DNA of 55,116 nt from IMG/VR virus record IMGVR_UViG_3300017714_003588, positions 1 through 55,116 of that record; one strand, 5' to 3'. The translations under genes and the position numbers were made by a program. Shown here in pieces: positions 1 to 55,116 of the stretch (positions are counted from its first letter, which is position 1; the number at the start of each line of letters is the position of its first letter). Origin of the DNA: a virus. A model generated the notes under the pieces. That model was given only the letters and a program-made list of their open reading frames with translations, was not told where the DNA came from and ran no database searches.

Positions 1-998
1 TATCAGATTCAGCATTATTCAATAAAAAAGATATGGTACCAACAGATGTACCGGTTTTGAATATTGCATTATCTGGTTCTATTGATGGAGGATTAACACC
101 TGGACTTACTGTCTTAGCAGGTCCATCAAAACATTTCAAATCAAACCTGGCATTACTTATGGCTCATGCTTATATGAAAAAATATCCAGAAGCTGTTTGT
201 TTATTATATGATACAGAGTTTGGTATCACACCTGAATACTTAGAAAGTATGGGTGTAGACCCACAAAGATGTATACACACACCAATTGAACATGTAGAAC
301 AACTTAAATTTGATATTACAAAACAATTAGAAGAAATAGATAAAGGTGATAAAGTTATTATTGTAATTGATTCAGTCGGTAATTTAGCATCTAAAAAAGA
401 ATTAGAAGATGCACTTGATGGTAAATCAGTAGCAGATATGTCAAGAGCTAAAGCACTTAAATCATTATTTAGAATTTGTACACCTTATCTTACAACAAGA
501 GATATACCTTTAGTTGCAGTCAATCACACTTATAAAGAGATTGGAATGTTTCCTAAAGATGTAATGGGTGGTGGTACTGGTATTTACTATTCTGCAAATC
601 AAATATTATTTATGGGTAGGCAGCAAGAAAAAGAAGGTACTGAAATAGCAGGTTATCACTTTATGATGGGTGTAGAAAAATCTAGATTTGTAAGAGAAAA
701 AACTAGATTACCTTTAAGTGTCACCTGGGAAGGTGGTATTAACAAATGGTCTGGTTTACTTGACATTGGATTAGAATTAGGCTGGGTAAACAAACCTTCA
801 GTAGGTTGGTTTGAAGGTACTAATCCTAAAACGGGTGAAGTAATTACAGATAAAAAGCGTAAAGCTGATACATCACATTCTGAATTTTGGATTCCTATGT
901 TTAAAGCTGGTTTTGCTGATGCAATTAAAGATAGATATGCAATTGGTACTAGTACAAAAGCAGTGGTAGAGGAAGTAGAAGAAGTAGAAGAAGAGTAA
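1..998 (+). CDS. uvsX: UvsX-like RecA-family recombinase (5' end outside window)
   Basis: Strand-exchange ATPase of T4-type recombination-dependent replication, acting on gp32-coated single-stranded DNA. The frame is open to the left edge from base 3, and the residues before the first ATG (base 33) still match the UvsX family, so the real start lies outside the window. Visible motifs: Walker A variant GPSKHFKS, a Walker-B-like strand VIIVIDSVG, the NLASKKE segment and the VMGGGTG loop, all diagnostic of T4 UvsX rather than bacterial RecA. The C-terminus is a short acidic Glu/Val-rich tail, as expected for a protein exchanging with gp32. Its stop overlaps the next start by one base, so the two are probably co-translated. 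Confidence 0.95.
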   Translation, partial: SDSALFNKKDMVPTDVPVLNIALSGSIDGGLTPGLTVLAGPSKHFKSNLALLMAHAYMKKYPEAVCLLYDTEFGITPEYLESMGVDPQRCIHTPIEHVEQLKFDITKQLEEIDKGDKVIIVIDSVGNLASKKELEDALDGKSVADMSRAKALKSLFRICTPYLTTRDIPLVAVNHTYKEIGMFPKDVMGGGTGIYYSANQILFMGRQQEKEGTEIAGYHFMMGVEKSRFVREKTRLPLSVTWEGGINKWSGLLDIGLELGWVNKPSVGWFEGTNPKTGEVITDKKRKADTSHSEFWIPMFKAGFADAIKDRYAIGTSTKAVVEEVEEVEEE

Positions 999-1840
999 TG
1001 GATTATCAATTTAAGTCTAGAGATGATTTTATTGCAAATCCTCCAAAGAAAAAAAGAATACAGCCTTTAATCAAAATCAATGGTAAACCATTTCATCATT
1101 TAGATTTATTAACAAAAGATGCTGCAGTTAAAATTAATGATGAAGTTTGCTGGGGTATGGCTAGAAGTGATGACCTTATATTTAGTGTAGGTGATGATTA
1201 TTCTAGAGGAGATGCATTTACAAAATTCTTTGACAGTGATTATTTAGATGTCAAATATGCAAGAGCAAAATTATATGATGAAGAAATACATAGAGTTAAA
1301 ACATTACCTGAAAATGATTATAAGAAACAGAAAATTCTTGAAAAATATATCAAGTATAAAAAAGGAGCTTACTATCCTTGGAGAGACGTATATCCAATCA
1401 TGTGGTCCCCCTGGAATGAACAAAGCTCTACAGCAGGAAAATACATCAGAGCAGAAGCAAAAAAGTATTTCCCATTTTTAATAGATTGGATATTAGAAAA
1501 ATTACCATTTAAACAAATAGGTAGAATTAATATATTTGGAGTAGATAGTTGCCAACATGTGACAGTACATAGAGATAATAATCCCTTTGTAATGTTAGAA
1601 GACCATAATTCAATAATGATTAGTCCTAATATGGAGAAAAAAGGATTTATTTATGACCAAGAAAACGATAAACAGCATTACGTGGATAGTAATTGTTATG
1701 TGTTTCATGACCTTAATTACCACGGTGTCGACCCAAGTCCTAAATGGACCTATACAATACGGGTTGATGGAGTATTTACAGACGAATTTTTAACAACAAT
1801 TAACTATGAAAGGCCGTGGAATGTCAAAACAAAATCCTAA
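998..1840 (+). CDS. 2OG-Fe(II) oxygenase-like protein (aspartyl/asparaginyl hydroxylase-like)
   Basis: Probable Fe(II)/2-oxoglutarate-dependent dioxygenase; substrate unknown. The C-terminal third carries the expected facial triad H191-x-D193 and distal H242, followed 13 residues later by R255 (context YTIRVDG), which would bind 2-oxoglutarate. That spacing suits the aspartyl-beta-hydroxylase/double-stranded beta-helix group. The first 180 residues are Lys-rich and unrecognised. The ATG overlaps the uvsX stop (TAATG). Marine T4-like phages often carry several such oxygenases, and a second unrelated copy is at 11809. Protein, DNA-base or small-molecule hydroxylation are all possible. Confidence 0.75.
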   Translation: MDYQFKSRDDFIANPPKKKRIQPLIKINGKPFHHLDLLTKDAAVKINDEVCWGMARSDDLIFSVGDDYSRGDAFTKFFDSDYLDVKYARAKLYDEEIHRVKTLPENDYKKQKILEKYIKYKKGAYYPWRDVYPIMWSPWNEQSSTAGKYIRAEAKKYFPFLIDWILEKLPFKQIGRINIFGVDSCQHVTVHRDNNPFVMLEDHNSIMISPNMEKKGFIYDQENDKQHYVDSNCYVFHDLNYHGVDPSPKWTYTIRVDGVFTDEFLTTINYERPWNVKTKS

Positions 1841-2105
1841 AAATTTTAAAGCGTGGGTAGACCCAGAAGGTGGTGAATGGATAAAAATCACTGGCAAGGG
1901 TCATAAATATGAAAATGTCACTTGGAGACCAGTTGATATGAGTTTAGATGGAGATAAATTTAATTTCCAAGTAGAGTTCTTAACTGTAGAAGATGCTGAA
2001 AAATATGCAAGAGAAGATAAATTTCAAAATATGGCTAGTGATATTATAGCAGATATATTAAATGTTAAAAAGAACGAAGCACCAAGTATTATTACTGATA
2101 TATGA
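1821..2105 (+). CDS. hypothetical protein between oxygenase and gp41
   Basis: Not recognised. About 94 residues beginning MSKQNPKNFK, with an aromatic, charged N-terminal half (KAWVDPEGGEWIK) and an acidic C-terminus. The start at 1821 overlaps the oxygenase end by 20 bases; an in-frame ATG at 1806 is possible but has no better ribosome site. The 3' end overlaps the gp41 start (ATGA type), placing it in the uvsX-gp41 operon. No membrane segment or metal motif is visible. Confidence 0.7.
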   Translation: MSKQNPKNFKAWVDPEGGEWIKITGKGHKYENVTWRPVDMSLDGDKFNFQVEFLTVEDAEKYAREDKFQNMASDIIADILNVKKNEAPSIITDI

Positions 2106-3472
2106 GTATTGATTCATCAGAGTTACGAAAAGGCATACTATACAATATGATGGTAAATGAAGAGTACTGTCGTAAAGTTGCACCATTTGTAAAAGATGAT
2201 TACTTTTCTGAAAAACATGAAAAGGTAATATTTGAAGAGATTGTTAGATACTTTAACAAGAACAATTCATTACCTAATTCCACAGCATTACAAATTGAAG
2301 TTGAATCAAGAACTGATTTGACTGAACCTATTTACAATTCAGTACAAGAGTTTCTTACAAAGAAAGTAGAACCTATTAATAAAACAGAATGGTTGGTAAA
2401 TAAAACAGAATCTTGGTGTCAAGAAAGAGCCATTGTAAATGCAGTTTATCAAGCGGTAAATGTTATTGGTGGTGATGATAAGAAAACACCTATGACAGCA
2501 TTACCTGAATTATTACATGACGCAATTGCAACATCATTTGATAAATCAGTTGGTCATGATTATACAGATGAAGTTGAAGAAAGATGGGATTACTATAATA
2601 AGAAAGAAAACAAATTAGAAACAGGTTTAGAACATATAGATTATATTTTACGTGGCGGTATACCAGAAAAAACACTTGGTGTAATTATGGCTGGTACAGG
2701 TGTTGGTAAGTCTTTATTTATGTGTTCAATATCATCTAGTTTACTAGAACGTGGTAGAAATGTTTTGTATATTTCTATGGAAATGGCTGAAGAAAAAATT
2801 GCACAACGTATTGACCAAAATTTACTTGATATGACACAAGAAGAACTTGATAGTATTGGTAAAGATAGTTTCTTAAAAAGGTTTCAAAATCTTAGAACTA
2901 AAACACAAGGTAAGTTAATTGTAAAAGAATATCCAACTGGTATGCCAACGGCAGCACACTTTAGAAGTTTATTAAAAGAACTTGATATGAAAAAGAATTT
3001 TGTTCCTGAGTTAATTTGTATTGATTACCTTAATATTTGTAATTCACTAAGCGTATCTAAGAATGCAAATAGTTATGAAAAAATCAAAGCAATTGCTGAA
3101 GAATTAAGAGCAATGGCTATGGAATTTAATATTCCTATTCTTACAGCAACTCAAACAAATAGGCAAGGTATGACTGATGCTGATGTCGGTATGACTGATG
3201 TATCAGAGTCTTTTGGTTTACCAATGACTGCAGATTATTTCTTTGCTATGACTACAAATGACCAATTAAGAGATGATAACTTAATCAGGTTTAGTCAACT
3301 TAAAAATCGATATGGTGACCCAGCAGACAGACGTAACTGGCTGTTGGGTGTCGATTATGAACATATGAAAGTCACTGATATTAAAGACCAACCTTCTCAC
3401 ATAGAAGCTCAAAATACAGCAGGTAAACAAGCATCAACTCCACAGCCATCATTAAATATCGATTGGAACTAG
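2102..3472 (+). CDS. 41: gp41-like replicative DNA helicase
   Basis: Hexameric 5'-3' helicase of the T4 primosome (DnaB superfamily, RecA-fold SF4). Walker A GTGVGKS at residues 198-204, Walker B-like ELICIDYLN, and the SMEMAEE/TATQTNR segments typical of DnaB-type helicases are present. Length 456 is close to T4 gp41 (about 475). The C-terminus ends in a short Pro/Ser-rich tail, PSLNIDWN. The ATG overlaps the preceding stop. Its loader gp59 and gp32 are encoded far away on the opposite strand (47.7-49.2 kb), and a primase-type zinc domain lies at 27.2 kb. Confidence 0.95.
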   Translation: MSIDSSELRKGILYNMMVNEEYCRKVAPFVKDDYFSEKHEKVIFEEIVRYFNKNNSLPNSTALQIEVESRTDLTEPIYNSVQEFLTKKVEPINKTEWLVNKTESWCQERAIVNAVYQAVNVIGGDDKKTPMTALPELLHDAIATSFDKSVGHDYTDEVEERWDYYNKKENKLETGLEHIDYILRGGIPEKTLGVIMAGTGVGKSLFMCSISSSLLERGRNVLYISMEMAEEKIAQRIDQNLLDMTQEELDSIGKDSFLKRFQNLRTKTQGKLIVKEYPTGMPTAAHFRSLLKELDMKKNFVPELICIDYLNICNSLSVSKNANSYEKIKAIAEELRAMAMEFNIPILTATQTNRQGMTDADVGMTDVSESFGLPMTADYFFAMTTNDQLRDDNLIRFSQLKNRYGDPADRRNWLLGVDYEHMKVTDIKDQPSHIEAQNTAGKQASTPQPSLNIDWN

Positions 3473-3478
3473 TATAAT
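3471..3478 (+). promoter_or_regulatory. AGTATAAT promoter-like motif upstream of rnh
   Basis: Perfect TATAAT preceded by AG, 22 bases before the RNase H start and followed by a strong aaaggagat ribosome site. No good -35 element lies 17 bases upstream. The same 8-mer occurs at the same distance before several other genes, suggesting an activator-dependent (middle-type) promoter. Confidence 0.5.
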
Positions 3479-3499
3479 TCTAATAGCAAAGGAGATAAT

Positions 3500-4351
3500 A
3501 TGATTCTATTAGATTTTAGTAGTATTGCAATGTCGTCAATATTCCCACGTATTGATGATTATGATGAAGATAAAGACTTAATTCGCCACACAATGTTGAA
3601 TATTATACGTAAGTATAATGTTGATTATAGAGGCAAGTACGGAGAGACTGTAATATGTTTTGATGCTGGTAATTCTTGGCGTAGACAGCAGTTTCCACCA
3701 TATAAAGCTAGTAGACGCAAAGGTCGTGATAATAGCATACATGATTGGAATGGTATCTTTAAAATGGTTAATCAAGTACGTGAAGATATTATTGAACTTA
3801 GTCCATATAGATGCATATTTGTAGATGGCTGTGAAGCCGATGATGCAATTGGTTGGATTGTACACAATGAACATAAAAACAATGACCATATATTAATTGT
3901 ATCACCAGATAATGATTTCAAACAGCTACAGTGTTATGATAATGTTGCACAATTTTCAAATATCCAAAAGAAATGGGTAAAGTGTAATAATGCTGTAGAT
4001 GAACTAAGGTTAAAGATTATCAAAGGTGATACAGGTGATGGTGTACCAAACATATTATCTGATGATGAAGTTCTAATTACAGAAGGTGCAAGACAAACAC
4101 CAGTCACACAAAAACAATTAAGACTATTGGACACAGACCCAAATGATTGGCCTACAAAAATCCAAAAAAACTGGATACGCAATAAAGACTTAATTGATTT
4201 ACAAATGACACCACCTGAATACAAGAATCAAATAGAAGAACAGTTCAATACAGAGTCAAAAGGCAACATTCAGTTGTGGATGAACTACCTTATGAAGCAC
4301 AAAATGAAGCTTCTCCTTGAATCTTTAGACGATTTTGAGATTCGACATTAA
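3500..4351 (+). CDS. rnh: T4-type RNase H (5'-3' exo/flap nuclease)
   Basis: Removes RNA primers and flaps from lagging-strand fragments; FEN-1/T4 RNase H family. Acidic metal-binding residues are visible in order: LLDFSS near the N-terminus, VICFDAG, GCEADDAIGW, SPDNDFKQL and KGDTGDGVPN, the last being the helix-hairpin-helix/metal region. Length 283 is close to T4 RNase H (305). The ATG follows aaaggagataat at ideal spacing. It lies 27 bases after gp41, with its own promoter-like motif in the gap. Confidence 0.93.
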   Translation: MILLDFSSIAMSSIFPRIDDYDEDKDLIRHTMLNIIRKYNVDYRGKYGETVICFDAGNSWRRQQFPPYKASRRKGRDNSIHDWNGIFKMVNQVREDIIELSPYRCIFVDGCEADDAIGWIVHNEHKNNDHILIVSPDNDFKQLQCYDNVAQFSNIQKKWVKCNNAVDELRLKIIKGDTGDGVPNILSDDEVLITEGARQTPVTQKQLRLLDTDPNDWPTKIQKNWIRNKDLIDLQMTPPEYKNQIEEQFNTESKGNIQLWMNYLMKHKMKLLLESLDDFEIRH

Positions 4352-4357
4352 TAAATA
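4350..4357 (+). promoter_or_regulatory. Late-promoter-like AATAAATA
   Basis: Sequence taAATAAATAgact immediately after the rnh stop, 39 bases before the next start. It matches the variant found four bases before csgF (41402) and resembles the T4 late -10 element TATAAATA. It would drive the putative structural gene at 4397. Confidence 0.45.
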
Positions 4358-4396
4358 GACTGTCGACAATAACATTTAATTTTAAGGAGACTCCAA

Positions 4397-5047
4397 ATGG
4401 CATATAAAGGTTATAGAAAACCATTCGTATTTAGAGGTTCAGACTCAGAGACAGCTCTGCAGTACGTGGGCTCTGTTGATACGACTACCACGGGGACTAC
4501 TGATTCTGACGATAATACGTTAGCTACAGTCGGCGGTTTTGGAGTCACACATGCAGTCACTTCTAGAAAAGCAAGCCCAAATACTGTAGCAACTTCGGAT
4601 TCCGATGGAAACAAAGGAACAGTCAAATCATTAGAAATCTTGGAAGCGCTGCCAGGTTGGTACATGAAAGGCGACTCATCAAAAGGAACTACATCTATTG
4701 CAGATTCTGATGGAGAGGGCGTATTTGGTACAGACCTAGGAACTTCTACTGATGTTCAAGTTGAAAATGGTATATACACATTAAAATTCGCAACTAGAGA
4801 TTCTGATTGTGGCGTAGGAGACTATGTCGTAGCAGTTCAAGGTGGTGGAGTTTATTACGAAGGCTATGTCACTGGTAAAACAGCTGGTAATAATGATATT
4901 CAGATTCGTCCGGTATCAGGAAACTGGCAGGGTTTTGACGGTACAGCAGCTTGGAAATATACTACTTCAAACCAACAGCATAAAGGTCAAGATATTGAAT
5001 TTGCTGGAACAGTCGTAGATGCACCAACAGCTAAATTCAAGATATAG
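4397..5047 (+). CDS. putative virion structural/decoration protein
   Basis: Not recognised by family. A 216-residue protein rich in Gly, Ser, Thr and Asp with repeated Asp-Ser-Asp turns (TDSDDN, SDSDGN, ADSDGEG, TRDSDCGVGD). This is a beta-rich, soluble composition typical of phage head-decoration, tail or fibre proteins. Codons are less AT-biased than in neighbours (many ggc, gtc, acc), which fits high late expression. A strong ribosome site (aaggag) and a late-promoter-like element precede it. No signal peptide is present. Its role as a structural protein is inference. Confidence 0.6.
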   Translation: MAYKGYRKPFVFRGSDSETALQYVGSVDTTTTGTTDSDDNTLATVGGFGVTHAVTSRKASPNTVATSDSDGNKGTVKSLEILEALPGWYMKGDSSKGTTSIADSDGEGVFGTDLGTSTDVQVENGIYTLKFATRDSDCGVGDYVVAVQGGGVYYEGYVTGKTAGNNDIQIRPVSGNWQGFDGTAAWKYTTSNQQHKGQDIEFAGTVVDAPTAKFKI

Positions 5048-5057
5048 GTAGTTTAAT

Positions 5058-5594
5058 ATGGCGAAGACAGCGGTCTTTACATTCGGTAGAATGAATCCAC
5101 CCACTGTAGGTCATGAAAAACTGGTAAACAAAATACGTAAGGTGAGTAAAATCGTAAAAGGTACACCTTACGTATTTTTGTCTAAAACATCAGACAAAAA
5201 GAAAAATCCACTATTATACAGAGACAAATTAAAATATGCTAAAAATGCATTTGGCAATATTGTACAAGACCACAAAGGTCGCAATATATTTGATTTAATG
5301 AAAGACCTAGAAAAACGCTTTGATAGTGTTAATATGGTAGTAGGTTCAGATAGAGTATCAGAATTTGAGTCACTTTTAAATAAATATAATGGAAAAGAAT
5401 ATGACTTTGATAGTATAACTATTACAAGCGCGGGACAAAGAGACCCAGATGAAGAAGGTTTAGCTGGAATGTCAGCCAGTAAAATGAGGCAGGCAGCAAC
5501 AGATGATGACTTTGATTTATTTAAAAAAGGTCTCCCAGGACCGCTACAAAGAAATGCTAAAAAAGTATATGATACAATAAGAAAAAATTTATAA
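5058..5594 (+). CDS. cytidylyltransferase-like nucleotidyltransferase
   Basis: HxGH-superfamily nucleotidyltransferase related to NadM/cytidylyltransferases. The N-terminus FTFGRMNPPTVGHEKL has the Gly-Arg-x-x-Pro-Pro-Thr-x-Gly-His signature, and near the C-terminus MSASKMR corresponds to the ISSxxxR motif that closes the active site. Length 178 suits a single Rossmann-like domain. Homologues in marine T4-like phages are usually annotated 'cytitidyltransferase'; the substrate is unknown. Two genes downstream is a KxDG ligase-like protein, which may hint at a shared nucleotide-transfer pathway. Confidence 0.8.
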   Translation: MAKTAVFTFGRMNPPTVGHEKLVNKIRKVSKIVKGTPYVFLSKTSDKKKNPLLYRDKLKYAKNAFGNIVQDHKGRNIFDLMKDLEKRFDSVNMVVGSDRVSEFESLLNKYNGKEYDFDSITITSAGQRDPDEEGLAGMSASKMRQAATDDDFDLFKKGLPGPLQRNAKKVYDTIRKNL

Positions 5595-5604
5595 GGACTA
5601 TATT

Positions 5605-6180
5605 ATGACAAAACCACAAGACATGCAAGTGTTTGAAATTCTAGAAGAACTAAATGCTTGTACCACCAAACAAAGAAAAGTAGACTTAATTAGAACTAAG
5701 TATAGTAATCACACACCATTACAATATGTACTTAGATGGAACTTTGACAAGTCTATTCAATCAATGCTACCCGAAGGTGAACCACCATTTGATAAAGAAG
5801 ATAAAGACGGTGACTCACCACAAAACTTGTGGTCCTATCTAAAACTATTTCCTAGTTTTGTAAACTCTGCACAGGGTAAACAATTACCTGAATTAAAAAG
5901 AGAAAACTTGTTTATTGAAATGCTTCAAGCTTTGGATTTACAAGAAGCTGAAATGATATGTCATGCCAAGGATGGAAACCTAAGTGAAATATCAGATATT
6001 ACAGAAGATGTAGTAAATGCAGCATATCCTGATATGGGGTTAGTTGCTGAAGACATCCCTGAACCTACAGCTGAAGAACAAAAAGAGGACCTTTTGGCAC
6101 AAGTCAAAGCTTTAAAAGAAGAAGCAAAAGGATTAAATAGTTTAGCAAAGGAATTAGCCGACAAAGCTAAAGCGATATAA
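5605..6180 (+). CDS. conserved T4-like phage protein (DUF6433-like)
   Basis: No known function. The pattern 'short helical N-terminus, PLQYVLRWNFD, LPEGEPPF, then a helical segment with LPELKRENLFIEML' matches a family widespread in cyanophages and other marine myoviruses (DUF6433 as I remember it). The C-terminal 50 residues are acidic then strongly helical (KALKEEAKGLNSLAKELADKA), probably a short coiled coil. It sits between the nucleotidyltransferase and the SOD-like gene, with gaps of about 10 bases. Confidence 0.65.
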   Translation: MTKPQDMQVFEILEELNACTTKQRKVDLIRTKYSNHTPLQYVLRWNFDKSIQSMLPEGEPPFDKEDKDGDSPQNLWSYLKLFPSFVNSAQGKQLPELKRENLFIEMLQALDLQEAEMICHAKDGNLSEISDITEDVVNAAYPDMGLVAEDIPEPTAEEQKEDLLAQVKALKEEAKGLNSLAKELADKAKAI

Positions 6181-6189
6181 GGGTAGATT

Positions 6190-6702
6190 ATGCAACCACT
6201 AGAATGCGTGAAATTTGGTCACGATATAGGCCAATTAAAACCAGCAATTAATGAAGTTGGTTTCGATGTACATTATAATAAGATATATCGTGGTTTAGTA
6301 GACGATTTTAACAATGGTGTAGGCGACTTTGCATTTAACAAAGCCGGAGCACATCTTCACGGATTGTACTTCGATAACTTAAGGGAACGAAGAGATAACA
6401 ACGTTCCAATTGGTAAAGCCGAGCATATTATTAGTCAGCGTTACGGCAATAATGCTAACTTTAAGAAGCAAGTTCAAGAACAAGCTTCTAGGCTACAAGG
6501 TTCTGGTTGGGTATTTATGAACATGCAAGGGTATGTAAATATTATTCCAAATTATAGAATAGTAGATAATGTTGCGATGATTATTGATTGTTGGGAACAT
6601 GCTTATGCATACACTTTCGGTCATGATAGAGCAGCATTTATAGAGTCAGTATTTGAAATTATAGATTGGGACAAGGTTAACTCACGTTTAAACGGTGAGT
6701 AA
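6190..6702 (+). CDS. Fe/Mn superoxide dismutase-like protein
   Basis: Resembles Fe/Mn superoxide dismutase over its whole length. All four metal ligands are in register: H28 (FDVHYNK), H57 (AHLHGLYF), D133 and H137 (IDCWEHAY). The GSGWVFM stretch and the C-terminal DWDKVNSRL helix are also typical. It is short (170 residues against about 195), and the second-shell residues after H28, normally KHHxxY, are replaced (KIYRGL), so the gateway tyrosine and active-site glutamine are not obvious. It could be an active dismutase or a metal-binding derivative with another role. It ends directly at the next start. Confidence 0.8.
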   Translation: MQPLECVKFGHDIGQLKPAINEVGFDVHYNKIYRGLVDDFNNGVGDFAFNKAGAHLHGLYFDNLRERRDNNVPIGKAEHIISQRYGNNANFKKQVQEQASRLQGSGWVFMNMQGYVNIIPNYRIVDNVAMIIDCWEHAYAYTFGHDRAAFIESVFEIIDWDKVNSRLNGE

Positions 6703-7761
6703 ATGTGTGTTGTAGCTGCAAAGCATTTTAAAGATACTGGTTGGATATTAGTAAAAAACAGAGATAGAAATTATCCTACTGAAGTAAAGCTTGTTCAATC
6801 ACAAAGAGCAGGTATAGAAAGATTATTCCTAAGAGATACTACTACTGGTTATAGTGAAGGCCTAAATGAATATGGTATTGCTATAGTATCAGCATCTGTA
6901 ATGGTAAAGAAAGATGAGAAAGAAGGTGGAGGTAGAGCATCAGATTCTCAGAACTGGACATCACCTGATGGACAAAGAATTAGAAGAGCATTATATCAAA
7001 AAACAGTAGATGCAGCTGTCAAAAGTCTACTAAAATCACAAATTCCTGGTAATACACTTATAACTGACGGTAATATATGTTATCTTTTAGAAGGTGCATT
7101 TACTAACTATGAAAAACCAGACCAAAAATATCATAGTGTTGTTAAAAAAATTAATCCTAAAGATATATGTGTGAGAACAAATCATGGTCTTGAATTACCA
7201 TGGACTGGATATAAAATGTCAGACCCAGACCAAAAGCCTGATAGACTGTCATCTGAAAGCAGATTAAAAATAGCTACAGCTGAAGTTAAAAAAGCAAAAG
7301 ACCCTCAGGCATTATTAAATGCACTAGGTGTAGCTCCGAAAAGTAATCCACAAATGAATCCTATACGAATAAACAAAGGTAAAGGTGTGATGAGAACTAC
7401 TGGACAAATTATGCTTAATCCTAAAGACAAAGTATTTACATATAGACCAACTATGTCTGAAGTAGAGTTAAAAAACTATAATAAACTTAATGGTGCGGAA
7501 TCTAAAACATATTTTGAAATCATATCAAATAGAGAATTAATTAGTTTTGGTACATTCAAGGAAGGTACTGAAGAGTGGGAAGATGGTTTTAAAAGACGTG
7601 TTGTAAAAACTACAGACCCTGAACATAAAAAAGATGGCTACAATTGGCGTATTAAAGGTAAGGACCGTGATGAAATCAGTATAAAGCTTTATAAAGAAAA
7701 ACCTGATTTTGCAGAGTTCAAAAAACAAATGAAAAGAGTAGCAGGACATGAATTCGGTTAA
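6703..7761 (+). CDS. Ntn-hydrolase / C45-like acyltransferase family protein
   Basis: Begins Met-Cys; removal of Met would expose Cys as an N-terminal nucleophile. The following segments fit N-terminal-nucleophile hydrolases of the acyl-CoA:6-APA acyltransferase/linear amide hydrolase type: ILVKNRDRN (the NRD motif), GLNEYGIAI, and RTNHGLELP with a downstream SSESRL. The Ntn-like part covers roughly residues 1-215; the last 130 residues are unrecognised and Lys-rich. The substrate is unknown. The start abuts the SOD-like stop with no gap, and its end overlaps the next gene by 14 bases. Confidence 0.7.
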   Translation: MCVVAAKHFKDTGWILVKNRDRNYPTEVKLVQSQRAGIERLFLRDTTTGYSEGLNEYGIAIVSASVMVKKDEKEGGGRASDSQNWTSPDGQRIRRALYQKTVDAAVKSLLKSQIPGNTLITDGNICYLLEGAFTNYEKPDQKYHSVVKKINPKDICVRTNHGLELPWTGYKMSDPDQKPDRLSSESRLKIATAEVKKAKDPQALLNALGVAPKSNPQMNPIRINKGKGVMRTTGQIMLNPKDKVFTYRPTMSEVELKNYNKLNGAESKTYFEIISNRELISFGTFKEGTEEWEDGFKRRVVKTTDPEHKKDGYNWRIKGKDRDEISIKLYKEKPDFAEFKKQMKRVAGHEFG

Positions 7762-8974
7762 GAATTTTTTAAGTGAAGCAGCTGATAGTGGCAAAAATTT
7801 ACATTTAACGCATGTTGATGAAGACCTCTTTGAAAGAGGAGATATAGGTGCAAGAGCTGCTATTGAATCCTGTAGAAATATTGTTGGTGGTCTTGGTACA
7901 GGCGAAACTCAACTTACCTTAAAATGGGACGGTGCACCAGCTATATTTGCAGGTGTAGACCCTGCTGATGGTCAGTTTTTTGTATCAACAAAAGGTGTAT
8001 TCAATAAAACACCACTTACATATAAAGGTCCACAAGATAAAAGTAAGTTTGCAACTGGTGCTAAGTTAGCAATAGCACATAAAGAATTCCAAAAATTAAA
8101 CATACCAACAGGTGTAGTCATACAGGGTGATTTACTATTTACAAAAGGTGAACAAAAGTATGAAACAATTGATGGTAAAAGATTTATTACAGTACATCCA
8201 AATACAATAGTATATGCTTGGGATGTAGAAAGCGAAGCAGGTAAAAATATTAGAAATGCAGATATTGGTGTAGTGTGGCATACCACATACTCTGGAAGAG
8301 ACGATTTGCAAAAGTATAAAGCTAGATTTGGTGTAAATGTAAAAAAACTAAAAGCTACACGTTCAGTGTTTATGGATGATGCATACTTTAAAGGTGCTAA
8401 TGTAGCATTTACAGATACAGAAAAAACTGATGTAGAAAGTCTATTAGCACAAGCACAAAATTTAATTGGTGGATTTGATAAATTAAAAGCAATTATGGAT
8501 ATGATACCATCTACTGCTGTAGGTGCAGGTATAAAAACTTATATCAATTCAAATATTAGAAAAGGCAAATTGCCAATGGCTCAAAAAAATCCAGTAAAAG
8601 ATTATATTGAGTATGTAGATACATATTATCAAGACAAAGTGGTAAGTAAACTAAAAACAGATGCAGCTAAAGAAACTAAAATAGCTGCAAAAAGCCAACT
8701 ACGTAGTGAGTTAGGTAAAAATGCTGATATATTAAAAAAAGCATTTCAATTTGTAGATTACATTACACAAGCTAAAGTTTTGATAATAAAAAAACTAGTG
8801 TCATTAGATAAACAAAAACAGTTCATTAAAACAAGCAAAGGATTTAAAGTGACTAACCCAGAGGGTTTTGTTGCTATTAATTCTAAGAAAGGTGAAGCTG
8901 TTAAGTTTGTAGATAGATTAGAATTCTCATACAATAATTTTTCTGATGACGTCATGAAAGGATGGCAAAAATGA
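7748..8974 (+). CDS. KxDG ligase-like protein (DUF6267-like)
   Basis: The central motif LKWDGAPAIF (K59-W-D61-G62) matches motif I of ATP-dependent nucleic acid ligases/nucleotidyltransferases, in which Lys is adenylylated. VIQGDLLF and IVYAWDV further on resemble motifs III/IIIa. The N-terminus SVKNFLSEA is a short head common in marine phage proteins of this group. Length 408. Catalytic ligase activity is inference, since a clear motif V is not certain. It is translationally coupled to the Ntn-hydrolase gene and followed by a small coupled ORF. Confidence 0.6.
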   Translation: MNSVKNFLSEAADSGKNLHLTHVDEDLFERGDIGARAAIESCRNIVGGLGTGETQLTLKWDGAPAIFAGVDPADGQFFVSTKGVFNKTPLTYKGPQDKSKFATGAKLAIAHKEFQKLNIPTGVVIQGDLLFTKGEQKYETIDGKRFITVHPNTIVYAWDVESEAGKNIRNADIGVVWHTTYSGRDDLQKYKARFGVNVKKLKATRSVFMDDAYFKGANVAFTDTEKTDVESLLAQAQNLIGGFDKLKAIMDMIPSTAVGAGIKTYINSNIRKGKLPMAQKNPVKDYIEYVDTYYQDKVVSKLKTDAAKETKIAAKSQLRSELGKNADILKKAFQFVDYITQAKVLIIKKLVSLDKQKQFIKTSKGFKVTNPEGFVAINSKKGEAVKFVDRLEFSYNNFSDDVMKGWQK

Positions 8975-9207
8975 AAACTGTAGTAATAATAACTGCTTTG
9001 TTATGGTATGCCAATAATCCTATTCAAATGCAAACAGACTGGCCAGGTGGTGAGTTTGAAACGTTATACGAATGTAGAGAGTTTCTGCAATCTAATAAAG
9101 TAATGCTTACATTAGGATTATTTGAAAAACACTTAGAAGATGATAAAGGAAATCACCTATTAAGTTGGGAGTACTTCTGCGAGTCAAAGACATACACAGA
9201 CTTATAA
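8971..9207 (+). CDS. small protein with hydrophobic N-terminus
   Basis: Not recognised. About 78 residues starting MKTVVIITALLWYANNP, likely a signal or anchor sequence, followed by a hydrophilic region with two cysteines (LYECREF, YFCESKTY) that could form a disulphide in the periplasm. The start at 8971 overlaps the previous stop (ATGA) and has aagga about 10 bases upstream; an ATG at 8962 would sit on top of that ribosome site. Confidence 0.6.
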   Translation: MKTVVIITALLWYANNPIQMQTDWPGGEFETLYECREFLQSNKVMLTLGLFEKHLEDDKGNHLLSWEYFCESKTYTDL

Positions 9208-9223
9208 TGGGAATAAATATGAT

Positions 9224-10111
9224 ATGGACGGCAAAGAATTAAAAAATAAAGCATTTGCTCAAGGTAAAAAACATTTATATAAAGAAGATAAGTATAAGTC
9301 AGTACTTAGAAACATATATGAAGTGCAGTGTTATCAACACATAAATGTACTTGGTAGTGAAGATGCAAAGAACAGACCTAAATTTTCTTTTGGTTTAGCA
9401 CATACTTTATGTATTGCTGGTCTGTGGGCATACAATTATGACTCTAAACAAGCAACCGTATACTATCCAAAATTAAAAGATGGTACTGAATGTCTTAGAG
9501 TAGATGATTTAACAGAAAACTTTGATGGTGTACAAAATATGAATGCTGAACCGCATCTTTCTACTGTGTATGATTCATATCTACCGTCTAACGAATGTGA
9601 TTACGAAAGTGAATTAGATAAAAAAACAAGATTTAGTTGTGCAATGCCAGGTGATACTAAAACATATATGTCATTCGCACCAACATTTGGGACTGATAAT
9701 AATGACCATTATATTCCATGCAATATAGACAGATGCTTTGAACCATACTGGGCATTACCTAAACCAATGTACAAATACAGAAATCCTATTATAGAAGCAG
9801 GTTATCATTTTGCATCTAGTAATCCTAATAAAACTATGTCAGCTAAATTTAGAGAAAAATTTGAAGCTGATTATCCTACAAGTAGATTTGATTTTTTTAA
9901 GTTTAAAGGTAAATTAGATAAAGTAATTAGACAAATGTCTAAAGTAAAAGAGTTTCATGGGACACTTGGTGGGTTATCATTTTTAGCACTGTCTATGGAT
10001 ATACCTACAACAATATGGATTAACAAAAGACATAAATTAACAGCGGAAGAGAAGATGATGAAACATTTAGCAAAACGTTCTGGTGCTAAATTTAAAGAGG
10101 CTGACATCTAA
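9224..10111 (+). CDS. GT-B glycosyltransferase-like protein, copy A
   Basis: No firm family. The C-terminal stretch around residues 235-262, FHGTLGGLSFLALSMDIPTT, resembles the 'G-T/S-x-G-L-x-x-L-A-x-x-x-x-x-P-T' nucleotide-sugar-binding signature of GT-B (heptosyltransferase-like) enzymes. The N-terminus has SFGLAHTLCIAGLW, reminiscent of the first Rossmann helix. The next gene shares the same architecture and C-terminal motif, so the two are tandem paralogues. A glycosyltransferase role acting on phage DNA, virion or host surface is inference. The pair overlap by one base. Confidence 0.55.
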   Translation: MDGKELKNKAFAQGKKHLYKEDKYKSVLRNIYEVQCYQHINVLGSEDAKNRPKFSFGLAHTLCIAGLWAYNYDSKQATVYYPKLKDGTECLRVDDLTENFDGVQNMNAEPHLSTVYDSYLPSNECDYESELDKKTRFSCAMPGDTKTYMSFAPTFGTDNNDHYIPCNIDRCFEPYWALPKPMYKYRNPIIEAGYHFASSNPNKTMSAKFREKFEADYPTSRFDFFKFKGKLDKVIRQMSKVKEFHGTLGGLSFLALSMDIPTTIWINKRHKLTAEEKMMKHLAKRSGAKFKEADI

Positions 10112-11109
10112 TGGCTGATGATAAAAATAAGTTTATTACAAACATTAATTTTCGTGTCTTATTAAGACATAGACATAAAGCTAAACAAGCTCGTAGAAAA
10201 GGTTATCAGTATACTGATTCTGATAATGTGAACTTTGGTTTATTTCATTCGCTTTGCTTACAATCACAATTAGTAGATTACTTTCCAAATGCTACACAAA
10301 GAGCTGATTCAGAAGCATGGAGTCCTATATTTAAAGTATTGTACCCTGATTCTGATGGTAATGGTCAGATATTATATCGTAGAAAATCTATGGACTCTAT
10401 CTTTGATAGTGACTGGGTAAATAATCCAATGATGAGATGGCTACCATTTGTACCTTACAAAGATAATTATAATGAATTAGCAAATGAACATGTATTTTGG
10501 ATAGATAGTGATACAGGTAATAGTGTGGATATGTATAATGCATCTACAGATTCAGAGTTGCATAAAAGAGAAGTACAATTTGTTCTTGATAAAGTATTAT
10601 CCACTGGAGGTGTAGATAATAAGATAATAACTGTAAGTATGGATATATTCCAATCTTTATTCTTTAAGAGTAGTGGTTCAACTGCACTTACATTTCCAAA
10701 ACTAAGAACTGACTTACAACCAAGATATCGTAGTGGTGAAACACATTACACACATGCACATAAGTTTGGTGATGATAGTGAAGGTGTAGGACTCAGTGAA
10801 GAGTTCAAGACTAAATGGAAAACTGAAAACACAGATGCATGGAATTTTGATAGTGATACAAACACAGACTTGATTTCTGTTGTCAAAAAATTGAAAAATA
10901 GTAAATATTACCATGGCTCATTGAATGGATTAGCATTGCTAGCACTCATCTGTGGGGTTCCAACAACAGTATATATCCCAAATTCAGCCACATTATCTGA
11001 AGAACAAAAGGCAATGAGAAAGATATTGAAAAATAATGGTGCTTCAATACAGGCACAAGAAAACTTCTTACAATCAAGTCAACCAATGGACTTTGGCGAT
11101 AATTTATAA
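10111..11109 (+). CDS. GT-B glycosyltransferase-like protein, copy B
   Basis: Paralogue of the preceding gene. Both have an N-terminal FGL(A/F)H(T/S)LC motif, a middle 'YP(K/D)..DG' segment and a C-terminal motif, here YHGSLNGLALLALICGVPTT, followed by an E-E-(K/Q)-x-M helix. It is 37 residues longer, mainly in the middle and in a C-terminal tail QSSQPMDFGDNL. Overall identity by eye is low outside these motifs, indicating an old duplication or heterodimer partners. Function inferred only from the motif. Confidence 0.55.
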   Translation: MADDKNKFITNINFRVLLRHRHKAKQARRKGYQYTDSDNVNFGLFHSLCLQSQLVDYFPNATQRADSEAWSPIFKVLYPDSDGNGQILYRRKSMDSIFDSDWVNNPMMRWLPFVPYKDNYNELANEHVFWIDSDTGNSVDMYNASTDSELHKREVQFVLDKVLSTGGVDNKIITVSMDIFQSLFFKSSGSTALTFPKLRTDLQPRYRSGETHYTHAHKFGDDSEGVGLSEEFKTKWKTENTDAWNFDSDTNTDLISVVKKLKNSKYYHGSLNGLALLALICGVPTTVYIPNSATLSEEQKAMRKILKNNGASIQAQENFLQSSQPMDFGDNL

Positions 11110-11116
11110 CGTAAAC

Positions 11117-11124
11117 AGTATAAT
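11117..11124 (+). promoter_or_regulatory. AGTATAAT promoter-like motif
   Basis: Same 8-mer as at 3471, again 22 bases before the start (11146), with caggagat between. No recognisable -35. It sits in the only real gap (36 bases) between the glycosyltransferase-like pair and the next operon. Confidence 0.5.
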
Positions 11125-11145
11125 AATATTACAGGAGATATTATT

Positions 11146-11571
11146 ATGACTATGCATTTACTAAGAGGCACACCAGGTCTCAACACTAAAAAACCTAAAA
11201 TCAAAATGACTAAAGCTAAAATTGCAAAGTATCAAGTGCAATGGAAAAAGCATAACAAATGGGCTAAGTCAAATCGCTTACATGACTTTATACTTTCTTT
11301 TGATGACTATATTGACTATTGCCACGGCAAGTACAAAGTACAAGTACAGGCTGCACCTAGAAAGTTATATCAACAACCTGAATCTCCACATAAATCATCA
11401 AAGCAGTATCCTTCAGTTTCGAATGGTATGAGTGGTAATACATTTAAGAAAGAGCCACAAAGATATACAGGTACACTAGTTAAAGGTATTGCTCAAATGC
11501 ATAAATCTAATGCCGTACCTGTTATTGATAAACAATCTGCTATAGATATAGCAAATATGAGGAGAAACTAA
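11146..11571 (+). CDS. conserved marine T4-like phage protein
   Basis: Function unknown, but the sequence plan is one seen repeatedly in cyanophages and relatives. It has a basic N-terminus (LLRGTPGLNTKKPKIKMTKA), a helical region ending in DDYIDYCHGKYK, a Pro-rich linker, and a conserved tail with GIAQMHKSNAVPV followed by IDIANMRRN. 141 residues, basic overall, no membrane segment. It is preceded by a strong ribosome site and an AGTATAAT motif, and its stop overlaps the next ATG (TAATG). Confidence 0.7.
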   Translation: MTMHLLRGTPGLNTKKPKIKMTKAKIAKYQVQWKKHNKWAKSNRLHDFILSFDDYIDYCHGKYKVQVQAAPRKLYQQPESPHKSSKQYPSVSNGMSGNTFKKEPQRYTGTLVKGIAQMHKSNAVPVIDKQSAIDIANMRRN

Positions 11572-11804
11572 TGCAAGAAAAAGAATTTCAAGTATATGCT
11601 GACTGTATCAGATCAGACCAAGTACCTGCAAAAGAGGTATATGAGTTATTCAAAGAAGAACCAGAGTTTGCATCTTGGTATAAGAAAAAGTATTTAACTG
11701 AAGAAGCTGAATCTAAAATTGAAAGATGGATGAATAAAAATCCAGACAATTCATGGGTACAAGAAACAGGTCTAAGAATACTTAGAAAGCTATTACGAAA
11801 GTAA
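11571..11804 (+). CDS. small hypothetical protein
   Basis: Not recognised. 77 residues, charged and helical, with the Trp-containing segments FASWYKKKYL and NSWVQETGLRILRKLLRK. The start overlaps the stop of the previous gene. It could be a small nucleic-acid- or protein-binding factor; nothing more can be said from the sequence. Confidence 0.65.
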   Translation: MQEKEFQVYADCIRSDQVPAKEVYELFKEEPEFASWYKKKYLTEEAESKIERWMNKNPDNSWVQETGLRILRKLLRK

Positions 11805-11808
11805 TAAT

Positions 11809-12435
11809 ATGCGCACCGCACAACTTAGTGAAATATTTAGTGACGACACTAGAAATAAACTATTAGATATCTACCATAGCTTTGATGAATATGACACATT
11901 TGAGATGGCTAAAGCACCAGTCACACCTGAGACTTTAGATTTAGTACAAGAAACTATAAGGCAGTGTCTTGGTACAGATTTTATCTATGTATCAGGTAAT
12001 TATTATAGCCACACAAAACCTTTTTATCCACATACAGATTTTCAGAAAGAATGGAAAGATAGTGTCAATATTGTCATACCATTACAAGATGAAACAAATG
12101 GTACAGGTCGTTTAGTAATATTTGACCAAAAATGGGAAGAGGACAGCAAAACTTGGATGATGATACATCCAGTCACTAAGTTCAGTGTAAATACAGCATT
12201 AAGTGGATGTCCATTTGATTATAATATTACAGATAAAACAGGTAGAAAGATAGACGAATTTTTTTATAAAGAACATCTTACACAGTTTCCAACTTGGTGT
12301 TGGCAACACTTATCAGGTAAGACATATAGATTTGAAGAAAACAGTATAATTATATTTGATAATAAAAAAATACATTGTACTAATAATTTTACAGGTAAAA
12401 AAACAGGACTAACTTTGAGGTATAAAAGAAAATGA
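11809..12435 (+). CDS. 2OG-Fe(II) oxygenase
   Basis: Prolyl-4-hydroxylase-like double-stranded beta-helix protein. Facial triad H75-x-D77 (FYPHTDF) and H189 (KKIHCTN), with R204 (LTLRYKRK) placed to bind 2-oxoglutarate. A segment typical of phage oxygenases, NIVIPLQ, follows the first motif. Length 208 is a single catalytic domain. Its 3' end overlaps the metallopeptidase start by four bases. The substrate is unknown; marine phage relatives have been proposed to hydroxylate proteins or nucleic acids. Confidence 0.82.
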   Translation: MRTAQLSEIFSDDTRNKLLDIYHSFDEYDTFEMAKAPVTPETLDLVQETIRQCLGTDFIYVSGNYYSHTKPFYPHTDFQKEWKDSVNIVIPLQDETNGTGRLVIFDQKWEEDSKTWMMIHPVTKFSVNTALSGCPFDYNITDKTGRKIDEFFYKEHLTQFPTWCWQHLSGKTYRFEENSIIIFDNKKIHCTNNFTGKKTGLTLRYKRK

Positions 12436-12908
12436 TAGAACTTGATATTGTAGGTATTAACGATCCAAGACAAGGTGTTGCTATTCATGATGCTATAAAA
12501 AATGCATTTGATATACTTATGCCACGTAGAGTAAAACCAATTTATATTAATGTAGAAGTTGGCCTTGAAGAAGATATGGGTAGAGCAGTAGGATATATGC
12601 ATGAAGAAGATGATGATGAATTTAACATTATTATTAGTCAGGCTATATTACAAGACTTAGAAGAATTAATAGTGACAATTACACATGAGTGTATACACAT
12701 TAAACAGTATTTAAGAAAAGAAGTTAGAGATATTAGTGTAGATAAAAAGATATGGAAAGGTGAACTATTTGACACTAGGAAAGTAAATTACAAAGACTGT
12801 CCCTGGGAAATAGAAGCATACTTTCTACAATTACCTGTAGCTAATAGTGTATTAAAGGAGTACGAAAAAATATGGCATTCAAACCAAACAGCAGCAGCAC
12901 AGCAGTAA
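12432..12908 (+). CDS. HExxH zinc metallopeptidase-like protein
   Basis: Contains the zincin motif H85-E86-C-I-H89 (THECIHIKQY) with a downstream acidic residue in PWEIEAYF that could be the third ligand. 158 residues, with no signal peptide, so presumably cytoplasmic. Small phage HExxH proteins are sometimes maturation or anti-host proteases; which applies here is unknown. It overlaps both neighbours (4 and 37 bases), so it is in the same transcript as the oxygenase. Confidence 0.7.
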   Translation: MIELDIVGINDPRQGVAIHDAIKNAFDILMPRRVKPIYINVEVGLEEDMGRAVGYMHEEDDDEFNIIISQAILQDLEELIVTITHECIHIKQYLRKEVRDISVDKKIWKGELFDTRKVNYKDCPWEIEAYFLQLPVANSVLKEYEKIWHSNQTAAAQQ

Positions 12909-13255
12909 GCTGGGAAGAAGTAGTAAGTTGGTCAAGTCAGATAGCTGACCAAATTGCTTCAAGTAAAGATAAAGATGTTAAAGCTATTTTTCCTGTAGAA
13001 GCTATTGACATTATACCAGCTTACTTAATTGCTAAAAAACTAGGTATAAACATATTACCTGGACATGCAGATTTACCTGCATTTTACTTAGCATTTCATG
13101 TAGATAACAGTAAATTCTGTGATTTAAGTTTTGTAAATTATAGGATGGAAGAAACACATCAGTTGTTAACTATACCAAAACACTTTGTGATGGAGGAAAT
13201 ATATGCGGAAGGTGAACCAAAGAAAACTTTTCATTATCCGTGGTATAATTTATAA
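12872..13255 (+). CDS. phosphoribosyltransferase-fold-like protein (uncertain)
   Basis: 127 residues. SWEEVVSWSSQIADQI followed by KAIFPVEAIDIIPAYLIAKKLG resembles the N-terminal half of type I phosphoribosyltransferases, where a beta-strand leads into a 'G-G-x-x-P-A-x-x-L-A' helix. The PRPP-binding aspartate loop is not visible, so it would be a degenerate member if the match holds. Start chosen at 12872 because aaaggagtac lies 8-14 bases upstream; this gives a 37-base overlap with the protease gene. Confidence 0.45.
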   Translation: MAFKPNSSSTAVSWEEVVSWSSQIADQIASSKDKDVKAIFPVEAIDIIPAYLIAKKLGINILPGHADLPAFYLAFHVDNSKFCDLSFVNYRMEETHQLLTIPKHFVMEEIYAEGEPKKTFHYPWYNL

Positions 13256-13462
13256 ATGGATATACACGAAATACAAGCTTATATAGTAATACTTTCACCT
13301 TTAGCTATGGCTATTGTTGCAATGAGTATTTTTACATTACAAGACAAAAGAATAAAAACATATACTTTGTTTGATATTACAAAAGACCAAGCACCGAAAA
13401 AAACAAAAGGTGTATTTGATATGCAGAAAACAGCAACTTATACAGAAGGTGATAATACGTGA
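13256..13462 (+). CDS. small single-pass membrane protein
   Basis: 68 residues. One hydrophobic segment near the N-terminus (AYIVILSPLAMAIVAMSIF) is followed by a basic, hydrophilic tail. The ATG directly follows the preceding TAA, and its end overlaps the next start. Function unknown; the topology would fit a holin-like or host-membrane-modifying peptide, without further support. Confidence 0.55.
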   Translation: MDIHEIQAYIVILSPLAMAIVAMSIFTLQDKRIKTYTLFDITKDQAPKKTKGVFDMQKTATYTEGDNT

Positions 13463-14130
13463 ACGTATTTGTATTACATGAAGACCCAGTAATTGCAGCA
13501 CAAATGCATTGCGACAAACATGTCCCAAAGATGATTGTAGAATCTGCACAAATGATTTCTACTGCCCACCGTATGTGCGATGGTAGTACTATTATGAAAC
13601 CATCTAAGTCAGGCAAACGTATTATAAAGTACTGGGAACATCCAGACCCTCTTGATGAAGAACTATTATACAAAGCAGTTCATCATAATCACCCATGCAC
13701 TATATGGACTAGAGAATCACTAAATAATTACAATTGGCACTATGAATTATTTGCAGAACTATGCAATGAATTTACTAAACGTTTTAAAAAGACACATTTA
13801 ACTGAATCGTTACTCCTAGAGAGACTAAAAAAACCACCAGTCAATATACCTAGAGATAGAGGGTTTACAAATTTTGCTATGGCTATGTCTAATTTACCAG
13901 AATGTATTACTCCTGACCCTGTTGAGTCATACCGTAATTACTATATGGCCAAACAAAGTTATATGCCATGCGATTGGAATAAGGGTACACCAATGCCTTC
14001 ATGGTTCAAAAAATTAGATGAAGCAGGTGTACAAATGTTTTTGCAAGAAAAACAGCAAGCAAAGCAAAAGCAAAATATGCATGAAGCTATGAAAGAAAGT
14101 ACTTATGCAGCACAATACAGCGAAATATAA
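13459..14130 (+). CDS. conserved phage protein, possibly pyrimidine-dimer glycosylase-like
   Basis: GTG start. The N-terminus has a conserved block with DPVIAAQMHCDKHVPKMIVE then SAQMISTAHR, followed by HPCTIWTRESLNNYNW and later PVESYRNYY. I have seen this plan in many marine T4-like phages; some are annotated as pyrimidine-dimer DNA glycosylase-like, but the T4 DenV active-site N-terminus is not evident. The Gln/Lys-rich C-terminus (QEKQQAKQKQN) looks disordered. Function should be treated as unknown. Confidence 0.55.
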   Translation: MNVFVLHEDPVIAAQMHCDKHVPKMIVESAQMISTAHRMCDGSTIMKPSKSGKRIIKYWEHPDPLDEELLYKAVHHNHPCTIWTRESLNNYNWHYELFAELCNEFTKRFKKTHLTESLLLERLKKPPVNIPRDRGFTNFAMAMSNLPECITPDPVESYRNYYMAKQSYMPCDWNKGTPMPSWFKKLDEAGVQMFLQEKQQAKQKQNMHEAMKESTYAAQYSEI

Positions 14131-14320
14131 AGTAGTACCTACATTCGGCGGTGCTTATACAATAATACAAATAAATAATAATGAATGGGAAGAAGTTTCT
14201 GGACCATATATGACTGAAGGTGAAGCTCAAACTGACCTTAGTTTATTTGAATCAGGAGATGTAAAGCCACATCGAGTATATAATGGAAAATCGAAAAATA
14301 AATCTAAAGCACTTAGATAG
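14105..14320 (+). CDS. small hypothetical protein
   Basis: 71 residues, VVPTFGGAYTIIQINNNEWEE at the start and a basic C-terminus KSKNKSKALR. It overlaps the previous gene by 26 bases and the radical SAM gene by 38 bases, both in different frames. Its reality rests on continuous coding density. Unrecognised. Confidence 0.5.
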   Translation: MQHNTAKYKVVPTFGGAYTIIQINNNEWEEVSGPYMTEGEAQTDLSLFESGDVKPHRVYNGKSKNKSKALR

Positions 14321-15791
14321 CGATAGCCTAGAACGTATATCAAATGTTAGGCATGGTAGAAATGCTGTCTCTGATACAGATTTTGCATCAGCTTTAGATA
14401 AAATATCACCCACCTTTTGTGTAGCTAAATGGAAACAAACTACACTGCACTTACAAAACGGTCATACACAAAGTTGTCACCACCCAGGGACTCACAAAGT
14501 ACCTTGGACAGAACTATTAAACAGACCTAGTGCTTTGCATAACACACAATATAAAATGAAAATGCGTGATCAAATGAAACACGGATTTAGACCACGTGAA
14601 TGTGAATATTGTTGGCGGGTAGAAGATGCCCGTAAGAAAAAAGATGATGCATTGTCTGATAGATATTATAAGTCAAGAGATTTTTGGGCTACAAAATACA
14701 TACCAGAAATATTAAAGAATGATTCTACTGCTGATATACCACCATCTTATTTAGAAGTATCATTTAGTAATGTATGTAATTTTAAATGTATGTATTGTGC
14801 ACCACATATATCTTCTAAATGGATGCAAGAAATAAAGTCACATGGTCCATATCCTACATCTGGTAAATTTAATAATCTAGAGTATATTGAATCACAAAAT
14901 CAAATGCCAATACCAAACAATCAGCCTAACAGATATGTAGAAGCATTTTGGAAGTGGTTTCCAGATATCTATGACAAGTTAGAAGTATTTCGTATAACTG
15001 GTGGTGAACCATTTATGTCAAAAGACACTATCAAAGTACTAGAATTCTTGACTGATAATCCAGCACCGAATATGGAACTACACATTAACTCTAACTTTTG
15101 TATAGTAGATAAGTTATGGGAAAGAGTCATGGGTATGTTGAAGAGACTAGTTATTGAAAAGAAAATTAAGAAACTACACATGTATACATCAGCTGAAGCT
15201 TTTGGCTCAGCATCAGAATGGATTAGATTTGGCATGGACTATGACAAGTGGATTAGGAACCTGGAATGGTATGTTATGAATATGCCTGATACAGATTATG
15301 CACCGTCTCATGTCACAATTATGTCTACAGTAAATGCACTAAGTCTGCCATCATACACAGAGTTTATAAAAGATGTTGCAAGGGTAAAATCTATGGCATC
15401 TATGAGAGATACACCGAAAATGGGTCTTAAGAATATACCAAAGTATAGTAGACTAACTATAGATTTTCCATATCTACGTAATCCATCTTTTTTATCGATA
15501 TTTTTGTTTCAAAGAGAAATGATGCCAACAGCTGTAAAATGGTTAGAAGATGCTAAGTACTATGCAAGGATTGGTAGATTTAATGACCATGAGATAACAA
15601 AGATTGATAGGTTAATCACTACACTCAAGGGTGATACGAGATGGTCAGATGCGTTCAGACAACAAAACGAACAAGACTTTGTAAAATATATTGCTGAATA
15701 TGATAAGCGTAGAGACACTGATTTCAATGCTACATTTCCTGAATTAAAATCATTTCGAGATAGTATAATAATTACAGAAAGCGAGGTTTAA
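14283..15791 (+). CDS. radical SAM enzyme with auxiliary Cys cluster
   Basis: Radical SAM core with the [4Fe-4S] ligand motif C165-xxx-C169-xx-C172 (VCNFKCMYC) and an FRITGGEPF strand matching the 'GGE' SAM-binding motif. Upstream, SCHHPGTHK and ECEYCWRVEDARKK form a Cys-containing region like the twitch/SPASM-type extension seen in the marine phage family. Length 502. The substrate is unknown; peptide or small-molecule modification is usual for such enzymes. It needs iron-sulphur clusters, which links it to the phage IscU at 52.2 kb. Confidence 0.85.
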   Translation: MENRKINLKHLDSDSLERISNVRHGRNAVSDTDFASALDKISPTFCVAKWKQTTLHLQNGHTQSCHHPGTHKVPWTELLNRPSALHNTQYKMKMRDQMKHGFRPRECEYCWRVEDARKKKDDALSDRYYKSRDFWATKYIPEILKNDSTADIPPSYLEVSFSNVCNFKCMYCAPHISSKWMQEIKSHGPYPTSGKFNNLEYIESQNQMPIPNNQPNRYVEAFWKWFPDIYDKLEVFRITGGEPFMSKDTIKVLEFLTDNPAPNMELHINSNFCIVDKLWERVMGMLKRLVIEKKIKKLHMYTSAEAFGSASEWIRFGMDYDKWIRNLEWYVMNMPDTDYAPSHVTIMSTVNALSLPSYTEFIKDVARVKSMASMRDTPKMGLKNIPKYSRLTIDFPYLRNPSFLSIFLFQREMMPTAVKWLEDAKYYARIGRFNDHEITKIDRLITTLKGDTRWSDAFRQQNEQDFVKYIAEYDKRRDTDFNATFPELKSFRDSIIITESEV

Positions 15792-15792
15792 T

Positions 15793-15948
15793 ATGGAAGC
15801 ACATCCAGAAGTAGAATCACTTAAACACCGAATCACTGAATTAGAACGTGATTGTGGTAGCTATCGAGTACAAATAGCAGATTACCGACAAATAATACAA
15901 GAATTATCTGACAAGTTAGCAATAATAAAGGAGAAGTCTAGTGCCTGA
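15793..15948 (+). CDS. 51-residue coiled-coil peptide
   Basis: Short ORF beginning MEAHPEVESLKHRITELERD with heptad-like hydrophobics (LKHRITELERD then YRQIIQELSDKLAIIKEK). Starts one base after the radical SAM stop, and its 3' end contains the aaaggag ribosome site and GTG start of the next gene, so translation is probably coupled. No catalytic residues; likely an oligomerisation or spanin/tape-associated peptide, unknown. Confidence 0.55.
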   Translation: MEAHPEVESLKHRITELERDCGSYRVQIADYRQIIQELSDKLAIIKEKSSA

Positions 15949-16252
15949 TGAAAAAATCTACATATCACCTGATGGTGGAGAAACTGTGTATGAACAAAAG
16001 AAAGATGGAACCCGTGGTAAGTTAGTTGAAACAGTAAAATCAACAGATGACTATGATGTTCCAGCTTGGAAGTATATCCGACAAGACTATGAGAGCTCAA
16101 TAATTGCTATAAATAAGGTAATTGAATTACATGAGGTCAAGTTTCACAGGACCCGTGATCAATTTCATAAGAAGTCTTACGAGACCTTAATATCTTATAT
16201 GCATGAACTTAAAGCTTACATAAAGAAGAAAGAGGAGGATTACTTCAAATGA
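15941..16252 (+). CDS. hypothetical protein, helical
   Basis: 103 residues from a GTG start preceded by aaaggag. The N-terminus YISPDGGETVYEQ could form a beta-hairpin; the rest is a long charged helix ending in KAYIKKKEEDYFK. It overlaps the muramidase start by four bases. Unrecognised. It sits in a lysis-flavoured neighbourhood, but that is only position. Confidence 0.6.
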   Translation: MPDEKIYISPDGGETVYEQKKDGTRGKLVETVKSTDDYDVPAWKYIRQDYESSIIAINKVIELHEVKFHRTRDQFHKKSYETLISYMHELKAYIKKKEEDYFK

Positions 16253-16809
16253 TAAAAGAAAAACTAATAATATGGGGAGCATTGTTTATGATGTTCCTAT
16301 TTTTTATGTTAATACCCCACAATGCTAATAGCACAGGACAACCTAAAATTGTCTATGATGATAATGATAGCTTTGTATTAGCAGTTAAAGAGTGTGCAAC
16401 ATATCATAATACATTATTAGATGAACAAGACCAAATACCTGTAGAAATAGTAGCCGCAATGGCAGTACTAGAAACAGGTTATGGTACTAGTAGATTTGCT
16501 CATGAAGCAAATAACTTATTTGGCATTCGCACATGGGACCTTAAAAGCCCACATGTAAAACCACTTAACTACTCTAGTACTAAATGGGCTGTTAAAAAGT
16601 ATGAAACCAAATGTCATAGTGTACAAGACATGATGAGAATACTAAACAACTTACATTTTTATGAGAAGTTTAGAGATGCAAGAAGTATGTACTATGCATT
16701 TAGAGCTGACTTATATGATATGGTAGACCACTTAGAAGCTTGGTCCACCAATCCCGACTACACGGTTCTAGTCAAGAACCGAGTCAAACATGTGTCATTA
16801 ATAGACTAA
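16249..16809 (+). CDS. Membrane-anchored GH73-type N-acetylglucosaminidase (candidate endolysin)
   Basis: Peptidoglycan hydrolase of the FlgJ/Bax glucosaminidase family. The N-terminal hydrophobic segment (residues about 8-22, LIIWGALFMMFLFFML) acts as a signal anchor, and the catalytic segment AMAVLETGYGTSRFA (E75 as acid) is followed by NNLFGIRTW and a Trp/Tyr-rich fold typical of the family. A signal-anchor-release endolysin or a host-wall remodelling enzyme are both plausible. It is the last gene before a hairpin terminator. Confidence 0.8.
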   Translation: MIKEKLIIWGALFMMFLFFMLIPHNANSTGQPKIVYDDNDSFVLAVKECATYHNTLLDEQDQIPVEIVAAMAVLETGYGTSRFAHEANNLFGIRTWDLKSPHVKPLNYSSTKWAVKKYETKCHSVQDMMRILNNLHFYEKFRDARSMYYAFRADLYDMVDHLEAWSTNPDYTVLVKNRVKHVSLID

Positions 16810-16823
16810 AATTGATCAAAATG

Positions 16824-16845
16824 GTGGCCCGAAAGGGCCACTTTT
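16824..16845 (+). terminator. Rho-independent terminator
   Basis: Seven-base-pair stem GTGGCCC/GGGCCAC with a gaaa tetraloop followed by tttt, 15 bases after the muramidase stop. It separates the preceding long operon from the early promoter region. Confidence 0.88.
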
Positions 16846-16860
16846 GGTTATAAAGATATA

Positions 16861-16960
16861 ACTTTTTTGCATAAGTTGTAATATCAATGGCTTAAACTAT
16901 AGTAAACCTTGAATTTTTTTCAAAATAAACCTTTACAATTGGCCGTAATCGTGATAGAAT
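16861..16960 (+). promoter_or_regulatory. Tandem early promoter (two sigma70-like elements)
   Basis: The distal element is TTGTAA (16876) with a 16-base spacer and TATAGT (16898). The proximal one is TTTACA (16932) with a 17-base spacer and TAGAAT (16955). The whole block, including tatcaatggcttaaac, recurs upstream of the gene at 20446 and, inverted, upstream of the genes at 31149 and (proximal element only) 30081. This is the hallmark of host-RNA-polymerase early promoters. It drives 16997 onward. Confidence 0.85.
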
Positions 16961-16996
16961 GTACCTATAAATTAATAAAAACGAGGTAAAAAAACT

Positions 16997-17269
16997 ATGA
17001 CAATTAATATAACAACTGGATATGAATACAGCGGATCAAATGCAGATGCATGTGGTGATGTTGAAGAAGTTTGTACTTTCAAACAAGGTATCAAATACTT
17101 TGGTATTTCAGGTTCTAATGTAAAAGGTCTTAAAGCAGTAGCTAGACTAGTTAGATTCAGAGAGAAAGAACAAGAAGATGGTACAAAGAAAAAAGTACCA
17201 GTATACTTTTCAGTCTTTGATGCAAATGACTTTGCTGCAAGAAAACAATTATTAACTAACAAATCATAA
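16997..17269 (+). CDS. early hypothetical protein
   Basis: First gene after the tandem early promoter, with gaggt seven to eleven bases upstream. 90 residues, with a Gly/Ser-rich first half (YFGISGSNVKG) and a basic second half with VPVYFSVFDANDFAARK. No family recognised. By position it is an immediate-early product that could modify host functions. Confidence 0.7.
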   Translation: MTINITTGYEYSGSNADACGDVEEVCTFKQGIKYFGISGSNVKGLKAVARLVRFREKEQEDGTKKKVPVYFSVFDANDFAARKQLLTNKS

Positions 17270-17278
17270 GGAGAAAAT

Positions 17279-17566
17279 ATGAGTAAAACAGTAAGTAAAA
17301 TAGCTAAACTTTTGGTAGATATCGAAACGATAGCTGAACTAAATGATGTGATTGATTGTGTTAAACAAACACAAAGACATCTTAAAGTTGCTAAAAACAG
17401 AAATGCTAGAGCAACTATGGTTGTAGGTGATAAAGTCAAATTCACTTCCGACTCAAGATTTGCTGATCAATTTGGTACTATTCTTGAAATCAAAAGATCG
17501 AAAGCCATTGTTGATATTGATGGTCAAAGATGGAATTGTCCATTAACAATCATGGAGGTAGTATAA
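17279..17566 (+). CDS. early protein with KOW/SH3-like C-terminal domain
   Basis: 95 residues. The N-terminal 45 are helical. The C-terminal part VGDKVKFTSDSRFADQFGTI then SKAIVDIDGQRW looks like a small SH3/KOW barrel ('x-G-D-x-V-x-F ... G-x-I-x-x-I ... A-x-V-x-x-D-G-x-x-W'). Such domains bind nucleic acid or transcription/translation machinery. Ribosome site aaggag. Function inferred weakly from fold. Confidence 0.6.
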   Translation: MSKTVSKIAKLLVDIETIAELNDVIDCVKQTQRHLKVAKNRNARATMVVGDKVKFTSDSRFADQFGTILEIKRSKAIVDIDGQRWNCPLTIMEVV

Positions 17567-17567
17567 C

Positions 17568-17870
17568 ATGATAAAAGCAGGAATTACAGATATTGGCTTT
17601 GAAAATCAATTGGCATTATTTCACGGTGCTGCTTTAAATGCCCGTGATATATTCATAAAAAGATATAAAAGTCCATACAAGGAGCAATCCATCTTTAAGA
17701 GTATACCAATCAAGTATCTTGATACATTTAAACTGTTATTTGGCAAAGGCTACTTAATCAAATACAGAGGTACTTCAAAGCTTGATATTGGATATATTAG
17801 GCCACAAGAGCACTGTCATAAAGAATATGCAGATACTTTTGCAGTGTACCGAAAAAAAGGACGCTCTTAG
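17568..17870 (+). CDS. early hypothetical protein
   Basis: 100 residues, basic and aromatic (KRYKSPYKEQS, LLFGKGYLIKYRGTSK). It starts one base after the previous stop. No domain recognised. Member of the 16997-18325 early cluster. Confidence 0.6.
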   Translation: MIKAGITDIGFENQLALFHGAALNARDIFIKRYKSPYKEQSIFKSIPIKYLDTFKLLFGKGYLIKYRGTSKLDIGYIRPQEHCHKEYADTFAVYRKKGRS

Positions 17871-17878
17871 AGTATAAT
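17871..17878 (+). promoter_or_regulatory. AGTATAAT promoter-like motif
   Basis: The 8-mer lies directly after the preceding stop and exactly 22 bases before the next ATG, with caaggagat in between, matching the arrangement at 3471 and 11117. Confidence 0.5.
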
Positions 17879-17899
17879 AATAATAGCAAGGAGATAAAC

Positions 17900-18325
17900 A
17901 TGGCAAAATTAGTAATACAAACACAATATATGGAAAACTACGATGTAGACCAATTGACTAAAGAAGGTCATTGGAAATACAAAGGTGGTCATGACTTTAT
18001 TATTGATGATGTCGATGTTAATAATATTCAATCAGTGGTAGCAGAAGTTATACCATTGATTGAATATGATAATGCAATGTCTAGAGAATATGTGCTAGAA
18101 TGGTCAGTAGAAACTGATAATTGGGTACCATCTTATGAGAAATCACAAAAAGAATTCTCTGAATCTAGCATTTACTATGAGCCAAGACTCTTTAAGAATG
18201 AAGATGGTCATTGGATTAAGATTAGAAGATTTGATGGTGACCGTGGTGGATATGTTTACCATGATAACCTGAATACAGGTAAAGTAATTTATAAAAACGA
18301 GTACAGGAAAGAGAAGGTTGCATGA
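17900..18325 (+). CDS. hypothetical protein
   Basis: 141 residues, acidic and aromatic, beginning MAKLVIQTQYMENYDVD, with WKYKGGHDFIIDDVD and a C-terminal RRFDGDRGGYVYHDN segment. No known family; the composition suggests a compact beta-rich domain. Strong ribosome site. It overlaps the next small ORF by four bases (ATGA). Confidence 0.65.
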   Translation: MAKLVIQTQYMENYDVDQLTKEGHWKYKGGHDFIIDDVDVNNIQSVVAEVIPLIEYDNAMSREYVLEWSVETDNWVPSYEKSQKEFSESSIYYEPRLFKNEDGHWIKIRRFDGDRGGYVYHDNLNTGKVIYKNEYRKEKVA

Positions 18326-18417
18326 GTAATAAAGAAAGATTGATTTGGTTTTTGATTGGTTTTACACCGTTCATTGGAATTTTAATCGCATTAGCAGAAG
18401 GTTGGATAGTAATATGA
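18322..18417 (+). CDS. 31-residue membrane microprotein
   Basis: Encodes MSNKERLIWFLIGFTPFIG then a second hydrophobic stretch ILIALAEGWIVI: one membrane span with a basic N-terminus. The start overlaps the preceding stop (ATGA) and its stop overlaps the HAD start (ATGA), so it is tightly coupled. One of several tiny single-span proteins in the window. Confidence 0.55.
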   Translation: MSNKERLIWFLIGFTPFIGILIALAEGWIVI

Positions 18418-18866
18418 GTAAATATGTAGTTTTTGATGTTGATGGTACACTTATGAACATCAATGAAAGACGTAGATTTGTAGAACAGAGACCAAAAGAC
18501 TGGGATTCATTCAATGACCCTGAAAAGGTATCTATGGACAAACCTGTAAAAGAAGTCTTTACTCTGGCTGCTTTACTAGAATATGCTGGATATAAGATTG
18601 TAGTTTCTAGTGGTAGAAAGAAAAAGCTTAGAGATAAGACTTTACAGCAACTTAAAGATTCTGGGTTAGTACCATACAGGTCATACTTTAGGAGTGACAC
18701 TGATTTTAGACCAGATGTGGAGCTAAAACGTGATCATTTACAGGATATGATTCTACATTTTGATGGTGACTTCCCAGAAATGGCATTTGATGACCGTGAC
18801 TCAGTAGTAGACATGTGGAGAGAAAATGCCATTAAGACCTTTCAACCCGAAAGAGGAAATTTTTAA
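18414..18866 (+). CDS. HAD-superfamily phosphatase (PseT 3'-phosphatase-like)
   Basis: About 150 residues from the ATG at 18414. Motif I is FDVDGTLMN (nucleophile Asp followed by Asp at +2); VVSSGRKKK is motif II; MAFDDRDSVVDMW corresponds to the acidic motif III/IV. The spacing and RPKDWDSFND segment resemble the phosphatase domain of T4 polynucleotide kinase, without the kinase domain. Likely removes phosphate from nucleic-acid 3' ends or nucleotides. The in-frame ATG upstream (18345) is rejected because it would run through the membrane microprotein. Confidence 0.78.
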   Translation: MSKYVVFDVDGTLMNINERRRFVEQRPKDWDSFNDPEKVSMDKPVKEVFTLAALLEYAGYKIVVSSGRKKKLRDKTLQQLKDSGLVPYRSYFRSDTDFRPDVELKRDHLQDMILHFDGDFPEMAFDDRDSVVDMWRENAIKTFQPERGNF

Positions 18867-18875
18867 CAACACAAT

Positions 18876-18883
18876 AGTATAAT
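18876..18883 (+). promoter_or_regulatory. AGTATAAT promoter-like motif
   Basis: The 8-mer is 20 bases before the ATG at 18903, with agcgaggt between. No -35 consensus. Confidence 0.45.
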
Positions 18884-18902
18884 AATAAAGCGAGGTAAAT
18901 AT

Positions 18903-19067
18903 ATGATTGATGTACTAGAAGAAATAGCATTACTATACAAGATAAGAAATGCTGCAGAAGAAAAAGACTATGCGAAAGTCTTAGAGTTATGTGACGATAA
19001 GATACATGATAATACACAAGCTGTCAAAAAGTTTGAAGATTCTTATGCAGAAGCAAAAAACCAATAA
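18903..19067 (+). CDS. 54-residue helical protein
   Basis: Starts at ATG after gcgaggtaaat. Sequence MIDVLEEIALLYKIRN onward is charged, amphipathic helix throughout. It overlaps the following nuclease-like gene. Unrecognised. Confidence 0.55.
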   Translation: MIDVLEEIALLYKIRNAAEEKDYAKVLELCDDKIHDNTQAVKKFEDSYAEAKNQ

Positions 19068-19488
19068 AGAATTAATGGGTCAGTTAGGCGAAGAATGCCT
19101 GGCTGCTCGTTATGACCTCGTCCTGTCGGATGACAAATATGATATGGAAAAAGATGCGAAAGATGCTGATGGACTTAATGTCGAAATTAAGACTCAGAAT
19201 CGTCATCCGGCAGGTTTCTTTACAGTCAATATGAAACACACTAATCAGGTCAGTAAATGCATGGATGTCGATCGGTTGATGTTCTTAGAATATGACAACA
19301 GTGACACTCTTAAAGTGTGGGAATGTCCAAAGACCGATGATGCACGTAGACCTAAGATGATCCGTACAAGAGATGGTAGAGCTATGGCTGGTTGGTATAT
19401 TGATAAGATGGAACTGAAAGAAGAGTTTGAAGATGTACAACTTGTACATATGCTTAAAGAACTTTCACAAAGCAAGGTGATATCTTGA
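19045..19488 (+). CDS. PD-(D/E)XK-like nuclease family protein
   Basis: Short restriction-endonuclease-fold candidate. The helix GQLGEECLAARYDL precedes a loop with DAKDADGLNVEIKTQNR, matching the 'D-x(n)-E-x-K' catalytic pattern of the superfamily. The start is uncertain: ATG 19045 or ATG 19075 (which begins right at MGQLGEE), neither with a strong ribosome site. At about 137-147 residues it is a minimal domain. It could degrade host DNA, process phage DNA or be a repair nuclease. Confidence 0.55.
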   Translation: MQKQKTNKELMGQLGEECLAARYDLVLSDDKYDMEKDAKDADGLNVEIKTQNRHPAGFFTVNMKHTNQVSKCMDVDRLMFLEYDNSDTLKVWECPKTDDARRPKMIRTRDGRAMAGWYIDKMELKEEFEDVQLVHMLKELSQSKVIS

Positions 19489-19808
19489 CATATAAGCCCT
19501 TAGATGACAGATTAACAATTGGCAAGTCAGTAATACATGGCTTGGGTCTTATGGCTGTGGCAGATATCGAAGCAAATATATGTTTAGGCGTGACACATGT
19601 ATTGTTGGATAGTAAATTAATACGAACGCCATTAGGAGGTTTTGTCAATCATGAGCCTGAAAATTCTAACTGTATCTTAAAAATAGGAACATTAGAACAG
19701 ACTGATGAAGTCATCGATATTTATGAATGTAAGTATCTATGGACAAAATGTAAGATAAACGCAGGAGAAGAACTGACATTAACCTATCAGATGTATGACC
19801 CCACTTGA
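19485..19808 (+). CDS. SET-domain protein (putative lysine methyltransferase)
   Basis: TTG start with agcaaggtg five to thirteen bases upstream. The 107 residues fit a minimal SET domain: SVIHGLGLMAVADIEANICL (the GxGxxA N-terminal strand), GGFVNHEPENSNC (the 'N-H-x-x-x-x-N-C' SAM/pseudoknot motif) and INAGEELTLTYQMY (the 'G-E-E-L-x-x-x-Y' C-terminal motif). No pre-/post-SET zinc clusters. It would transfer methyl from SAM to a lysine of a host or phage protein. It sits in the early region just before the sigma factor. Catalysis is inferred from motifs. Confidence 0.75.
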   Translation: MTYKPLDDRLTIGKSVIHGLGLMAVADIEANICLGVTHVLLDSKLIRTPLGGFVNHEPENSNCILKIGTLEQTDEVIDIYECKYLWTKCKINAGEELTLTYQMYDPT

Positions 19809-19869
19809 GTTATTATTGATACTTTATCTCGGTACAATCCTGATTTTCATGAATGGACCACCAGCATGA
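19795..19869 (+). CDS. 24-residue membrane microprotein (tentative)
   Basis: ATG within the end of the SET gene, encoding MTPLELLLILYLGTILIFMN then GPPA. Almost entirely a membrane span. Stop overlaps the next ATG (ATGA). Tentative because of length, but it matches the coupled-microprotein pattern seen elsewhere here. Confidence 0.4.
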   Translation: MTPLELLLILYLGTILIFMNGPPA

Positions 19870-20171
19870 GTGAAAAAACACATGGCGCGAGCCGTGTTTT
19901 CGAGGAGGCGGCACCGATGAGTGATAGTGATTTAGCGAAAGCGGTATATAACATGAGTAAAGGATATGGTACGATATTCGGAGTACCAAACAAGTATTCA
20001 GTAAACGATTCAGAAAAGTGGATAAAGCATAAACTACCAAATGAGGAGACATACACATATAACAATATCAGTGTAATGAAAGGTCTACTCGTAGTAGTTG
20101 GAACTGTACTCATAATGGGATTCATTGCGGTCTGTATGATAATCGCTGATGTCCTAGCGCTTTTCTCGTAA
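19866..20171 (+). CDS. early protein with C-terminal membrane anchor
   Basis: 101 residues if started at the ATGA-coupled ATG 19866; 84 residues if started at ATG 19917, which has the stronger ribosome site (gaggaggcg). The C-terminal segment GLLVVVGTVLIMGFIAVCMI is a clear membrane span; the N-terminal domain is hydrophilic. A tail-anchored host-membrane protein is likely. Base composition is richer in G/C here than in surrounding genes. Confidence 0.55.
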   Translation: MSEKTHGASRVFEEAAPMSDSDLAKAVYNMSKGYGTIFGVPNKYSVNDSEKWIKHKLPNEETYTYNNISVMKGLLVVVGTVLIMGFIAVCMIIADVLALFS

Positions 20172-20310
20172 AATCCTTGCGATTAAATCAATGAAAAAAA
20201 CAATGCAGCTGCGACCTCTATACGATCAGAACATCTCAGAGAATTGCAACTTAAGTGTGCGAGCTCGAGTTCTGAGCACTTTCGTGCCTATCTTTCTGTT
20301 ATATGCAGTA
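20172..20310 (+). other. Non-coding leader/intergenic region with pairing potential
   Basis: No convincing gene. The stretch is GC-richer than its surroundings and contains complementary hexamers (CTCAGA near 20236 with TCTGAG near 20270; CAGAAC with GTTCTG), plus palindromes gcagctgc and cgagctcg. It may be a structured untranslated RNA or an end of the upstream transcript. The inverted repeat TATATGCA/TGCATATA at 20300-20326 borders the promoter. Confidence 0.35.
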
Positions 20311-20412
20311 AACTTTTTTGCATATAGTTGTGTTATCAATGGTTTAAACTATAGTAAACATGGAAATAATTTGAAAAAAAACCTTTACAATGGGGTAGAA
20401 CTGTGATAGAAT
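20311..20412 (+). promoter_or_regulatory. Tandem early promoter, second copy
   Basis: The distal element is TTGTGT (20328), 16-base spacer, TATAGT (20350). The proximal one is TTTACA (20384), 17-base spacer, TAGAAT (20407). The block aacttttttgcata through tatcaatggtttaaac is nearly identical to 16861-16903. It drives the genes from 20446 through the sigma factor. Confidence 0.85.
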
Positions 20413-20445
20413 GTACCTATAATTAATTAAAACAGGAGAAATAAT

Positions 20446-20634
20446 ATGAGTAAAATGGGAAACCTTTATTTAGAACTAAGCGAAAGAGCACAAGACTTTA
20501 TATCTGATTATGCGGATAAAAAGTACTTTACATTAATGGATGCTAAGGATGCCTTCCTAGATATGTATGGCGAAGATGCTGCCGGTATCTTTAACCAAGA
20601 AGCTGAGACTGCATCTGAAATAGGTATCATATAA
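20446..20634 (+). CDS. early small acidic protein
   Basis: 62 residues, MSKMGNLYLELSERAQDFIS start, acidic and helical, preceded by acaggagaaat. First gene of the second plus-strand early transcript. Its stop overlaps the next ATG (TAATG). No family recognised. Confidence 0.6.
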   Translation: MSKMGNLYLELSERAQDFISDYADKKYFTLMDAKDAFLDMYGEDAAGIFNQEAETASEIGII

Positions 20635-20747
20635 TGTTAGAAGCAATCTTATACTGGGTTCTATTTCCCCTTATGGGTTTCACAATCTATTGTGCTTGTG
20701 TTGCCCTTTACCTACACACTAAAGACATTTTTGGAGACAATATATAA
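20634..20747 (+). CDS. 37-residue membrane microprotein
   Basis: Encodes MLEAILYWVLFPLMGFTIYC then ACVALYLHTKDIFGDNI: a single hydrophobic span with a short charged tail. It is joined to both neighbours by one-base TAATG overlaps, so it is almost certainly translated in the operon with the sigma factor. Confidence 0.6.
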   Translation: MLEAILYWVLFPLMGFTIYCACVALYLHTKDIFGDNI

Positions 20748-21265
20748 TGGCAAAATCAGGATATAAGCAGCCTAACACTCTAGACGAGGCCGTTAAGGTT
20801 ATGACACCGGTTGTGCGTAAGTTCGCACGTAAATATACACGTAATCATTATCACATATACGAAGACCTTATGCAGGACGGCTATATGGGTATCTGTGAAG
20901 CATGGGAAAAGTTCGATCATAGCAAGGGCGCATCCTTTACGACATATGCTTGGTTCTATATACGTAAGAAGATACAGAATACAGTTGACCCTTTCTGGAA
21001 ATGGGATAATACCACAGTACCAGAAGAGTGGGCTCCAGATAATGGCTACGAACACAGTATGGACGCCTTTCATGCTCTTCAAGAGTTTAGTAAATTAAAC
21101 GAATATGAGCAGAGCCTAGTCCGTATGCGTACAGAAGGGTATACATTTGACGAAATCGCTAAAGATATCAATAGTAAACCAGGCGCAAAGCGTAAGTCCC
21201 TTAATAATATCAGGGATGAAATCATGGACATCAATGAGAGATTGGTGTCTGAGATAGGCGAGTAA
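20747..21265 (+). CDS. Sigma-70-family factor (gp55-like late sigma candidate)
   Basis: 172 residues with sigma region 2: YEDLMQDGYMGICEAWEKFD followed by KGASFTTYAWFYIRKKI, which bind the core polymerase and the -10 element. A region-4-like helix-turn-helix, TEGYTFDEIAKDINSKPG, is near the C-terminus. T4 gp55 has a degenerate region 2 and no region 4, so this is closer to ordinary sigma factors. By context it should recognise the TATAAATA-type late promoters. It lacks an evident clamp-binding C-terminus (ends LVSEIGE). The gp33-like coactivator is at 49.9 kb. Confidence 0.8.
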   Translation: MAKSGYKQPNTLDEAVKVMTPVVRKFARKYTRNHYHIYEDLMQDGYMGICEAWEKFDHSKGASFTTYAWFYIRKKIQNTVDPFWKWDNTTVPEEWAPDNGYEHSMDAFHALQEFSKLNEYEQSLVRMRTEGYTFDEIAKDINSKPGAKRKSLNNIRDEIMDINERLVSEIGE

Positions 21266-21375
21266 GGGACAGAGACGACCGTCAGCAACGATACTCAGTG
21301 AGCTAGGTATAATCTGCAATCACGCAGAGACTTTGATCTCATTTGCGTAGTGCCTAGCAGTTCTCTGTGACTAGA
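21266..21375 (+). ncRNA. Structured RNA candidate
   Basis: Just after the sigma stop. An outer stem ACAGAGA (21269-21275) pairs with TCTCTGT (21362-21368). An inner stem GCTAGGTAT (21302-21310) pairs with GTGCCTAGC (21350-21358), including G-U pairs. A terminal hairpin ACGCA-GAGA pairs with TCTC-att-TGCGT (21322-21348). The nested order and higher GC than the surroundings suggest a folded RNA, possibly a small regulatory RNA or transcript-end structure. It is not a tRNA: no T-loop or anticodon arm fits. Confidence 0.5.
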
Positions 21376-21396
21376 CCTTTCACGGTACGATAGCCT

Positions 21397-21422
21397 TAAA
21401 ATTTTTCCGGAAGAAATTTTTA
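21397..21422. terminator. Palindromic (bidirectional) terminator candidate
   Basis: Near-perfect inverted repeat AAATTTTTCCGG/AAGAAATTT with flanking A and T runs, lying between convergent early transcripts (plus strand ending at the sigma/RNA region; minus strand ending with the gene at 21420). It could terminate both. Confidence 0.5.
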
Positions 21423-21563
21423 TTTGATAAAGTTGTTTACTACTCTGTGTATTCGTGATGCTTTCATTAAGTTATCAAGCTTATCGCCGAGTAGTATATA
21501 GAACCCATAGATACCGAATGGTAGACTGAGGAGTATCATTGTATTGATTATTATATTAGCCAT
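21420..21563 (-). CDS. 47-residue membrane protein
   Basis: Encodes MANIIINTMILLSLPFGIYG then FYILLGDKLDN and a basic tail HRVVNNFIK. One membrane span. Last gene of the long minus-strand early transcript, ending inside the palindromic terminator. Ribosome site weak (a motif aagt before ATG), so expression may be low. Confidence 0.5.
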   Translation of the reverse strand: MANIIINTMILLSLPFGIYGFYILLGDKLDNLMKASRIHRVVNNFIK

Positions 21564-21604
21564 ACTTAATTTATACTGTTTGTGACAGATTTGTTTCATC
21601 TGTG

Positions 21605-21817
21605 TTACGGTTTTGTAAACTCTTTCCTCTTTCTAAAGAATCTTCTCCATAATGCTGAACGTGTTAATGATACTAAGAGGAATATCAGTGCAATTTGGAA
21701 GTTTTCGAATATCGATACACTGATATTATAGTATGGAAAGATTGTCAATTGGATTACTATCGCTAATATAAATCCGCTGCCAATATCAATAAGGCTTTCA
21801 ATTATATCTCGATTCAT
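21605..21817 (-). CDS. small two-span membrane protein (DUF7220-like)
   Basis: 70 residues with two hydrophobic segments (GFILAIVIQLTIFPYY and NFQIALIFLLVSLTRSALW) and a basic C-terminus RRFFRKRKEF. The plan 'span, short Pro loop, span with VSLxRSxxxRRxF' is widespread in phages of many hosts (DUF7220 as I remember). Start overlaps the preceding gene's stop by one base. Function unknown. Confidence 0.6.
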   Translation of the reverse strand: MNRDIIESLIDIGSGFILAIVIQLTIFPYYNISVSIFENFQIALIFLLVSLTRSALWRRFFRKRKEFTKP

Positions 21818-23055
21818 TATATGATTGGTGGTGGTGGTAATACCGATTTTTGTGTATCATTATCTTCAAACGGTATAATCGGCTGTGCTCCTGGGATATT
21901 CGGTGGAGGCGGAGCTGTTAAGAATATGTCCTTCGGTTTCGAAGCCTCCTCGGGAACTATTGCGCGGGGCAAACCGTTTAAGGCATTTTCACTACCAGTA
22001 TAGGCCATACGTAATCTCATACGGTCTTCAAGTTCCTTATTAAAGAACATCTGCTGCTCTTGATCGGTGGGATAGACATAGGCACCTCCTGGTGTTTTCA
22101 TTCCCATCCATGGTACTTGTATCTTAAATTGTCCAGCCTGTGTACTAATATCACACTCTAAAAGTATGTCCTTACCTTTATCTCCATGCTTTTGCTGTTC
22201 ACGTTTGGCTTGTATTCTGAGTTTCAATACATCTTCGGCATGCATAAGGTCAGGATAGATAACATTTTCTTGTCCAGCCATTTGTCTTTCCACTGCAGCT
22301 TTAATATCATCAGGGTTATCACTATAAGCAATGGCCTTATCCTCATCGGTAATCACCTTTATGTCAATAAGTTCGGCATCATTATCAATATGGTCCATAA
22401 GATTATCCCAAGTAATTTGATGAAAGTTATCAAAGCCAATCATTCTTGGTGGACTCTTACCTTCAAAAGGTTCCACATGATAGAACTCAGTATCAGGAAA
22501 TTGTTTAATAATCCATTGATATCGTCTTTGCCAGTTTCTAAATGTTGGTGCTCCATTTAACATACCATCTTTTACTTTAGCATAATGCTTCTCACCCTCA
22601 TATAGATTATTCATAATACCATTATCATCTGGATTATTGACATCAAAGGTACTACCCTTTCCAAAGAAATCATTACCAATCAGAAATATCTTCTTATGTT
22701 GATGGACTTTAGCCGCAATATAACAGGCTGATGGACCAGCTGCAAACTTCTCTGGTGTGGGTATCTTCTTTGCACCAGACCCAGGTTTAGGAAACCAAGT
22801 ATAGAACCAATTGTTTCTTGGCCAGCCTGGTGTTGTCTTTAATATTGTTCTTGTCATAGGTTCATCAGATGCCACTAAGACATGTGGTGCAAATTCTTTT
22901 TTATAGAACCAATTGCAAGCATATAAGATACCATAGTCTTTAAGCTTCTTCATATCTTTACCCTGACGTGTCACACCATTACCTATGACCCAGGCATACT
23001 GTCCAAGTGGTAATGTCTTCTTACCAGTTCCTTTCATTTTACCGAGCTTCTTCAT
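21817..23055 (-). CDS. MptE-like/DUF115-type Rossmann protein (putative sugar-transfer enzyme)
   Basis: 412 residues. The N-terminal half reads YAWVIGNGVTRQGKDMKKL, then GILYACNWFY and PHVLVASDEP, the pattern of DUF115/MptE-like and some sialyltransferase-like proteins ('IGNG-S ... Y-G-x-x-Y-x-C-N ... D'). FLIGNDFFG and a second half with mixed charge follow. The last 45 residues are Pro-rich and end in LPPPPII, possibly a flexible tether. It neighbours a glycosyltransferase and a nucleotide-sugar dehydrogenase, suggesting glycan or base-sugar assembly. Start overlaps the next upstream gene by 17 bases. Confidence 0.5.
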   Translation of the reverse strand: MKKLGKMKGTGKKTLPLGQYAWVIGNGVTRQGKDMKKLKDYGILYACNWFYKKEFAPHVLVASDEPMTRTILKTTPGWPRNNWFYTWFPKPGSGAKKIPTPEKFAAGPSACYIAAKVHQHKKIFLIGNDFFGKGSTFDVNNPDDNGIMNNLYEGEKHYAKVKDGMLNGAPTFRNWQRRYQWIIKQFPDTEFYHVEPFEGKSPPRMIGFDNFHQITWDNLMDHIDNDAELIDIKVITDEDKAIAYSDNPDDIKAAVERQMAGQENVIYPDLMHAEDVLKLRIQAKREQQKHGDKGKDILLECDISTQAGQFKIQVPWMGMKTPGGAYVYPTDQEQQMFFNKELEDRMRLRMAYTGSENALNGLPRAIVPEEASKPKDIFLTAPPPPNIPGAQPIIPFEDNDTQKSVLPPPPII

Positions 23056-24082
23056 TCATCCACCTATCTATTGAAGCATTCCAATGCAAGGAATACTCTT
23101 GGTTATGTTTTCTATCTTTATACGTATTACTCCACATATCTTCATAGTCATCATCTGACATATTATAGATACGTTCAACTTCATCTAAAAACTTTTGTAA
23201 ACGAAGTTTATTATTCTCTATTAAATCATACTCATAATTGATATATTTTTCAAATAATTTCCATCCTCTTGTTCTTAAATTTGCAGCATGGCCTTGTTGT
23301 CCCCACACTAAGAATAGATTACCAGACCTTAAAGCTCTAAATGTCTTTTCACTAGCAAAGGTGACTAATCCACCACGTTCAACTGTAGTTTCTGATATCA
23401 CCTCAAAGGTATGTTCACATCTTCCTTCCCAAGAGTTTTTTAATGCTCCATTCTCACCAGGTTCAATATCAACACCTTCATTTGTAATCCTTTGTTTGTA
23501 CTTACCCCACTGTGGTATGAGTTCTTTCAGTGGTTTAAAAGCACCAGGCCTTTCAGGTTCTTCATTATGATGTGGCATACGTATTTCCATCTCTAAGTTT
23601 CTCTCTAAGAGTCCTTGTATCATAGCAACTCTCCAAGGATGTGGTCTACGATTCCAAGTAAACATTCTTTGTTTTTGATTTGATACCAATGCAGCTCCAA
23701 CTCTATGATGCACTGGTTTATATGGGTCATGTTCTAATGTACAATCTACAGACTTTTTCCAATATGGAGCATATATCCAATTGTTCATAGTGAGTGGACC
23801 AGCATGTGAATGCCACCAAGTACATTTATCAAATGGATATTCATCTTTTAATGGAAACCACTGTTGAAACCAAGGTTCCAAACCAATATTGAATATCTTA
23901 TATCCGTCTTTATCATAGTGTTCTTCCCAAAAGTCTTTAGCAACTTTTAAATTATCTTTATGCATACCACCCATATATTCAAAACAATATACAGCTTTCT
24001 TCTCTCTTAGAGTCTCTAGTAGAGGCTGCCATATCGAACTTGATGGTTGTTGATAATTGTTAGATATTTTTAATGGAAACAT
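23039..24082 (-). CDS. glycosyltransferase (fucosyltransferase-like C-terminus)
   Basis: 347 residues. The C-terminal part TFASEKTFRALRSGNLFLVW, then GQQGHAANLRTRGWKLF, fits the GT10-like/phage glycosyltransferase signature 'S-E-K-x-F-x-x-x-x-x-G-x-x-P/F' that binds nucleotide sugar. FTWNRRPHPWRVAM in the middle is also typical. Probably a sugar transferase acting with the adjacent UDP-sugar dehydrogenase. Target (phage DNA, virion or host glycan) unknown. It overlaps both neighbours by 13-17 bases. Confidence 0.65.
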   Translation of the reverse strand: MFPLKISNNYQQPSSSIWQPLLETLREKKAVYCFEYMGGMHKDNLKVAKDFWEEHYDKDGYKIFNIGLEPWFQQWFPLKDEYPFDKCTWWHSHAGPLTMNNWIYAPYWKKSVDCTLEHDPYKPVHHRVGAALVSNQKQRMFTWNRRPHPWRVAMIQGLLERNLEMEIRMPHHNEEPERPGAFKPLKELIPQWGKYKQRITNEGVDIEPGENGALKNSWEGRCEHTFEVISETTVERGGLVTFASEKTFRALRSGNLFLVWGQQGHAANLRTRGWKLFEKYINYEYDLIENNKLRLQKFLDEVERIYNMSDDDYEDMWSNTYKDRKHNQEYSLHWNASIDRWMNEEAR

Positions 24083-25227
24083 TCTTGGGTACCGTATCTG
24101 ATAATCTTAATTGATTCAGGTACCTCTAACTCGCTTGTGTCATCTCCCCACGGGTCTACTATTATTGAACCATGAGCTACATTATCTATCATGTTTTGAT
24201 TAGGTCCTCGGCTTGCTAAATAAACAGCCGGTGAGCTAAGATACGTATCATACTTTACATCCGGATTGTTAAACATATCCGGCTCTTCTTCTTCTATAAA
24301 AGAACTTACTAACAAAGATGGTGAACCATCTGTTAAATCTGATTCCATTTTAAATCCAAAGTCTAATATGACAATTGGCATTTGAAATGTTTCTAAATAT
24401 TCTGACATACGTTTAGCTTGAAAATCTCTTGCTTCCATTATTGATGCAAACAAATCATACTTTAATTTAACATCTTCAGCTAGTTTTCGTAATGCAATAT
24501 TATCTCTTGGGTGGCATGGACCACCATCTCCAAGTCCTGGTCTCATATATTTTTCTGATGTAATTCTTATATTTGATTTAGCTAATGCATTACATACTAT
24601 ATTAGCATCCATATTACCTATTTCCATAGCAATATCTTGTATCATATTCACAAAAGATATTTTCATAGATATAAATGTATTGTAAAAAACTTTGATACAT
24701 TCAGCTTCTTCAAAGGTACCTGTTTCCCATCTTACTGGTGTTGTAATAATTTCTTGATAGAATGCTATAAGTTCAGCCCTATCACCTGGGTCTCCACCAG
24801 CAATCATCATCTCTGGATTTAAAAAGTCTTCTTTTACTGTACCCATTGCTATTAGGTATGGATTGTAAACTAATCTATATTTTTTTGGTATGTCAATAAG
24901 TTGTTTTCTAAATGTGGTTGGTAATACTGTAGATATAACTGCAACTAAAGCATCTTCTCTTGCATAGTCATTCAAATCAATTAATACATCTTTTAGTATT
25001 TCATAATTAAAGTCTGTAGCTGGTAAATTGTATGTAGGTTTATCACCGCCGTATGCAGGTTGATGAGGTGTCGGAACAGCAACAAAGATTATGTCTGCAT
25101 CTTCGCAAACCTCTTTCATATCAGTGTTGAGTTTGGGGTCGTGCACTTTTACTTCATAGTGTTCCGACATAATTTCTGAGACTGGACCACCTAATTTTCC
25201 TGCACCTATAAAAGCTACTTTAGTCAT
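24070..25227 (-). CDS. UDP-glucose/GDP-mannose 6-dehydrogenase family protein
   Basis: NAD-dependent four-electron oxidation of a nucleotide sugar to the uronic acid. The N-terminal Rossmann motif FIGAGKLGGPV binds NAD, VAVPTPH follows, and the catalytic cysteine is C238 in GDGGPCHPRDN (family consensus GGxCxPxD). FYNTFISMKISFVN matches the central dimerisation helix with its conserved Lys/Asn. 385 residues, slightly short, with a divergent C-terminal domain. With the epimerase at 33 kb it could supply pentoses or uronates. Confidence 0.82.
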   Translation of the reverse strand: MTKVAFIGAGKLGGPVSEIMSEHYEVKVHDPKLNTDMKEVCEDADIIFVAVPTPHQPAYGGDKPTYNLPATDFNYEILKDVLIDLNDYAREDALVAVISTVLPTTFRKQLIDIPKKYRLVYNPYLIAMGTVKEDFLNPEMMIAGGDPGDRAELIAFYQEIITTPVRWETGTFEEAECIKVFYNTFISMKISFVNMIQDIAMEIGNMDANIVCNALAKSNIRITSEKYMRPGLGDGGPCHPRDNIALRKLAEDVKLKYDLFASIMEARDFQAKRMSEYLETFQMPIVILDFGFKMESDLTDGSPSLLVSSFIEEEEPDMFNNPDVKYDTYLSSPAVYLASRGPNQNMIDNVAHGSIIVDPWGDDTSELEVPESIKIIRYGTQECFH

Positions 25228-25370
25228 TTCTTTCCAATGAATTTAAAGTCATATTCTTCTACACATTCAAGTGGTGGATCAAATTTTACTGAGTATTTAC
25301 CGATGTCCAGATTAGAACCATAAATGTAATCGCCATTACTCATCTTCATGTAAAGCATTTTATCTGCCAT
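25224..25370 (-). CDS. 48-residue hypothetical protein
   Basis: Encodes MADKMLYMKMSNGDYIYGSN then a hydrophilic segment with VKFDPPLECVEEYDFKFIG. The stop overlaps the dehydrogenase start (ATGA). It lies 7 bases downstream of the dCMP hydroxymethylase. No family recognised. Confidence 0.55.
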   Translation of the reverse strand: MADKMLYMKMSNGDYIYGSNLDIGKYSVKFDPPLECVEEYDFKFIGKK

Positions 25371-25377
25371 AGTATAT

Positions 25378-26124
25378 TTATTTGACTAAATCAAAGTGTC
25401 TTTCATAGACATGTAAGTTTTGAACTTGCCATATCATCTGACCAATCTTAAGGTCTTCAATACCGGCATTACTTAGGTCTTCATGCAATCTAGTTTGTAT
25501 TTCTTTTTGCCAAGCATAATCATTACGATAGCCAAAGATAACATCATTGGAACGCATTTGAACAACACAATGTAGTTGGTTATCACGAATATAATATGTC
25601 ACAGCATTAGTACATATAAAATCATTCTTACCATTTTCATCATACTCAACTTGTATACTTGGACGATTGTAAATCATACATGCTCTACGAGAGTCTGGGT
25701 TTGCTTGTAGCTCTTGAAAAACAGAATCATATTGATTGTGATATTTTGTATCAAATATAAGATGACCATAGTTTGAATTGATTTCACCCCATTGATTAGC
25801 TGTAGCTAGCCAAGCGGCTGGTGGAGAATTAACACCATCACCTTCTTTACCAAGTTCACCATAGATGTCATAGACGTTAGTTGACATAGAATCATACCAC
25901 TGTATTTCATAGTCTATATAAGATTGATTGGGTTTACCGAAGATAGCGGGTTCATCAGCTATAAAAGAAGCACCAATTAATTCTATAGTTTTTGAACCAC
26001 TTCTATCAACGGTAAACTTTTCATTAGTAAGTTCACTTATAAAGTGAGACTTTACATCAGAAACTTTAGGGTGTAAATCAGTCTTTGCTAAAGACTTTGC
26101 CGAGAATTCCAGTATTTTCGCCAT
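25378..26124 (-). CDS. 42: dCMP hydroxymethylase (T4 gp42-like)
   Basis: Converts dCMP to 5-hydroxymethyl-dCMP using methylene-tetrahydrofolate, so that cytosine can be replaced or modified in phage DNA. Close match to T4 gp42: IELIGASFIADEPAIFG, GEINSNYGHLIF, NPDSRRACMIYNRPS and MRSNDVIFGYRNDYAWQ. The catalytic cysteine is C171 (DFICTNAV). The base-discriminating residue is Asp (D202 in YRNDYAW), as in T4 Asp179, rather than the Asn of thymidylate synthase; the 31-residue spacing is identical to T4. Start chosen for gggaggcacc about 9 bases upstream; it overlaps the MazG-like gene by 47 bases. Confidence 0.9.
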   Translation of the reverse strand: MAKILEFSAKSLAKTDLHPKVSDVKSHFISELTNEKFTVDRSGSKTIELIGASFIADEPAIFGKPNQSYIDYEIQWYDSMSTNVYDIYGELGKEGDGVNSPPAAWLATANQWGEINSNYGHLIFDTKYHNQYDSVFQELQANPDSRRACMIYNRPSIQVEYDENGKNDFICTNAVTYYIRDNQLHCVVQMRSNDVIFGYRNDYAWQKEIQTRLHEDLSNAGIEDLKIGQMIWQVQNLHVYERHFDLVK

Positions 26125-26488
26125 GAGTAGGTGCCTCCCAATTATCTGGTTTAATTAAGTCTGGTAATCCATAAGGATTAGGACGTTCTGGTTTAATGCC
26201 AACTTGCTTATTCATATTTGCTTTGTATACTTCTTCCCAGGCTTTTTGACCATCAACTTTAAGTATATCAAGTGTGCCAGCAGCAAATACGATAAGGTCA
26301 ATAAGACCATCAACAATTTCTTCTTTGTCTCTATTGTCCAATGCATTTTTAGTTTCATCTAATTCTTCTTGGCAGCATTCAAGTCTAAATGCTATAAACT
26401 TTTGTAGCATATCTGGATTCATACGGTTGACCACAACTGGCACCATATACTTCATATGCATATTATTCATGTCTTTAAAGATACTCAT
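26078..26488 (-). CDS. MazG-like NTP pyrophosphohydrolase
   Basis: All-alpha NTP pyrophosphatase. The helix LECCQEELDETKNAL followed by EEIVDGLIDLIVFAAG gives the 'E-x-x-E ... E-x-x-D' magnesium site of MazG/dUTPase-like enzymes. 136 residues with a C-terminal Pro-rich segment. Being directly upstream of dCMP hydroxymethylase, it may play the T4 gp56 role of removing dCTP and supplying dCMP; this is inference. Overlaps the hydroxymethylase start. Confidence 0.78.
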   Translation of the reverse strand: MSIFKDMNNMHMKYMVPVVVNRMNPDMLQKFIAFRLECCQEELDETKNALDNRDKEEIVDGLIDLIVFAAGTLDILKVDGQKAWEEVYKANMNKQVGIKPERPNPYGLPDLIKPDNWEAPTHGENTGILGKVFSKD

Positions 26489-26491
26489 CTT

Positions 26492-26836
26492 TTAGCCTCT
26501 CATTCCCATTTTTTCTAAAGGTATATTCTTTACGTTTTGTTTTATTTCATCAATGTCCAAATCATGTTGGTGTAAAGCTATCAAAGCATAATGTAATATC
26601 TTTAATATATCAGCTCTATTCTTACCGTCTTTTTTACCATACCTTTGTGCATACTTTAATACATTGCCAAGTGAAAAACCCATACCATGGCCACAATCAA
26701 TAATAAATTCTGTGCTTTGAAATTTATTTTTAGAATAATGTCCACTATATGTTTTGTCAATATAGCTTTGTAAATCATCTATAAGATTCTTTTCATTGAA
26801 CTTATATTCTATCTTATTTTTTGAATGGCCAGCCAT
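26492..26836 (-). CDS. DUF3310-like phage nucleotide-metabolism protein
   Basis: 114 residues. TEFIIDCGHGMGFSLGNVLK followed by YAQRYGKKDG and a helix ILKILHYALIAL fits DUF3310 ('E-x-I ... G-F-x-x-G-N-x-x-K-Y-x-x-R-x-x-x-K'), common in phages and sometimes annotated as a nucleotide kinase. It sits in the nucleotide/DNA-modification cluster. Exact activity unknown. Confidence 0.65.
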   Translation of the reverse strand: MAGHSKNKIEYKFNEKNLIDDLQSYIDKTYSGHYSKNKFQSTEFIIDCGHGMGFSLGNVLKYAQRYGKKDGKNRADILKILHYALIALHQHDLDIDEIKQNVKNIPLEKMGMRG

Positions 26837-26984
26837 CTTTATTACCTTTTAAGTTTTCAATTCTATCTTTTAAAAAAGATATAGTAGTATGTATGAAACC
26901 ACAATCATGTGGTTCTATTAATGTTTCGAAATATTTGATTTCTTCTTCTAGTATTTCTATTCTTAATGTTTGTTTATTGTCCAT
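26814..26984 (-). CDS. 56-residue hypothetical protein
   Basis: Encodes MDNKQTLRIEILEEEIKYFE, then PHDCGFIHTTISFLKDRIEN and a C-terminal DGWPFKK. Helical and charged. It overlaps the start of the DUF3310 gene by 23 bases and the Nmad1-like gene by 11. Unrecognised. Confidence 0.5.
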   Translation of the reverse strand: MDNKQTLRIEILEEEIKYFETLIEPHDCGFIHTTISFLKDRIENLKGNKDGWPFKK

Positions 26985-27258
26985 CCATTTTTCCTCTCAT
27001 ATATGATACAGCAAATGAGCAATAGTTAATCATATCTTTATATGTATCTTCTAGTGATTCAAACTTTACATCACCATCAGCTTCTAGTAATGACTGTGCA
27101 CGCAAAAGCTTTTGATGTATCATATCATGTATAGTATCAACGCCACGTCTATAATGCATAGCTTGTTTAATATTTGATTTTGGATTTTGATAGTCTTTAG
27201 ATTTAGCTAGTTGTAAATCAATACATTCATTAAGTACTTTAACTGATTCTTTTTGCAT
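26974..27258 (-). CDS. Nmad1/DUF1599-like protein (nucleotide modification associated)
   Basis: 94 residues. The pattern 'L-x-x-C-x-x-L-x-x-x-K-x-x-D-Y' (NECIDLQLAKSKDYQN) followed by 'K-L-L-R-A-x-x-L' and SLEDTYKDMINYCSFAV matches the Nucleotide modification associated domain 1 family. The family is often found beside phage DNA-base modification enzymes and is thought to act on modified nucleotides. Its position three genes upstream of dCMP hydroxymethylase supports that. Specific reaction unknown. Confidence 0.65.
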   Translation of the reverse strand: MQKESVKVLNECIDLQLAKSKDYQNPKSNIKQAMHYRRGVDTIHDMIHQKLLRAQSLLEADGDVKFESLEDTYKDMINYCSFAVSYMRGKMDGQ

Positions 27259-27724
27259 GGTGCTCTTTGTGTAAGTTAATTAATATATCTAGATTATACC
27301 TAGATAGTCTGATTTTTTTGTCCATAAGTATTTTTGCCCATTGCTTTGGATCAGAATACTTATCAACAAAAAATAGTTTTGCAAGGTCATCTTTTTCAAT
27401 ACCTTTTTTAGTAAATAACCCATCAAGGTCAAAATTGACAGGAGCATTTATTTGTACTGTATCTTTTTTAAATCTCTCATAGTGAGTAGGATGATAGTCT
27501 TTTATATATCCAATAAATCCAGAACTATATCCACAATTGAAACAATGACAAACTAAAGAACCTTCTTTAGCATCTACCCAGAACCTAGCCTTGCGTTGGT
27601 TTGTAGCACTATCACCACAAACTTGACAAGACCAATTCCAAGAATACTGAGTTTTTTTACGAAAGTTTCTTACTTCATAATTAAGACTATCAGCAATTAT
27701 CATTTGTTCGTGTTGTGTTGACAT
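27239..27724 (-). CDS. gp61-like primase zinc-binding domain, without catalytic domain
   Basis: N-terminal zinc ribbon close to T4 gp61 primase: WSCQVCGDSATNQRKARFW, then VCHCFNCGYSSGFIGYIKDY, giving four Cys for zinc. T4 gp61 has about 342 residues with a TOPRIM RNA-polymerase domain after residue 100. This product ends at 161 residues with an unrelated-looking C-terminus. It may be a split or shortened primase, or a template-recognition subunit working with a catalytic domain elsewhere. No frameshifted remainder is visible downstream, where the next gene is the Nmad1-like one. Confidence 0.75.
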   Translation of the reverse strand: MSTQHEQMIIADSLNYEVRNFRKKTQYSWNWSCQVCGDSATNQRKARFWVDAKEGSLVCHCFNCGYSSGFIGYIKDYHPTHYERFKKDTVQINAPVNFDLDGLFTKKGIEKDDLAKLFFVDKYSDPKQWAKILMDKKIRLSRYNLDILINLHKEHHAKRIS

Positions 27725-28308
27725 TATTTATGTACCACCTTAATTCTTTTTGGTGGCTGTGGTAGATACTTGTAATCACCAATATGAGAATCATTTTTAT
27801 CTTTACTAGTATCAGGATAACCTACACCTAGTAATGAGATAATATCATTATCAGCATTTAATAAAGTTTTTAAATGACCATCTTGATAACATGCACAATA
27901 GCCAGTTTTTAAACCATTTTGATGTGCAATAAGATTTACATATCCACTTGCTATACCTACTGCCATTTGTTGGTCTCTTTTCACTACATAATTATACTGC
28001 TCTTCATCCATATCTGCATAGAACTTAATATTGTCCTGTTCATATGCTTCAAAAGCGATTACCATGTTAGCAAGCACTTGGTCATTAGGTCTTATGATTC
28101 CTTGCTCATCAAAATAACCCATAGTGTTTGCATGTATTTTTTCAAGCAAGTCTCTATTTTGTATGATATGAACTTTATAGTACGGTAAGTTTTGTTTTGA
28201 AGGTGCACCTATGAGAGCTTCATATATTTCCTCATACACATTTAAAGGTATCTTTTTATCTAGATTCCAGTTTCTCTGAGTTGAGTTGCTTTCACTAATG
28301 ACCGACAT
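27724..28308 (-). CDS. nitroreductase-family flavoprotein
   Basis: FMN-dependent NAD(P)H oxidoreductase fold. YEALIGAPSKQNLPYYKVHI near the N-terminus is the phosphate/FMN-binding segment (S-K-Q-N), and AVGIASGYVNLIAHQNGLKT is the characteristic helix; LLGVGYPD follows. 194 residues, single domain. Possible roles: redox balancing or flavin/nitro-compound reduction during infection. It overlaps kdsA by 14 bases and abuts the primase-like gene. Confidence 0.82.
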   Translation of the reverse strand: MSVISESNSTQRNWNLDKKIPLNVYEEIYEALIGAPSKQNLPYYKVHIIQNRDLLEKIHANTMGYFDEQGIIRPNDQVLANMVIAFEAYEQDNIKFYADMDEEQYNYVVKRDQQMAVGIASGYVNLIAHQNGLKTGYCACYQDGHLKTLLNADNDIISLLGVGYPDTSKDKNDSHIGDYKYLPQPPKRIKVVHK

Positions 28309-29077
28309 TTAAAATTTGTTCTAGTATATTATGATATTGTCCTGGTGTTAACATATTAGGTCCGTCTGATGGTGCTCTATCAGGAGCATCATGTACCTCA
28401 TGAAAAAAACCATCAACACCTACTGCTGCAGCAGCTCTGGATAAAGGTGCTACAAATTCTCTTTTACCTAAACTTTTGCCGTTGCCAGCTCCTGGTTGTT
28501 GAACTGAATGTGTTGCATCAAATATAACTTTGAAATTAGGATTATCATCTTTAAATTGTTTCATATATTCTAATCCTCTAAAGTCTACAACTAGATTATT
28601 ATAACCAAATGTTGTACCTCTTTCAGTAATCCATACTTCACCGTCAGGGTCCATTTTAGAAAGTACACCTGGTACTTCTTCATAAGATAAGAATTGTCCT
28701 TTTTTTATATTCACAGGTAATCCTGTCTTACCAGCTTCTACTAATAAATCAGTTTGCCTACATAAAAATGCTGGTATTTGAATTGCATCAACTACTTCAG
28801 CTATGACTTCAACTTGCCAACATTCATGTACATCAGTAATAATTTTCATAAAAGGATTTTGACGTTTCAATTGTTCAAAATCAGCTAGTGTTTGTTCCAA
28901 TCCAACACCTCTTTTACCTTGTATTGAACTACGATTTGCTTTATCAAAAGATGCTTTAAAATAATGTTCATCTTTTCTTTTTAAGCCAACCATATCTATA
29001 GTTGAAGCTATTTCTTTATACATAAAGTCACTGTGTTCCACTGACTCATGTTGACATGGACCCGAGAGTAAAATCAT
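28295..29077 (-). CDS. kdsA: 3-deoxy-D-manno-octulosonate 8-phosphate synthase
   Basis: Condenses phosphoenolpyruvate with arabinose 5-phosphate to Kdo-8-phosphate, the first committed step of lipopolysaccharide Kdo. LLSGPCQHES (N-terminal), FKASFDKANRSS, GLEQTL, ITDVHECWQ, IPAFLCRQTDLL, RGTTFGYNNLVVD and FDATHSVQQPG are all diagnostic. C8 in SGPC indicates the metal-dependent class (Asn in the E. coli type). 260 residues. It may boost host Kdo or feed a sugar pathway for the nearby glycosyltransferases. Confidence 0.93.
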   Translation of the reverse strand: MILLSGPCQHESVEHSDFMYKEIASTIDMVGLKRKDEHYFKASFDKANRSSIQGKRGVGLEQTLADFEQLKRQNPFMKIITDVHECWQVEVIAEVVDAIQIPAFLCRQTDLLVEAGKTGLPVNIKKGQFLSYEEVPGVLSKMDPDGEVWITERGTTFGYNNLVVDFRGLEYMKQFKDDNPNFKVIFDATHSVQQPGAGNGKSLGKREFVAPLSRAAAAVGVDGFFHEVHDAPDRAPSDGPNMLTPGQYHNILEQILNVGH

Positions 29078-29526
29078 GATGCATATCCTGCATTTAATTT
29101 TTCAGAATTAGCAAGTGTTTCATTTAGAAAATCGATCTTGCCTTTGTTTATTCTAAGAGTGTCTTCTACATCTTGAAAAGAATTTATCCAATCAGTTTCA
29201 TGTTCAAGATTTCTGACTGCTTCATCAACCTTATCATGTATTGGATCACTATGGTCTACTAACTCCCAAATTTTATACATGATATTTTCAAACTCATTTA
29301 TTTTTTCTTTATATTTTTCTTGAGCTTGCTTTTTAGTATGCTCATCCACAACTCTATTATAGTCATTGCTTCCTTTTTCAGCTACAGATAAGACAAGTTC
29401 TCCGTCACTGGACCACGCTTCATAAAGAACGTATTCTTTACCATCTCGTACTCCTTGAACTCTGATTATTTTTTCGTCATCATAACAATTATCTTCGATG
29501 ACTCTTTGTAATGTTTCAAATAACAT
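29074..29526 (-). CDS. early hypothetical protein, helical
   Basis: 150 residues. The N-terminal 60 have beta-strand character (KIIRVQGVRDGKEYVLYEAW); the rest is long charged helix with KKQAQEKYKEKINEFENIMY, probably a coiled coil. The ATG has aaaggagcacc upstream and an AGTATAAT-type motif 31 bases before it. It overlaps kdsA by four bases. Unrecognised. Confidence 0.6.
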   Translation of the reverse strand: MLFETLQRVIEDNCYDDEKIIRVQGVRDGKEYVLYEAWSSDGELVLSVAEKGSNDYNRVVDEHTKKQAQEKYKEKINEFENIMYKIWELVDHSDPIHDKVDEAVRNLEHETDWINSFQDVEDTLRINKGKIDFLNETLANSEKLNAGYAS

Positions 29527-29556
29527 ATTGGTGCTCCTTTATTTGATTATATTAAT

Positions 29557-29564
29557 ATTATACT
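29557..29564 (-). promoter_or_regulatory. AGTATAAT promoter-like motif
   Basis: On the minus strand the 8-mer AGTATAAT lies at the very end of the preceding small gene, 31 bases before the start at 29526. Confidence 0.4.
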
Positions 29565-29737
29565 GATTGTTCAAATCTTTTATCGTACATGTGGAGGACG
29601 ATAATATTCTCCATACTCTCTTCTTCTAAAACAGTAAGTTTGTTCTTTAAGAGATAGAGTGATTTCTCATGAGCAGACATATTATAGTACTCGTCAAGTA
29701 CTTGGTCTGCTACTGTATCATTTACTGGGTGTGACAT
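29558..29737 (-). CDS. 59-residue early protein
   Basis: Starts at the ATG overlapping the previous stop (TAATG) with ggaggcatcata upstream; a longer in-frame start inside the previous gene is rejected for that reason. Sequence MSHPVNDTVADQVLDEYYNM is followed by a charged helix ending in YDKRFEQSV. Unrecognised. Confidence 0.6.
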   Translation of the reverse strand: MSHPVNDTVADQVLDEYYNMSAHEKSLYLLKNKLTVLEEESMENIIVLHMYDKRFEQSV

Positions 29738-30081
29738 TATGATGCCTCCTTCATGTCTTGAGCTGAGAAAACATTTTCCCAAAACTCATCGGTTTCTTTT
29801 TCTTTCTTTTCACATGTTCTAACTACCTGTCTCCAAGTAATAAGACCTGCTTCATAAAAGTCTAACAATAAATCACCAAATGGTTCTCTATCATTCGATT
29901 TCCATAATACTATATCACCATCGATATAGAAATCATTTTCGTATTTTTCAACTGCATTATCAGTTGTGTTAAAACAGAAGTCAAAGAACTCTCCCATTCT
30001 TTTATACTCCCTACCTGCAATCTCAACTACTTGAGTTTCTAATTGCTCTTTTGTTTTTGGATATTTAGTTTCTTTTCGCAT
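29737..30081 (-). CDS. early hypothetical protein
   Basis: 114 residues, first gene after the single early promoter at 30112-30140, with acgaggc upstream. Contains GREYKRMGEFFDFCFNTTD and GDIVLWKSNDREP, with helices at both ends. No family recognised. Confidence 0.65.
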   Translation of the reverse strand: MRKETKYPKTKEQLETQVVEIAGREYKRMGEFFDFCFNTTDNAVEKYENDFYIDGDIVLWKSNDREPFGDLLLDFYEAGLITWRQVVRTCEKKEKETDEFWENVFSAQDMKEAS

Positions 30082-30111
30082 TTTGCCTCGTTTTTATTAA
30101 TTTATAAGAAC

Positions 30112-30140
30112 ATTCTATCACGATTTTGGTCGATTGTAAA
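30112..30140 (-). promoter_or_regulatory. Early promoter (minus strand)
   Basis: On the minus strand: TTTACA (30140-30135), 17-base spacer ending in atcgtga, TAGAAT (30117-30112). Identical hexamers and spacing to the plus-strand early promoters at 16932 and 20384. The distal TTGTAA/TATAGT pair is not clearly present here. It drives 30081 leftward. Confidence 0.8.
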
Positions 30141-30175
30141 CACTTTTTTTCAATGTATAACCAGATGTTATACAA

Positions 30176-30814
30176 TTATAACTTTGACCTCATTGCAGCC
30201 ATTTTTTCTCTAGCGGCTGACCAACGTTCAAAAGTGTATGGATTGGGATGTGAACCTAACTTTAGCTTTCTAACTTTGAACTCTTTCTTTAGTTCTTTAC
30301 CAGCTTTGGAACCCATAAAGACAGATACAAGACTAAGTAAAGCATTTCTAAATTCTCTACCATGATGCATTTCTCCCGCCGTGTGTGCTAGTTCATGGAT
30401 TAAAGTATACTCATTGAAACCATTTATTTTGTCTAAAGTAATTTCATATGTATGTGCCCACCCATGACAGCCTCTACCGTGATAGTTAGATTTCTCACGC
30501 AATTTAACTTTATGGCCACCTTTTTTATCTATCTTTTTATAAGTTTGAGACCTAGTGATTTGATTACATCTCTTTTGCATCTCTTTAAGAGAATCATAGT
30601 CTTTATTTTTAACCTGGACCCATTTATTTCTTAACCAAGCTCTTTCAGCTTTATACACTTTACCGGTTTCTGTATCACGGCTAAGTGCCATACGATTCAT
30701 GGAGTGTTTCTTTTTGTGGGAATTGAGATACCTTATATAAGCTCTTTGCTCACCTACTAAAATATCTTCTCTAGAATTAACTTGGTCTTTATACTCTTTA
30801 TAATCTACTATCAT
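30176..30814 (-). CDS. SprT-like zinc metallopeptidase
   Basis: About 212 residues from ATG 30814, which overlaps a membrane microprotein stop (ATGA). Zinc motif H140-E141-L-A-H144 followed by EMHHGREFR gives the 'H-E-x-x-H ... H-x-x-x-F' pattern of SprT/WLM-type proteases. The N-terminal 100 residues are very basic (HKKKHSMNR, KKIDKKGGHKVK), suggesting nucleic-acid binding, as in SprT-like DNA-protein crosslink proteases. This role is inference. Early expression from the 31.2 kb promoter. Confidence 0.72.
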   Translation of the reverse strand: MIVDYKEYKDQVNSREDILVGEQRAYIRYLNSHKKKHSMNRMALSRDTETGKVYKAERAWLRNKWVQVKNKDYDSLKEMQKRCNQITRSQTYKKIDKKGGHKVKLREKSNYHGRGCHGWAHTYEITLDKINGFNEYTLIHELAHTAGEMHHGREFRNALLSLVSVFMGSKAGKELKKEFKVRKLKLGSHPNPYTFERWSAAREKMAAMRSKL

Positions 30815-30888
30815 ATACCAGCCACTGTTGATAAGATGAATAGTACAAGTGCTAAAAACGCTACAAGTAATATAATGCTTTTTGTCAT
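30811..30888 (-). CDS. 25-residue membrane microprotein
   Basis: Encodes MTKSIILLVAFLALVLFILS then TVAGI, a single span with one positive charge at the start. Ribosome site aggagat is well placed, and the stop overlaps the metallopeptidase start (ATGA), so it is probably translated. Confidence 0.6.
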   Translation of the reverse strand: MTKSIILLVAFLALVLFILSTVAGI

Positions 30889-30903
30889 ATATATCTCCTA
30901 TAT

Positions 30904-31149
30904 TTATTTCATATCTGCCAGAGTAGGAGAATCCTTTTCCGACTCTTTGGTGGTGGCTTTTTCTTGCCACCTTTTGATAAGATTTTTGATTTGTTTTTGA
31001 GTTAGTTTTAAACCCCTGAAGTTTTCAGGATTGTCTATTCTTTCTTGAAGCAATGTTTCCAAAAATTTGATTTTTGATTTTTTGGTTTTAAGTTTTTGGA
31101 ATGGTTGGTATAATAATTCCGTTTTGTTTTCTTTTGTGTATTTTGGCAT
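30904..31149 (-). CDS. early basic protein
   Basis: 81 residues, first gene after the tandem early promoter on this strand, with caaggagaac upstream. Very basic and helical (KLKTKKSKIKFLETLL, TQKQIKNLIKRWQEK), with an acidic end. It could bind nucleic acid or a host protein. Unrecognised. Confidence 0.6.
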   Translation of the reverse strand: MPKYTKENKTELLYQPFQKLKTKKSKIKFLETLLQERIDNPENFRGLKLTQKQIKNLIKRWQEKATTKESEKDSPTLADMK

Positions 31150-31175
31150 ACAGTTCTCCTTGTTAAATTACCTTC

Positions 31176-31261
31176 ATTCTATCATGCTTTTTGTCCATTG
31201 TAAACAAAAAAACAACATGAAATTTCAAGGTTAGGTATAGTTTAAGTAATTGATATTACAA
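31176..31261 (-). promoter_or_regulatory. Tandem early promoter (minus strand)
   Basis: Proximal: TTTACA (31204-31199), 17-base spacer, TAGAAT (31181-31176). Distal: TTGTAA (31261-31256), 16-base spacer tatcaattacttaaac, TATACC (31239-31234). The same layout as the two plus-strand copies, including the conserved tatcaat and cttaaac segments and the following aaccttgaa. Confidence 0.85.
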
Positions 31262-31281
31262 TGGCCCATAAAAAAGCAAGG

Positions 31282-31740
31282 TTATGCAAAGTAATGCATG
31301 TTGATCCAATTGCAAGTAAGAGCTGGTTTTTTCTCTCCTTCAATCTCTATTTCAATTGCAATATTAGTTCTAAAACGTTTACCAATTTTCTTATATGATT
31401 CTAAAGTAAAGTGTGCTCTTACATTTGAACCAGCTTTTACATAGTTTCTATTTCTTAGATTCTCAACACCAACATTCATAGCAAATACTTGTCCTGCAAA
31501 TGGTGGTACTAATTCATATGAAAATGCTGGTAGTAAACCTAATATTAGAAATCCATGTGCAATGATACCTCCATAAGGTGTAGCCTTTGCATAAGTTTCA
31601 TCAACATGGATAGGTTGGTCATCACCCATAAGACCGGCATAGAGTTGTATCCACTCTTGGTCTATATTCTTCCAGTTAGAAGTATGTTTTTTACCAACCC
31701 AGTTATTAAATTTTTTATCAGCTGCTTCTATGGTATTCAT
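31282..31740 (-). CDS. MaoC-like (R)-enoyl-CoA hydratase
   Basis: Hot-dog fold dehydratase/hydratase. GDDQPIHVDETYAKATPYGG followed by IIAHGFLILGLLP contains the hydratase-2 motif 'D-x-x-P-I-H-x-D ... G-x-I-A-H-G' with catalytic Asp and His. 152 residues is the normal single-domain length. Possibly alters host fatty-acid or polyhydroxyalkanoate metabolism, or acts on another thioester. One-base overlap with the glutaredoxin gene. Confidence 0.85.
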   Translation of the reverse strand: MNTIEAADKKFNNWVGKKHTSNWKNIDQEWIQLYAGLMGDDQPIHVDETYAKATPYGGIIAHGFLILGLLPAFSYELVPPFAGQVFAMNVGVENLRNRNYVKAGSNVRAHFTLESYKKIGKRFRTNIAIEIEIEGEKKPALTCNWINMHYFA

Positions 31741-31997
31741 TATCCTCCACCAATTACTTGCTGAAATTCATGAAATCCTCCAACTTTTTTATCATCACAT
31801 ATTATTTGTGGAAAAGTTCTAGCACTAGGAAACTCCTCTTGAAACTTATCAAAAGTATAATCTTCATCTAACATAAGATATTCATAATTAATACCTTTTG
31901 TTTCACACATATTTTTTGCAGAGATACAATATCCACAGTTGGGTTTACTGTATATAACTACCTTCTGAGGCATGGCCTCATTTTCATATTGTCCCAT
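31740..31997 (-). CDS. Glutaredoxin
   Basis: 85 residues, dithiol glutaredoxin. The active site KPNCGYCISAK follows strand VVIYS, FPSARTFPQI gives the cis-Pro loop and VGGFHEF the GSH-binding Gly-Gly. Start at 31997 preceded by aaaggagaat. Located between peroxiredoxin and MaoC; glutaredoxin may reduce the adjacent Prx5, as in bacterial Prx5-Grx fusions, and can supply electrons to phage ribonucleotide reductase. Confidence 0.93.
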   Translation of the reverse strand: MGQYENEAMPQKVVIYSKPNCGYCISAKNMCETKGINYEYLMLDEDYTFDKFQEEFPSARTFPQIICDDKKVGGFHEFQQVIGGG

Positions 31998-32438
31998 TTA
32001 TTCTCCTTTTAAAAATGACAACATATTATCTGCACCAGATACTTTAAATGGGTCACCCTCAAAATTATTGGCTTTACCTTCTTCTTCAAATAACTTTGTT
32101 ATAACACCATCTTGCAAAACAACTGAATATCTCCAAGACCTATCACCAAAACCTATATTAGATTTTGAAACTCTCATATTCATTTTGTCAGTGAATTCTA
32201 GATTTCCGTCTGGTACCATTTTTACTTTACTAATACCTAAGTCTTTTGCCCAAGCATCCATAACAAAAGAATCATTTACTGATACACAGTAAACTTCTCT
32301 TGCACCGGCTTCTATTATTTGATCATATTTTTCTTCATATCCAGGCAGGTGAGTTGAAGAACAGGTAGGTGTGAAAGCACCAGGTAATCCAAAGACGACT
32401 ACTTTGCCTACTTTCATATCGTTAATGTGATTGCTCAT
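31998..32438 (-). CDS. Peroxiredoxin (Prx5 type)
   Basis: Thiol peroxidase. VVVFGLPGAFTPTCSSTHLP has the peroxidatic Cys motif 'P-G-A-F-T-P-x-C-S'; VYCVSVNDSFVMDAWAKD is the conserved Prx5 segment and DRSWRYSVVLQDG the Arg region. 146 residues, slightly short at the N-terminus. Directly followed by glutaredoxin, forming a peroxide-detoxifying pair. Overlaps the epimerase fragment by four bases. Confidence 0.9.
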   Translation of the reverse strand: MSNHINDMKVGKVVVFGLPGAFTPTCSSTHLPGYEEKYDQIIEAGAREVYCVSVNDSFVMDAWAKDLGISKVKMVPDGNLEFTDKMNMRVSKSNIGFGDRSWRYSVVLQDGVITKLFEEEGKANNFEGDPFKVSGADNMLSFLKGE

Positions 32439-32737
32439 AGTTTTTTCCTTTCAGTAATATAATTATACCAGAATTGGCTATTTTTTAACCAATGGTAATA
32501 CAGTCTAAATCCATCATCCACGTCTACACGTGGGGAAAAGTCAAATGCTTTTTTAGCCTTTGTAATATCTAGTGAACCACGACTTGGAAAGTCAGGATGT
32601 TTATCTCCCACTTCAATATAACCTGACTGGGCAAGACTTACGGCAATTTGAGCAGCTCTATATAATGTCCATGAATGACTCTTTGTAAGATTAAAAGTTT
32701 CATTAATTGTTTTATCACTATTAATAATTTGTGCCAT
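32435..32737 (-). pseudogene. C-terminal part of NAD-dependent epimerase, beyond an in-frame amber stop
   Basis: The 100 residues from the first ATG after the stop, and also the 22 codons before it, continue the extended-SDR epimerase frame. LDFTYVGDVAKGMAQI is the standard 'D-x-x-Y-V-x-D-V-A' substrate-domain segment, and KHPDFPSRGSLDITKAKK the 'D-x-x-K-A' end. It is in the same frame as the upstream fragment, separated only by TAG at 32804-32806. Whether it is made by internal start, readthrough or not at all is unknown. Confidence 0.7.
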
Positions 32738-32803
32738 ACCTTTTGCTACATCTCCTACATAAGTAAAATCTAACTTTTCATTCTCACCATTTACTTTGAG
32801 AGT

Positions 32804-33415
32804 CTAATTACACATAGCCTTAATTAAAAATATACTTATGACTCTATCTTTAACATCTAATTCACCATAAATTGCTGATGGTCTTACAATTGTATAATCC
32901 AGCCCACTGTCTTTTACTAAGTGTTCACATGCTAGTTTGGCTATTGCGTAAGTACCTTGCGGTTTACAAATGGCAGATTCTTTTTGACCATCATCAAATT
33001 CTCCATATACCATACTACTAGATGCTAATACAATTCTTTTAACATTATGTCTTTTACAGGATTCAATTACATTAATTGTTCCACCTATAATTACTTGAGA
33101 TGCTAGTTGTGGATTTTTATTTACAACTGCTTGTCTTGGATATGAAGCTAAGTGTATCACTATATCAGGTTTTTCTTTTACTAATACAGCATCAAAATCA
33201 TGAGAACATATATCAACATTGTAATCTTTTACATGACCTATTACAGCTTTTCTAGCTCTATAAGTATACTCCATTTCATTTTCAGGTATGACACCATAGT
33301 CATTATAGTTATCAACTACAACTACTTCATGTTTAACATCACTGTCAGACATTAGCTCAGCACAAACCCTATGACCAACTAGACCATATCCACCTGTGAT
33401 AAGTACCTTAGCCAA
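32804..33415 (-). CDS. N-terminal part of NAD-dependent epimerase/dehydratase (amber-truncated)
   Basis: Extended SDR nucleotide-sugar epimerase/dehydratase. ITGGYGLVGHRV binds NAD, ASSSMVYGE carries the catalytic Ser/Thr, TYAIAKLACEHL is the Y-x-x-x-K pair, and VRPSAIYGELD follows. TTG start after ctggaggag. The product stops at a TAG after KAMCN, 203 residues in, although the frame continues as good epimerase sequence. With a UDP-sugar dehydrogenase at 24 kb, the intact enzyme could have made a xylose/arabinose-type or galacturonate-type nucleotide sugar. Confidence 0.8.
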   Translation of the reverse strand: MAKVLITGGYGLVGHRVCAELMSDSDVKHEVVVVDNYNDYGVIPENEMEYTYRARKAVIGHVKDYNVDICSHDFDAVLVKEKPDIVIHLASYPRQAVVNKNPQLASQVIIGGTINVIESCKRHNVKRIVLASSSMVYGEFDDGQKESAICKPQGTYAIAKLACEHLVKDSGLDYTIVRPSAIYGELDVKDRVISIFLIKAMCN

Positions 33416-34607
33416 AGAACTCCTCCAGTGAAGTATTAGATTGGTAATCTAATTTTTGTGCTTTATTATTTTGAAGTAAAAAATTTGTATCAAGCATTCT
33501 ATTATCTAGTCTTCCCTCAAGGAATGCTTTTACACCTCTTGCTGCATGTTCAGCTGTTGTGACAGGTACATTTTGACATATATGATTAAGTGACCTTTTA
33601 GGATTCAACAATTGAAAGTCTTCTGGCATTCTCATCATAGATAAAGCTTCTCTTACATATAAGTATCTATCTTCATCTGGGTGTGTAAGTGAACTTGGCA
33701 TATGACCTACAAAAGCACCAATGTAATCTTTAGGTATCTCAGTAGTTTTTCTCATTATATTACCACCTGACTTTAACTTTTCATACATACGTTCACATTT
33801 TTTTGATTCACCTTCATAACCATTCTTCTTCATCCATTCACCAACTACTTTATAGTTAGTATGTTTTTCAATATGGTCTAAAGGATTAGTAGATTTTTCT
33901 ATTTTATCTTGAAATTCTGAATGTGTAATACCACCTTCAAGTTCTTCTAAACAATACTTATAAAATGGATTGCCAGTTGGTTTTCTTTCATTTGTAAGTA
34001 TAGTACTCATTGGATCAGCAGGACATAACTTAACATTACGTATTGCATCCTCTATTTTTTCATGTGGTTCATGAATCCAATCTATAACAGGTACTTTATC
34101 ACCTTTCCAAAAGAAATAAAATGTTCTATCTCTTACTTGACTTAATCCATGCAATATAGATTTTGTTTGATAGATACTAAATGTATAACCATACTTATCA
34201 GCCATTTTTCTTAATTCAGCTACTACAGGTCTACCCATTTTAGATGCTAACCTCGGTGCATTCTCTCCCCACAAAACATCTGGTTGCATAGTACTTAAAA
34301 CATAATCAGTAGATTTTTTCATCCAATCATTATTATGATTCTCACTACTTGCTTGTGGTGACAATGATGATAAACCAGCACATGGACATACAGTATTTAC
34401 TACATTCACTTTACTAGGTTTAGGATTACCTTCATCTAAAATATGATATGGTACTTCATTATTATAATGGTTAAGCAAATGTTCTTCATTAGCTTGGAAA
34501 CCTGAATAACTCATAATATGTTCAGGTCTTTTACCAAAAACATTTTCCATTGCTATTGTTTCACCGCCTATAAGAGGCACAATACTTGCATAAGTAAAAT
34601 TATCCAA
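33408..34607 (-). CDS. DNA C5-cytosine methyltransferase family enzyme
   Basis: Dcm-family fold. IVPLIGGETIAMENV is motif I (SAM binding), VCPCAGLSS motif IV with the catalytic Cys (P-C), GENAPRL motif VI (E-N-V position), and QVRDRTFYFF motif VIII. NVPVTTAEHAARGVKAFL is motif X. Start placed at TTG 34607, preceded by ggagg and matching the family N-terminus; an ATG 30 bases upstream lacks a ribosome site. In a hydroxymethylcytosine context it could methylate residual cytosine or act in base hypermodification. C-terminus SLEEFFG. Confidence 0.85.
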   Translation of the reverse strand: MDNFTYASIVPLIGGETIAMENVFGKRPEHIMSYSGFQANEEHLLNHYNNEVPYHILDEGNPKPSKVNVVNTVCPCAGLSSLSPQASSENHNNDWMKKSTDYVLSTMQPDVLWGENAPRLASKMGRPVVAELRKMADKYGYTFSIYQTKSILHGLSQVRDRTFYFFWKGDKVPVIDWIHEPHEKIEDAIRNVKLCPADPMSTILTNERKPTGNPFYKYCLEELEGGITHSEFQDKIEKSTNPLDHIEKHTNYKVVGEWMKKNGYEGESKKCERMYEKLKSGGNIMRKTTEIPKDYIGAFVGHMPSSLTHPDEDRYLYVREALSMMRMPEDFQLLNPKRSLNHICQNVPVTTAEHAARGVKAFLEGRLDNRMLDTNFLLQNNKAQKLDYQSNTSLEEFFG

Positions 34608-35607
34608 AGAAACCCTCCAAACTTTGTGACATTGCATCTGATTCTACACCATTCCAATGTGGATAGTATTCTCTGCTTAAATGTATTGACTTAGGTTTTT
34701 CCATACAATCAAAATCTAATTCACCTTTACTATTTAGTAATTTATCAGTCCATCTAATAATACTATATTTGCTATCAATATAATCATTAAATTCATTTCT
34801 TGCATCAGTTCTTTCTTGCCATGTACCCCAGAATGGTTGTCCTTTATAATAACCTGATTGTGGTAATTTTCTAGATTCATTTTCAATAGGCAACAATTCA
34901 TATATCTTTGCATCTAATTGTTTTGCTTGTTCAATATATCTATCAGCTAATTCTTTTACATCAATATCCATTCTACAAATATGATGTCTTATATCAATAT
35001 TGCCAAAGTATAATTCTATTTCATTATAGTTTAAACCTTCATCTGGAATGTAATTAGCTATTCCCTCATTTAATATACCATTGAGTGTTTTAAATGGTAT
35101 ACTTTTTATAGTCCATCCAGGTCTATACATACAAATAGAATGTGAATCACCTATAACTAATTTGTTAGTTTGATTTGGATGTATTATAGTTTCAGCTTCT
35201 TTATGCATTCTTTCTAAATTATCTAAATCTACATTTGCCCATTCTGGTTGTGGGTCTTTTTTAGCTTTAGATAATTTATCTTTAATCCATTCATGGTAAG
35301 GTGGAAAATCAATAGCAATAGATTTTATCTTCCCTTTGAACTTAGAAAAGTTAACAGTGTTTTGTACATAAGGAAACCCATATACACCACCAAACATATT
35401 TAGTCCTCCACTAAAATCATTACCATGATATACCCACATTGTGTCATAATCATTATGTTCTTGTATTTCACCACCGTAGTTTACATCACACTGTCCATAA
35501 GCTTGTTTAATCATGTCACCATACATAACACCTTGAGCACCTCTATGAGATGCTATTCTTTTTGCCACAGGAATAAATGGGCAATTAAGTATATTACCAG
35601 CCTCCAT
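34600..35607 (-). CDS. SGNH-like conserved phage protein
   Basis: About 335 residues. KLVIGDSHSICMYRPGW resembles the 'G-D-S-H' block of SGNH/GDSL-type hydrolases, and ELYFGNIDIRHHICRMD is a second conserved block where the family keeps 'F-G-x-I-D-x-R-x-H'. Similar proteins occur in marine phages without known function. Start ATG 35607 (GTG three bases upstream is equivalent). Ends SLEGFFG, nearly the same as its downstream neighbour. It lies between the hypermodification-like helical protein and the cytosine methyltransferase. Confidence 0.6.
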   Translation of the reverse strand: MEAGNILNCPFIPVAKRIASHRGAQGVMYGDMIKQAYGQCDVNYGGEIQEHNDYDTMWVYHGNDFSGGLNMFGGVYGFPYVQNTVNFSKFKGKIKSIAIDFPPYHEWIKDKLSKAKKDPQPEWANVDLDNLERMHKEAETIIHPNQTNKLVIGDSHSICMYRPGWTIKSIPFKTLNGILNEGIANYIPDEGLNYNEIELYFGNIDIRHHICRMDIDVKELADRYIEQAKQLDAKIYELLPIENESRKLPQSGYYKGQPFWGTWQERTDARNEFNDYIDSKYSIIRWTDKLLNSKGELDFDCMEKPKSIHLSREYYPHWNGVESDAMSQSLEGFFG

Positions 35608-35716
35608 CACCCTTACCTTTATTTTTTTTCTTCCAATGTAATCTACCAGATAGTCCTAAAATACAAAAACTAAAACAGCCAAGAATAATTAATAATACAA
35701 AGAAAAAGTCTATCAT
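35594..35716 (-). CDS. 40-residue membrane microprotein
   Basis: Encodes MIDFFFVLLIILGCFSFCIL then a basic tail LHWKKKNKGKGDGGW. One membrane span, positive-inside tail. Overlaps the preceding gene (four bases) and the following one (14 bases). Confidence 0.55.
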   Translation of the reverse strand: MIDFFFVLLIILGCFSFCILGLSGRLHWKKKNKGKGDGGW

Positions 35717-36774
35717 ACAAAAGCCTCTAATGTTGGTTTATTCATTTCTTTGTTTAAATTTTCTGCTATGGTTTCAAAACTATCAAATGTTAATGGTACA
35801 ATTCTTTTTTGTTGTGCTCTTTCATTATCTTTTATACTAAGAAATACATTAAACTGACAAAAAGTAATTTCTGTACCAAAGGTAGTTAAATTGCCACCAC
35901 GCTCTAAATTGTTTCTATAATAATCATGTTCAGTATCATTTTTAAATTCAAAAAATTCATGTTGATTATCTCTTACAGCTAAAATATATTCTTCCATAAT
36001 ATCATTGTTGCTAAATTTTACATCTGGAAATACAAATTCTAAACCTCTTTTTGCACCTGGCCCTACTAAACAATACTCATCATCTTCATCAATACATGGT
36101 AATTCATCAGCTCTACTAAAATTGCATGGTGGATGATAAGAAAAATATGGACCAATACCTCTATGCTGTTTTAAGTGTTCACAAACAGTACCAAGTGTAG
36201 ATTGTTGGTCTGTCACAGTCCTAGATAAACCAAGTCTATCTAAATGACACATCCAGTCAATCATATCTGATAATTGAAACTTTTTCTCAGGGTTATTGTA
36301 TGTTCTTCTACAATAATTTCTTGCTGCAGTTTGTAATGATGTTTGTAGTTGTGTTGAACCCCACACAGCTAGTTTATGTTTATTTTCATTTAGATTTTTT
36401 TGTATGAAAAGTCTGTATATTGTTTCTTTTTCATATCTATCAAAGTCTATAATATTACTATAATCAGCTGAATTACTAGCAACTAATGTAAGTGTTGGCA
36501 TACCTACAAATTTAACTGCCATTGCATTTAGTATTTTGTTTCTAAGACTAATATCATCTCTACCAAACACATAGTTCTCTAACCAATGTACTTCAGCATG
36601 TTTAGACCTATTAGGATTCCAATACTTTACTTCTTCTCTCATTGCAACATGGCTGGGTGTATAATCATTTAGGTCACCAAAGTCTCTTAGGTATTCTCTT
36701 TTAAAGAACTCTTTGACCCACTCATTAAATATTAGAAAGTTATTTTCGTTTCTTTTTTCTAATAGTTTATTCAT
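35713..36774 (-). CDS. HMUDK-helical/aGPT-Pplase-like protein (DNA base hypermodification candidate)
   Basis: 353 residues. HRGIGPYFSYHPPCNFSR followed by EYCLVGPGAKRGLEFVF resembles the 'G-x-G-P-F-x-x-Y ... V-G-P-G-A-x-x-G' core of the helical, DNA-glycosylase-related family that includes alpha-glutamyl/putrescinyl-thymine pyrophosphorylases and the helical domain of hydroxymethyluracil DNA kinases. Those enzymes act on hydroxymethylated bases in phage DNA. Neighbouring myo-inositol-phosphate synthase, HAD phosphatase and C5-methyltransferase genes fit a modification operon. Assignment is by motif only. Confidence 0.55.
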   Translation of the reverse strand: MNKLLEKRNENNFLIFNEWVKEFFKREYLRDFGDLNDYTPSHVAMREEVKYWNPNRSKHAEVHWLENYVFGRDDISLRNKILNAMAVKFVGMPTLTLVASNSADYSNIIDFDRYEKETIYRLFIQKNLNENKHKLAVWGSTQLQTSLQTAARNYCRRTYNNPEKKFQLSDMIDWMCHLDRLGLSRTVTDQQSTLGTVCEHLKQHRGIGPYFSYHPPCNFSRADELPCIDEDDEYCLVGPGAKRGLEFVFPDVKFSNNDIMEEYILAVRDNQHEFFEFKNDTEHDYYRNNLERGGNLTTFGTEITFCQFNVFLSIKDNERAQQKRIVPLTFDSFETIAENLNKEMNKPTLEAFV

Positions 36775-37147
36775 AAGGATGTATACCGTCTTGTCTTACC
36801 AAGTGTACAATATGTAATTCAGGATGTTCTTTTTTAATTTCTTTGATTTGTATTTCATCATCTTCAAAATGCATACCAATATCATAACCTTGTTTCTTTA
36901 ACATTGTAATCATTTTTGCTTTGAACCTTCCACTAGCTTCACGGCCGTACTCAGGGTCATCTTTTCGCAAGTCATTCATAAATAACATATTATTTATGCC
37001 GCGGGCATGAAGCATTTTTTCAGTAGCTTCTCTTTCACTATGTACAGACCTACCTGTAATAATAATATCATTTGCACACGGCCGTACACCCGTGTACGTA
37101 TCACCAAAGTCTATAACACCATCAATATCAAAAGTATTAATTTTCAT
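36767..37147 (-). CDS. HAD-superfamily phosphatase-like protein
   Basis: 126 residues. FDIDGVIDFGDTY is HAD motif I, IIITGRSVHSEREAT motif II, FKAKMITMLKKQG carries the Lys, and HFEDDEIQIKEIK motif IV. No cap domain. It is overlapped by the inositol-phosphate synthase gene (11 bases), so it may dephosphorylate the product to inositol; alternatively it acts on a nucleotide. Overlaps the next gene by 8 bases. Confidence 0.75.
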   Translation of the reverse strand: MKINTFDIDGVIDFGDTYTGVRPCANDIIITGRSVHSEREATEKMLHARGINNMLFMNDLRKDDPEYGREASGRFKAKMITMLKKQGYDIGMHFEDDEIQIKEIKKEHPELHIVHLVRQDGIHPYE

Positions 37148-38435
37148 AATCAGTCTTTCCAGCTTGAAATGTATGTGGTAAGTCTTTTGCTTTAGGTCTA
37201 TTATCTTTTATTTGAGCTGTAGTCATTTCAGTAAATTTTCTTTCTGCTAAAGCATCACATTCAGCTTTTGCAACATCAGTTTTTAATTGTACTGGTGGAG
37301 ATTTCTGTGTCCATGCACTTGGACCTCTTAGATAACCAACAATACCCATTTCATTAGCAACTCTACAGAACCTAATGGCTGATACTACAACACCACCAGA
37401 GTTTGGACTATCTTGAACTGATAACCTAGCTGACATTTCATACCTTGCACCACCAAATCCATAAGCAACTATATCAAAGTTTGCTATCTTATTATCTGAT
37501 GGAATGTATTCACCACCTGGTTTTTGTTGTACTGTTAAAGATGGACCAGCAAATAGTGTCATACCTGCTGTTGTTTCATCCCTTACAATATTCTGACCTT
37601 TTAAAACATTTTCTTTAGAAATATGTTTAGATTTTAATCTATCTTGTTTAGCCATATTCAAAAAGTCTGTATTTGCTGTACGTCCCGTACGTATAGTTTC
37701 TTGACCTTGTGTAGAACCAGCTGCCATATTCATTTGAATGTGTTGTGTGACCTGTAAACCAGAATCAAGCATTGCACCTTGTAATACTTCTGACATACGA
37801 GATGCTCCCCAAGCTGAACGCATATCACTTCCAACAATTGTTAAACCTGCATCTATAAATCTTTGTTCAGTTGCCATAGCTTCTTCAGTAGATATTAATG
37901 TAGGTATACAATTAACAAAATTAACACCTGCATCTAATGCAACATCAATCCAATATTTTGTAGCATCTTCAGAACCCACTGGTAAATAATTAATAAGAAC
38001 ATCTACATCATGATACTTTATTAACTCTACAGTTCTTTCAAATGATTCTGCTGGTATTGCACCATTTACAAATGTGACTTCATCAGGATAATCATGCATG
38101 TGAGGTGCTATCCCATCTAGTTCTGGTGCTGAATAAACCATTGCTTTAGATTTTACACAACTAGAATTACTATCACCATTTGTATAAATTGAACTAACAT
38201 GATTCATTGAACAATTTGGTGCAGCTCTTAAAGCTTCAGCTAATGGTTTGTTTACTTTTCTTACATCAATATCAAATCCTAAGACAAATTCGATATCTTT
38301 AGTTCCATATCCACCGATATCTTCGTACATAAGACCGACTTTATCTTCTGGATTTTCGTTGTAGTATTGAATGCCTTCAACTAGGCTTTTGGCACAGGAA
38401 CCAATTCCAATGATTCCTACTTTTATTTTTGACAT
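37137..38435 (-). CDS. myo-inositol-1-phosphate synthase
   Basis: NAD-dependent cyclisation of glucose 6-phosphate to inositol phosphate. VGIIGIGSCAKSLVEGIQYY binds NAD; VLGFDIDVRKVNKPL, VGSDMRSAWGASRMSEVLQG (the 'G-D-D-x-K-S-x-x-G-A-T' region) and RLSVQDSPNSGGVVVSAIRF are hallmark MIPS segments. 432 residues, full length for the prokaryotic type. Its product could feed an inositol-based DNA modification, phosphatidylinositol or osmolyte synthesis. The leader contains a hairpin switch candidate. Confidence 0.88.
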   Translation of the reverse strand: MSKIKVGIIGIGSCAKSLVEGIQYYNENPEDKVGLMYEDIGGYGTKDIEFVLGFDIDVRKVNKPLAEALRAAPNCSMNHVSSIYTNGDSNSSCVKSKAMVYSAPELDGIAPHMHDYPDEVTFVNGAIPAESFERTVELIKYHDVDVLINYLPVGSEDATKYWIDVALDAGVNFVNCIPTLISTEEAMATEQRFIDAGLTIVGSDMRSAWGASRMSEVLQGAMLDSGLQVTQHIQMNMAAGSTQGQETIRTGRTANTDFLNMAKQDRLKSKHISKENVLKGQNIVRDETTAGMTLFAGPSLTVQQKPGGEYIPSDNKIANFDIVAYGFGGARYEMSARLSVQDSPNSGGVVVSAIRFCRVANEMGIVGYLRGPSAWTQKSPPVQLKTDVAKAECDALAERKFTEMTTAQIKDNRPKAKDLPHTFQAGKTDYEN

Positions 38436-38464
38436 ATTCTTTCTCCTTTATATCAGTTTATTAA

Positions 38465-38498
38465 GGTGAGTTTATTGTTTGGAGCAAAGTAGCTCACC
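38465..38498 (-). promoter_or_regulatory. Hairpin/switch-like leader of the inositol-phosphate synthase gene
   Basis: In the transcript GGTGAG (38498-38493) can pair with CTCACC (38470-38465), or alternatively GAGC (overlapping the first arm) with GCTC, making two exclusive stems 30 bases before the ribosome site aaaggag. No known riboswitch class is recognised. Confidence 0.35.
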
Positions 38499-38533
38499 AA
38501 GTTATTATAGTTATACCATCTATTTACTTTTTT

Positions 38534-38785
38534 TTAATCCTTGCAAAAGTCTTCATAAGTAATACGGCCACTATCATGTTTCCATGTACCATCAGTATTG
38601 TAATGGTCTGGATGTTTACCAGTCTTTTTAAACTCTCTTATAGTTTTTGTTAATTCAGTACCTTCAAAATTATCCATCTTTAGAAACTTTTTTAAGACTG
38701 GATTTTCAGGGTCAAGCTTATAGACTTCTATTGCTAAGTAATCTATAACTTTTTCATCCATAGATGTTTTTAAATGTTTTCCCAT
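38534..38785 (-). CDS. hypothetical protein
   Basis: 83 residues, MGKHLKTSMDEKVIDYLAIE start, with a basic middle (REFKKTGKHPDHYN) and acidic ends. Overlaps the upstream membrane protein by one base. Unrecognised. Confidence 0.6.
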   Translation of the reverse strand: MGKHLKTSMDEKVIDYLAIEVYKLDPENPVLKKFLKMDNFEGTELTKTIREFKKTGKHPDHYNTDGTWKHDSGRITYEDFCKD

Positions 38786-39066
38786 TATTCGTGTTCTCCC
38801 CCTTTACCTCTTGTAAGAATACCATCAACTTTTTGTTTCTGGATTTGTTTGAAATATAAAGCTGTTAGTACAGTCATAGTAATAAACAAAGCATGAGCTA
38901 ATGCAGATATACCAAAAGCATAGATGCTTTCTATAATATAAATCCCAAATACAGCAGACCACATCCATGCAAGTATTTGCATAGACATAAACTTTACTTG
39001 GAATGGTAAATCTTTTAGAGCGTTTACTCTATCATTCATTATAATATCATAATAATTTTTTTTCAT
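38785..39066 (-). CDS. two-span membrane protein
   Basis: 93 residues with hydrophobic segments MSMQILAWMWSAVFGIYII and FGISALAHALFITMTVLTAL, and a basic Gly-rich tail (LTRGKGGEHE). No family recognised. It starts just after the terminator of the wHTH gene. Confidence 0.6.
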   Translation of the reverse strand: MKKNYYDIIMNDRVNALKDLPFQVKFMSMQILAWMWSAVFGIYIIESIYAFGISALAHALFITMTVLTALYFKQIQKQKVDGILTRGKGGEHE

Positions 39067-39078
39067 ATATTCTCCTAT

Positions 39079-39120
39079 AAAAAAAGGGAGCCGAAGCTCC
39101 CTTTAGTTAGCTAACTAAAG
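39079..39120 (-). terminator. Terminator with adjacent 20-bp perfect palindrome
   Basis: Minus strand: stem GGGAGC/GCTCCC with a ttcg loop (39101-39086), extended by AAA/TTT pairs and followed by seven Us. Immediately before it, CTTTAGTTAGCTAACTAAAG (39101-39120) is a perfect palindrome directly after the wHTH stop codon. Confidence 0.85.
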
Positions 39121-39121
39121 A

Positions 39122-39385
39122 CTAAATTAAGCCTTGAGCAATTGCTTTGTAGCCTGCTGCTACAACTGCACGAGTAGGGGTACCCATACGATACCTTGTC
39201 ACTCTGCTTCTGCTAGATTTAGCAGGTTTGTTGCCGTAAATAGCAAAACCTTTTTGTCTAAGGTTTGTCACTACAGCAGTTGGGTTTACTAAATTAAACC
39301 TGTCTCTCATTTGAGCGGCAGTTAATTCAGCACCTCCGGAAAGAGCATCAATTACTTTTTGCTCTTGAGTTTTACGATTAGCCAT
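39122..39385 (-). CDS. winged-helix DNA-binding protein
   Basis: 87 residues from ATG 39385 (gtaaggaggg upstream; a longer frame start is rejected). TQEQKVIDALSGGAELTAAQ then MRDRFNLVNPTAVVTNLRQK reads as a wHTH with recognition helix, and GTPTRAVVAAGYKAIAQ is the conserved tail of a family found in marine T4-like phages. Probably a small abundant transcription regulator. It has its own TATAAT-bearing leader and its own terminator, unlike most genes here. Confidence 0.75.
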   Translation of the reverse strand: MANRKTQEQKVIDALSGGAELTAAQMRDRFNLVNPTAVVTNLRQKGFAIYGNKPAKSSRSRVTRYRMGTPTRAVVAAGYKAIAQGLI

Positions 39386-39508
39386 TTGGCCCTCCTTACT
39401 TTCGTAATTAAACATATGTAATAAAAAATTTAACATACGAATAGATTATACCCATCACAACATTTTTTTTAAAATTCTCTAAGAGTGCAATATCAAATGG
39501 ATTTATGC

Positions 39509-39516
39509 TATAAATA
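39509..39516 (+). promoter_or_regulatory. T4-late-type promoter TATAAATA
   Basis: Exact match to the T4 late -10 element, ending four bases before the ATG at 39521. A T4-like start site (about six bases downstream) would fall at the start codon, giving a leaderless message. Confidence 0.6.
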
Positions 39517-39520
39517 CATT

Positions 39521-40864
39521 ATGATGAAATGGATGCTACTTCCTGTAGCCTTAACAATTTCCGCGATTGCAGCCTACTATTCAATATATGGATTGGCTAC
39601 TATCTTCGCGGCAGCAGTGATACCTATTATAGTAATGGGTGCTGCGTTAGAAGTAGGTAAACTAGTAAGTGTAGTTTATCTGCATCAGTATTGGACTGAA
39701 ACTAAATGGATGTTAAAAACCTATTTGATAATTGCAATAGGTCTATTAATGTTTATTACATCACTTGGTATATTTGGATTCTTATCAAAAGCTCATGTTG
39801 AGCAATCATCCATGTCAATAGAACAAATAGCCTTAGTTGACTCTATTGAAGAAAAAGTAATAAGGTCAGAATCTAAAATTGATAGGTGGGATGAAGAAAT
39901 TAAAAGATTGTTAACACCTAATAGTGAAAGAGTAGATATACAAATAGGAAATGAACAACAACAATTAGATAAGTTATATGATAGAATTGAAAAAGAAAAG
40001 AAAGCTGCCAATGATGCTTACAATCAAAAATTAAAAACAATTAATGAAACAGTCACAGGGTTTGGTTCAGGTGCTGCTAAAAGAGAACAAGTAGATGCTG
40101 CAAATGTTGAACTAAAAAAAGAATTAGCAAATATTGATAAGAAATATAAAGATGAAATAAAAGATTTACAAGACACTATCAAAGCATATAGAGTACAGTC
40201 AGAAACAAAGACAGAAAATATTGATGGAAAGATAGAAGAATTAGAAAGTAAAATAGATGCTGAACAGTTATTACAGGATGAACTAAAAACTGAACAACTT
40301 GTATATGAAAAAGAGTATAGAAAGTTAGAAGCAGAAGTTGGTCCGATTAAATATATTGCGGAACTTATCTATGGAGATGTTGATAGAGGACTTCTTGAAG
40401 ACGCTGTTAGATGGGTAATTATTATTTTAGTTATTGTATTCGATCCTTTAGCGGTAGCGTTATTAATAGCATGGAATGATATTATTAAAAGAGAGCGTCC
40501 AAAAAGACCAACTCCAATACCACCCTCTCCAGAACCAGAGCCAACTCTTAACGAGTTAGCAGAAAAAAAAACTGAAGAAGTAATTCAACCGATAGTTCCC
40601 GATGCTGAAGTTGATAGGGATTATGAGAAAGACCACTATTATAATTTAATAGGAACTAAAAAAGAGGTATCTCAAAAATCGCTTAAAGAGTTTATAGATG
40701 AAACTCCAGACTTTTATGCACAACTGGCTGATGAAATGGGCGGTCCAGTTGAATATGATAGCGATGGTGCTAAGATAGAAGTACCTGATGACGTTTTAGA
40801 ACAAATGCCAGATGGTACATATAGAAAAAAAGTAATCGGTCGTAGCCCAATAAAAACTGGATAA
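39521..40864 (+). CDS. multi-span membrane protein with central coiled coil (DUF4407-like)
   Basis: About 447 residues. Three N-terminal membrane segments (LLPVALTISAIAAYY, IFAAAVIPIIVMGAALEVG, LIIAIGLLMFITSLGIFGF) are followed by a long charged coiled coil (about residues 95-260), one more span (VIIILVIVFDPLAVALLIAW) and a Pro-rich acidic cytoplasmic tail. This plan matches a conserved marine phage family related to DUF4407. Start set at ATG 39521 downstream of TATAAATA. First gene of the plus-strand island carrying the curli-type operon. Confidence 0.7.
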   Translation: MMKWMLLPVALTISAIAAYYSIYGLATIFAAAVIPIIVMGAALEVGKLVSVVYLHQYWTETKWMLKTYLIIAIGLLMFITSLGIFGFLSKAHVEQSSMSIEQIALVDSIEEKVIRSESKIDRWDEEIKRLLTPNSERVDIQIGNEQQQLDKLYDRIEKEKKAANDAYNQKLKTINETVTGFGSGAAKREQVDAANVELKKELANIDKKYKDEIKDLQDTIKAYRVQSETKTENIDGKIEELESKIDAEQLLQDELKTEQLVYEKEYRKLEAEVGPIKYIAELIYGDVDRGLLEDAVRWVIIILVIVFDPLAVALLIAWNDIIKRERPKRPTPIPPSPEPEPTLNELAEKKTEEVIQPIVPDAEVDRDYEKDHYYNLIGTKKEVSQKSLKEFIDETPDFYAQLADEMGGPVEYDSDGAKIEVPDDVLEQMPDGTYRKKVIGRSPIKTG

Positions 40865-40865
40865 T

Positions 40866-41147
40866 ATGAAGGCTTTATTAGAACTGTTATTGGAATTGGG
40901 TCCCACAATTGCCGCCGCAATTGCAATGGGTATATTCATATACATTATTATAAAGTACATTCTCAGTTCAGTTGTTGGTCAAGCTAAAACATTACATTCA
41001 ATTATCACACAATTAGATAACCGTGTTGAAACCATGAACAATGATATGATTAAGTTAGATATACAAATTTCTCATGCTTTAAACTTAAAGCCTGATGAAG
41101 AACGTATCTCACGTGCGGACGGGAAGAAAGATGCAAGAAGAGATTAA
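40866..41147 (+). CDS. small membrane protein with coiled-coil tail, copy 1
   Basis: 93 residues: an N-terminal span (LGPTIAAAIAMGIFIYIIIK) then a helix with LDNRVETMNNDMIKLDIQI. The same plan, including 'L-D-x-R-x-x-x-x-x-N-D-x-I-x-L', occurs in the next gene, so they are tandem paralogues. Holin-like size and topology, but also consistent with a partner of the large coiled-coil membrane protein upstream. Confidence 0.6.
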   Translation: MKALLELLLELGPTIAAAIAMGIFIYIIIKYILSSVVGQAKTLHSIITQLDNRVETMNNDMIKLDIQISHALNLKPDEERISRADGKKDARRD

Positions 41148-41410
41148 TGAAACCAGAAATAATCATAGAAATAATTAACAATTATGGAGTACCCACTTTA
41201 GGTTTTATTGCTGCTGGTTATTTCATATATTGGATATACAATTATACAACTAAACAAATCAAACCATCACTAGGTCAGACTCATGTAGTTTTAATTAAAT
41301 TGTTAGATAGAATAAGAATGTTGGACAATGATATTATTAGATTACGTTCTAAATTAGATGCAGTGATTCAACTACAAGAAAAAGAAAAGCAACAGAAAAA
41401 TAATAAATAG
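41147..41410 (+). CDS. small membrane protein with coiled-coil tail, copy 2
   Basis: 87 residues: a span (GVPTLGFIAAGYFIYWIY) and a helix LLDRIRMLDNDIIRLRSKLD, ending in a basic Gln/Lys tail. Paralogous to the preceding gene; one-base overlap (TAATG type). Its last codons contain the late-promoter-like AATAAATA of csgF. Confidence 0.6.
   Translation: MKPEIIIEIINNYGVPTLGFIAAGYFIYWIYNYTTKQIKPSLGQTHVVLIKLLDRIRMLDNDIIRLRSKLDAVIQLQEKEKQQKNNK
41402..41409 (+). promoter_or_regulatory. Late-promoter-like AATAAATA before csgF
   Basis: Sequence taAATAAATAgactATG: the element ends exactly four bases before the csgF ATG, the same spacing as TATAAATA at 39509 and 53078. No ribosome site precedes csgF. 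Confidence 0.5.
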
Positions 41411-41413
41411 ACT

Positions 41414-41923
41414 ATGAAAGCACATCTTATAAACAGTGTGCTGCGAACTTGGGTTGTTATGTTATTTGCGGTGACGTTGGCAGCCCTCTCAACAATTTCC
41501 TCAGCTAGTGAGCTTAACTTTCAGTTTGGCAATCCAGCATTTTCAAAGCAAGGCTACTCGTCCCATGTCTTATCTATTGAGCAACTTAATTACTCACGTA
41601 AAAGAGATGTTGATAAAGACCAAAAGTCAGCCGATGCTTCTGCTCAGAGAGAAATTGATAACACAACAATTAATAAGTTCATTAAGAATGTTGAATCACG
41701 TATTTATGCTAATTTATCTAAACAATTAGTTGATAATATGTTTGGTACAAATTGTATCAACACATCTGAAATAACATGTGAAACTTCTGGTACTGCTTTA
41801 GTAGAAGGAGCCACAATATACTGGGTAAGAGATGATACAACAGAAACTATTAGTTTGACAGTCACAGATGAGACCGGAAATGTCACAACGATCACCGTGC
41901 CCATTGGAGACTTTCTATTCTAA
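41414..41923 (+). CDS. csgF: CsgF-like curli assembly protein
   Basis: Accessory subunit that caps the CsgG pore and couples secretion to fibre nucleation. A signal peptide of about 32 residues (VVMLFAVTLAALSTISSAS) precedes the mature N-terminus ELNFQFGNPAFSKQ, the CsgF signature that inserts into the CsgG channel. The C-terminal part GATIYWVRDDTTETISLTVT, then ETGNVTTITVP, matches the CsgF beta domain. 169 residues, a little longer than E. coli CsgF (138), with two Cys (NCINTSEITCE) likely disulphide-bonded. First gene of the operon csgF-csgG-curlin-fecR-curlin2-cyclase. Confidence 0.88.
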   Translation: MKAHLINSVLRTWVVMLFAVTLAALSTISSASELNFQFGNPAFSKQGYSSHVLSIEQLNYSRKRDVDKDQKSADASAQREIDNTTINKFIKNVESRIYANLSKQLVDNMFGTNCINTSEITCETSGTALVEGATIYWVRDDTTETISLTVTDETGNVTTITVPIGDFLF

Positions 41924-41942
41924 TAGAAAAAAATGAACTTAT

Positions 41943-42764
41943 ATGAAGACACTCTTAGCATTAATATTGACTATAGTTATCACAGGATGCGTCAGCACAC
42001 CTGATAAAATAGACTATTATAAAGACCTGCCACCTCAGCAGCATGCTACACCCACATCAGAATTATTAGTAAACTTACCAGCATTAGATGGTGAAGTTAT
42101 TACTATTGCAGTGTATTCATTTTTAGACGAAACAGGACAAAGAAAACCTAGTGATAAATTTTCACAGCTATCAACAGCAATATCACAAGGTGTGGATGTG
42201 TGGGTAATACAAGCTTTAAAAGAAGCAGGAGATGGTACTTGGTTTAAGGTTGTTGAAAGAATGGGATTGGATAATGTAATAAAAGAAAGACAACTTATAA
42301 GAAGTACAAGAGAAGCATATGATGGAAATGATGCTAACAAGAATTCACTTAAACCTTTAATATTTGCAGGCTTAATATTAGAAGGTGGTGTTGTTGCTTA
42401 TGATACTAATATAGAATCAGGCGGCAACGGTGCAAGATACTTTGGCATTGGAATATCTGAAGAATATCGGGTAGACCAAGTCACTGTCGCTATGAGAGTA
42501 GTTGCTGTTCAGACTGGAGAAGTTTTACTTACCGTTTCAGGTACTAAAACTATAGCTAGTCATCGTTCAGGAACTGATGTTTTTAGATTCTTAGACATGG
42601 GAACTAAGGCTTTAGAAATAGAAAGCGGTGTTGCAATGAATGAGCCAGTAAATTACGCAATACGATCCGCAATAGAGTATTGCGTAATTGAAGTAATCAA
42701 ACAAGGAACAGACCAAGGTCTGTGGAAAATGAAGGAGGATAAAAACGATGAAACAATTCATTAA
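41943..42764 (+). CDS. csgG: CsgG-like curli secretion channel lipoprotein
   Basis: Outer-membrane nonameric pore of type VIII secretion. A lipoprotein signal with lipobox VITGC (C16) is followed by typical CsgG segments: ITIAVYSFLDETGQRKPSD, TAISQGVDVWVIQALKEAG, FKVVERMGLDNVIKERQLIR and VAVQTGEVLLTVSGTKTI. 273 residues matches E. coli CsgG (277). Hydrophobic/transmembrane hairpin regions around GISEEYRVDQVTVAM are present. No CsgE-like gate gene is visible. Expression from a phage could give fibre export or simply a large outer-membrane hole. Confidence 0.92.
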   Translation: MKTLLALILTIVITGCVSTPDKIDYYKDLPPQQHATPTSELLVNLPALDGEVITIAVYSFLDETGQRKPSDKFSQLSTAISQGVDVWVIQALKEAGDGTWFKVVERMGLDNVIKERQLIRSTREAYDGNDANKNSLKPLIFAGLILEGGVVAYDTNIESGGNGARYFGIGISEEYRVDQVTVAMRVVAVQTGEVLLTVSGTKTIASHRSGTDVFRFLDMGTKALEIESGVAMNEPVNYAIRSAIEYCVIEVIKQGTDQGLWKMKEDKNDETIH

Positions 42765-43434
42765 CCTTATATTATTATCTATCTTGTTTACAGGTACATT
42801 ATGGGCGAATGATATTTACGTCACACAAAGTGGTAATACACTTGACTTAGATATTACTCAAGATGGACAAAACAATACTGTTGGTAATTCTACCACATCA
42901 TCATCAGTTGTAGGTGCTACATCTACTATTGATATTGACCAGGTAGGAAACTCTAACGTCCTTACATTTGATGTTAACGGTGCTACATACACTGGAACAT
43001 TTAATGTCACGGGTGGTAGCAACAATATTGACTTTAACTGTGATAGCACTGGGAACAATTCCTCATGTGCAACAGTCACATCTAGCATAACAATGGTGGG
43101 TTCCAGTAACGATTTAGATATCGATATTGGTCAGACTGCTGATGCTGCAAACGGTGGAGTGACTATAACTGGAGCCAGTGGTTCTGATTCAAACGTTATA
43201 GCCGCTACTGTTGATGGTACATCTGCAATCTTAACATTATCTGTAAATGGAGATACAAATAACTGGTTGATTGATATAGATGGAAATGGAGATATTAATG
43301 GCCATACATTAATCCATTCTCATACCGGCGGTACAGCTGATGTAGATATAGTTCAAAGTGGTATTAATGATGCCATTATAAACTTGACTACTATTGGTAA
43401 TGGCCACGATATCGATATAAGTCAAACAGACTAA
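42748..43434 (+). CDS. Curlin-repeat amyloid-like secreted protein 1
   Basis: 228 residues with a 20-residue signal peptide (LILLSILFTGTLWA) and a mature chain of degenerate curlin repeats: YVTQSGNTLDLDITQDGQNN, IDIDQVGNSNVL, LDIDIGQTADA, VDIVQSGINDAI and a final HDIDISQTD. The alternating 'S/D-x-x-x-Q-x-G-x-x-N' pattern is that of CsgA/CsgB strands. No aromatic-rich domain. It overlaps csgG by 17 bases with aaggagg upstream. The substrate of the CsgG/CsgF exporter by context. Confidence 0.82.
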   Translation: MKQFINLILLSILFTGTLWANDIYVTQSGNTLDLDITQDGQNNTVGNSTTSSSVVGATSTIDIDQVGNSNVLTFDVNGATYTGTFNVTGGSNNIDFNCDSTGNNSSCATVTSSITMVGSSNDLDIDIGQTADAANGGVTITGASGSDSNVIAATVDGTSAILTLSVNGDTNNWLIDIDGNGDINGHTLIHSHTGGTADVDIVQSGINDAIINLTTIGNGHDIDISQTD

Positions 43435-44561
43435 TGCGTGCTCTAATAAGAGTTATTGCCTTTTTAATAGGTATTGTGTTTTTACTTTTTTATGGTAAAG
43501 AAGTATATGGACAATCTATAGGAGATGTAATTCTCCAAGAAGGCAATGCTGTTATAGAACAAAGTGGTGAAGAGAATATATCAATCGAAGGATTAAATGT
43601 ATTTTCTTATGATGTCGTTAAGACAGGGAATGGTAAAACAGCTATATCCTTTATTGACGACACTCGCGTAGATGTCACAGAACATTCAAAACTTATAATT
43701 GATGAGTTTGTATATGACCCAGCTAATAACATGGGTTCTCTCTCTATTAAAGCGACATTAGGTACCGTGCGTTATGCATCAGGGCAAATTGCTAAGAACT
43801 ATGCTCAAAATGTAAACATTGAAACACCAACTGCCACCATAGGTGTAAGAGGTACTGATTTTACTATGACTGTAGATGAGATTGGTGGTTCAACAATAAT
43901 CCTATTACCGTCATGCGATACAAAGGGTTATTGTTATGTAGGAGAAATTGAAGTTGAAACAGATGCTGGTTTTGTAATAATGAATCAAGCTTTTCAAGCA
44001 ACTGTAGTCACAACTGGTGAAGCAAAACCAATGAAGCCAGTTATTTTAGATTTAGATGAAAATATGATTGGCAATTTATTGATAATACAGAAACCTCAAG
44101 AAATTGTAGACCAACAAGAAAAAGCTGAATATAATGAAGTTGCAAATGCTTTAGATATAGACTTTTTAGAATTTAATGATTTAGAAGTAGATGAATTAGA
44201 AATAGACAATGATACCTGGACAACAGGTTTAGATATAGATTTTTTAGAACAAAATTTTTTAGTAGATGTATTAGCACAAATTAATAAAGAACTTGCTAAA
44301 GCTATGAGAAGTGAGTTTACAAAACAAGAAGAAGCTTCCATTGATGGTATAAGATTAGGTAAAGACCCTGAAACAGGTATTATAATTTTAGATGAAGACC
44401 CGGACTGGGTATATGCAAGAGAAGGTGCATCAACATATTTTGAATTAAGACTTGATAAAGAGTATGGTTATATTATAAGTTTTACACAAGAAGATTTTGA
44501 AGTATATGACTTTGAATTGGGAGGACAAGGAAATGAGATTCGCATTTATCAAAGTAATTAG
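43434..44561 (+). CDS. FecR-domain secreted protein
   Basis: 375 residues with a signal peptide/anchor (VIAFLIGIVFLLFYGKEVYG). The FecR domain spans about 30-190: VFSYDVVKTGNGKTAISFID, then SLSIKATLGTVRYASGQI and IETPTATIGVRGTDFTM, the classic 'T-P-x-A-x-I-G-V-R-G-T' motif. The C-terminal half is acidic with 'L-D-I-D-F-L' repeats. In bacteria, FecR proteins are often encoded next to CHASE2-cyclase genes, as here. Perhaps an envelope sensor or anchoring protein. One-base overlap with the curlin gene. Confidence 0.85.
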   Translation: MRALIRVIAFLIGIVFLLFYGKEVYGQSIGDVILQEGNAVIEQSGEENISIEGLNVFSYDVVKTGNGKTAISFIDDTRVDVTEHSKLIIDEFVYDPANNMGSLSIKATLGTVRYASGQIAKNYAQNVNIETPTATIGVRGTDFTMTVDEIGGSTIILLPSCDTKGYCYVGEIEVETDAGFVIMNQAFQATVVTTGEAKPMKPVILDLDENMIGNLLIIQKPQEIVDQQEKAEYNEVANALDIDFLEFNDLEVDELEIDNDTWTTGLDIDFLEQNFLVDVLAQINKELAKAMRSEFTKQEEASIDGIRLGKDPETGIIILDEDPDWVYAREGASTYFELRLDKEYGYIISFTQEDFEVYDFELGGQGNEIRIYQSN

Positions 44562-45849
44562 TGTTTTATTTCTTGTTCTTTTAATTAATGAAAAGGCAGA
44601 AGCTGGTTCATTAAACTATGAGGTGTTTGCTATTAGTCATTATGCACCTTATGTAGAAGCACCTTGTTATAATAACTATACATATCTGTCTACCTGTAAT
44701 AATACTAATCCAGCTTATGTAGGTACATCACAAGGAACTGGTACTATTGACAGTTTAAATTATAACTGGAATAGTGGAAACATAGTTCTTCATAATAATA
44801 ATTATGGTGGTAATCAGAGAATGGTAGTTATTACCGGTTATTGGCAACATCCAGGAACCACAGGTCAAACATCTACAGTATATTTTGCTGGTCGTAATGA
44901 TGATGGCCTTATTGTCAACATCAATAATACTAAAGTAATATCTGACTGGGCTCAACAAGGTCCAAGATATTGGAACTCTAATGGTTCATTTTCTGGTGTA
45001 GGTGGACAATGGTACCCAATACAAATTAACTGGTATGAATGGACAGGTTCTGCCAATATGGATATTCATTATAGTTTATCTAATTTAAGTTTAAACTCTA
45101 CAAGTGGTTGGTTAGATATGAATAGTGATCATTTTGCTTTAACTCTATCAGTTCTATCAGGCATTACATCATCACAACAAACAACAGTCACAAATACAAA
45201 GAATACTACAAGCACTACAAATAGTATCTATGTCACACAAAGTGGCAGTGGTATTGATTTAGATATTTTACAAGATGGTGATAATAATGCAGTGATAGGT
45301 ACTAACTTATCAGCCGCTAGTGTAATTACTGGTGATAATATAGATTTAGATATTGCGCAATATGGTAATAACAATATACTTGGTATTGACGTAAATGGTA
45401 ATTCAAATGACATAGATATATGGCAAAATCAAAATCAAAGAGCAATTGTGGATATTGTTGGTACATCTAATACTTTAAGTTTAAAACAAGAACATCTAAA
45501 CAATAATGGTGAACACTTTGCAGACATAGATATAGATGGTAATAATAACGTATTAAGTTTATGGCAAAAAGAAACTGGTGATAAAATACTCTTCATAGAT
45601 ATTGGCAATAGTAATAATGTCACAACATTGCAACAAGGTACAGGAAATCACTTTTTAGACATCAACTTAGGAGATAGTCATACAGTTAATGTAAATCAAG
45701 ATGGCTCAGGTAGTCACAATGCATACTTAAATTTAACTGGTAATAGTTCATCACTTACATTAACACAAGATAGTTCAACAGCACAGAATTATCACTTAGA
45801 CCAGAATTGTACTAACCCAAGTTGTTCAGCAACGGTGACACAGAACTAA
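44533..45849 (+). CDS. PA14-like domain plus curlin repeats (secreted)
   Basis: About 438 residues from ATG 44533 (gggaggacaagga upstream). Signal peptide (VISVLFLVLLINEKAEAG), then an aromatic N-terminal domain with VYFAGRNDDGLIVNINNTKV, the 'R-x-D-D-G' motif of PA14/GLEYA-type sugar-binding domains. From about residue 225 come curlin repeats beginning IYVTQSGSGIDLDILQDGDN, nearly the same as the first repeat of the 42748 protein. It looks like an adhesin tip or CsgB-like nucleator with a binding domain. Overlaps the FecR gene by 29 bases. Confidence 0.78.
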   Translation: MRFAFIKVISVLFLVLLINEKAEAGSLNYEVFAISHYAPYVEAPCYNNYTYLSTCNNTNPAYVGTSQGTGTIDSLNYNWNSGNIVLHNNNYGGNQRMVVITGYWQHPGTTGQTSTVYFAGRNDDGLIVNINNTKVISDWAQQGPRYWNSNGSFSGVGGQWYPIQINWYEWTGSANMDIHYSLSNLSLNSTSGWLDMNSDHFALTLSVLSGITSSQQTTVTNTKNTTSTTNSIYVTQSGSGIDLDILQDGDNNAVIGTNLSAASVITGDNIDLDIAQYGNNNILGIDVNGNSNDIDIWQNQNQRAIVDIVGTSNTLSLKQEHLNNNGEHFADIDIDGNNNVLSLWQKETGDKILFIDIGNSNNVTTLQQGTGNHFLDINLGDSHTVNVNQDGSGSHNAYLNLTGNSSSLTLTQDSSTAQNYHLDQNCTNPSCSATVTQN

Positions 45850-47699
45850 TGATAAAAATATTTACACATTGGACAATAGCATTTCTTACATTGGCAGCAA
45901 TTACGTTTTATGGTTGGCAAGACCCATATTTAAAAGAAGTATTAAGGTTGAAAGGTTTTGATACAATTATAAATTCACAAGAAAAAACTTATTCAAAAGA
46001 TATTGTTATTGTAGAGATAGATGAAAAAGCTATAGAAAAATATGGGCAATATCCTTTCAATAGAGAAATATATTCTGAACTTATAATAAAGTTAAGGCAA
46101 GCAAATGCTGGTATGATATTATTCCCTATGTTATTTTCTGAAAATGATAGACAAGGTGGAGACTTAATATTTTCTGAAGCATTACAATATGGTACAGTAA
46201 TAGCACAAGTTGGTACAAATCAAACTAATAAAAATGCGGTACCTAGAGGAATAGCTAAAATCGGTGACCCTTTACCTTTCTTATTTTCATGGGGCGGAAT
46301 GTTAGGTCCTATACCTGAACTAGAAGCAAATGGTGTTGGTGTTATTAATACAGCACCAGAAATAGATGGATTAGTTAGAAGATTACCTTTACTAATGAGA
46401 GTTGGTGATGATGTATTTCCAGCAATGGCAATTGAAACTATAAGAGCTATTACAGGTGACCCATCTTATCAAGTTAAAGCTGATGCAAATGGTATCATTG
46501 CTGTAAGAGTTCCTGGTTTTGCTACAATAAAAACTGATAGGAATGCTAGAATTTGGATTAATCATAATAAGACATTTGATAGTATCTCAATCGCAGATGA
46601 TGATTTAGAATTTGCATTAACAGAAGGTAAAACAGTAATTGTATCTTTAACTGCAGAAGGTTTGTCACCATTAGTTGCTACATCTGCAGGTGAACAATAT
46701 AATCATTATATTATTGCATCAAGTTTACAAACAATTATTGATGGTACTCATATTAAAAGAGATGATACTAGTTTTTTAATTGAAATGATTTTATGTGTTT
46801 TAATAGCAGCATTATTAATTGCAATTGTAAGAATAGCACCGTACTGGCTAATAGGTTTATTTACAATTGGTGTTTATATTGGTAGTGTTTACTTTGTAGT
46901 GTTTATGTTCAATCAATCACTTACGTTATATGATATTAGTTGGTTTATAATTACATTCACTATTGTTGCAATGCATTCTATATTCAATAGGTTCATATTA
47001 GAATTTAATTTAAAACAACAAATAAGAAAACAATTTGAAAAGTATTTAGACCCAAGGCAAGTAGCTATACTACAGAAAAATCCTGATAAAATAAAATTAG
47101 GTGGTGATAGAAAAGATATGAGTTTCTTATTTATGGACATTGTAGGATTTACACCTATTTCTGAACATTACAAAAATAATGATGACCCGGAAGGATTAGT
47201 CAAAGTAATAAATGATTACTTAGATAGAATGACTAAAATTGTTTTAAAGAATGGTGGTACAATAGACAAATATATGGGTGATTGTATTATGGCATTTTGG
47301 AATGCACCACTTGATTGTGACAATCATGCTGAAATGGCAGTAAAAACAGCTATTGAATGTGCACAAGAAACTGAAGAGATTAAAAAAGAATTTAAAGCAA
47401 AAGGTTTACCAGAAATTAATATAGGTAGTGGAGTAAATTCAGGTACTTGTATTGTTGGTAATATGGGTAGTGAAATGAGATTAGATTATTCTGTAATAGG
47501 TGATGCTGTTAACTTAGCAGCTAGACTAGAAGCACAAACAAGAAATTACAAAGATGACAACGGTAATGTAATACCATTATTATACTCACAATATACTAAA
47601 AGCTTATTAAGTAATATTGACTCTATCGAAGTGGATAAAATAAAAGTAAAAGGTAAAGAAGAGCTTATAACAATTTATAAGCCCTCCCTTATAAGTTAG
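45849..47699 (+). CDS. CHASE2-domain class III adenylate cyclase
   Basis: 616 residues: N-terminal span, periplasmic CHASE2 sensor (about 40-305, DIVIVEIDEKAIEKYGQYPF and GVGVINTAPEIDGLVRRLPL), three membrane segments (about 310-385), then a cyclase domain. Catalytic residues are intact: metal-binding D430 (MDIVGFT) and D478 (YMGDCIMAF), adenine-selecting K474 and D546, and transition-state N555/R559 (GDAVNLAARLE). It should make cAMP in response to an envelope signal. Start overlaps the curlin-2 stop (TAATG). Its stop overlaps the gp32 stop on the opposite strand. Confidence 0.9.
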   Translation: MIKIFTHWTIAFLTLAAITFYGWQDPYLKEVLRLKGFDTIINSQEKTYSKDIVIVEIDEKAIEKYGQYPFNREIYSELIIKLRQANAGMILFPMLFSENDRQGGDLIFSEALQYGTVIAQVGTNQTNKNAVPRGIAKIGDPLPFLFSWGGMLGPIPELEANGVGVINTAPEIDGLVRRLPLLMRVGDDVFPAMAIETIRAITGDPSYQVKADANGIIAVRVPGFATIKTDRNARIWINHNKTFDSISIADDDLEFALTEGKTVIVSLTAEGLSPLVATSAGEQYNHYIIASSLQTIIDGTHIKRDDTSFLIEMILCVLIAALLIAIVRIAPYWLIGLFTIGVYIGSVYFVVFMFNQSLTLYDISWFIITFTIVAMHSIFNRFILEFNLKQQIRKQFEKYLDPRQVAILQKNPDKIKLGGDRKDMSFLFMDIVGFTPISEHYKNNDDPEGLVKVINDYLDRMTKIVLKNGGTIDKYMGDCIMAFWNAPLDCDNHAEMAVKTAIECAQETEEIKKEFKAKGLPEINIGSGVNSGTCIVGNMGSEMRLDYSVIGDAVNLAARLEAQTRNYKDDNGNVIPLLYSQYTKSLLSNIDSIEVDKIKVKGKEELITIYKPSLIS

Positions 47700-48598
47700 T
47701 CTTGAGCTAAAGATTTAAAGTAATCTTCTAAATCTTCATCATCCTCTTTTTTGACTTCCTCAGTTTTTGATTCAAAAACCTCTTGAAAATCATTAGACTC
47801 AGTTGAAGATGTTTCAGCTGTAGGTACCTCTTTGGTAGTTGTACTAACTGCTGCAGAAACTTCAGTTTCACCAAGCACTTCATTTAGTTTTGTTTTAAGT
47901 TCATCATAAGATTTGAACTTGTCTTCAGCAACTAAATCATGAACATCATGTTGTGCTTCGAAAACAGCTTTCATCTTGTCTTCACCCTCAACAATGGCAC
48001 CTGGCTTTTCAAAAGATGAAGAGTCATAGTTCCAATATCCACCAACCATTTTAATTTTAATTCTAAAGTTTGCACCTTCAATTAAATCAAATGGATTTAC
48101 TGGAGTTTCATCTTCAAACTCAGGCTGCATAGACGCCATAATCTTTTCAAAGATTTTTTGTCCAAACTTAAAGATTTTAACTTTACCTTCATGAGAAGTT
48201 TCTTGTGGGTCATTAAGAACAAGAACGTTTGCATAATAAGATGTACGTCTTTTCTGCTTACGAGCTATTTCTTTATTTTCCTCAATACCAGAATTCCATA
48301 ACTTGGAATTATATTCTGACACTGGGTCATTTTGGTTAATGGTTGTCAAAGAATTTTCAATGTACCATTTACCAGTAGGTCCTTGGAAACCATGATCGTA
48401 TATAGTCACCCAAGGTGTTTTTGTGGCATCCTTACCAGGTAAGAATCTGACAACTGCATAACCAGTGCCGTCTTTACCCATACGAGCTTTCCAGATACGA
48501 TCATCGTCGTAACTTTTCTTCTCAGTATTTTTTTGTAGGGATGTTTTAAGTTGCTCAAATTGGCTTGAGCGGTTTTTTAGATAATCATCAAATGACAT
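47696..48598 (-). CDS. 32: gp32-like single-stranded DNA-binding protein
   Basis: T4 gp32 family: coats ssDNA in replication and recombination. The N-terminal basic stretch (residues 1-40) gives cooperativity; the core has RTSYYANVLVLNDPQ and GKVKIFKFGQKIFEKI. The C-terminal 60 residues are acidic (EEVKKEDDEDLEDYFKSLAQ), the gp59/UvsX-interaction tail. 300 residues matches T4 (301). The four-Cys/His zinc site of T4 gp32 is not evident. Strong ribosome site acggagg. Confidence 0.93.
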   Translation of the reverse strand: MSFDDYLKNRSSQFEQLKTSLQKNTEKKSYDDDRIWKARMGKDGTGYAVVRFLPGKDATKTPWVTIYDHGFQGPTGKWYIENSLTTINQNDPVSEYNSKLWNSGIEENKEIARKQKRRTSYYANVLVLNDPQETSHEGKVKIFKFGQKIFEKIMASMQPEFEDETPVNPFDLIEGANFRIKIKMVGGYWNYDSSSFEKPGAIVEGEDKMKAVFEAQHDVHDLVAEDKFKSYDELKTKLNEVLGETEVSAAVSTTTKEVPTAETSSTESNDFQEVFESKTEEVKKEDDEDLEDYFKSLAQD

Positions 48599-48654
48599 AA
48601 TTTTCCTCCGTTTCGTCGTTTCGATTTTTCGTTTCAGATAAGTTTAACAAGATT

Positions 48655-49242
48655 CTAGCTTGATATAAGAATATCCCTTGCGATATCCTCATAATATTTA
48701 TACTCCAATTTAGATAAAACAAACGGTTTATACTTCTTGACTTTCCTAATATAATCAGGCCAAACAAAAGGTATGTCAACTGCTTTATCATGTTTATCTA
48801 TAAATGGATAAAAATTATCTAATAGAATTATACTTTCTATCTGTAAATCTTTTTTAATTACTGCATTATGAATATCAGGTATTTTGTCATGAGCTACTGA
48901 CATCATTTGTGATGGGCTATGCTCTTTAATATAATGCATGTCTTCTTTAAACAATGATGGCATTCTTCTCATTTTAGATTTATAAACATCCATTGTAGGT
49001 CTACTCATATTTTTAATCCATTCTTTTGGATTGTCTAAAAAGTGAGCAATAAGAAAATCTTCTAAGTCATCCATTGAAATAATTTTAGATAGTTTTTCAA
49101 ATGCATATACATCATTTCTTCTATTATATGCATCTACACCAGCTTTTACTCTACCATTAAATTTAAAGTAATCATAATCTGTACTGAAATGCTTTTGAAG
49201 AGCAAGATACTTTATGTAGATTTCGTATCCAGTTTTTGTCAT
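48655..49242 (-). CDS. 59: gp59-like helicase loader
   Basis: Loads gp41 onto gp32-coated forks. MTKTGYEIYIKYLALQKHF at the start, NRRNDVYAFEKLSKI, and a C-terminal ILLDNFYPFIDKHDKAVDIP, which matches T4 gp59 (LDSFLNIIDKHDEQTD). Length about 195 against 217 in T4. Start at ATG 49242, overlapping the upstream microprotein stop (ATGA); an earlier in-frame ATG lies inside that gene. Located just upstream of gp32, as expected for a functional pair. Confidence 0.85.
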   Translation of the reverse strand: MTKTGYEIYIKYLALQKHFSTDYDYFKFNGRVKAGVDAYNRRNDVYAFEKLSKIISMDDLEDFLIAHFLDNPKEWIKNMSRPTMDVYKSKMRRMPSLFKEDMHYIKEHSPSQMMSVAHDKIPDIHNAVIKKDLQIESIILLDNFYPFIDKHDKAVDIPFVWPDYIRKVKKYKPFVLSKLEYKYYEDIARDILISS

Positions 49243-49391
49243 GAATATGCAATTACCATCAGGCCTAAAAAAGTCAGACAGCAAGCAAAGAATAATTTAT
49301 AATTATTTGTGAGCCAAACAAAATACAAAGCTGCTCCTAACACAAAACTAGCAACACCCATTTGTACTAATACTGTAGTAAAATCAATCAT
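49239..49391 (-). CDS. 50-residue membrane microprotein
   Basis: Encodes MIDFTTVLVQMGVASFVLGA then ALYFVWLTNN and a second hydrophobic run FFACCLTFLGLMVIAYS: two short spans. ATGA overlaps with both alternative-oxidase and gp59 genes. Confidence 0.6.
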   Translation of the reverse strand: MIDFTTVLVQMGVASFVLGAALYFVWLTNNYKLFFACCLTFLGLMVIAYS

Positions 49392-49951
49392 AAACTGTAT
49401 TCATAGTTAATTTTTGCATGTTTCTCTTCATCAGCTCTTATCTTAATAATTATATCTTTTAATCTTGCGTTGTCATCTAAATTATAATACTGTTTAGCTA
49501 ATGGAGTTGCTGGTATATTTTCTGCTTGGCCAGAATCTACCATGTGTAAATATTGTGTGTAAGATTTTACTGCTTCTTCTTCAAAGTAATGTATCATACG
49601 ATGTGCAGTTTTTGGAAAGAATACAAATAAAAAAAAGTAAAAGACAAGAAAGATACCTTGTGCAAATAATACTAACCATCTTTCTAACCAAGTTGGTTTT
49701 GCAATATCAATAAAAATCATAAGATGCATTCTTTCATTTTCAGCTTCAGCTATCATTTCTCTTATTTTTGGTCCAAGACCTGCTTCCATCTTTCGAAGTG
49801 ACTTCATATGTAGCCATACACCTGCTACTATACCAGGAACTCCAGCAATAGTCTCTAATACCACAGCTCTATGACCGTATCTTTTCGCAAAAAAAGTATC
49901 AGCTATAAACCTAAAAAATTTAGTCATTGTTTTTGCAAACCAATCAGACAA
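49388..49951 (-). CDS. Alternative (ubiquinol) oxidase
   Basis: Membrane-bound di-iron oxidase that passes electrons from quinol to oxygen without proton pumping. All six ligands are visible: E33 (VVLETIAGVPG), E73 and H76 (AENERMHLM), a Glu in FEEEAVKSY (about 125), E175 and H178 (RADEEKHAKIN). One hydrophobic helix pair (LVLFAQGIFLVFYFFLFVFF) anchors it. 187 residues, a compact phage form similar in idea to cyanophage PTOX. It may relieve host redox pressure or support nucleotide synthesis during infection. Confidence 0.92.
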   Translation of the reverse strand: MSDWFAKTMTKFFRFIADTFFAKRYGHRAVVLETIAGVPGIVAGVWLHMKSLRKMEAGLGPKIREMIAEAENERMHLMIFIDIAKPTWLERWLVLFAQGIFLVFYFFLFVFFPKTAHRMIHYFEEEAVKSYTQYLHMVDSGQAENIPATPLAKQYYNLDDNARLKDIIIKIRADEEKHAKINYEYSL

Positions 49952-50234
49952 GACTATTCACCTTATATTTTAACATGTTTAAATCAGAAGCATCTTTTTC
50001 TATCTTCTCTTTTATATTACTAGGAAGCATAGCTTTCATGCCTTCTACTTCTAAACCATATTTCTCACATACATATATAACTGCATCTATGTAATTAACA
50101 CCTTTACCTTTTGCAACAATTTCTTCTATCTCTTTTGGTAATTGTTTTACTTTTATTTGAAAGTCACTGTCAGACAGTGTACCTTTCTTTACTGTTTGTG
50201 ATGGCAATGTATCTTTTTCATCTAATCCTATCAT
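49944..50234 (-). CDS. gp33-like late transcription coactivator (candidate)
   Basis: 96 residues. The segment VNYIDAVIYVCEKYGLEVEG followed by MLPSNIKEKIEKDASDLNML resembles marine T4-like gp33 proteins ('Y-x-E-A-I-x-x-Y-C-E-x-x-x-x-E-V-E ... K-x-K-I-x-x-E-A-x-x-L-N'). gp33 bridges RNA polymerase to the sliding clamp. A clear clamp-binding C-terminus is not visible (ends YKVNSLV). Overlaps the upstream gene by four bases. Works with the sigma factor at 20.7 kb if correct. Confidence 0.6.
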   Translation of the reverse strand: MIGLDEKDTLPSQTVKKGTLSDSDFQIKVKQLPKEIEEIVAKGKGVNYIDAVIYVCEKYGLEVEGMKAMLPSNIKEKIEKDASDLNMLKYKVNSLV

Positions 50235-50455
50235 ATTAGTTCTGGATTATCCTTTACACCTTTGCTTTGTAATACACTTTTACATAAGTTTGATATGACA
50301 ATATCCATATCATTTAAGTTTCTTGTTCTATAATAATCTTCTACTAATTGTAATATTCTTATTTTTTCTTTTTCAGGAGCTTTGCTAGTCTCCCAATAAG
50401 TTGTAATGTCTACCATTACTTTTTCTACTTGTGTTGGACCTATAAAGCTATCCAT
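50231..50455 (-). CDS. small conserved hypothetical protein
   Basis: 74 residues from ATG 50455, preceded by gacaggaga; the longer frame is rejected. MDSFIGPTQVEKVMVDITTY then KIRILQLVEDYYRTRNLND, acidic and helical. Sits between gp33-like and a PD-(D/E)XK nuclease. Unrecognised. Confidence 0.6.
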   Translation of the reverse strand: MDSFIGPTQVEKVMVDITTYWETSKAPEKEKIRILQLVEDYYRTRNLNDMDIVISNLCKSVLQSKGVKDNPELI

Positions 50456-51113
50456 ATTGACTCTCCTGTCTTTTTGATTGATATAAACTGATTCTTGTCT
50501 TAAGTCGTTCAACCCAATACTTATTGTTTCTAGCTGATTGTGTGAACTCTTGGATTTTCCCTTCATTAGTTGTGATAATGATTTTTGTATTTGCTGGAAG
50601 TATGTTTGTACGTTCATAAAATGCATAGAAATAGAAGGCTGCTTGTATAAAGTAATCTTCTATCCATTCCTCTTTTTTTGTTTTTCTACTAGTTTTAAAA
50701 TCAATGACACTGATGTCTCCATCCATTTCAGCTATACAATCCACAGTACCTGCAACACCTAGGTAAGTACTATATAATGTAGTTTCTAAACACTTAACAC
50801 TACGTATCCTATCAAGGGTGGGACGTACAGCTCTAAATAAAAGGCTAGGCTCGAAGTCTTCATTAAGTAAATATCTTTCACATTCCTTATGAAACTTAGT
50901 CCCGTGTGTAGTAGCTTGCTTACTAATTCTATTTGCTTCTTTTTCACCAACTCTTTTTTTCCACTCCATTAACTGGGTCATGTCTTTTGTTTGACCAAGT
51001 ACTGTTGTTATTGATGGAAACCTACTCCCATCTTTATCTTCGTAATATCTTTCGTTTGGGTTCGTAACTTGTTTGAGTTTTGGAACCGTAATAAAATCAT
51101 GTTTGAACTTCAT
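50448..51113 (-). CDS. PD-(D/E)XK nuclease (RecB/Cas4-like)
   Basis: 221 residues. FPSITTVLGQTKDMTQLMEW at the N-terminus and HGTKFHKECERYL (the QxxxY-like helix) precede the catalytic block VAGTVDCIAEMDGDISVIDF followed by KTSRK ('G-x-x-D ... D-F-K-T'), then a C-terminal IQAAFYFYAFYE helix. Typical phage recombination exonuclease/Cas4-like domain without visible Fe-S cysteines. Overlaps ClpX by 17 bases. Confidence 0.85.
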   Translation of the reverse strand: MKFKHDFITVPKLKQVTNPNERYYEDKDGSRFPSITTVLGQTKDMTQLMEWKKRVGEKEANRISKQATTHGTKFHKECERYLLNEDFEPSLLFRAVRPTLDRIRSVKCLETTLYSTYLGVAGTVDCIAEMDGDISVIDFKTSRKTKKEEWIEDYFIQAAFYFYAFYERTNILPANTKIIITTNEGKIQEFTQSARNNKYWVERLKTRISLYQSKRQESQYG

Positions 51114-52227
51114 CTAATAATTTTTCCACATCTTTTTCGTCTAAAATAGCTGATTCTAAATTAAACATATAGTCTAATAATACTGTCTCAACCAATGATT
51201 TTAGACCTCTTGCACCCACTCCCTTTTTGAGAGCACGTTGAGCAATAATCTTTAAACCTTTATTTGATATTTTAAGTTCTTGACCTGAATGTTTGAACAA
51301 TCTTGTGTACTGATTTATTACATTGTTCTTTACTTTACATAATATTTCTATTAAATTATCTTCAGTTAATTCTTGTAAAGGTGCTATTGTAGGTATACGT
51401 CCTAAAATCTCTGGTATAAATCCATACTTTTCTAAATCTTCTGGTTGCACATGGTTAAAGATATTAGGTTCTTCTTCTATGTCTCCTGCAAATTTGGCAC
51501 CAAAACCAATACCTCTTTTACCTAAGTTAAGTCGATTACCAATGATTTCATCCAAACCTGTAAATGCACCACCAACAATAAACATTATGTTTGATGTATC
51601 TACAACAAATCTTACCTTAGATAACCCTTGTTGCCTTTCCATTTCAATTTCAGTGCCTTCAATTAGTTTTAGTAAAGCTTGTTGGACAGCTTCTCCACCT
51701 ACATCTTTTCTACCTTGGACACCATCAGTCTTGCTACATATCTTATCAAACTCATCTATGAATACTATGCCTGTAGCTGCAGCATCAAAATTACCTCTAG
51801 CATTTTGAAACAATCCATCAATTACTGTCTCTACATCTTTGCCCACATATCCAGATGCAGTCATATTGTTTGCATCAGCTATGTAATAAGGTACCTTCAT
51901 CATTTCAGCTAATTTCTTTACAAGGTACGTTTTACCAGAACCCGTAGGACCTAAAAGCATAACATTAGTTTTATCAATTTTCTTTGTCTCATCAAATTCA
52001 TCTTCTTTGTATATCATTAGTCTTTTATAATGATTATGAGCTCCAACAGCTAAAACTTTCTTAGCTCTTTCTTGACTTATAACATAGTCATCTAAATAAT
52101 TGTAAATTTCTTTAGGTGTAGGTAATTCGAATTTAAGTTCTGTTTTTACAGTATATAGACCAAGCTTTTCTCTTACTTTGTCTATATTGTTTAGTAAAAA
52201 TTCTCTATCTTCACGTGCTAGTGTCAT
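51097..52227 (-). CDS. ClpX-like AAA+ unfoldase lacking the zinc-binding domain
   Basis: 376 residues. Walker A GPTGSGKT (93-100), pore loop ASGYVGKDVE, Walker B IVFIDEFDKI, sensor regions FVVGGAFTGLDEI and GVGARGLKSLVE. The ClpP-docking IGF loop is kept (GIGFGAKF). The N-terminal zinc domain that recruits adaptors in host ClpX is absent; instead about 35 non-homologous residues. It could redirect host ClpP to different substrates. Overlaps IscU by four bases. Confidence 0.92.
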   Translation of the reverse strand: MTLAREDREFLLNNIDKVREKLGLYTVKTELKFELPTPKEIYNYLDDYVISQERAKKVLAVGAHNHYKRLMIYKEDEFDETKKIDKTNVMLLGPTGSGKTYLVKKLAEMMKVPYYIADANNMTASGYVGKDVETVIDGLFQNARGNFDAAATGIVFIDEFDKICSKTDGVQGRKDVGGEAVQQALLKLIEGTEIEMERQQGLSKVRFVVDTSNIMFIVGGAFTGLDEIIGNRLNLGKRGIGFGAKFAGDIEEEPNIFNHVQPEDLEKYGFIPEILGRIPTIAPLQELTEDNLIEILCKVKNNVINQYTRLFKHSGQELKISNKGLKIIAQRALKKGVGARGLKSLVETVLLDYMFNLESAILDEKDVEKLLDEVQT

Positions 52228-52640
52228 TGATTATGCTTTCTATGTGATTCTTTACTTTCCCAATCCTCAATAGCTTTTTTGATACCTTCTTCAGCAAGAA
52301 TTGAACAGTGTAATTTGATTGATGGTAATTCAAGAGCGTCTGCAATTTCTTTATCCTTTATTTGTTTTGCTTCATCTATGGTTTTACCTTTTAACATATC
52401 AACAAACATAGTTGATGATGCTATGGCACTACCACAGCCATACGTTTTAAACTTTACATCTTCTATTATACTATCTTCATCAAGTTTTAACTGTAGCTTC
52501 ATTACATCTCCACAAGCTGGAGCACCAACTAAACCTGTAGCTACGTTTGGGTCATTTGGGTCAAATCTACCAACTGCATGTTTTTGTGGATTTTTAAGGA
52601 CGGATTCAAACCGTTCCACTACCTTATCTGAATATGCCAT
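52224..52640 (-). CDS. IscU-like iron-sulphur cluster scaffold
   Basis: Scaffold on which Fe-S clusters are built. Three conserved cysteines: C43 in VGAPACGDVMKLQ (with D45), C69 in KTYGCGSAIASS, and C112 in LPSIKLHCSILAEEG. The LPPVK chaperone-binding motif appears as LPSIK. 138 residues, full length for IscU. No IscS partner in the window, so it would rely on the host desulphurase. Could support the radical SAM enzyme or other phage Fe-S enzymes. Confidence 0.93.
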   Translation of the reverse strand: MAYSDKVVERFESVLKNPQKHAVGRFDPNDPNVATGLVGAPACGDVMKLQLKLDEDSIIEDVKFKTYGCGSAIASSTMFVDMLKGKTIDEAKQIKDKEIADALELPSIKLHCSILAEEGIKKAIEDWESKESHRKHNQ

Positions 52641-52880
52641 TTATATTAAGTGGTCTAGTCCCTTTGAAAGAGGGTGTAGTTTTTTTGCTTCTCTCATCTT
52701 ATCTTTGAAACCTTCGGGTAATTTACCTCCGGAAGACGATGTCCCTGATATAATTTGTGGTGTAGATAAAATAAACTCCCAACCTGGATTATCTTTTTCC
52801 CATTGTTTTTTGTCATCATAAGAACACATAACATCTTGTGTTTCTTCAGTCTTCTTATTTTTAGCGGTATACATTGGCAT
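52641..52880 (-). CDS. small conserved phage protein
   Basis: 79 residues from ATG 52880 (aaaggaaaaattg upstream). MPMYTAKNKKTEETQDVMCS then WEKDNPGWEFILSTPQIISG, and PEGFKDKMREAKKLHP near the end: the plan 'short zinc-ribbon-like start lacking most cysteines, then I-x-x-G ... K-x-P-x-G-F-K-D' resembles the FmdB-like proteins of T4-like marine phages. Only one Cys remains, so zinc binding is unlikely. Directly abuts IscU. Confidence 0.6.
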   Translation of the reverse strand: MPMYTAKNKKTEETQDVMCSYDDKKQWEKDNPGWEFILSTPQIISGTSSSGGKLPEGFKDKMREAKKLHPLSKGLDHLI

Positions 52881-53044
52881 CAATTTTTCCTTTTTTGTTT
52901 TTCGTTTAATCTATCTTGTAATTCATTATAAAACTGACTAAACTCTTTGTCATTTTTAAATATAGTAGGTTTATCCTCAGTAATAATATTGATTCTATCC
53001 CAAGCTTTCCTTGCTGACTTTAAGACTAATTTTGAATATTCCAT
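52880..53044 (-). CDS. 54-residue basic protein
   Basis: Encodes MEYSKLVLKSARKAWDRINI then an acidic/helical middle and a very basic end RLNEKQKRKN. Stop overlaps the next start (TGATG). It has aaggaga upstream and an AGTATAAT motif 18 bases before the start. First gene of the minus-strand transcript running to gp32. Confidence 0.6.
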   Translation of the reverse strand: MEYSKLVLKSARKAWDRINIITEDKPTIFKNDKEFSQFYNELQDRLNEKQKRKN

Positions 53045-53061
53045 TTAATTCTCCTTAAACT

Positions 53062-53069
53062 ATTATACT
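53062..53069 (-). promoter_or_regulatory. AGTATAAT promoter-like motif (minus strand)
   Basis: AGTATAAT followed by agtttaaggag and the ATG at 53044. Back-to-back with the late-type TATAAATA of the plus-strand baseplate genes, only 8 bases away. Confidence 0.5.
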
Positions 53070-53077
53070 AATTATGG

Positions 53078-53085
53078 TATAAATA
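53078..53085 (+). promoter_or_regulatory. T4-late-type promoter TATAAATA
   Basis: Exact TATAAATA ending four bases before the ATG at 53090; no ribosome site. Same geometry as at 39509 and 41402. Confidence 0.65.
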
Positions 53086-53089
53086 TACT

Positions 53090-53626
53090 ATGCCACAATC
53101 TATTTATCAAAGATATGCAGAAGCAGCCAGAAAAGCAGGGGTTAGTAGGAATACTAAAACGTCTGTAGATTGGTTTAGAAAGCGTATAAGAAAAGATAGA
53201 ACCAGTTTTGGAAAGGCATATGAATCTTTAAAAGGTGACGGTGTTGCACCAGGTAAACTCATGATATATGAGTACAACCCAAAGTTCAAAGATACCTTAC
53301 AATATTATGATAGGTTTCCTTGTACTATGATTATTGAAATGACTGATAACGGTTGGTATGGTTTAAATTTACATTATCTCGCTCCACAAGTGAGAGCTAG
53401 ATTATTAGCAGATACTAATGTAAAAACAAATGCTGGATTAAAGATAGCAAAAGCTATTGGCAATTCTCGTTTTGGTAAACCAGCTTTACATAGATATATA
53501 GCTACTCAGTGTGTGTCAAAGCCAAAGAGTGTACCGCAAAAGGATTGGGAAATAGCAATACAATTACCATTTGAAGGTTTTGTTAAAATTAATCAATCAT
53601 CAGTATGGAGGAAAGCGAATGGCTAG
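53090..53626 (+). CDS. conserved T4-like late-module protein (function uncertain)
   Basis: 178 residues. MPQSIYQRYAEAARKAGVS start, then LMIYEYNPKFKDTLQYYDRF, PCTMIIEMTDNGWYGLNLHY and LAPQVRARLL are strongly conserved in marine T4-like phages. Annotations in relatives vary and I cannot assign a T4 gene. Late promoter directly upstream and baseplate genes directly downstream argue for virion assembly. It overlaps the next gene by 8 bases. Confidence 0.65.
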   Translation: MPQSIYQRYAEAARKAGVSRNTKTSVDWFRKRIRKDRTSFGKAYESLKGDGVAPGKLMIYEYNPKFKDTLQYYDRFPCTMIIEMTDNGWYGLNLHYLAPQVRARLLADTNVKTNAGLKIAKAIGNSRFGKPALHRYIATQCVSKPKSVPQKDWEIAIQLPFEGFVKINQSSVWRKANG

Positions 53627-53777
53627 AATGTTTAAGAATTATACGTCTCATCAGCCAACTAAAAAATCATCATCCCAAGGAACGGGAGGACGTGGTAGAA
53701 AAGTAAAAATAGGTATGTCTACAATGAACAAACATAAAAGACGTTCTTATAAAAAATATAGAGGACAAGGAAAATAG
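53619..53777 (+). CDS. 52-residue very basic protein
   Basis: From ATG 53619 (atggaggaaagcg upstream). MARMFKNYTSHQPTKKSSSQ then GTGGRGRKVKIGMSTMNKHK and RRSYKKYRGQGK: Lys/Arg-rich and probably disordered; may bind DNA or a virion partner. Same position and composition as small basic proteins in the baseplate region of marine T4-like phages. Stop overlaps the next GTG. Confidence 0.6.
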   Translation: MARMFKNYTSHQPTKKSSSQGTGGRGRKVKIGMSTMNKHKRRSYKKYRGQGK

Positions 53778-54463
53778 TGATACAAGAATTTAAAGCACAA
53801 GTTGCAGCATCAGGATTAGCCCGTAGTAATAAGTGGATTGTACAAGTACATCCACCAAGAGGACTAACTGCTTCTGGTAAAGCATTAGGTGGTTTGTTAG
53901 GTGGTAATTTTAATATTAACCTACCAATATTTGATGCAATTGATAATGCTGTTGGTGCTTTAAATGATATTGATATTAATCTTGGTGGTGTTAATGTAAA
54001 CTATAATCCTAATATACCAACATTAGGATTTTCACTATCAGGAGAAAATGAAGGATTAAGAAAAATTAATATGTTCACATCTGAAGTCACAATACCTTCT
54101 AGAGATATAGCAGAAGTTGTAAGAAAAACAGAAGGTGAACAAAGGTCTATGGGATTCAAGCATATTCAAAACAATTTGGAAATGCAGTACTATTGTAGTG
54201 AATCTTTAGCTGAAAGAAAGTTCTTTGAAAGCTGGCAAGACATTGTTTATAGTAGAGACAATGTAGCAACAGGATTCTATGATGACTATATAAGTCGAGT
54301 AGAAGTAATTAAGTTAAATGCCAGTATGACTAAGAAAGAAGCTCATTATCAATTCAATGAAGCATACTGTAGTAATGTTGCTGAAATTGGATTAAATAAT
54401 GAACAGGATATTCTTAAATTAGGAATATCGTTTAAATTTAGAAATTATGAGAGGATAGATTAA
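53777..54463 (+). CDS. Tail-tube-fold baseplate protein (gp48/gp54-like)
   Basis: GTG start overlapping the previous stop (TAGTG). 228 residues. The C-terminal half MFTSEVTIPSRDIAEVV, GFKHIQNNLEMQYYCSESLA, ERKFFESWQDIVYSRDN, GFYDDYISRVEVIKLN and LKLGISFKFRNYERI matches the gp19-like tube-domain pattern of T4-like tail-tube initiators. The N-terminal 100 residues are Gly/Asn-rich (GLLGGNFNINLPIFDAIDN). Probably connects baseplate hub to tail tube. Confidence 0.7.
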   Translation: MIQEFKAQVAASGLARSNKWIVQVHPPRGLTASGKALGGLLGGNFNINLPIFDAIDNAVGALNDIDINLGGVNVNYNPNIPTLGFSLSGENEGLRKINMFTSEVTIPSRDIAEVVRKTEGEQRSMGFKHIQNNLEMQYYCSESLAERKFFESWQDIVYSRDNVATGFYDDYISRVEVIKLNASMTKKEAHYQFNEAYCSNVAEIGLNNEQDILKLGISFKFRNYERID

Positions 54464-54465
54464 TT

Positions 54466-55116
54466 ATGGGCGAACTAAGTAATATTAAATTTACTACTCC
54501 AGAATACGATGAAATCATTCCTTCAACCGGCGAAACTATCAAGTTGAGACCATTTAAAGTTGGAGATGAAAAAACATTAATGATTGCTGCTGAAAGTAAA
54601 GACCAGAAGCAAGTTATTAATGCATTAAGGAATGTTGTCAATAAGTGTATAGTGGATGATGTGAATCTAGCTTACTTTGACTATGAGTATTTGTTTCTAA
54701 AAATAAGAGCAAAATCAGTCGGTGAAGTGTCAACAATAATGGCAGTTTGCGAAAATACAGATTGTGGAGAAAAAAACAAAATTGATTTGGATTTAGAATC
54801 TGTAAAAATAAGTGAGGTTGAAGAGATTGACCCACTTATAAAGTTAACTGATGATGTTGCTATTAAAATGAAACATATGCCTATTGATGAAGCTGGTAAA
54901 ATTGATGGAACAAAAGATTTTATTAAGGCTTTATCAAAATCCATAGCTCAAGTAATTAATGGTGATCAAGTAGTCAATATTGATAAGTCAAATGAAGCTG
55001 AACTTATCAAGACTATTAGTGAATGGCCATCTACTATTACTAGTAAGGTTAGACCTTGGTTTGATAATTTACCAAGAGCTTACTGTGATGTAGAATTTAC
55101 TTGTACAAAATGTGGA
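54466..55116 (+). CDS. Baseplate hub assembly protein, gp26/gp51-like (3' end outside window)
   Basis: Starts MGELSNIKFTTPEYDEIIPS, then TGETIKLRPFKVGDEKTLMI and YLFLKIRAKSVGEVSTIM. This is the T4 baseplate protein family (gp26/gp51 type), with 'L-R-P-F-x-x-x-x-E-K-x-L' and 'L-x-x-K-I-R-x-x-S-V-G-E'. Two Cys pairs (CENTDCGEKNK and, at the window edge, CTKCG) may form a zinc ribbon. 217 codons are visible; no stop before the window ends. Confidence 0.78.
   Translation, partial: MGELSNIKFTTPEYDEIIPSTGETIKLRPFKVGDEKTLMIAAESKDQKQVINALRNVVNKCIVDDVNLAYFDYEYLFLKIRAKSVGEVSTIMAVCENTDCGEKNKIDLDLESVKISEVEEIDPLIKLTDDVAIKMKHMPIDEAGKIDGTKDFIKALSKSIAQVINGDQVVNIDKSNEAELIKTISEWPSTITSKVRPWFDNLPRAYCDVEFTCTKCG

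Follow-up and report, generated by a model that had tools for sequence, protein, structure and literature searches.

The window, that is, the whole stretch of DNA analysed here, corresponds to the IMG/VR virus record IMGVR_UViG_3300017714_003588 (55,116 bases), whose source looks like a T4-like marine phage. Six of its genes are considered here:

37137–38435, minus strand: myo-inositol-phosphate synthase (MIPS, Ino1-like), 432 amino acids, PF01658, ATG start behind AAAGGAG
36767–37147, minus strand: capless HAD phosphatase, 126 amino acids, motifs I–IV
35713–36774, minus strand: HMUDK_hel protein, 353 amino acids, PF18723
34600–35607, minus strand: protein of predicted SGNH/GDSL fold, Ser, Asn and His blocks intact
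33408–34607 (or to 34637), minus strand: C5-cytosine-methyltransferase-like protein (C5MT), PF00145, catalytic motifs
25378–26124, minus strand: dCMP hydroxymethylase (T4 gp42 orthologue), match to PDB 1b49, diagnostic Asp

In agreement with a preliminary description of this DNA, which had MIPS, HAD and a "GPGA" protein overlapping by 8 to 11 bases, the open reading frames of MIPS and HAD share 11 bases and those of HAD and HMUDK_hel share 8; the SGNH-like protein and the cytosine methyltransferase come next, as was also claimed, the former at 34600–35607 after a gap of 105 bases and the latter from 33408. The C5MT reading frame extends over 33408–34637 with an ATG at 34637, but an alternative TTG at 34607, placed behind GGAGG, is on sequence grounds the more likely start and would give an overlap of 8 bases with the SGNH gene. 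The span originally singled out, 35713–38435, does hold MIPS, HAD and HMUDK_hel, but the functional unit is wider, in that it also takes in SGNH and C5MT. The gene order recurs in nearly all the IMG/VR loci fetched and is therefore not due to chance. In most relatives the dCMP hydroxymethylase and a dCMP deaminase also lie within the unit, whereas in the window the hydroxymethylase stands apart from the operon.

The MIPS of the window passes the Pfam cut-off for PF01658 (39.9 bits against 27), and its nearest characterised relative is an inositol-phosphate synthase, the score being 188 bits (1.6e-54) with M. tuberculosis Ino1 (PDB 1gr0) and just 96 bits with the five-membered-cyclitol-phosphate synthase (PDB 6k96); the synthesis of inositol-3-phosphate is inferred from the family. 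Lysines 270, 274, 316 and 378 are invariant in an alignment of seven phage MIPS. The GGN motif of the nucleotide site, before the DF..M stretch, is kept in the enzymes of phages Cr30 and IME-SM1 and is absent from the marine MIPS clade, including the window, which has a 15-residue insert and ANTDF at this position. Since the insert replaces GGN, the product of the marine clade could differ.

As for the HAD protein, all four motifs (DxDG, T, K and EDD) are kept in ten aligned relatives, with D7, D9, T31, K76, D96 and D97 invariant. It is weakly related to the phosphatase of PNK (phrog_415); when the PDB was searched by sequence with the alignments of HAD and of SGNH, nothing useful came back. 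In INPHARED, MIPS occurs in just 18 records (16 Stenotrophomonas phages and two Cr30 records), and HAD is present in the same 18. HAD is inferred to be an inositol-phosphate phosphatase, and its production of free inositol is inferred from its constant pairing with MIPS and from the sugar-type symporter that replaces both genes in Aeromonas phage 44RR (see below).

The "GPGA" protein belongs to the Pfam family PF18723, HMUDK_hel (36.5 bits against a cut-off of 25), and is all-helical from its start in the AlphaFold (AF2) model (pLDDT 83.9), with no P-loop kinase domain in the protein. The top match of this model in both structure searches is 8z2n (PUGT; Z 9.7, rmsd 4.3, 236 residues), the phage PaMx11 5-phosphomethyl-dU glycinyltransferase, which joins glycine to 5-phosphomethyl-dU in DNA; sequence identity is 8% and the Foldseek E value weak (0.18). 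DNA glycosylases and a queuine salvage enzyme are the next structural matches. The ADDT profile PF18724 is met by the Cr30-type protein and is not reported for the HMUDK_hel protein of the window, which is weakly matched by the rear part of phrog_800 (E 0.022). In its fold the model agrees with ADDT/PUGT, and HMUDK_hel is assigned to the aGPT-Pplase superfamily, with a DNA-glycosylase-like fold. From this predicted fold and from the gene linkage described below, HMUDK_hel is inferred to be an inositol:DNA transferase, bearing in mind that likeness of fold is no proof of activity.

The SGNH protein is modelled (pLDDT 87.9) with a GDSL esterase/acyltransferase fold, its structural matches being the folds of PAF-acetylhydrolase and of sialate esterase with Z of about 12; S155 and H309 are invariant, and N203 nearly so, among 20 relatives. 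In Aeromonas phages of the 44RR type it forms a single protein with HMUDK_hel (phrog_17781), and it is also found without inositol genes, at loci L263 and L265 and in the phage 25 type, which argues that its step is not specific for inositol and that it acts on something common to phages with 5-hydroxymethylcytosine (hmC). C5MT matches PF00145 with 45.6 bits, from profile position 64 onward only; the position of AdoMet motif I (FxGxG) appears to have diverged and reads PLIGGE, while the catalytic PC, ENAP and QxRxR are kept and C86, E125, R169 and R171 are invariant in eight relatives. C5MT was considered as an enzyme coupling hmC to inositol without AdoMet, and was set aside because several loci besides that of 44RR do not have it and because uncoupled ether formation would be uphill.

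Judged by homology, the putative acceptor base can be traced to the gene at 25378–26124. Its product, a thymidylate synthase homologue, matches the T4 dCMP hydroxymethylase (PDB 1b49) with 1.1e-65 and thymidylate synthases with 1e-10 or weaker, and the diagnostic Asp, which takes the place of the Asn by which thymidylate synthase reads the pyrimidine, is kept (RNDYAWQ), as in all readable relatives. It is thus a dCMP hydroxymethylase of the T4 gp42 type and the putative source of hmC, the presence of which is inferred from orthology. No match above the cut-off to the T4 alpha- or beta-glucosyltransferase was found in nine records, some of them fragments. A similar situation has been described in the Aeromonas phages 44RR, 31 and 25, which have gene 42 without glucosyltransferases, and whether such phages add another group was left open (Petrov et al., 2010; PMC2993671).

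The genomic setting of MIPS was surveyed in 80 IMG/VR loci fetched with MIPS and in loci of more distant MIPS fetched with the IME-SM1 and Cr30 proteins. The order in most of the 80, on one strand, is hydroxymethylase, dCMP deaminase, small membrane protein, MIPS, HAD, HMUDK_hel, SGNH and C5MT; among the distant loci there are two other settings, one with TET/JBP, ADDT, MIPS, HAD and a P-loop kinase and one with QueE, FolE, DpdA and QueC beside MIPS and HAD. Some operons carry inserted FkbM methyltransferase or glycosyltransferase genes. After removal of repeat fetches, 72 non-identical viral MIPS remained that were flanked by 3.5 kb or more on each side, and base-modification genes adjoin MIPS in all of them: HMUDK_hel and SGNH in 57, TET/JBP and ADDT in 10 (nine of these with the P-loop kinase as well) and 7-deazaguanine genes in five. 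Only three MIPS served as starting queries for this sample, and viral MIPS of greater divergence may therefore be placed differently.

A second survey, which started from HMUDK_hel and not from MIPS, gave 35 loci flanked by 4 kb or more on each side. MIPS and HAD lie within 6 kb of HMUDK_hel in 34 of the 35, and SGNH is present in every one, with varying gene order and with HMUDK_hel identity down to about 28%; at 70% identity the HMUDK_hel proteins form 19 groups, 18 of them with MIPS and HAD. A separate scan of bacterial genomes with HMUDK_hel found a phage-type operon on three contigs and, in addition, a single bacterial locus, which lacks MIPS. The sole locus of the survey that lacks MIPS and HAD is that of Aeromonas phage 44RR, which has an SSF symporter instead, directly followed by a 795-residue fusion of SGNH and HMUDK_hel. 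The symporter and HMUDK_hel share one set of 19 Aeromonas phage records, and in 21 records of the phage 25 type SGNH is found without HMUDK_hel and a glycosyltransferase-like gene occupies the locus, in phage 25 beside a UDP-galactopyranose mutase. Whichever version is present, that of 44RR or that of phage 25, the locus lies between motA and nrdC.10 in these two phages. The simplest reading is that the Aeromonas locus is one site of hmC decoration with exchangeable donors. For phage 25, the predicted decoration of hmC is a hexose, galactofuranose. The 44RR symporter most resembles vSGLT, a sodium/galactose-glucose transporter; inositol as the cargo of the 44RR protein is inferred from the linkage of this symporter to HMUDK_hel.

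The loci also differ in the genes that could activate the base. When the loci are tabulated, SGNH accompanies HMUDK_hel throughout, without a kinase or TET/JBP at any of these loci; ADDT goes with TET/JBP and in nearly all cases with the kinase, and SGNH is missing from all the ADDT loci. The kinase of the ADDT lineage passes the Pfam profile Ploopntkinase3 and is similar to the front part of phrog_800, and by analogy with thymine hypermodification this lineage would hold a complete modification route. No Ploopntkinase3 match was found in the window-type records tested, including the window and 44RR, nor a TET/JBP match in the window. AAA_33 matches in two records (G001 and G002) were considered as a possible hmC kinase and rejected, as they proved to be clamp-loader ATPases. 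Because no kinase was found in the window lineage and SGNH is always present, SGNH may supply an activating or partner step and may thus replace the kinase, which is a guess.

Taken together, these data make it likely, although chemically unproven, that the enzymes of the operon produce free myo-inositol and link it to hmC in the phage DNA, free inositol, the transferase role of HMUDK_hel and hmC as acceptor all being inferred. The gp42-type enzyme would provide hydroxymethyl-dCMP and hence hmC in DNA, MIPS would convert glucose-6-phosphate into inositol-3-phosphate, and HAD would strip the phosphate. HMUDK_hel, to go by its fold and linkage, would then flip out the modified base and join a hydroxyl of inositol to the 5-methylene carbon. 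The hmC would have to be activated first; in the TET/ADDT relatives the P-loop kinase can phosphorylate, and in the window lineage a contribution of SGNH to this step remains speculative. In some relatives FkbM methyltransferases or glycosyltransferases may decorate the inositol. The modification would serve as protection against host nucleases, in place of the glucose of T4. The preliminary description had proposed that inositol, or its phosphate, is made for or transferred by the downstream enzymes; a role of inositol is now considerably better supported, by the linkage seen in both surveys (72/72 and 34/35), without having been demonstrated chemically, and the phosphate form gives way to free inositol, since a phosphatase accompanies MIPS and a sugar-type symporter replaces both in 44RR.

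Of the other explanations, the one that survives best, though it remains unlikely, is that the cyclitol on the DNA is not plain myo-inositol, either because MIPS yields another cyclitol phosphate or because an O-methyl- or glycosyl-inositol ends up on the DNA. A known MIPS homologue, with a match of 96 bits, makes a five-membered-cyclitol phosphate, the marine clade has the insert at the GGN site, and several operons have acquired FkbM methyltransferases and glycosyltransferases; nevertheless, the score with Ino1 is double that with the five-membered-ring enzyme, the MIPS of Cr30 and IME-SM1, which keep GGN, are also found in modification clusters, and most operons, including that of the window, are without tailoring genes. 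It is improbable that inositol phosphate itself is transferred while HAD works elsewhere, for example in the removal of a base phosphate or in DNA-end repair: the distant relationship of HAD to the polynucleotide 3'-phosphatase domain (phrog_415) would fit such a role, but HAD tracks MIPS, even beside 7-deazaguanine genes, and not any single base chemistry, and in 44RR it is lost to the symporter together with MIPS. Little can likewise be said for a transfer of an amino acid by HMUDK_hel, as in thymine hypermodification, with inositol made for another enzyme such as SGNH; the fold relative of known activity (8z2n) does transfer an amino acid, but no amino-acid-tailoring gene (e.g., for a PLP enzyme) was recognised in the operons, and HMUDK_hel tracks MIPS or SSF, whereas SGNH is also present without them. 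Finally, marine phages are rich in auxiliary metabolic genes and MIPS products are used for cell lipids and osmolytes, but an ordinary auxiliary MIPS for the inositol lipids or osmolytes of the host, placed here by the clustering of early genes, is very hard to reconcile with the neighbourhoods and was rejected, as none of the 72 MIPS loci has a lipid or osmolyte setting or lies outside a modification context (the opposite of what, according to the preliminary description, would have refuted the inositol proposal, namely MIPS confined to the company of lipid or osmolyte genes), the linkage survives both the shuffling of gene order and the divergence of HMUDK_hel, and MIPS and HAD are the only pair common to three unrelated base chemistries.

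Inositol attached to hmC would resemble the glucosyl-hmC of T4 (gp42 and alpha-/beta-glucosyltransferase), in which the hmC due to dCMP hydroxymethylase likewise has a six-carbon sugar or polyol added to it within the DNA; unlike in T4, MIPS and HAD would be the suppliers and the putative transferase is DNA-glycosylase-like. Phage RB69, with its arabinosyl-hmC, is another T4-like hmC phage with a group other than glucose, and its modification set includes a PNK-phosphatase-like gene (PMC8056088); its group, however, is a pentose, presumably from UDP-arabinose, and the part of that source available here mentions neither MIPS nor HMUDK_hel. In the thymine hypermodification of phages ViI, M6 and PaMx11, a 5-hmdU DNA kinase acts before amino-acid transfer by ADDT/PUGT, which shares its superfamily with HMUDK_hel, and the P-loop kinase of the TET/ADDT relatives is related to phrog_800; the inositol operons differ in having MIPS and HAD and no recognised PLP or amino-acid genes, and the window in having predicted hmC, not hmU, and no kinase found.

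Inositol on DNA would be a phage hypermodification with what appears to be new chemistry: the statement of the preliminary description that none is known still stands, as no report was found in the literature, although an earlier prediction (survey of Iyer et al., 2013) is not excluded. These phages probably coat their DNA with inositol, given that the MIPS/HAD pair adjoins DNA-modifying genes in every related virus examined. On balance, it also seems probable that inositol on DNA bases is widespread among phages, with MIPS and HAD as a portable cassette serving gp42-made hmC, the hydroxymethyl bases of TET/JBP and 7-deazaguanine, and symporter import as the alternative in Aeromonas phages. 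If so, a cyclitol joins the sugars, amino acids and deazaguanines known on DNA, and host defence enzymes would meet in it either a new barrier or a new point of attack; the hmC enzyme without glucosyltransferase in Aeromonas 44RR and 31, a gap since 2010 (PMC2993671), is explained; and the orphan MIPS, HAD, SGNH and HMUDK_hel genes of marine phages gain a likely role. A definite prediction follows for the cultured phages 44RR, 31, Cr30 and IME-SM1. The last two are the INPHARED examples with annotation examined, and in both MIPS lies in a base-modification setting. As in other TET/JBP phage clusters, a TET/JBP hydroxymethyl base in DNA would be further modified in Cr30 and in three relatives (L289, L300 and L302), whose clusters differ in containing the inositol gene pair; Caulobacter phage Cr30 has, within 9 kb, TET/JBP (annotated SNF2), ADDT, a TAGT-like protein below the Pfam cut-off, MIPS, HAD and a P-loop protein. 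The 7-deazaguanine modification (DpdA, QueC, QueE) is a purine chemistry not seen in the window, yet clusters of this type contain MIPS and HAD in IME-SM1, Moby, L287 and L308; in Stenotrophomonas phage IME-SM1 the genes stand in a row as FolE, MIPS, HAD, QueC, DpdA-like and QueE.

The SGNH/GDSL-fold gene also occurs at loci without MIPS, the myo-inositol-phosphate synthase. In Aeromonas phage 25 (5752-7933 of the fetched locus), a gene-42 phage, SGNH is adjoined by a UDP-galactopyranose mutase and a glycosyltransferase-like gene, which together suggest galactofuranosyl-5-hydroxymethylcytosine. At two further loci, L263 and L265, it adjoins three unknown proteins, two of which, by eye, look like base-modification transferases and one like a PLP-fold protein; the L265 protein set had no match in Pfam.

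The family phrog_800, labelled terminase small subunit, matches P-loop base kinases in its front part and, weakly, HMUDK_hel in its rear, and is probably a 5-hmdU DNA kinase family. A solitary HMUDK_hel gene in the bacterial genome of Crocinitomix algicola (L269, 7779-8810) adjoins an XRE-like regulator, without MIPS, and is possibly a defence gene. In Caulobacter phage Cr30, the gene at 9706-11034 (L082) matches the TET/JBP profile built in this analysis (5.5e-137), at odds with its annotation as a putative SNF2 repair protein.

In marine phage MIPS, the GGN motif is replaced by a 15-residue insert (alignment A4), located in the window protein as follows:

Around residues 236-257: insert in the window MIPS (alignment A4)

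The window phage also has UDP-glucose-dehydrogenase-like (24070-25227) and DAHP/KDO-8-phosphate-synthase-like (28295-29077) genes, and an NAD-epimerase gene (32435-33415) broken by a single in-frame TAG (KAMCN*TLKVNG), whose halves share one frame; damage, sequencing error and recoding were not distinguished. Curli genes have been described in pelagiphages (PMC9599517); the window run at 41414-47699 (+) encodes, as judged by eye from the sequence, CsgF-, CsgG- and curlin-repeat-like proteins, together with one FecR-like and one CHASE2/adenylate-cyclase-like protein.

Follow-up and report, generated by a model that had tools for sequence, protein, structure and literature searches.

Here, we show that a 55-kb contig from a T4-like marine phage carries a curli-type (type VIII) secretion module with intact frames, in which one of two curlin-type proteins has a head predicted to be of the PA14 lectin type. 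On this basis, we consider it probable that the module serves the late export, from infected cells, of a lectin-bearing curlin-type amyloid fibre that binds neighbouring cells or debris. The curli module itself is not new, because it has already been published, FecR and cyclase included (PMC7029224, PMC9004378, and especially PMC9599517). CsgF and CsgG were reported with a proposal of "sibling capture" (PMC7029224), and in 2022 the full module with curlin, FecR and cyclase was described in podo- and myophages/pelagiphages, together with its distribution over 65 ocean stations and evidence from ocean metatranscriptomes that it is expressed (PMC9599517). The first-pass annotation was right in stating that such genes had been noted in SAR11 myophages. 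What is added here is the PA14 head, the late-promoter motif, a reassignment of the published "histidine kinases", the FecR-CHASE2 pairing, doubt about the cAMP-to-CsgD route, and the finding of purifying selection.

The window, i.e., the whole stretch of 55,116 nucleotides that was analysed, comes from an IMG/VR virus record and encodes UvsX, a DnaB-type helicase, gp32, a DNA end protector and a tail tube protein. It is related to Pelagibacter phage HTVC008M, and the sole megablast match of its 36-55 kb part was a 1-kb stretch with 73% identity to that phage; relative to HTVC008M, the window represents a separate, uncultured phage. Genes at 41414-47699 follow the order CsgF, CsgG, curlin 1, FecR, PA14 plus curlin, and CHASE2 adenylate cyclase, with intact frames. 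The module and its surroundings read as follows:

39509..39516, + strand: T4-type late promoter motif TATAAATA, 12 nt ahead of the ATG at 39521
39521..40864, + strand: membrane protein of 447 aa, helical at its N-terminus and containing a long coiled coil; the only Pfam match is a weak, Tetraspanin-like one
40866..41147, + strand: smA, one-helix membrane protein of 93 aa, phrog_18771, with no kinase domain
41147..41410, + strand: smB, smA paralogue of 87 aa, phrog_18771
41414..41923, + strand: CsgF, with an N-terminal FQFGNPAF stretch, a middle helix region and C-terminal strands (Pfam 9.6e-12)
41943..42764, + strand: CsgG outer-membrane lipoprotein channel with a Cys16 lipobox (Pfam 5.2e-54)
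42748..43434, + strand: curlin-type fibre subunit 1, with a signal sequence and QxGxxN repeats
43434..44561, + strand: exported FecR-domain protein without the cytosolic anti-sigma part (Pfam 2e-8)
44533..45849, + strand: curlin subunit 2, with a predicted PA14 lectin-type head, a curlin solenoid and a C-terminal Cys pair
45849..47699, + strand: CHASE2 receptor-type class III adenylate cyclase (Pfam CHASE2 9.7e-35, Guanylate_cyc 2.9e-18)
47696..48598, - strand: gp32-like ssDNA-binding protein, convergent, the right border of the module (Pfam 4.4e-41)

The PA14 protein and the cyclase likely start at ATG 44533 and ATG 45849, respectively. The first-pass annotation had described six overlapping genes; their identities and order stand, and so does the overlap at four junctions, but csgF and csgG are separated by a 19-bp gap. 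The cluster also extends leftward beyond csgF, where it includes the two small genes at 40866-41410 and probably the ORF at 39521 as well, which is probably the first gene of the transcript, its membership of the module being uncertain.

Profile searches suggested in the first-pass annotation matched CsgF (along the whole profile), CsgG, FecR, CHASE2 and Guanylate_cyc. That annotation had held that its reading would fail if CsgF or CsgG lacked a match or if the operon was decaying among relatives, and neither was seen. The csgF and csgG frames were intact at all 80 related viral loci, and where contigs were long enough, curlin 1, FecR, curlin 2 and the cyclase were nearly always present in a largely conserved order. 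As exceptions, curlin 2 was not found at one locus (L067), and at another (L020) the cyclase is inverted and placed at the opposite flank. All module genes compared between matching architectures gave dN/dS values of 0.09-0.18; the values of 0.40 and 0.53 obtained for curlin 2 against headless forms were omitted from this range because the architectures differ. The module genes are thus under purifying selection, with no sign of operon decay.

Three parts typical of curli secretion occur in the window, namely a CsgG lipoprotein channel, a CsgF with a CsgG-binding stretch and a curlin-repeat substrate. The CsgG profile matched E. coli CsgG (3x2r) along its length (E = 5e-67), its lumen loop resembles the alphaproteobacterial type, and the lipobox noted at first pass is indeed intact, with Cys16 invariant in 19 diverse homologues. 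In CsgF, the conserved N-terminal FQFGNPAF stretch aligns with the part of E. coli CsgF that binds CsgG, although the structure-sequence match to the N-terminus of E. coli CsgF (6l7a) is weak (E = 0.17). As had been noticed earlier, CsgE is missing: it was not found in the window or in six related phage records, while the E. coli control was detected. Alphaproteobacterial modules are stated to lack CsgC, CsgD and CsgE (PMC9599517), and we therefore do not count CsgE as defining for this branch.

In Pfam, curlin repeats were matched at E = 3.6e-6 in curlin 2 but at no better than 0.026 in curlin 1. Nevertheless, the family profiles of the two matched each other with 99.4% probability (E = 1.5e-21), the curlin 2 family profile matched the solved curlin-repeat protein 8c50 (E = 5.5e-9), and QxGxxN motifs were commoner in curlin 1 than in composition shuffles (p = 0.003). 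From these sequence comparisons, curlin 1 is classed as curlin-type despite its weak Pfam score, with degenerate repeats. An AlphaFold model of curlin 2, built from 19 sequences (mean pLDDT 69, about 80 in the curlin part), predicts a beta-rich head followed by a regular stack of strands. The PA14 match of the head in Pfam (0.0018) falls below the cut-off on its own and is supported by the fold: Foldseek matched the model to yeast flocculins (Flo1, Flo5), Epa adhesins and the sugar-binding PA14 domain of MpAFP, with E-values of 8e-7 to 1e-5. The head is accordingly predicted to be a PA14 lectin-type domain with the fold of these sugar-binding adhesins, and an Asp-Asp calcium/sugar site is present as a motif. 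Such a lectin head on a curlin solenoid, as modelled in curlin 2, provides a candidate for the exported amyloid/adhesin proposed in the first-pass annotation. Neither PA14 nor lectin is mentioned in the main text of PMC9599517.

The heads vary among relatives. Across 35 complete curlin 2 homologues, some of them redundant, 13 have a DDG motif (PA14-type), 11 have a different or unassigned head, one non-PA14 head giving a weak ThuA match (5e-4), and 11 are headless; the C-terminal Cys pair is present in all 35. Curlin 2 of L020 combines a window-like head with a tail of the other group, and of two close relatives (L022 and L023) one has a head and the other has none. Modular change of this kind is typical of exposed binding parts, and exchange or loss of the head from one related phage to another is what an exposed adhesin would be expected to show. 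Because subunit 2 of some phages is headless, lectin adhesion would not be universal.

We noticed TATAAATA in four perfect copies in the 55-kb window, compared with 12.4 expected by chance, and two of the four stand 12 nt ahead of a gene-opening ATG (39509 for 39521, and 53078 for 53090, the latter opening a late gene, the DNA end protector). Six loci, that of HTVC008M among them, have the motif directly before csgF, 13 nt from the ATG, and among 23 loci examined, 14 had the perfect motif at neither place. By analogy with T4 biology, the motif supports late transcription of the module, in line with the late expression supposed at first pass.

The two small genes ahead of csgF are paralogues from a family (phrog_18771; 85-115 aa) whose members have a single helix at the N-terminus and also an amphipathic stretch. 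From their position, they are probably the genes named "histidine kinase" in PMC9599517. No smA/smB member matched a kinase family in Pfam, and a search of seven phage records for HATPase_c, in which all 14 controls were detected, found none; the published "histidine kinases" thus appear to be two membrane proteins of about 90 aa with one helix and no kinase domain. At smA loci with room downstream, 48 of 51 also have csgG and the remaining three have the cyclase. A holin assignment was rejected, with no significant Pfam match and only weak ones to YvrJ (0.21) and others.

The FecR protein consists of a signal sequence and a FecR domain. Its reading as an iron regulator is weak because of this signal sequence and the absence of the cytosolic N-terminal anti-sigma part; likewise, neither FecI nor FecA was matched among ten module-region proteins scanned with Pfam. 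Bacterial matches stop at about profile position 210, and the C-terminal tail beyond it, not seen in bacterial relatives, ends in NxIxIxQ, which is conserved in 56 of 58 proteins. This tail was considered as a curlin repeat and rejected, its profile reaching 0.9-2.5% probability against both curlin families and 0.2-0.3% against unrelated controls; the structure model of the protein is poor (pLDDT 48). Similar FecR domains occur in at least 95 of 289 alphaproteobacterial genomes. In at least 16 of 40 such genomes, picked for their FecR matches, FecR and a CHASE2 gene are no more than 5 kb apart, where approximately 0.7 would be expected; gene neighbourhood thus indicates that the pairing of FecR with CHASE2 already existed in Alphaproteobacteria. 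That FecR and the cyclase are regular members of bacterial curli operons was rejected, since among some 70 bacterial loci neither turned up close to csgG. As the two are paired in bacteria away from csgG, the phage module combines curli genes with those of a FecR/CHASE2 sensor, a union that may have arisen in a phage or in an unsampled bacterium.

All catalytic motifs of the window cyclase are intact (FMDIVGFT, DKYMGD, VIGDAVNLAARLE), comprising the metal Asp pair, Lys, Asp, Asn and Arg of class III cyclases next to CHASE2; in 7 of 34 homologues, Melnitz's included, the catalytic Asn is replaced by Ser. Possible receivers of cAMP were surveyed in 197 genomes, of unreported completeness, from the order of a Candidatus Pelagibacter MAG. 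A class III cyclase and a full-length CsgG each occurred once, on a single contig that also carries phage-like genes, and SAR11-borne curli were rejected on that account. Domains binding cNMP occurred in 14 of the 197; in 13 of these the protein has 870 aa and apparently belongs to a single family, and in the remaining one it is of Crp size. A phage-borne cAMP receptor was also rejected, the domain being absent from 10 phage records. As the sampled SAR11-order genomes have no class III cyclase apart from that on the phage-like contig, and few have cNMP-binding domains, the proposed control of CsgD by cAMP would have no receiver in most possible hosts, a strong hint from sequence that the published route is unlikely.

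Taken together, we propose that late in infection the phage would equip the outer membrane of a host that itself lacks curli with a CsgG/CsgF channel. Through it, two curlin-type proteins would be exported, a plain fibre subunit and a subunit with a sugar-binding PA14 head, and the two may build up a sticky amyloid with lectin heads, either on the infected cell or on what is left of it. Such a fibre could keep neighbouring cells and debris near the burst, to the benefit of the phage. Together with the CHASE2 adenylate cyclase, the exported FecR protein would form a sensor pair taken over from alphaproteobacteria, probably reporting the state of the envelope or fibre as cAMP. Counting against the fibre are the lack of clumping in Melnitz-infected cultures (PMC9004378), the missing CsgE, the degenerate repeats of subunit 1 and the headless subunits 2 of some phages. 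Tentatively, and with rather low confidence, the dying host could even be a trap, in which interchangeable heads on the lectin-tipped amyloid choose the cells held near the burst and the FecR/CHASE2 sensor employs cAMP free of a Crp receptor (e.g., as an exported signal or with another target).

CsgG and CsgF might instead form a gated outer-membrane pore that aids or times lysis, with the curlin proteins secondary, as was proposed for Melnitz, a phage of OM43 (PMC9004378); the two module-linked one-helix membrane proteins would suit an envelope role, and a late promoter is compatible with lysis, equally with a fibre. We regard a lysis pore as unlikely, however, given that two curlin-type substrates, one of them lectin-headed, are under purifying selection beside the pore, that CsgF retains its curli-specific CsgG-binding stretch, and that the small proteins' matches to holin families are not significant.

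Alternatively, the fibre may be made not to capture cells but to block superinfection by coating the cell and masking receptors, as suggested in PMC9599517. A late product located at the surface would serve this end, and phage-to-phage swapping of heads also fits competition at the cell surface; on the other hand, late expression comes late for exclusion and lectin heads point toward other glycans, and we give such a block a small chance. Import of nutrients or cofactors (siderophores, vitamins) through the pore for the infected cell, with FecR marking iron control, has been suggested in PMC7029224 and PMC9599517. It strikes us as very improbable, because FecR has a signal sequence, no anti-sigma part and no FecI/FecA partner among the module genes, and belongs to the FecR-near-CHASE2 kind, while the curlin substrates would be left without purpose.

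Whichever role applies, phages of some of the ocean's commonest cells keep about 7 kb for an export system absent from their hosts, and the data question the published histidine kinase and iron-regulator FecR assignments as well as the cAMP-CsgD route. If the lectin-tipped fibre is real, a virus would by this means alter how cells meet in a dilute habitat, an idea that the swappable head opens to direct testing.

Compared with known systems, the window shares its order of small genes, CsgF, CsgG, curlin 1, FecR, curlin 2 and cyclase with the pelagiphage T8SS module (PMC9599517), HTVC008M and Melnitz. Melnitz, however, lacks the PA14 head and the catalytic Asn, whereas the window has the head and a canonical cyclase. 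CsgG, CsgF and curlin repeats are common to the window and the curli systems (T8SS) of E. coli and Alphaproteobacteria, from which the window differs in having no CsgE, a head domain on one curlin, and additional FecR, cyclase and two small membrane proteins, genes of the smA/smB type not being near csgG in the roughly 70 bacterial loci. Sinorhizobium meliloti CyaD1-SMc02177-Clr resembles the window in that a receptor-type cyclase (cyaD1, smc02176) has a FecR-domain gene (smc02177) nearby; its Crp-type receptor Clr (clr, smc02175) is encoded next door, whereas none was found in the phages or in nearly all SAR11-order genomes. That FecR gene is not needed for signal perception (PMC5498481), which counts against the sensor-pair step. 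Finally, the predicted head fold and DDG motif are those of PA14 lectin adhesins (yeast flocculins, Epa, MpAFP), but where the known adhesins carry the domain on flocculin or RTX stalks, the phage protein would display it on curlin repeats.

We observed that in four of the related phage loci compared with the window's curli module (L003, L020, L032 and L077), the catalytic Asn of the cyclase is replaced by Ser and the protein carries a C-terminal extension, as indicated by the cyclase alignment (A5). In these proteins the CHASE2 part has been kept, and the output domain has been exchanged for a cyclase domain of another type. In a SAR11-order genome (locus L225 in G006), a FecR protein and a CHASE2 protein are separated by about 3 kb; the CHASE2 protein showed no match to the cyclase domain, and the two might represent a native SAR11 pair with a different output.

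The FecR protein of the phages ends in a conserved tail, encoded in the window at:

44319-44558, (+), conserved C-terminal tail of FecR

This tail terminates in NxIxIxQ in 56 of the 58 phage proteins and is lacking from the bacterial FecR matches. Its resemblance to a curlin half-repeat was not supported by profile comparison.

Curli modules of the phage type were also found on contigs in Rhodobacteraceae, Pelagibacter and Pirellulales MAGs (L084, L085, L086, L087, L088 and L100), which are probably misbinned phage contigs.

Elsewhere, the window encodes:

21817-29077, (-), genes for UDP-glucose dehydrogenase and for DAHP synthase, with unassigned genes nearby
33408-38435, (-), clustered C5-cytosine-methylase-like, 5-hmdU DNA kinase-like and myo-inositol-1-phosphate-synthase-like proteins
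49388-49951, (-), alternative oxidase (AOX) gene (Pfam, 1.3e-64)

The first group possibly serves surface-sugar and aromatic pathways. The second looks like a DNA hypermodification cluster, of which the inositol-synthase relative is an odd member. Finally, AOX is encoded here by a T4-like phage, a case comparable to the PTOX genes of cyanophages.

Follow-up and report, generated by a model that had tools for sequence, protein, structure and literature searches.

The stretch of phage DNA analysed here (the window) is IMG/VR record IMGVR_UViG_3300017714_003588, 55,116 nucleotides long, from a marine T4-like phage. The genes of interest all lie on its + strand. A gene encoding a 459-aa membrane/coiled-coil protein (39485..40864), present in 25 of 241 loci including the window, lies upstream of the module, and genes for two small one-TM proteins of 93 aa (40866..41147; PHROG 18771) and 87 aa (41147..41410; PHROG 18771 family) come next. 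These two small TM/coiled-coil proteins directly precede CsgF (41414..41923; Pfam CsgF, E 1e-11). The CsgG outer-membrane pore (41943..42764) matched Pfam CsgG at E 5e-54 and NCBIfam CsgG at E 1.6e-58, the latter under its equivalog cut-off. A first curlin-like protein of 228 aa (42748..43434) matched Curlin_rpt weakly (E 0.026) and is 72.8% identical to a protein of HTVC008M annotated as curlin minor subunit. It is followed by a 375-aa FecR-domain protein with a signal-peptide-like start (43434..44561; FecR, E 2e-8) and by a second curlin-repeat protein, also with a signal-peptide-like start, whose own start is inferred (44533..45849); the latter matched Curlin_rpt above the Pfam cut-off (E 2.8e-6) and has a PA14-like stretch below it (E 0.0018). 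The run ends with the cyclase gene (45849..47699), whose ATG shares one base with the stop codon of the preceding gene. An Rfam scan of the window gave 0 families at gathering score.

The cyclase ORF starts with ATG at 45849, stops at 47697-47699 and encodes 616 aa. Pfam CHASE2 (PF05226) covers residues 16-321 (45894..46811; E 9e-35, 120.8 bits against a cut-off of 26.3) and Guanylate_cyc (PF00211) residues 423-608 (47115..47672; E 3e-18, 66.6 bits against 21.9), both above the curated cut-offs, and the ORF belongs to PHROG 35576 (E 5e-264). Its AlphaFold model has a mean pLDDT of 87, and the catalytic half matches the fold of CyaB (3r5g) with a TMt of 0.86. The first-pass annotation had described an intact CHASE2 class III adenylate cyclase as the last gene of a curli-type operon in a phage, and the domains, ORF limits, fold match and gene order agree with this. 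It had also placed the cyclase next to the FecR gene; the two belong to the same run, but the second curlin-repeat gene lies between them. The model contains a helix at residues 10-23 before CHASE2 and helices at 308-329, 332-357 and 364-396 after it, which we read as probable TM helices. CHASE2 is thus N-terminal to predicted TM helices and an output domain, the layout of CHASE2 receptors, and the helix pattern predicts that it is periplasmic.

In the cyclase domain, D430 and D478 are the metal sites, K474 and S548 the purine site, and N555 and R559 the transition-state residues, so that the two metal Asp and the transition-state Asn and Arg of class III cyclases are all there. As the first-pass annotation had stated, D430, K474, D478, N555 and R559 are present, and they line up with their counterparts in class III cyclases of known structure, CyaB (3r5g) and OaPAC (5x4t) among them. 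Its assignment of D546 as an adenine-specificity residue was wrong, since the alignment puts S548, not D546, opposite the T that both CyaB and OaPAC carry seven positions before the catalytic Asn; D546 was accordingly rejected and S548 taken as the second purine position. Among the bacterial matches listed, position 548 is S or T in 79/79, and position 546 is A, N, S, T or E in 38/79. Class IIIb adenylate cyclases are defined by a K and Thr/Ser pair at the purine site. K474 and S548 form such a pair, without Asp, in the comparison with 3r5g and 5x4t, which supports a putative ATP-type class III cyclase with a class IIIb-type K/S pair. Some adenylate cyclases carry T at the second purine position, and S at this position occurs in guanylate cyclases too (PMC4215837), as would be expected of an enzyme making mainly cGMP. 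Such a product is nevertheless very improbable, because guanylate cyclases have Glu at the position of K474 (PMC4215837), which is invariant among the phage cyclases, and because CyaB, a close solved relative, likewise has K and T. The window protein is apparently an intact membrane sensor enzyme, which, judged by its residues, would be expected to produce cAMP.

Conservation was assessed over 151 distinct phage cyclase ORFs, with each residue counted only over the ORFs reaching that position, the others being incomplete. D430 was found in 135/135, K474 in 134/134, D478 in 134/134 and R559 in 133/133. The same residues were invariant in the 72 cyclases found through neighbouring genes, that is, seeded without the cyclase (D430 57/57, K474 56/56, D478 56/56, R559 55/55). 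Many of the 552 pairs have a dS close to saturation, and the 44 closest disjoint pairs were therefore used. Median dN/dS was 0.055 for the cyclase domain and 0.102 for CHASE2, with the cyclase domain below CHASE2 in 35 of the 44 pairs; purifying selection on the catalytic domain is strong. A catalytically dead cyclase, retained as a structural receptor, is therefore scarcely credible, being at odds with the invariant catalytic residues and with a dN/dS that is lowest in the catalytic domain; it was rejected on these grounds, and nothing in its support was found for the window protein.

The transition-state Asn is replaced by S in 18 phage cyclases, which weighs against the receptor-cyclase reading preferred below. 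This second cyclase cassette (D548/S555) occurs on several unrelated CHASE2 sensors: in the trees it is one clade in the cyclase domain, while at least six changes are forced in CHASE2. The full cyclase tree was built quickly, with SH-aLRT support only, and has long branches; in the cyclase-domain tree the branch leading to the second cassette is 1.52 long, and the exact sister group of this cassette is therefore unsure; the contrast between one cyclase clade and at least six CHASE2 changes is independent of that sister group. The swapping of the enzyme half under the same sensor, seen in 18 mosaic cyclases as assembled in contigs, is new here. It means that sensor and cyclase chemistry evolve apart, which bears on the rewiring of receptor cyclases.

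The module as such is an already described phage gene set, not a new kind. Pelagiphages were reported in 2022 to carry a curli (T8SS) module that includes FecR and adenylate cyclase, and its gene set, synteny, metatranscriptome expression and alphaproteobacterial affinity were described (PMC9599517); the window holds CsgF, CsgG, curlin repeat, FecR and cyclase in the order given there. The histidine kinase that precedes the published module (PMC9599517) was not found; by position, the 93- and 87-aa one-TM proteins stand in its place. As 0/30 members of their family matched a histidine kinase domain, these proteins were rejected as kinases. The first-pass annotation had considered it unusual for a phage to raise cAMP on a periplasmic signal; among these phages the cyclase is not unusual, given the published gene set (PMC9599517), relatives in hundreds of IMG/VR stretches and the same module in the isolates HTVC008M and Melnitz. 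HTVC008M (KC465899) has CsgF, CsgG, curlin, FecR, curlin and cyclase in identical order, and its cyclase is 64.6% identical to that of the window over 99%. Methylophilales phage Melnitz (MZ577097; PMC9004378), whose host is OM43, carries the same module with a 47.6% identical cyclase encoded by a longer gene (2052 bases). Its record annotates two curlin-repeat proteins, in contrast to the statement in PMC9004378 that csgA/B are lacking; the word 'cyclase' is absent from the text of that paper.

Gene order is largely constant. Among 80 FecR-seeded loci, 60 were distinct and 38 had 4 kb of room; 32 of these 38 had the cyclase downstream and 5 had it elsewhere (one just an 81-aa piece), and 1 lacked it. 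The 80 CsgG-seeded loci gave 57 distinct ones, 18 with 7 kb of room, with the cyclase downstream in 17 and elsewhere in 1. CsgF, CsgG, FecR and cyclase followed in this order on one strand in 84 of the 91 distinct loci holding all four genes. The phages themselves are far less alike. The window phage is of another T4-like lineage than HTVC008M; its core genes are about equally close to cyanophages, Melnitz and HTVC008M, and close to no isolate. Unlike in HTVC008M, its module lies in opposite orientation beside an SSB gene, with the 459-aa gene added upstream. Since seven module proteins are 49-73% identical between window and HTVC008M, as against 21-45% for 17 other matched proteins, the module has moved between distant T4-like lineages; that it travels as a unit between distantly related T4-like phages is new here.

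A transferred bacterial module, with a bacterial donor to be sought by phylogeny, had also been proposed. The pairing of FecR and cyclase is indeed bacterial: of the 80 nearest bacterial loci (the best 80 of 580 stretches, many ending at contig ends), 22 have a FecR ORF no more than 5 kb from the cyclase and 3 others have one at 5-10 kb, and such clusters are reported in Campylobacterota (PMC9239204). These and the alphaproteobacterial clusters share CHASE2, the K and S/T pair, N, R and the FecR neighbour with the window. They differ from it in that their cyclases are 27-35% identical to the window cyclase among the matches listed and that their ORFs are mostly longer (best 80 of 580). CsgG or CsgF stood beside the cyclase in 0/80 of these loci (best 80 of 580), and 0/5 alphaproteobacterial curli loci had a FecR or cyclase gene in the surrounding 10 kb or so. 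The curli sample was small (5 strong matches and 13 genomes at E 1e-10 among 385); the curli models do work on bacteria, because they matched in all 5 of these loci. None of the remaining module genes turned up at a sixth locus, where the CsgG match was weak. In the bacteria sampled, FecR-CHASE2 cyclase pairs and curli loci stand apart, which is a new observation too, so a simple transfer is unsupported and the taking of the whole module from a single bacterial operon was rejected within this sample. The module and core identities indicate instead another phage as the most likely source of the window copy.

We consider that the locus probably encodes a periplasm-sensing, cAMP-making membrane receptor cyclase, carried by phages in a mobile envelope module. 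The cyclase would form homodimers whose CHASE2 domains face the periplasm. The FecR-domain protein, which would be exported, would signal to CHASE2 the condition of the envelope or the CsgG/CsgF-curlin apparatus, and the cyclase would then produce cAMP inside the infected host, on the cytoplasmic side. Signalling from an outer-membrane barrel to CHASE2 cyclases has a possible precedent in Sinorhizobium meliloti: the CHASE2 cyclases CyaD1, CyaD2 and CyaK of this bacterium, likened to the phage enzyme by role, raise cAMP on a protein sensed through the barrel NsrA (PMC13001267). Unlike the searched phages and SAR11 order, in which none was found, S. meliloti has a CRP-family receptor, Clr (PMC13001267).

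The published view differs, holding that phage curli expression is controlled by the cyclase together with a histidine kinase and a FecR regulator that depends on iron, in analogy with cAMP and csgD in gammaproteobacteria. It draws on the same gene set, its synteny, metatranscriptome expression and alphaproteobacterial affinity (PMC9599517). The window FecR, with a signal-peptide-like start and the FecR domain alone, is unlike an inner-membrane FecR anti-sigma factor: it has no further Pfam domain and no N-terminal anti-sigma domain, and no sigma gene, and hence no partner ECF sigma of a FecI/FecR pair, was found among the ORFs of the window module by Pfam. Its relatives matched FecR in 17/17 cases, one with an additional stray AraC_N. 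An iron-responsive anti-sigma role was rejected here on this domain content and start. As the kinase position holds the small one-TM proteins, and searches of 9 phage records and 97 SAR11-order genomes brought up no CRP-type receptor, we regard control of curli expression as rather unlikely. Somewhat less likely still is a lysis timer, in which CsgG/CsgF form a gated hole whose state the cyclase reports, with the small TM proteins perhaps holin-like. A role of CsgGF in lysis timing has been argued (PMC9004378), and the small proteins stand immediately before CsgF, but their family gave no Pfam holin match, and the two curlin-repeat genes in the window and the two annotated in Melnitz favour fibre secretion over a bare pore.

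The searches for a cAMP receptor count against the receptor cyclase preferred here. The cNMP-binding domain PF00027 was found in 0/9 related phage records and in 6/97 SAR11-order genomes; the single protein examined (870 aa) is acyltransferase-like and no transcription factor. No CRP-like receptor was seen in the 97 genomes, likewise a new result, and a class III cyclase domain was found in 0/97. The steering of host metabolism by cAMP, suggested by the first-pass annotation, thus lacks a known receptor in these searches, and a CRP-type receptor seems not to be the route by which phage cAMP works in SAR11 hosts. The same counts would suit a messenger without an intracellular CRP-type receptor, cAMP being exported as a cue or ATP being drained late in infection. 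Class III cyclases are slow enzymes, the conserved CHASE2 sensor favours regulated synthesis, and domain searches could miss a receptor of different fold; export or drain is accordingly about as doubtful as the control of curli expression. Slightly more plausible, though still tentative, is a larger proposal that keeps the receptor cyclase: if the host lineage truly has neither class III cyclase nor CRP-type receptor, the phage may give it a complete second-messenger input, acting via an undescribed receptor in host, phage or neighbouring cell, and phages may also swap K/S/N and K/D/S cassettes under the same envelope sensors, so that the input stays and the chemistry of the output changes. 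A predicted cAMP-producing receptor, intact and under selection, thus occurs in phages of SAR11-type hosts, these searches recognised no known cAMP receptor in either host or phage, and the role of phage cAMP becomes a question testable with the isolates HTVC008M on HTCC1062 and Melnitz on OM43.

The cyclase ORF (45849-47699, + strand) was intact, as the first-pass annotation had claimed for a class III adenylate cyclase. It encodes a protein of 616 aa, and its ATG overlaps the preceding stop codon by one base. CHASE2 and Guanylate_cyc domains were assigned by Pfam to residues 16-321 (E 9e-35) and 423-608 (E 3e-18), respectively, and the protein fell into PHROGs family 35576 (E 5e-264). An AlphaFold model built on a 19-sequence alignment (mean pLDDT 87, pTM 0.66) placed one helix ahead of CHASE2 and, between this domain and the cyclase domain, three long ones (308-329, 332-357, and 364-396); in this model, the helices flanking CHASE2 read as membrane helices. 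In structure matching, the catalytic half fitted Pseudomonas aeruginosa CyaB 3r5g (TMt 0.86, 36% identity), and also OaPAC and CyaC.

D430, K474, D478, N555, and R559 were present at the positions initially named. D546 had also been named as a specificity residue; when aligned with 3r5g and 5x4t, however, the position seven before the catalytic Asn was S548, where both 3r5g and 5x4t have Thr. The naming of D546 accordingly has to be corrected to S548. Ser or Thr occupied position 548 in all 79 bacterial relatives that were long enough (one of 80 loci was left out for length), while just 41 of the 79 had Asp at 546. By alignment, the predicted purine site of the window cyclase is of the Lys plus Ser/Thr type, which we take to be class IIIb. 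Some adenylate cyclases are described in PMC4215837 as having Thr at the second purine position.

The window and 240 viral loci that were fetched together gave 151 distinct cyclase ORFs of phages. Among the ORFs reaching each site, D430 (135), K474 (134), D478 (134), and R559 (133) were kept in all. The cyclase-seeded sample was possibly biased, since the K474-D478 motif served as one search pattern; the neighbour-seeded subset of 72 ORFs agreed (57/57, 56/56, 56/56, and 55/55 readable, respectively). The median dN/dS over common pairs was 0.067 for the cyclase domain versus 0.200 for CHASE2 (lower for the cyclase in 527/552), and over 44 disjoint pairs 0.055 versus 0.102 (35/44).

The module comprised, in order, two small one-TM proteins, CsgF, CsgG, curlin, FecR, curlin/PA14, and the cyclase, and order and strand were kept in 84 of the 91 distinct loci with CsgF, CsgG, FecR, and cyclase. 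FecR seeding yielded 80 loci, 60 of them distinct and 38 with 4 kb of room, in which the cyclase was downstream in 32, elsewhere in five (one an 81-aa piece), and absent in one. Of 80 CsgG-seeded loci (57 distinct), 18 had 7 kb of room, with the cyclase downstream in 17 and elsewhere in one. Upstream of the module, 25 of 241 loci, the window among them (39485-40864, +), encode a 459-aa membrane and coiled-coil protein of no confident family, which had no match in the two HTVC008M pieces fetched. PMC9599517 reports cyclase and FecR as members of the T8SS modules that pelagimyophages and pelagipodophages carry, and as missing from the T8SS operons of bacteria; curli operons are reported in pelagimyophages (PMC7029224) and Melnitz (PMC9004378). 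The term CHASE2 is absent from the text of PMC9599517. The phage cyclase, initially considered unusual, is real and intact and ordinary within its phage group, its gene set having already been described.

The annotation had further suggested transfer of a bacterial module. The best 80 bacterial cyclase relatives among the matches listed were 27-35% identical and mostly from Alphaproteobacteria; FecR lay within 5 kb of the cyclase in 22 of these loci and at 5-10 kb in three more, and CsgG, CsgF, or curlin stood beside it in none. Ten of the genomes holding these relatives had no match to CsgG. Conversely, five strong CsgG loci of Alphaproteobacteria, drawn from 385 genomes, contained CsgF and curlin-type ORFs, with no FecR or cyclase found near them. 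The origin story, therefore, needs correcting, and the best reading is that two bacterial modules, curli and FecR-CHASE2 cyclase, came together either in phages or in a bacterium outside the sample. In a quick tree, 58 phage and 79 bacterial proteins split on one branch (support 100), which is in keeping with a single origin and is not proof of it; in a cyclase-domain-only tree the bacterial label needed four changes, so that this domain alone does not show one origin.

Seven module proteins tested and matched were 48.9-72.8% identical to those of HTVC008M, versus 21-45% for the 17 further window proteins that matched (56 were compared, 32 of which had no match in the two pieces fetched). The SSB adjoining the module was 42% identical, and the window primase-helicase and SSB were about as close to cyanophages and to Melnitz as to HTVC008M. 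Of 58 distinct loci that contain the module together with SSB, SSB lay upstream on the module strand in 52 and downstream on the opposite strand in six, the arrangement seen in the window. From these identities and SSB arrangements, we infer that the module moved as one block between distant lineages of T4-like phages, consistent with the cross-family transfer described in PMC9599517.

A second cyclase type with D548 and S555 was found in 18 of 133 readable phage cyclases (loci L098, L110, L150, L155, L171, L192-L194, L196, L197, L221-L224, L232, L235, L237, and L241). In quick trees of 137 rows, with near-identical window-type proteins thinned from 114 to 40, these 18 formed one clade in the cyclase domain (support 100), whereas in CHASE2 the D548/S555 label needed eight changes, at least six forced by starred branches. 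This pattern indicates that the second cassette is apparently joined to several unrelated CHASE2 sensors, or that sensors were exchanged beneath it. The type was absent from the 79 bacterial relatives, which were picked as nearest by similarity to the window protein. S555 in place of Asn need not abolish activity, by analogy with Ma1120, which is active with Ala at the Asn position and an Asp in its purine site (PMC4215837).

A role in steering host metabolism by cAMP had been proposed. PF00027 (cNMP binding) matched none of nine phage records, which ranged from 105 to 152 kb and included HTVC008M. Among 97 genomes (completeness not given) of the order of bacterial genome G217, it matched six and a class III cyclase domain none; E. 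coli and Caulobacter matched PF00027 as positive controls in the same searches. This order was taken as SAR11 because G217 and another genome, G307, exactly matched all four 16S probes used, which we presume to be SAR11 probes. Five of the six PF00027 matches fell in an 870-aa frame. In one example of the six, an 870-aa ORF at locus L352 from genome G456, a cNMP-binding-like domain appeared by eye to be fused to acyltransferase-like and GDSL-like parts and a DNA-binding domain was not evident; this protein may bind cyclic nucleotides, though it would be an odd binder. A CRP-type response is, thus, not supported for SAR11 hosts of the module, to which this conclusion applies, and the proposed role needs correcting accordingly; the window phage may have another host. 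Neither the missing receptor nor the cassette swap was found in the parts of the published literature that the searches covered, and these two constitute the interesting part.

Elsewhere in the window, 49388-49951 (-) encodes an intact alternative oxidase with a TTG start (PF01786, E 1.3e-64). Among the 50,697 phage records searched, only Phage C48C1 had a relative at E 1e-5, which was 52% identical and annotated as hypothetical. At 35713-38435 (-) and 33408-34637 (-), a myo-inositol-1-phosphate synthase-like protein adjoins one carrying a 5-hmdU DNA kinase helical domain, and a C5 cytosine methylase lies near this pair; the three are possibly a DNA modification cluster. The window also encodes an enzyme of the aromatic amino acid pathway, from the DAHP synthetase I family (28295-29077, -; PF00793, E 4e-49), and a ClpX-like AAA+ protein (51097-52227, -; AAA_2, E 3e-25, and ClpB_D2-small).
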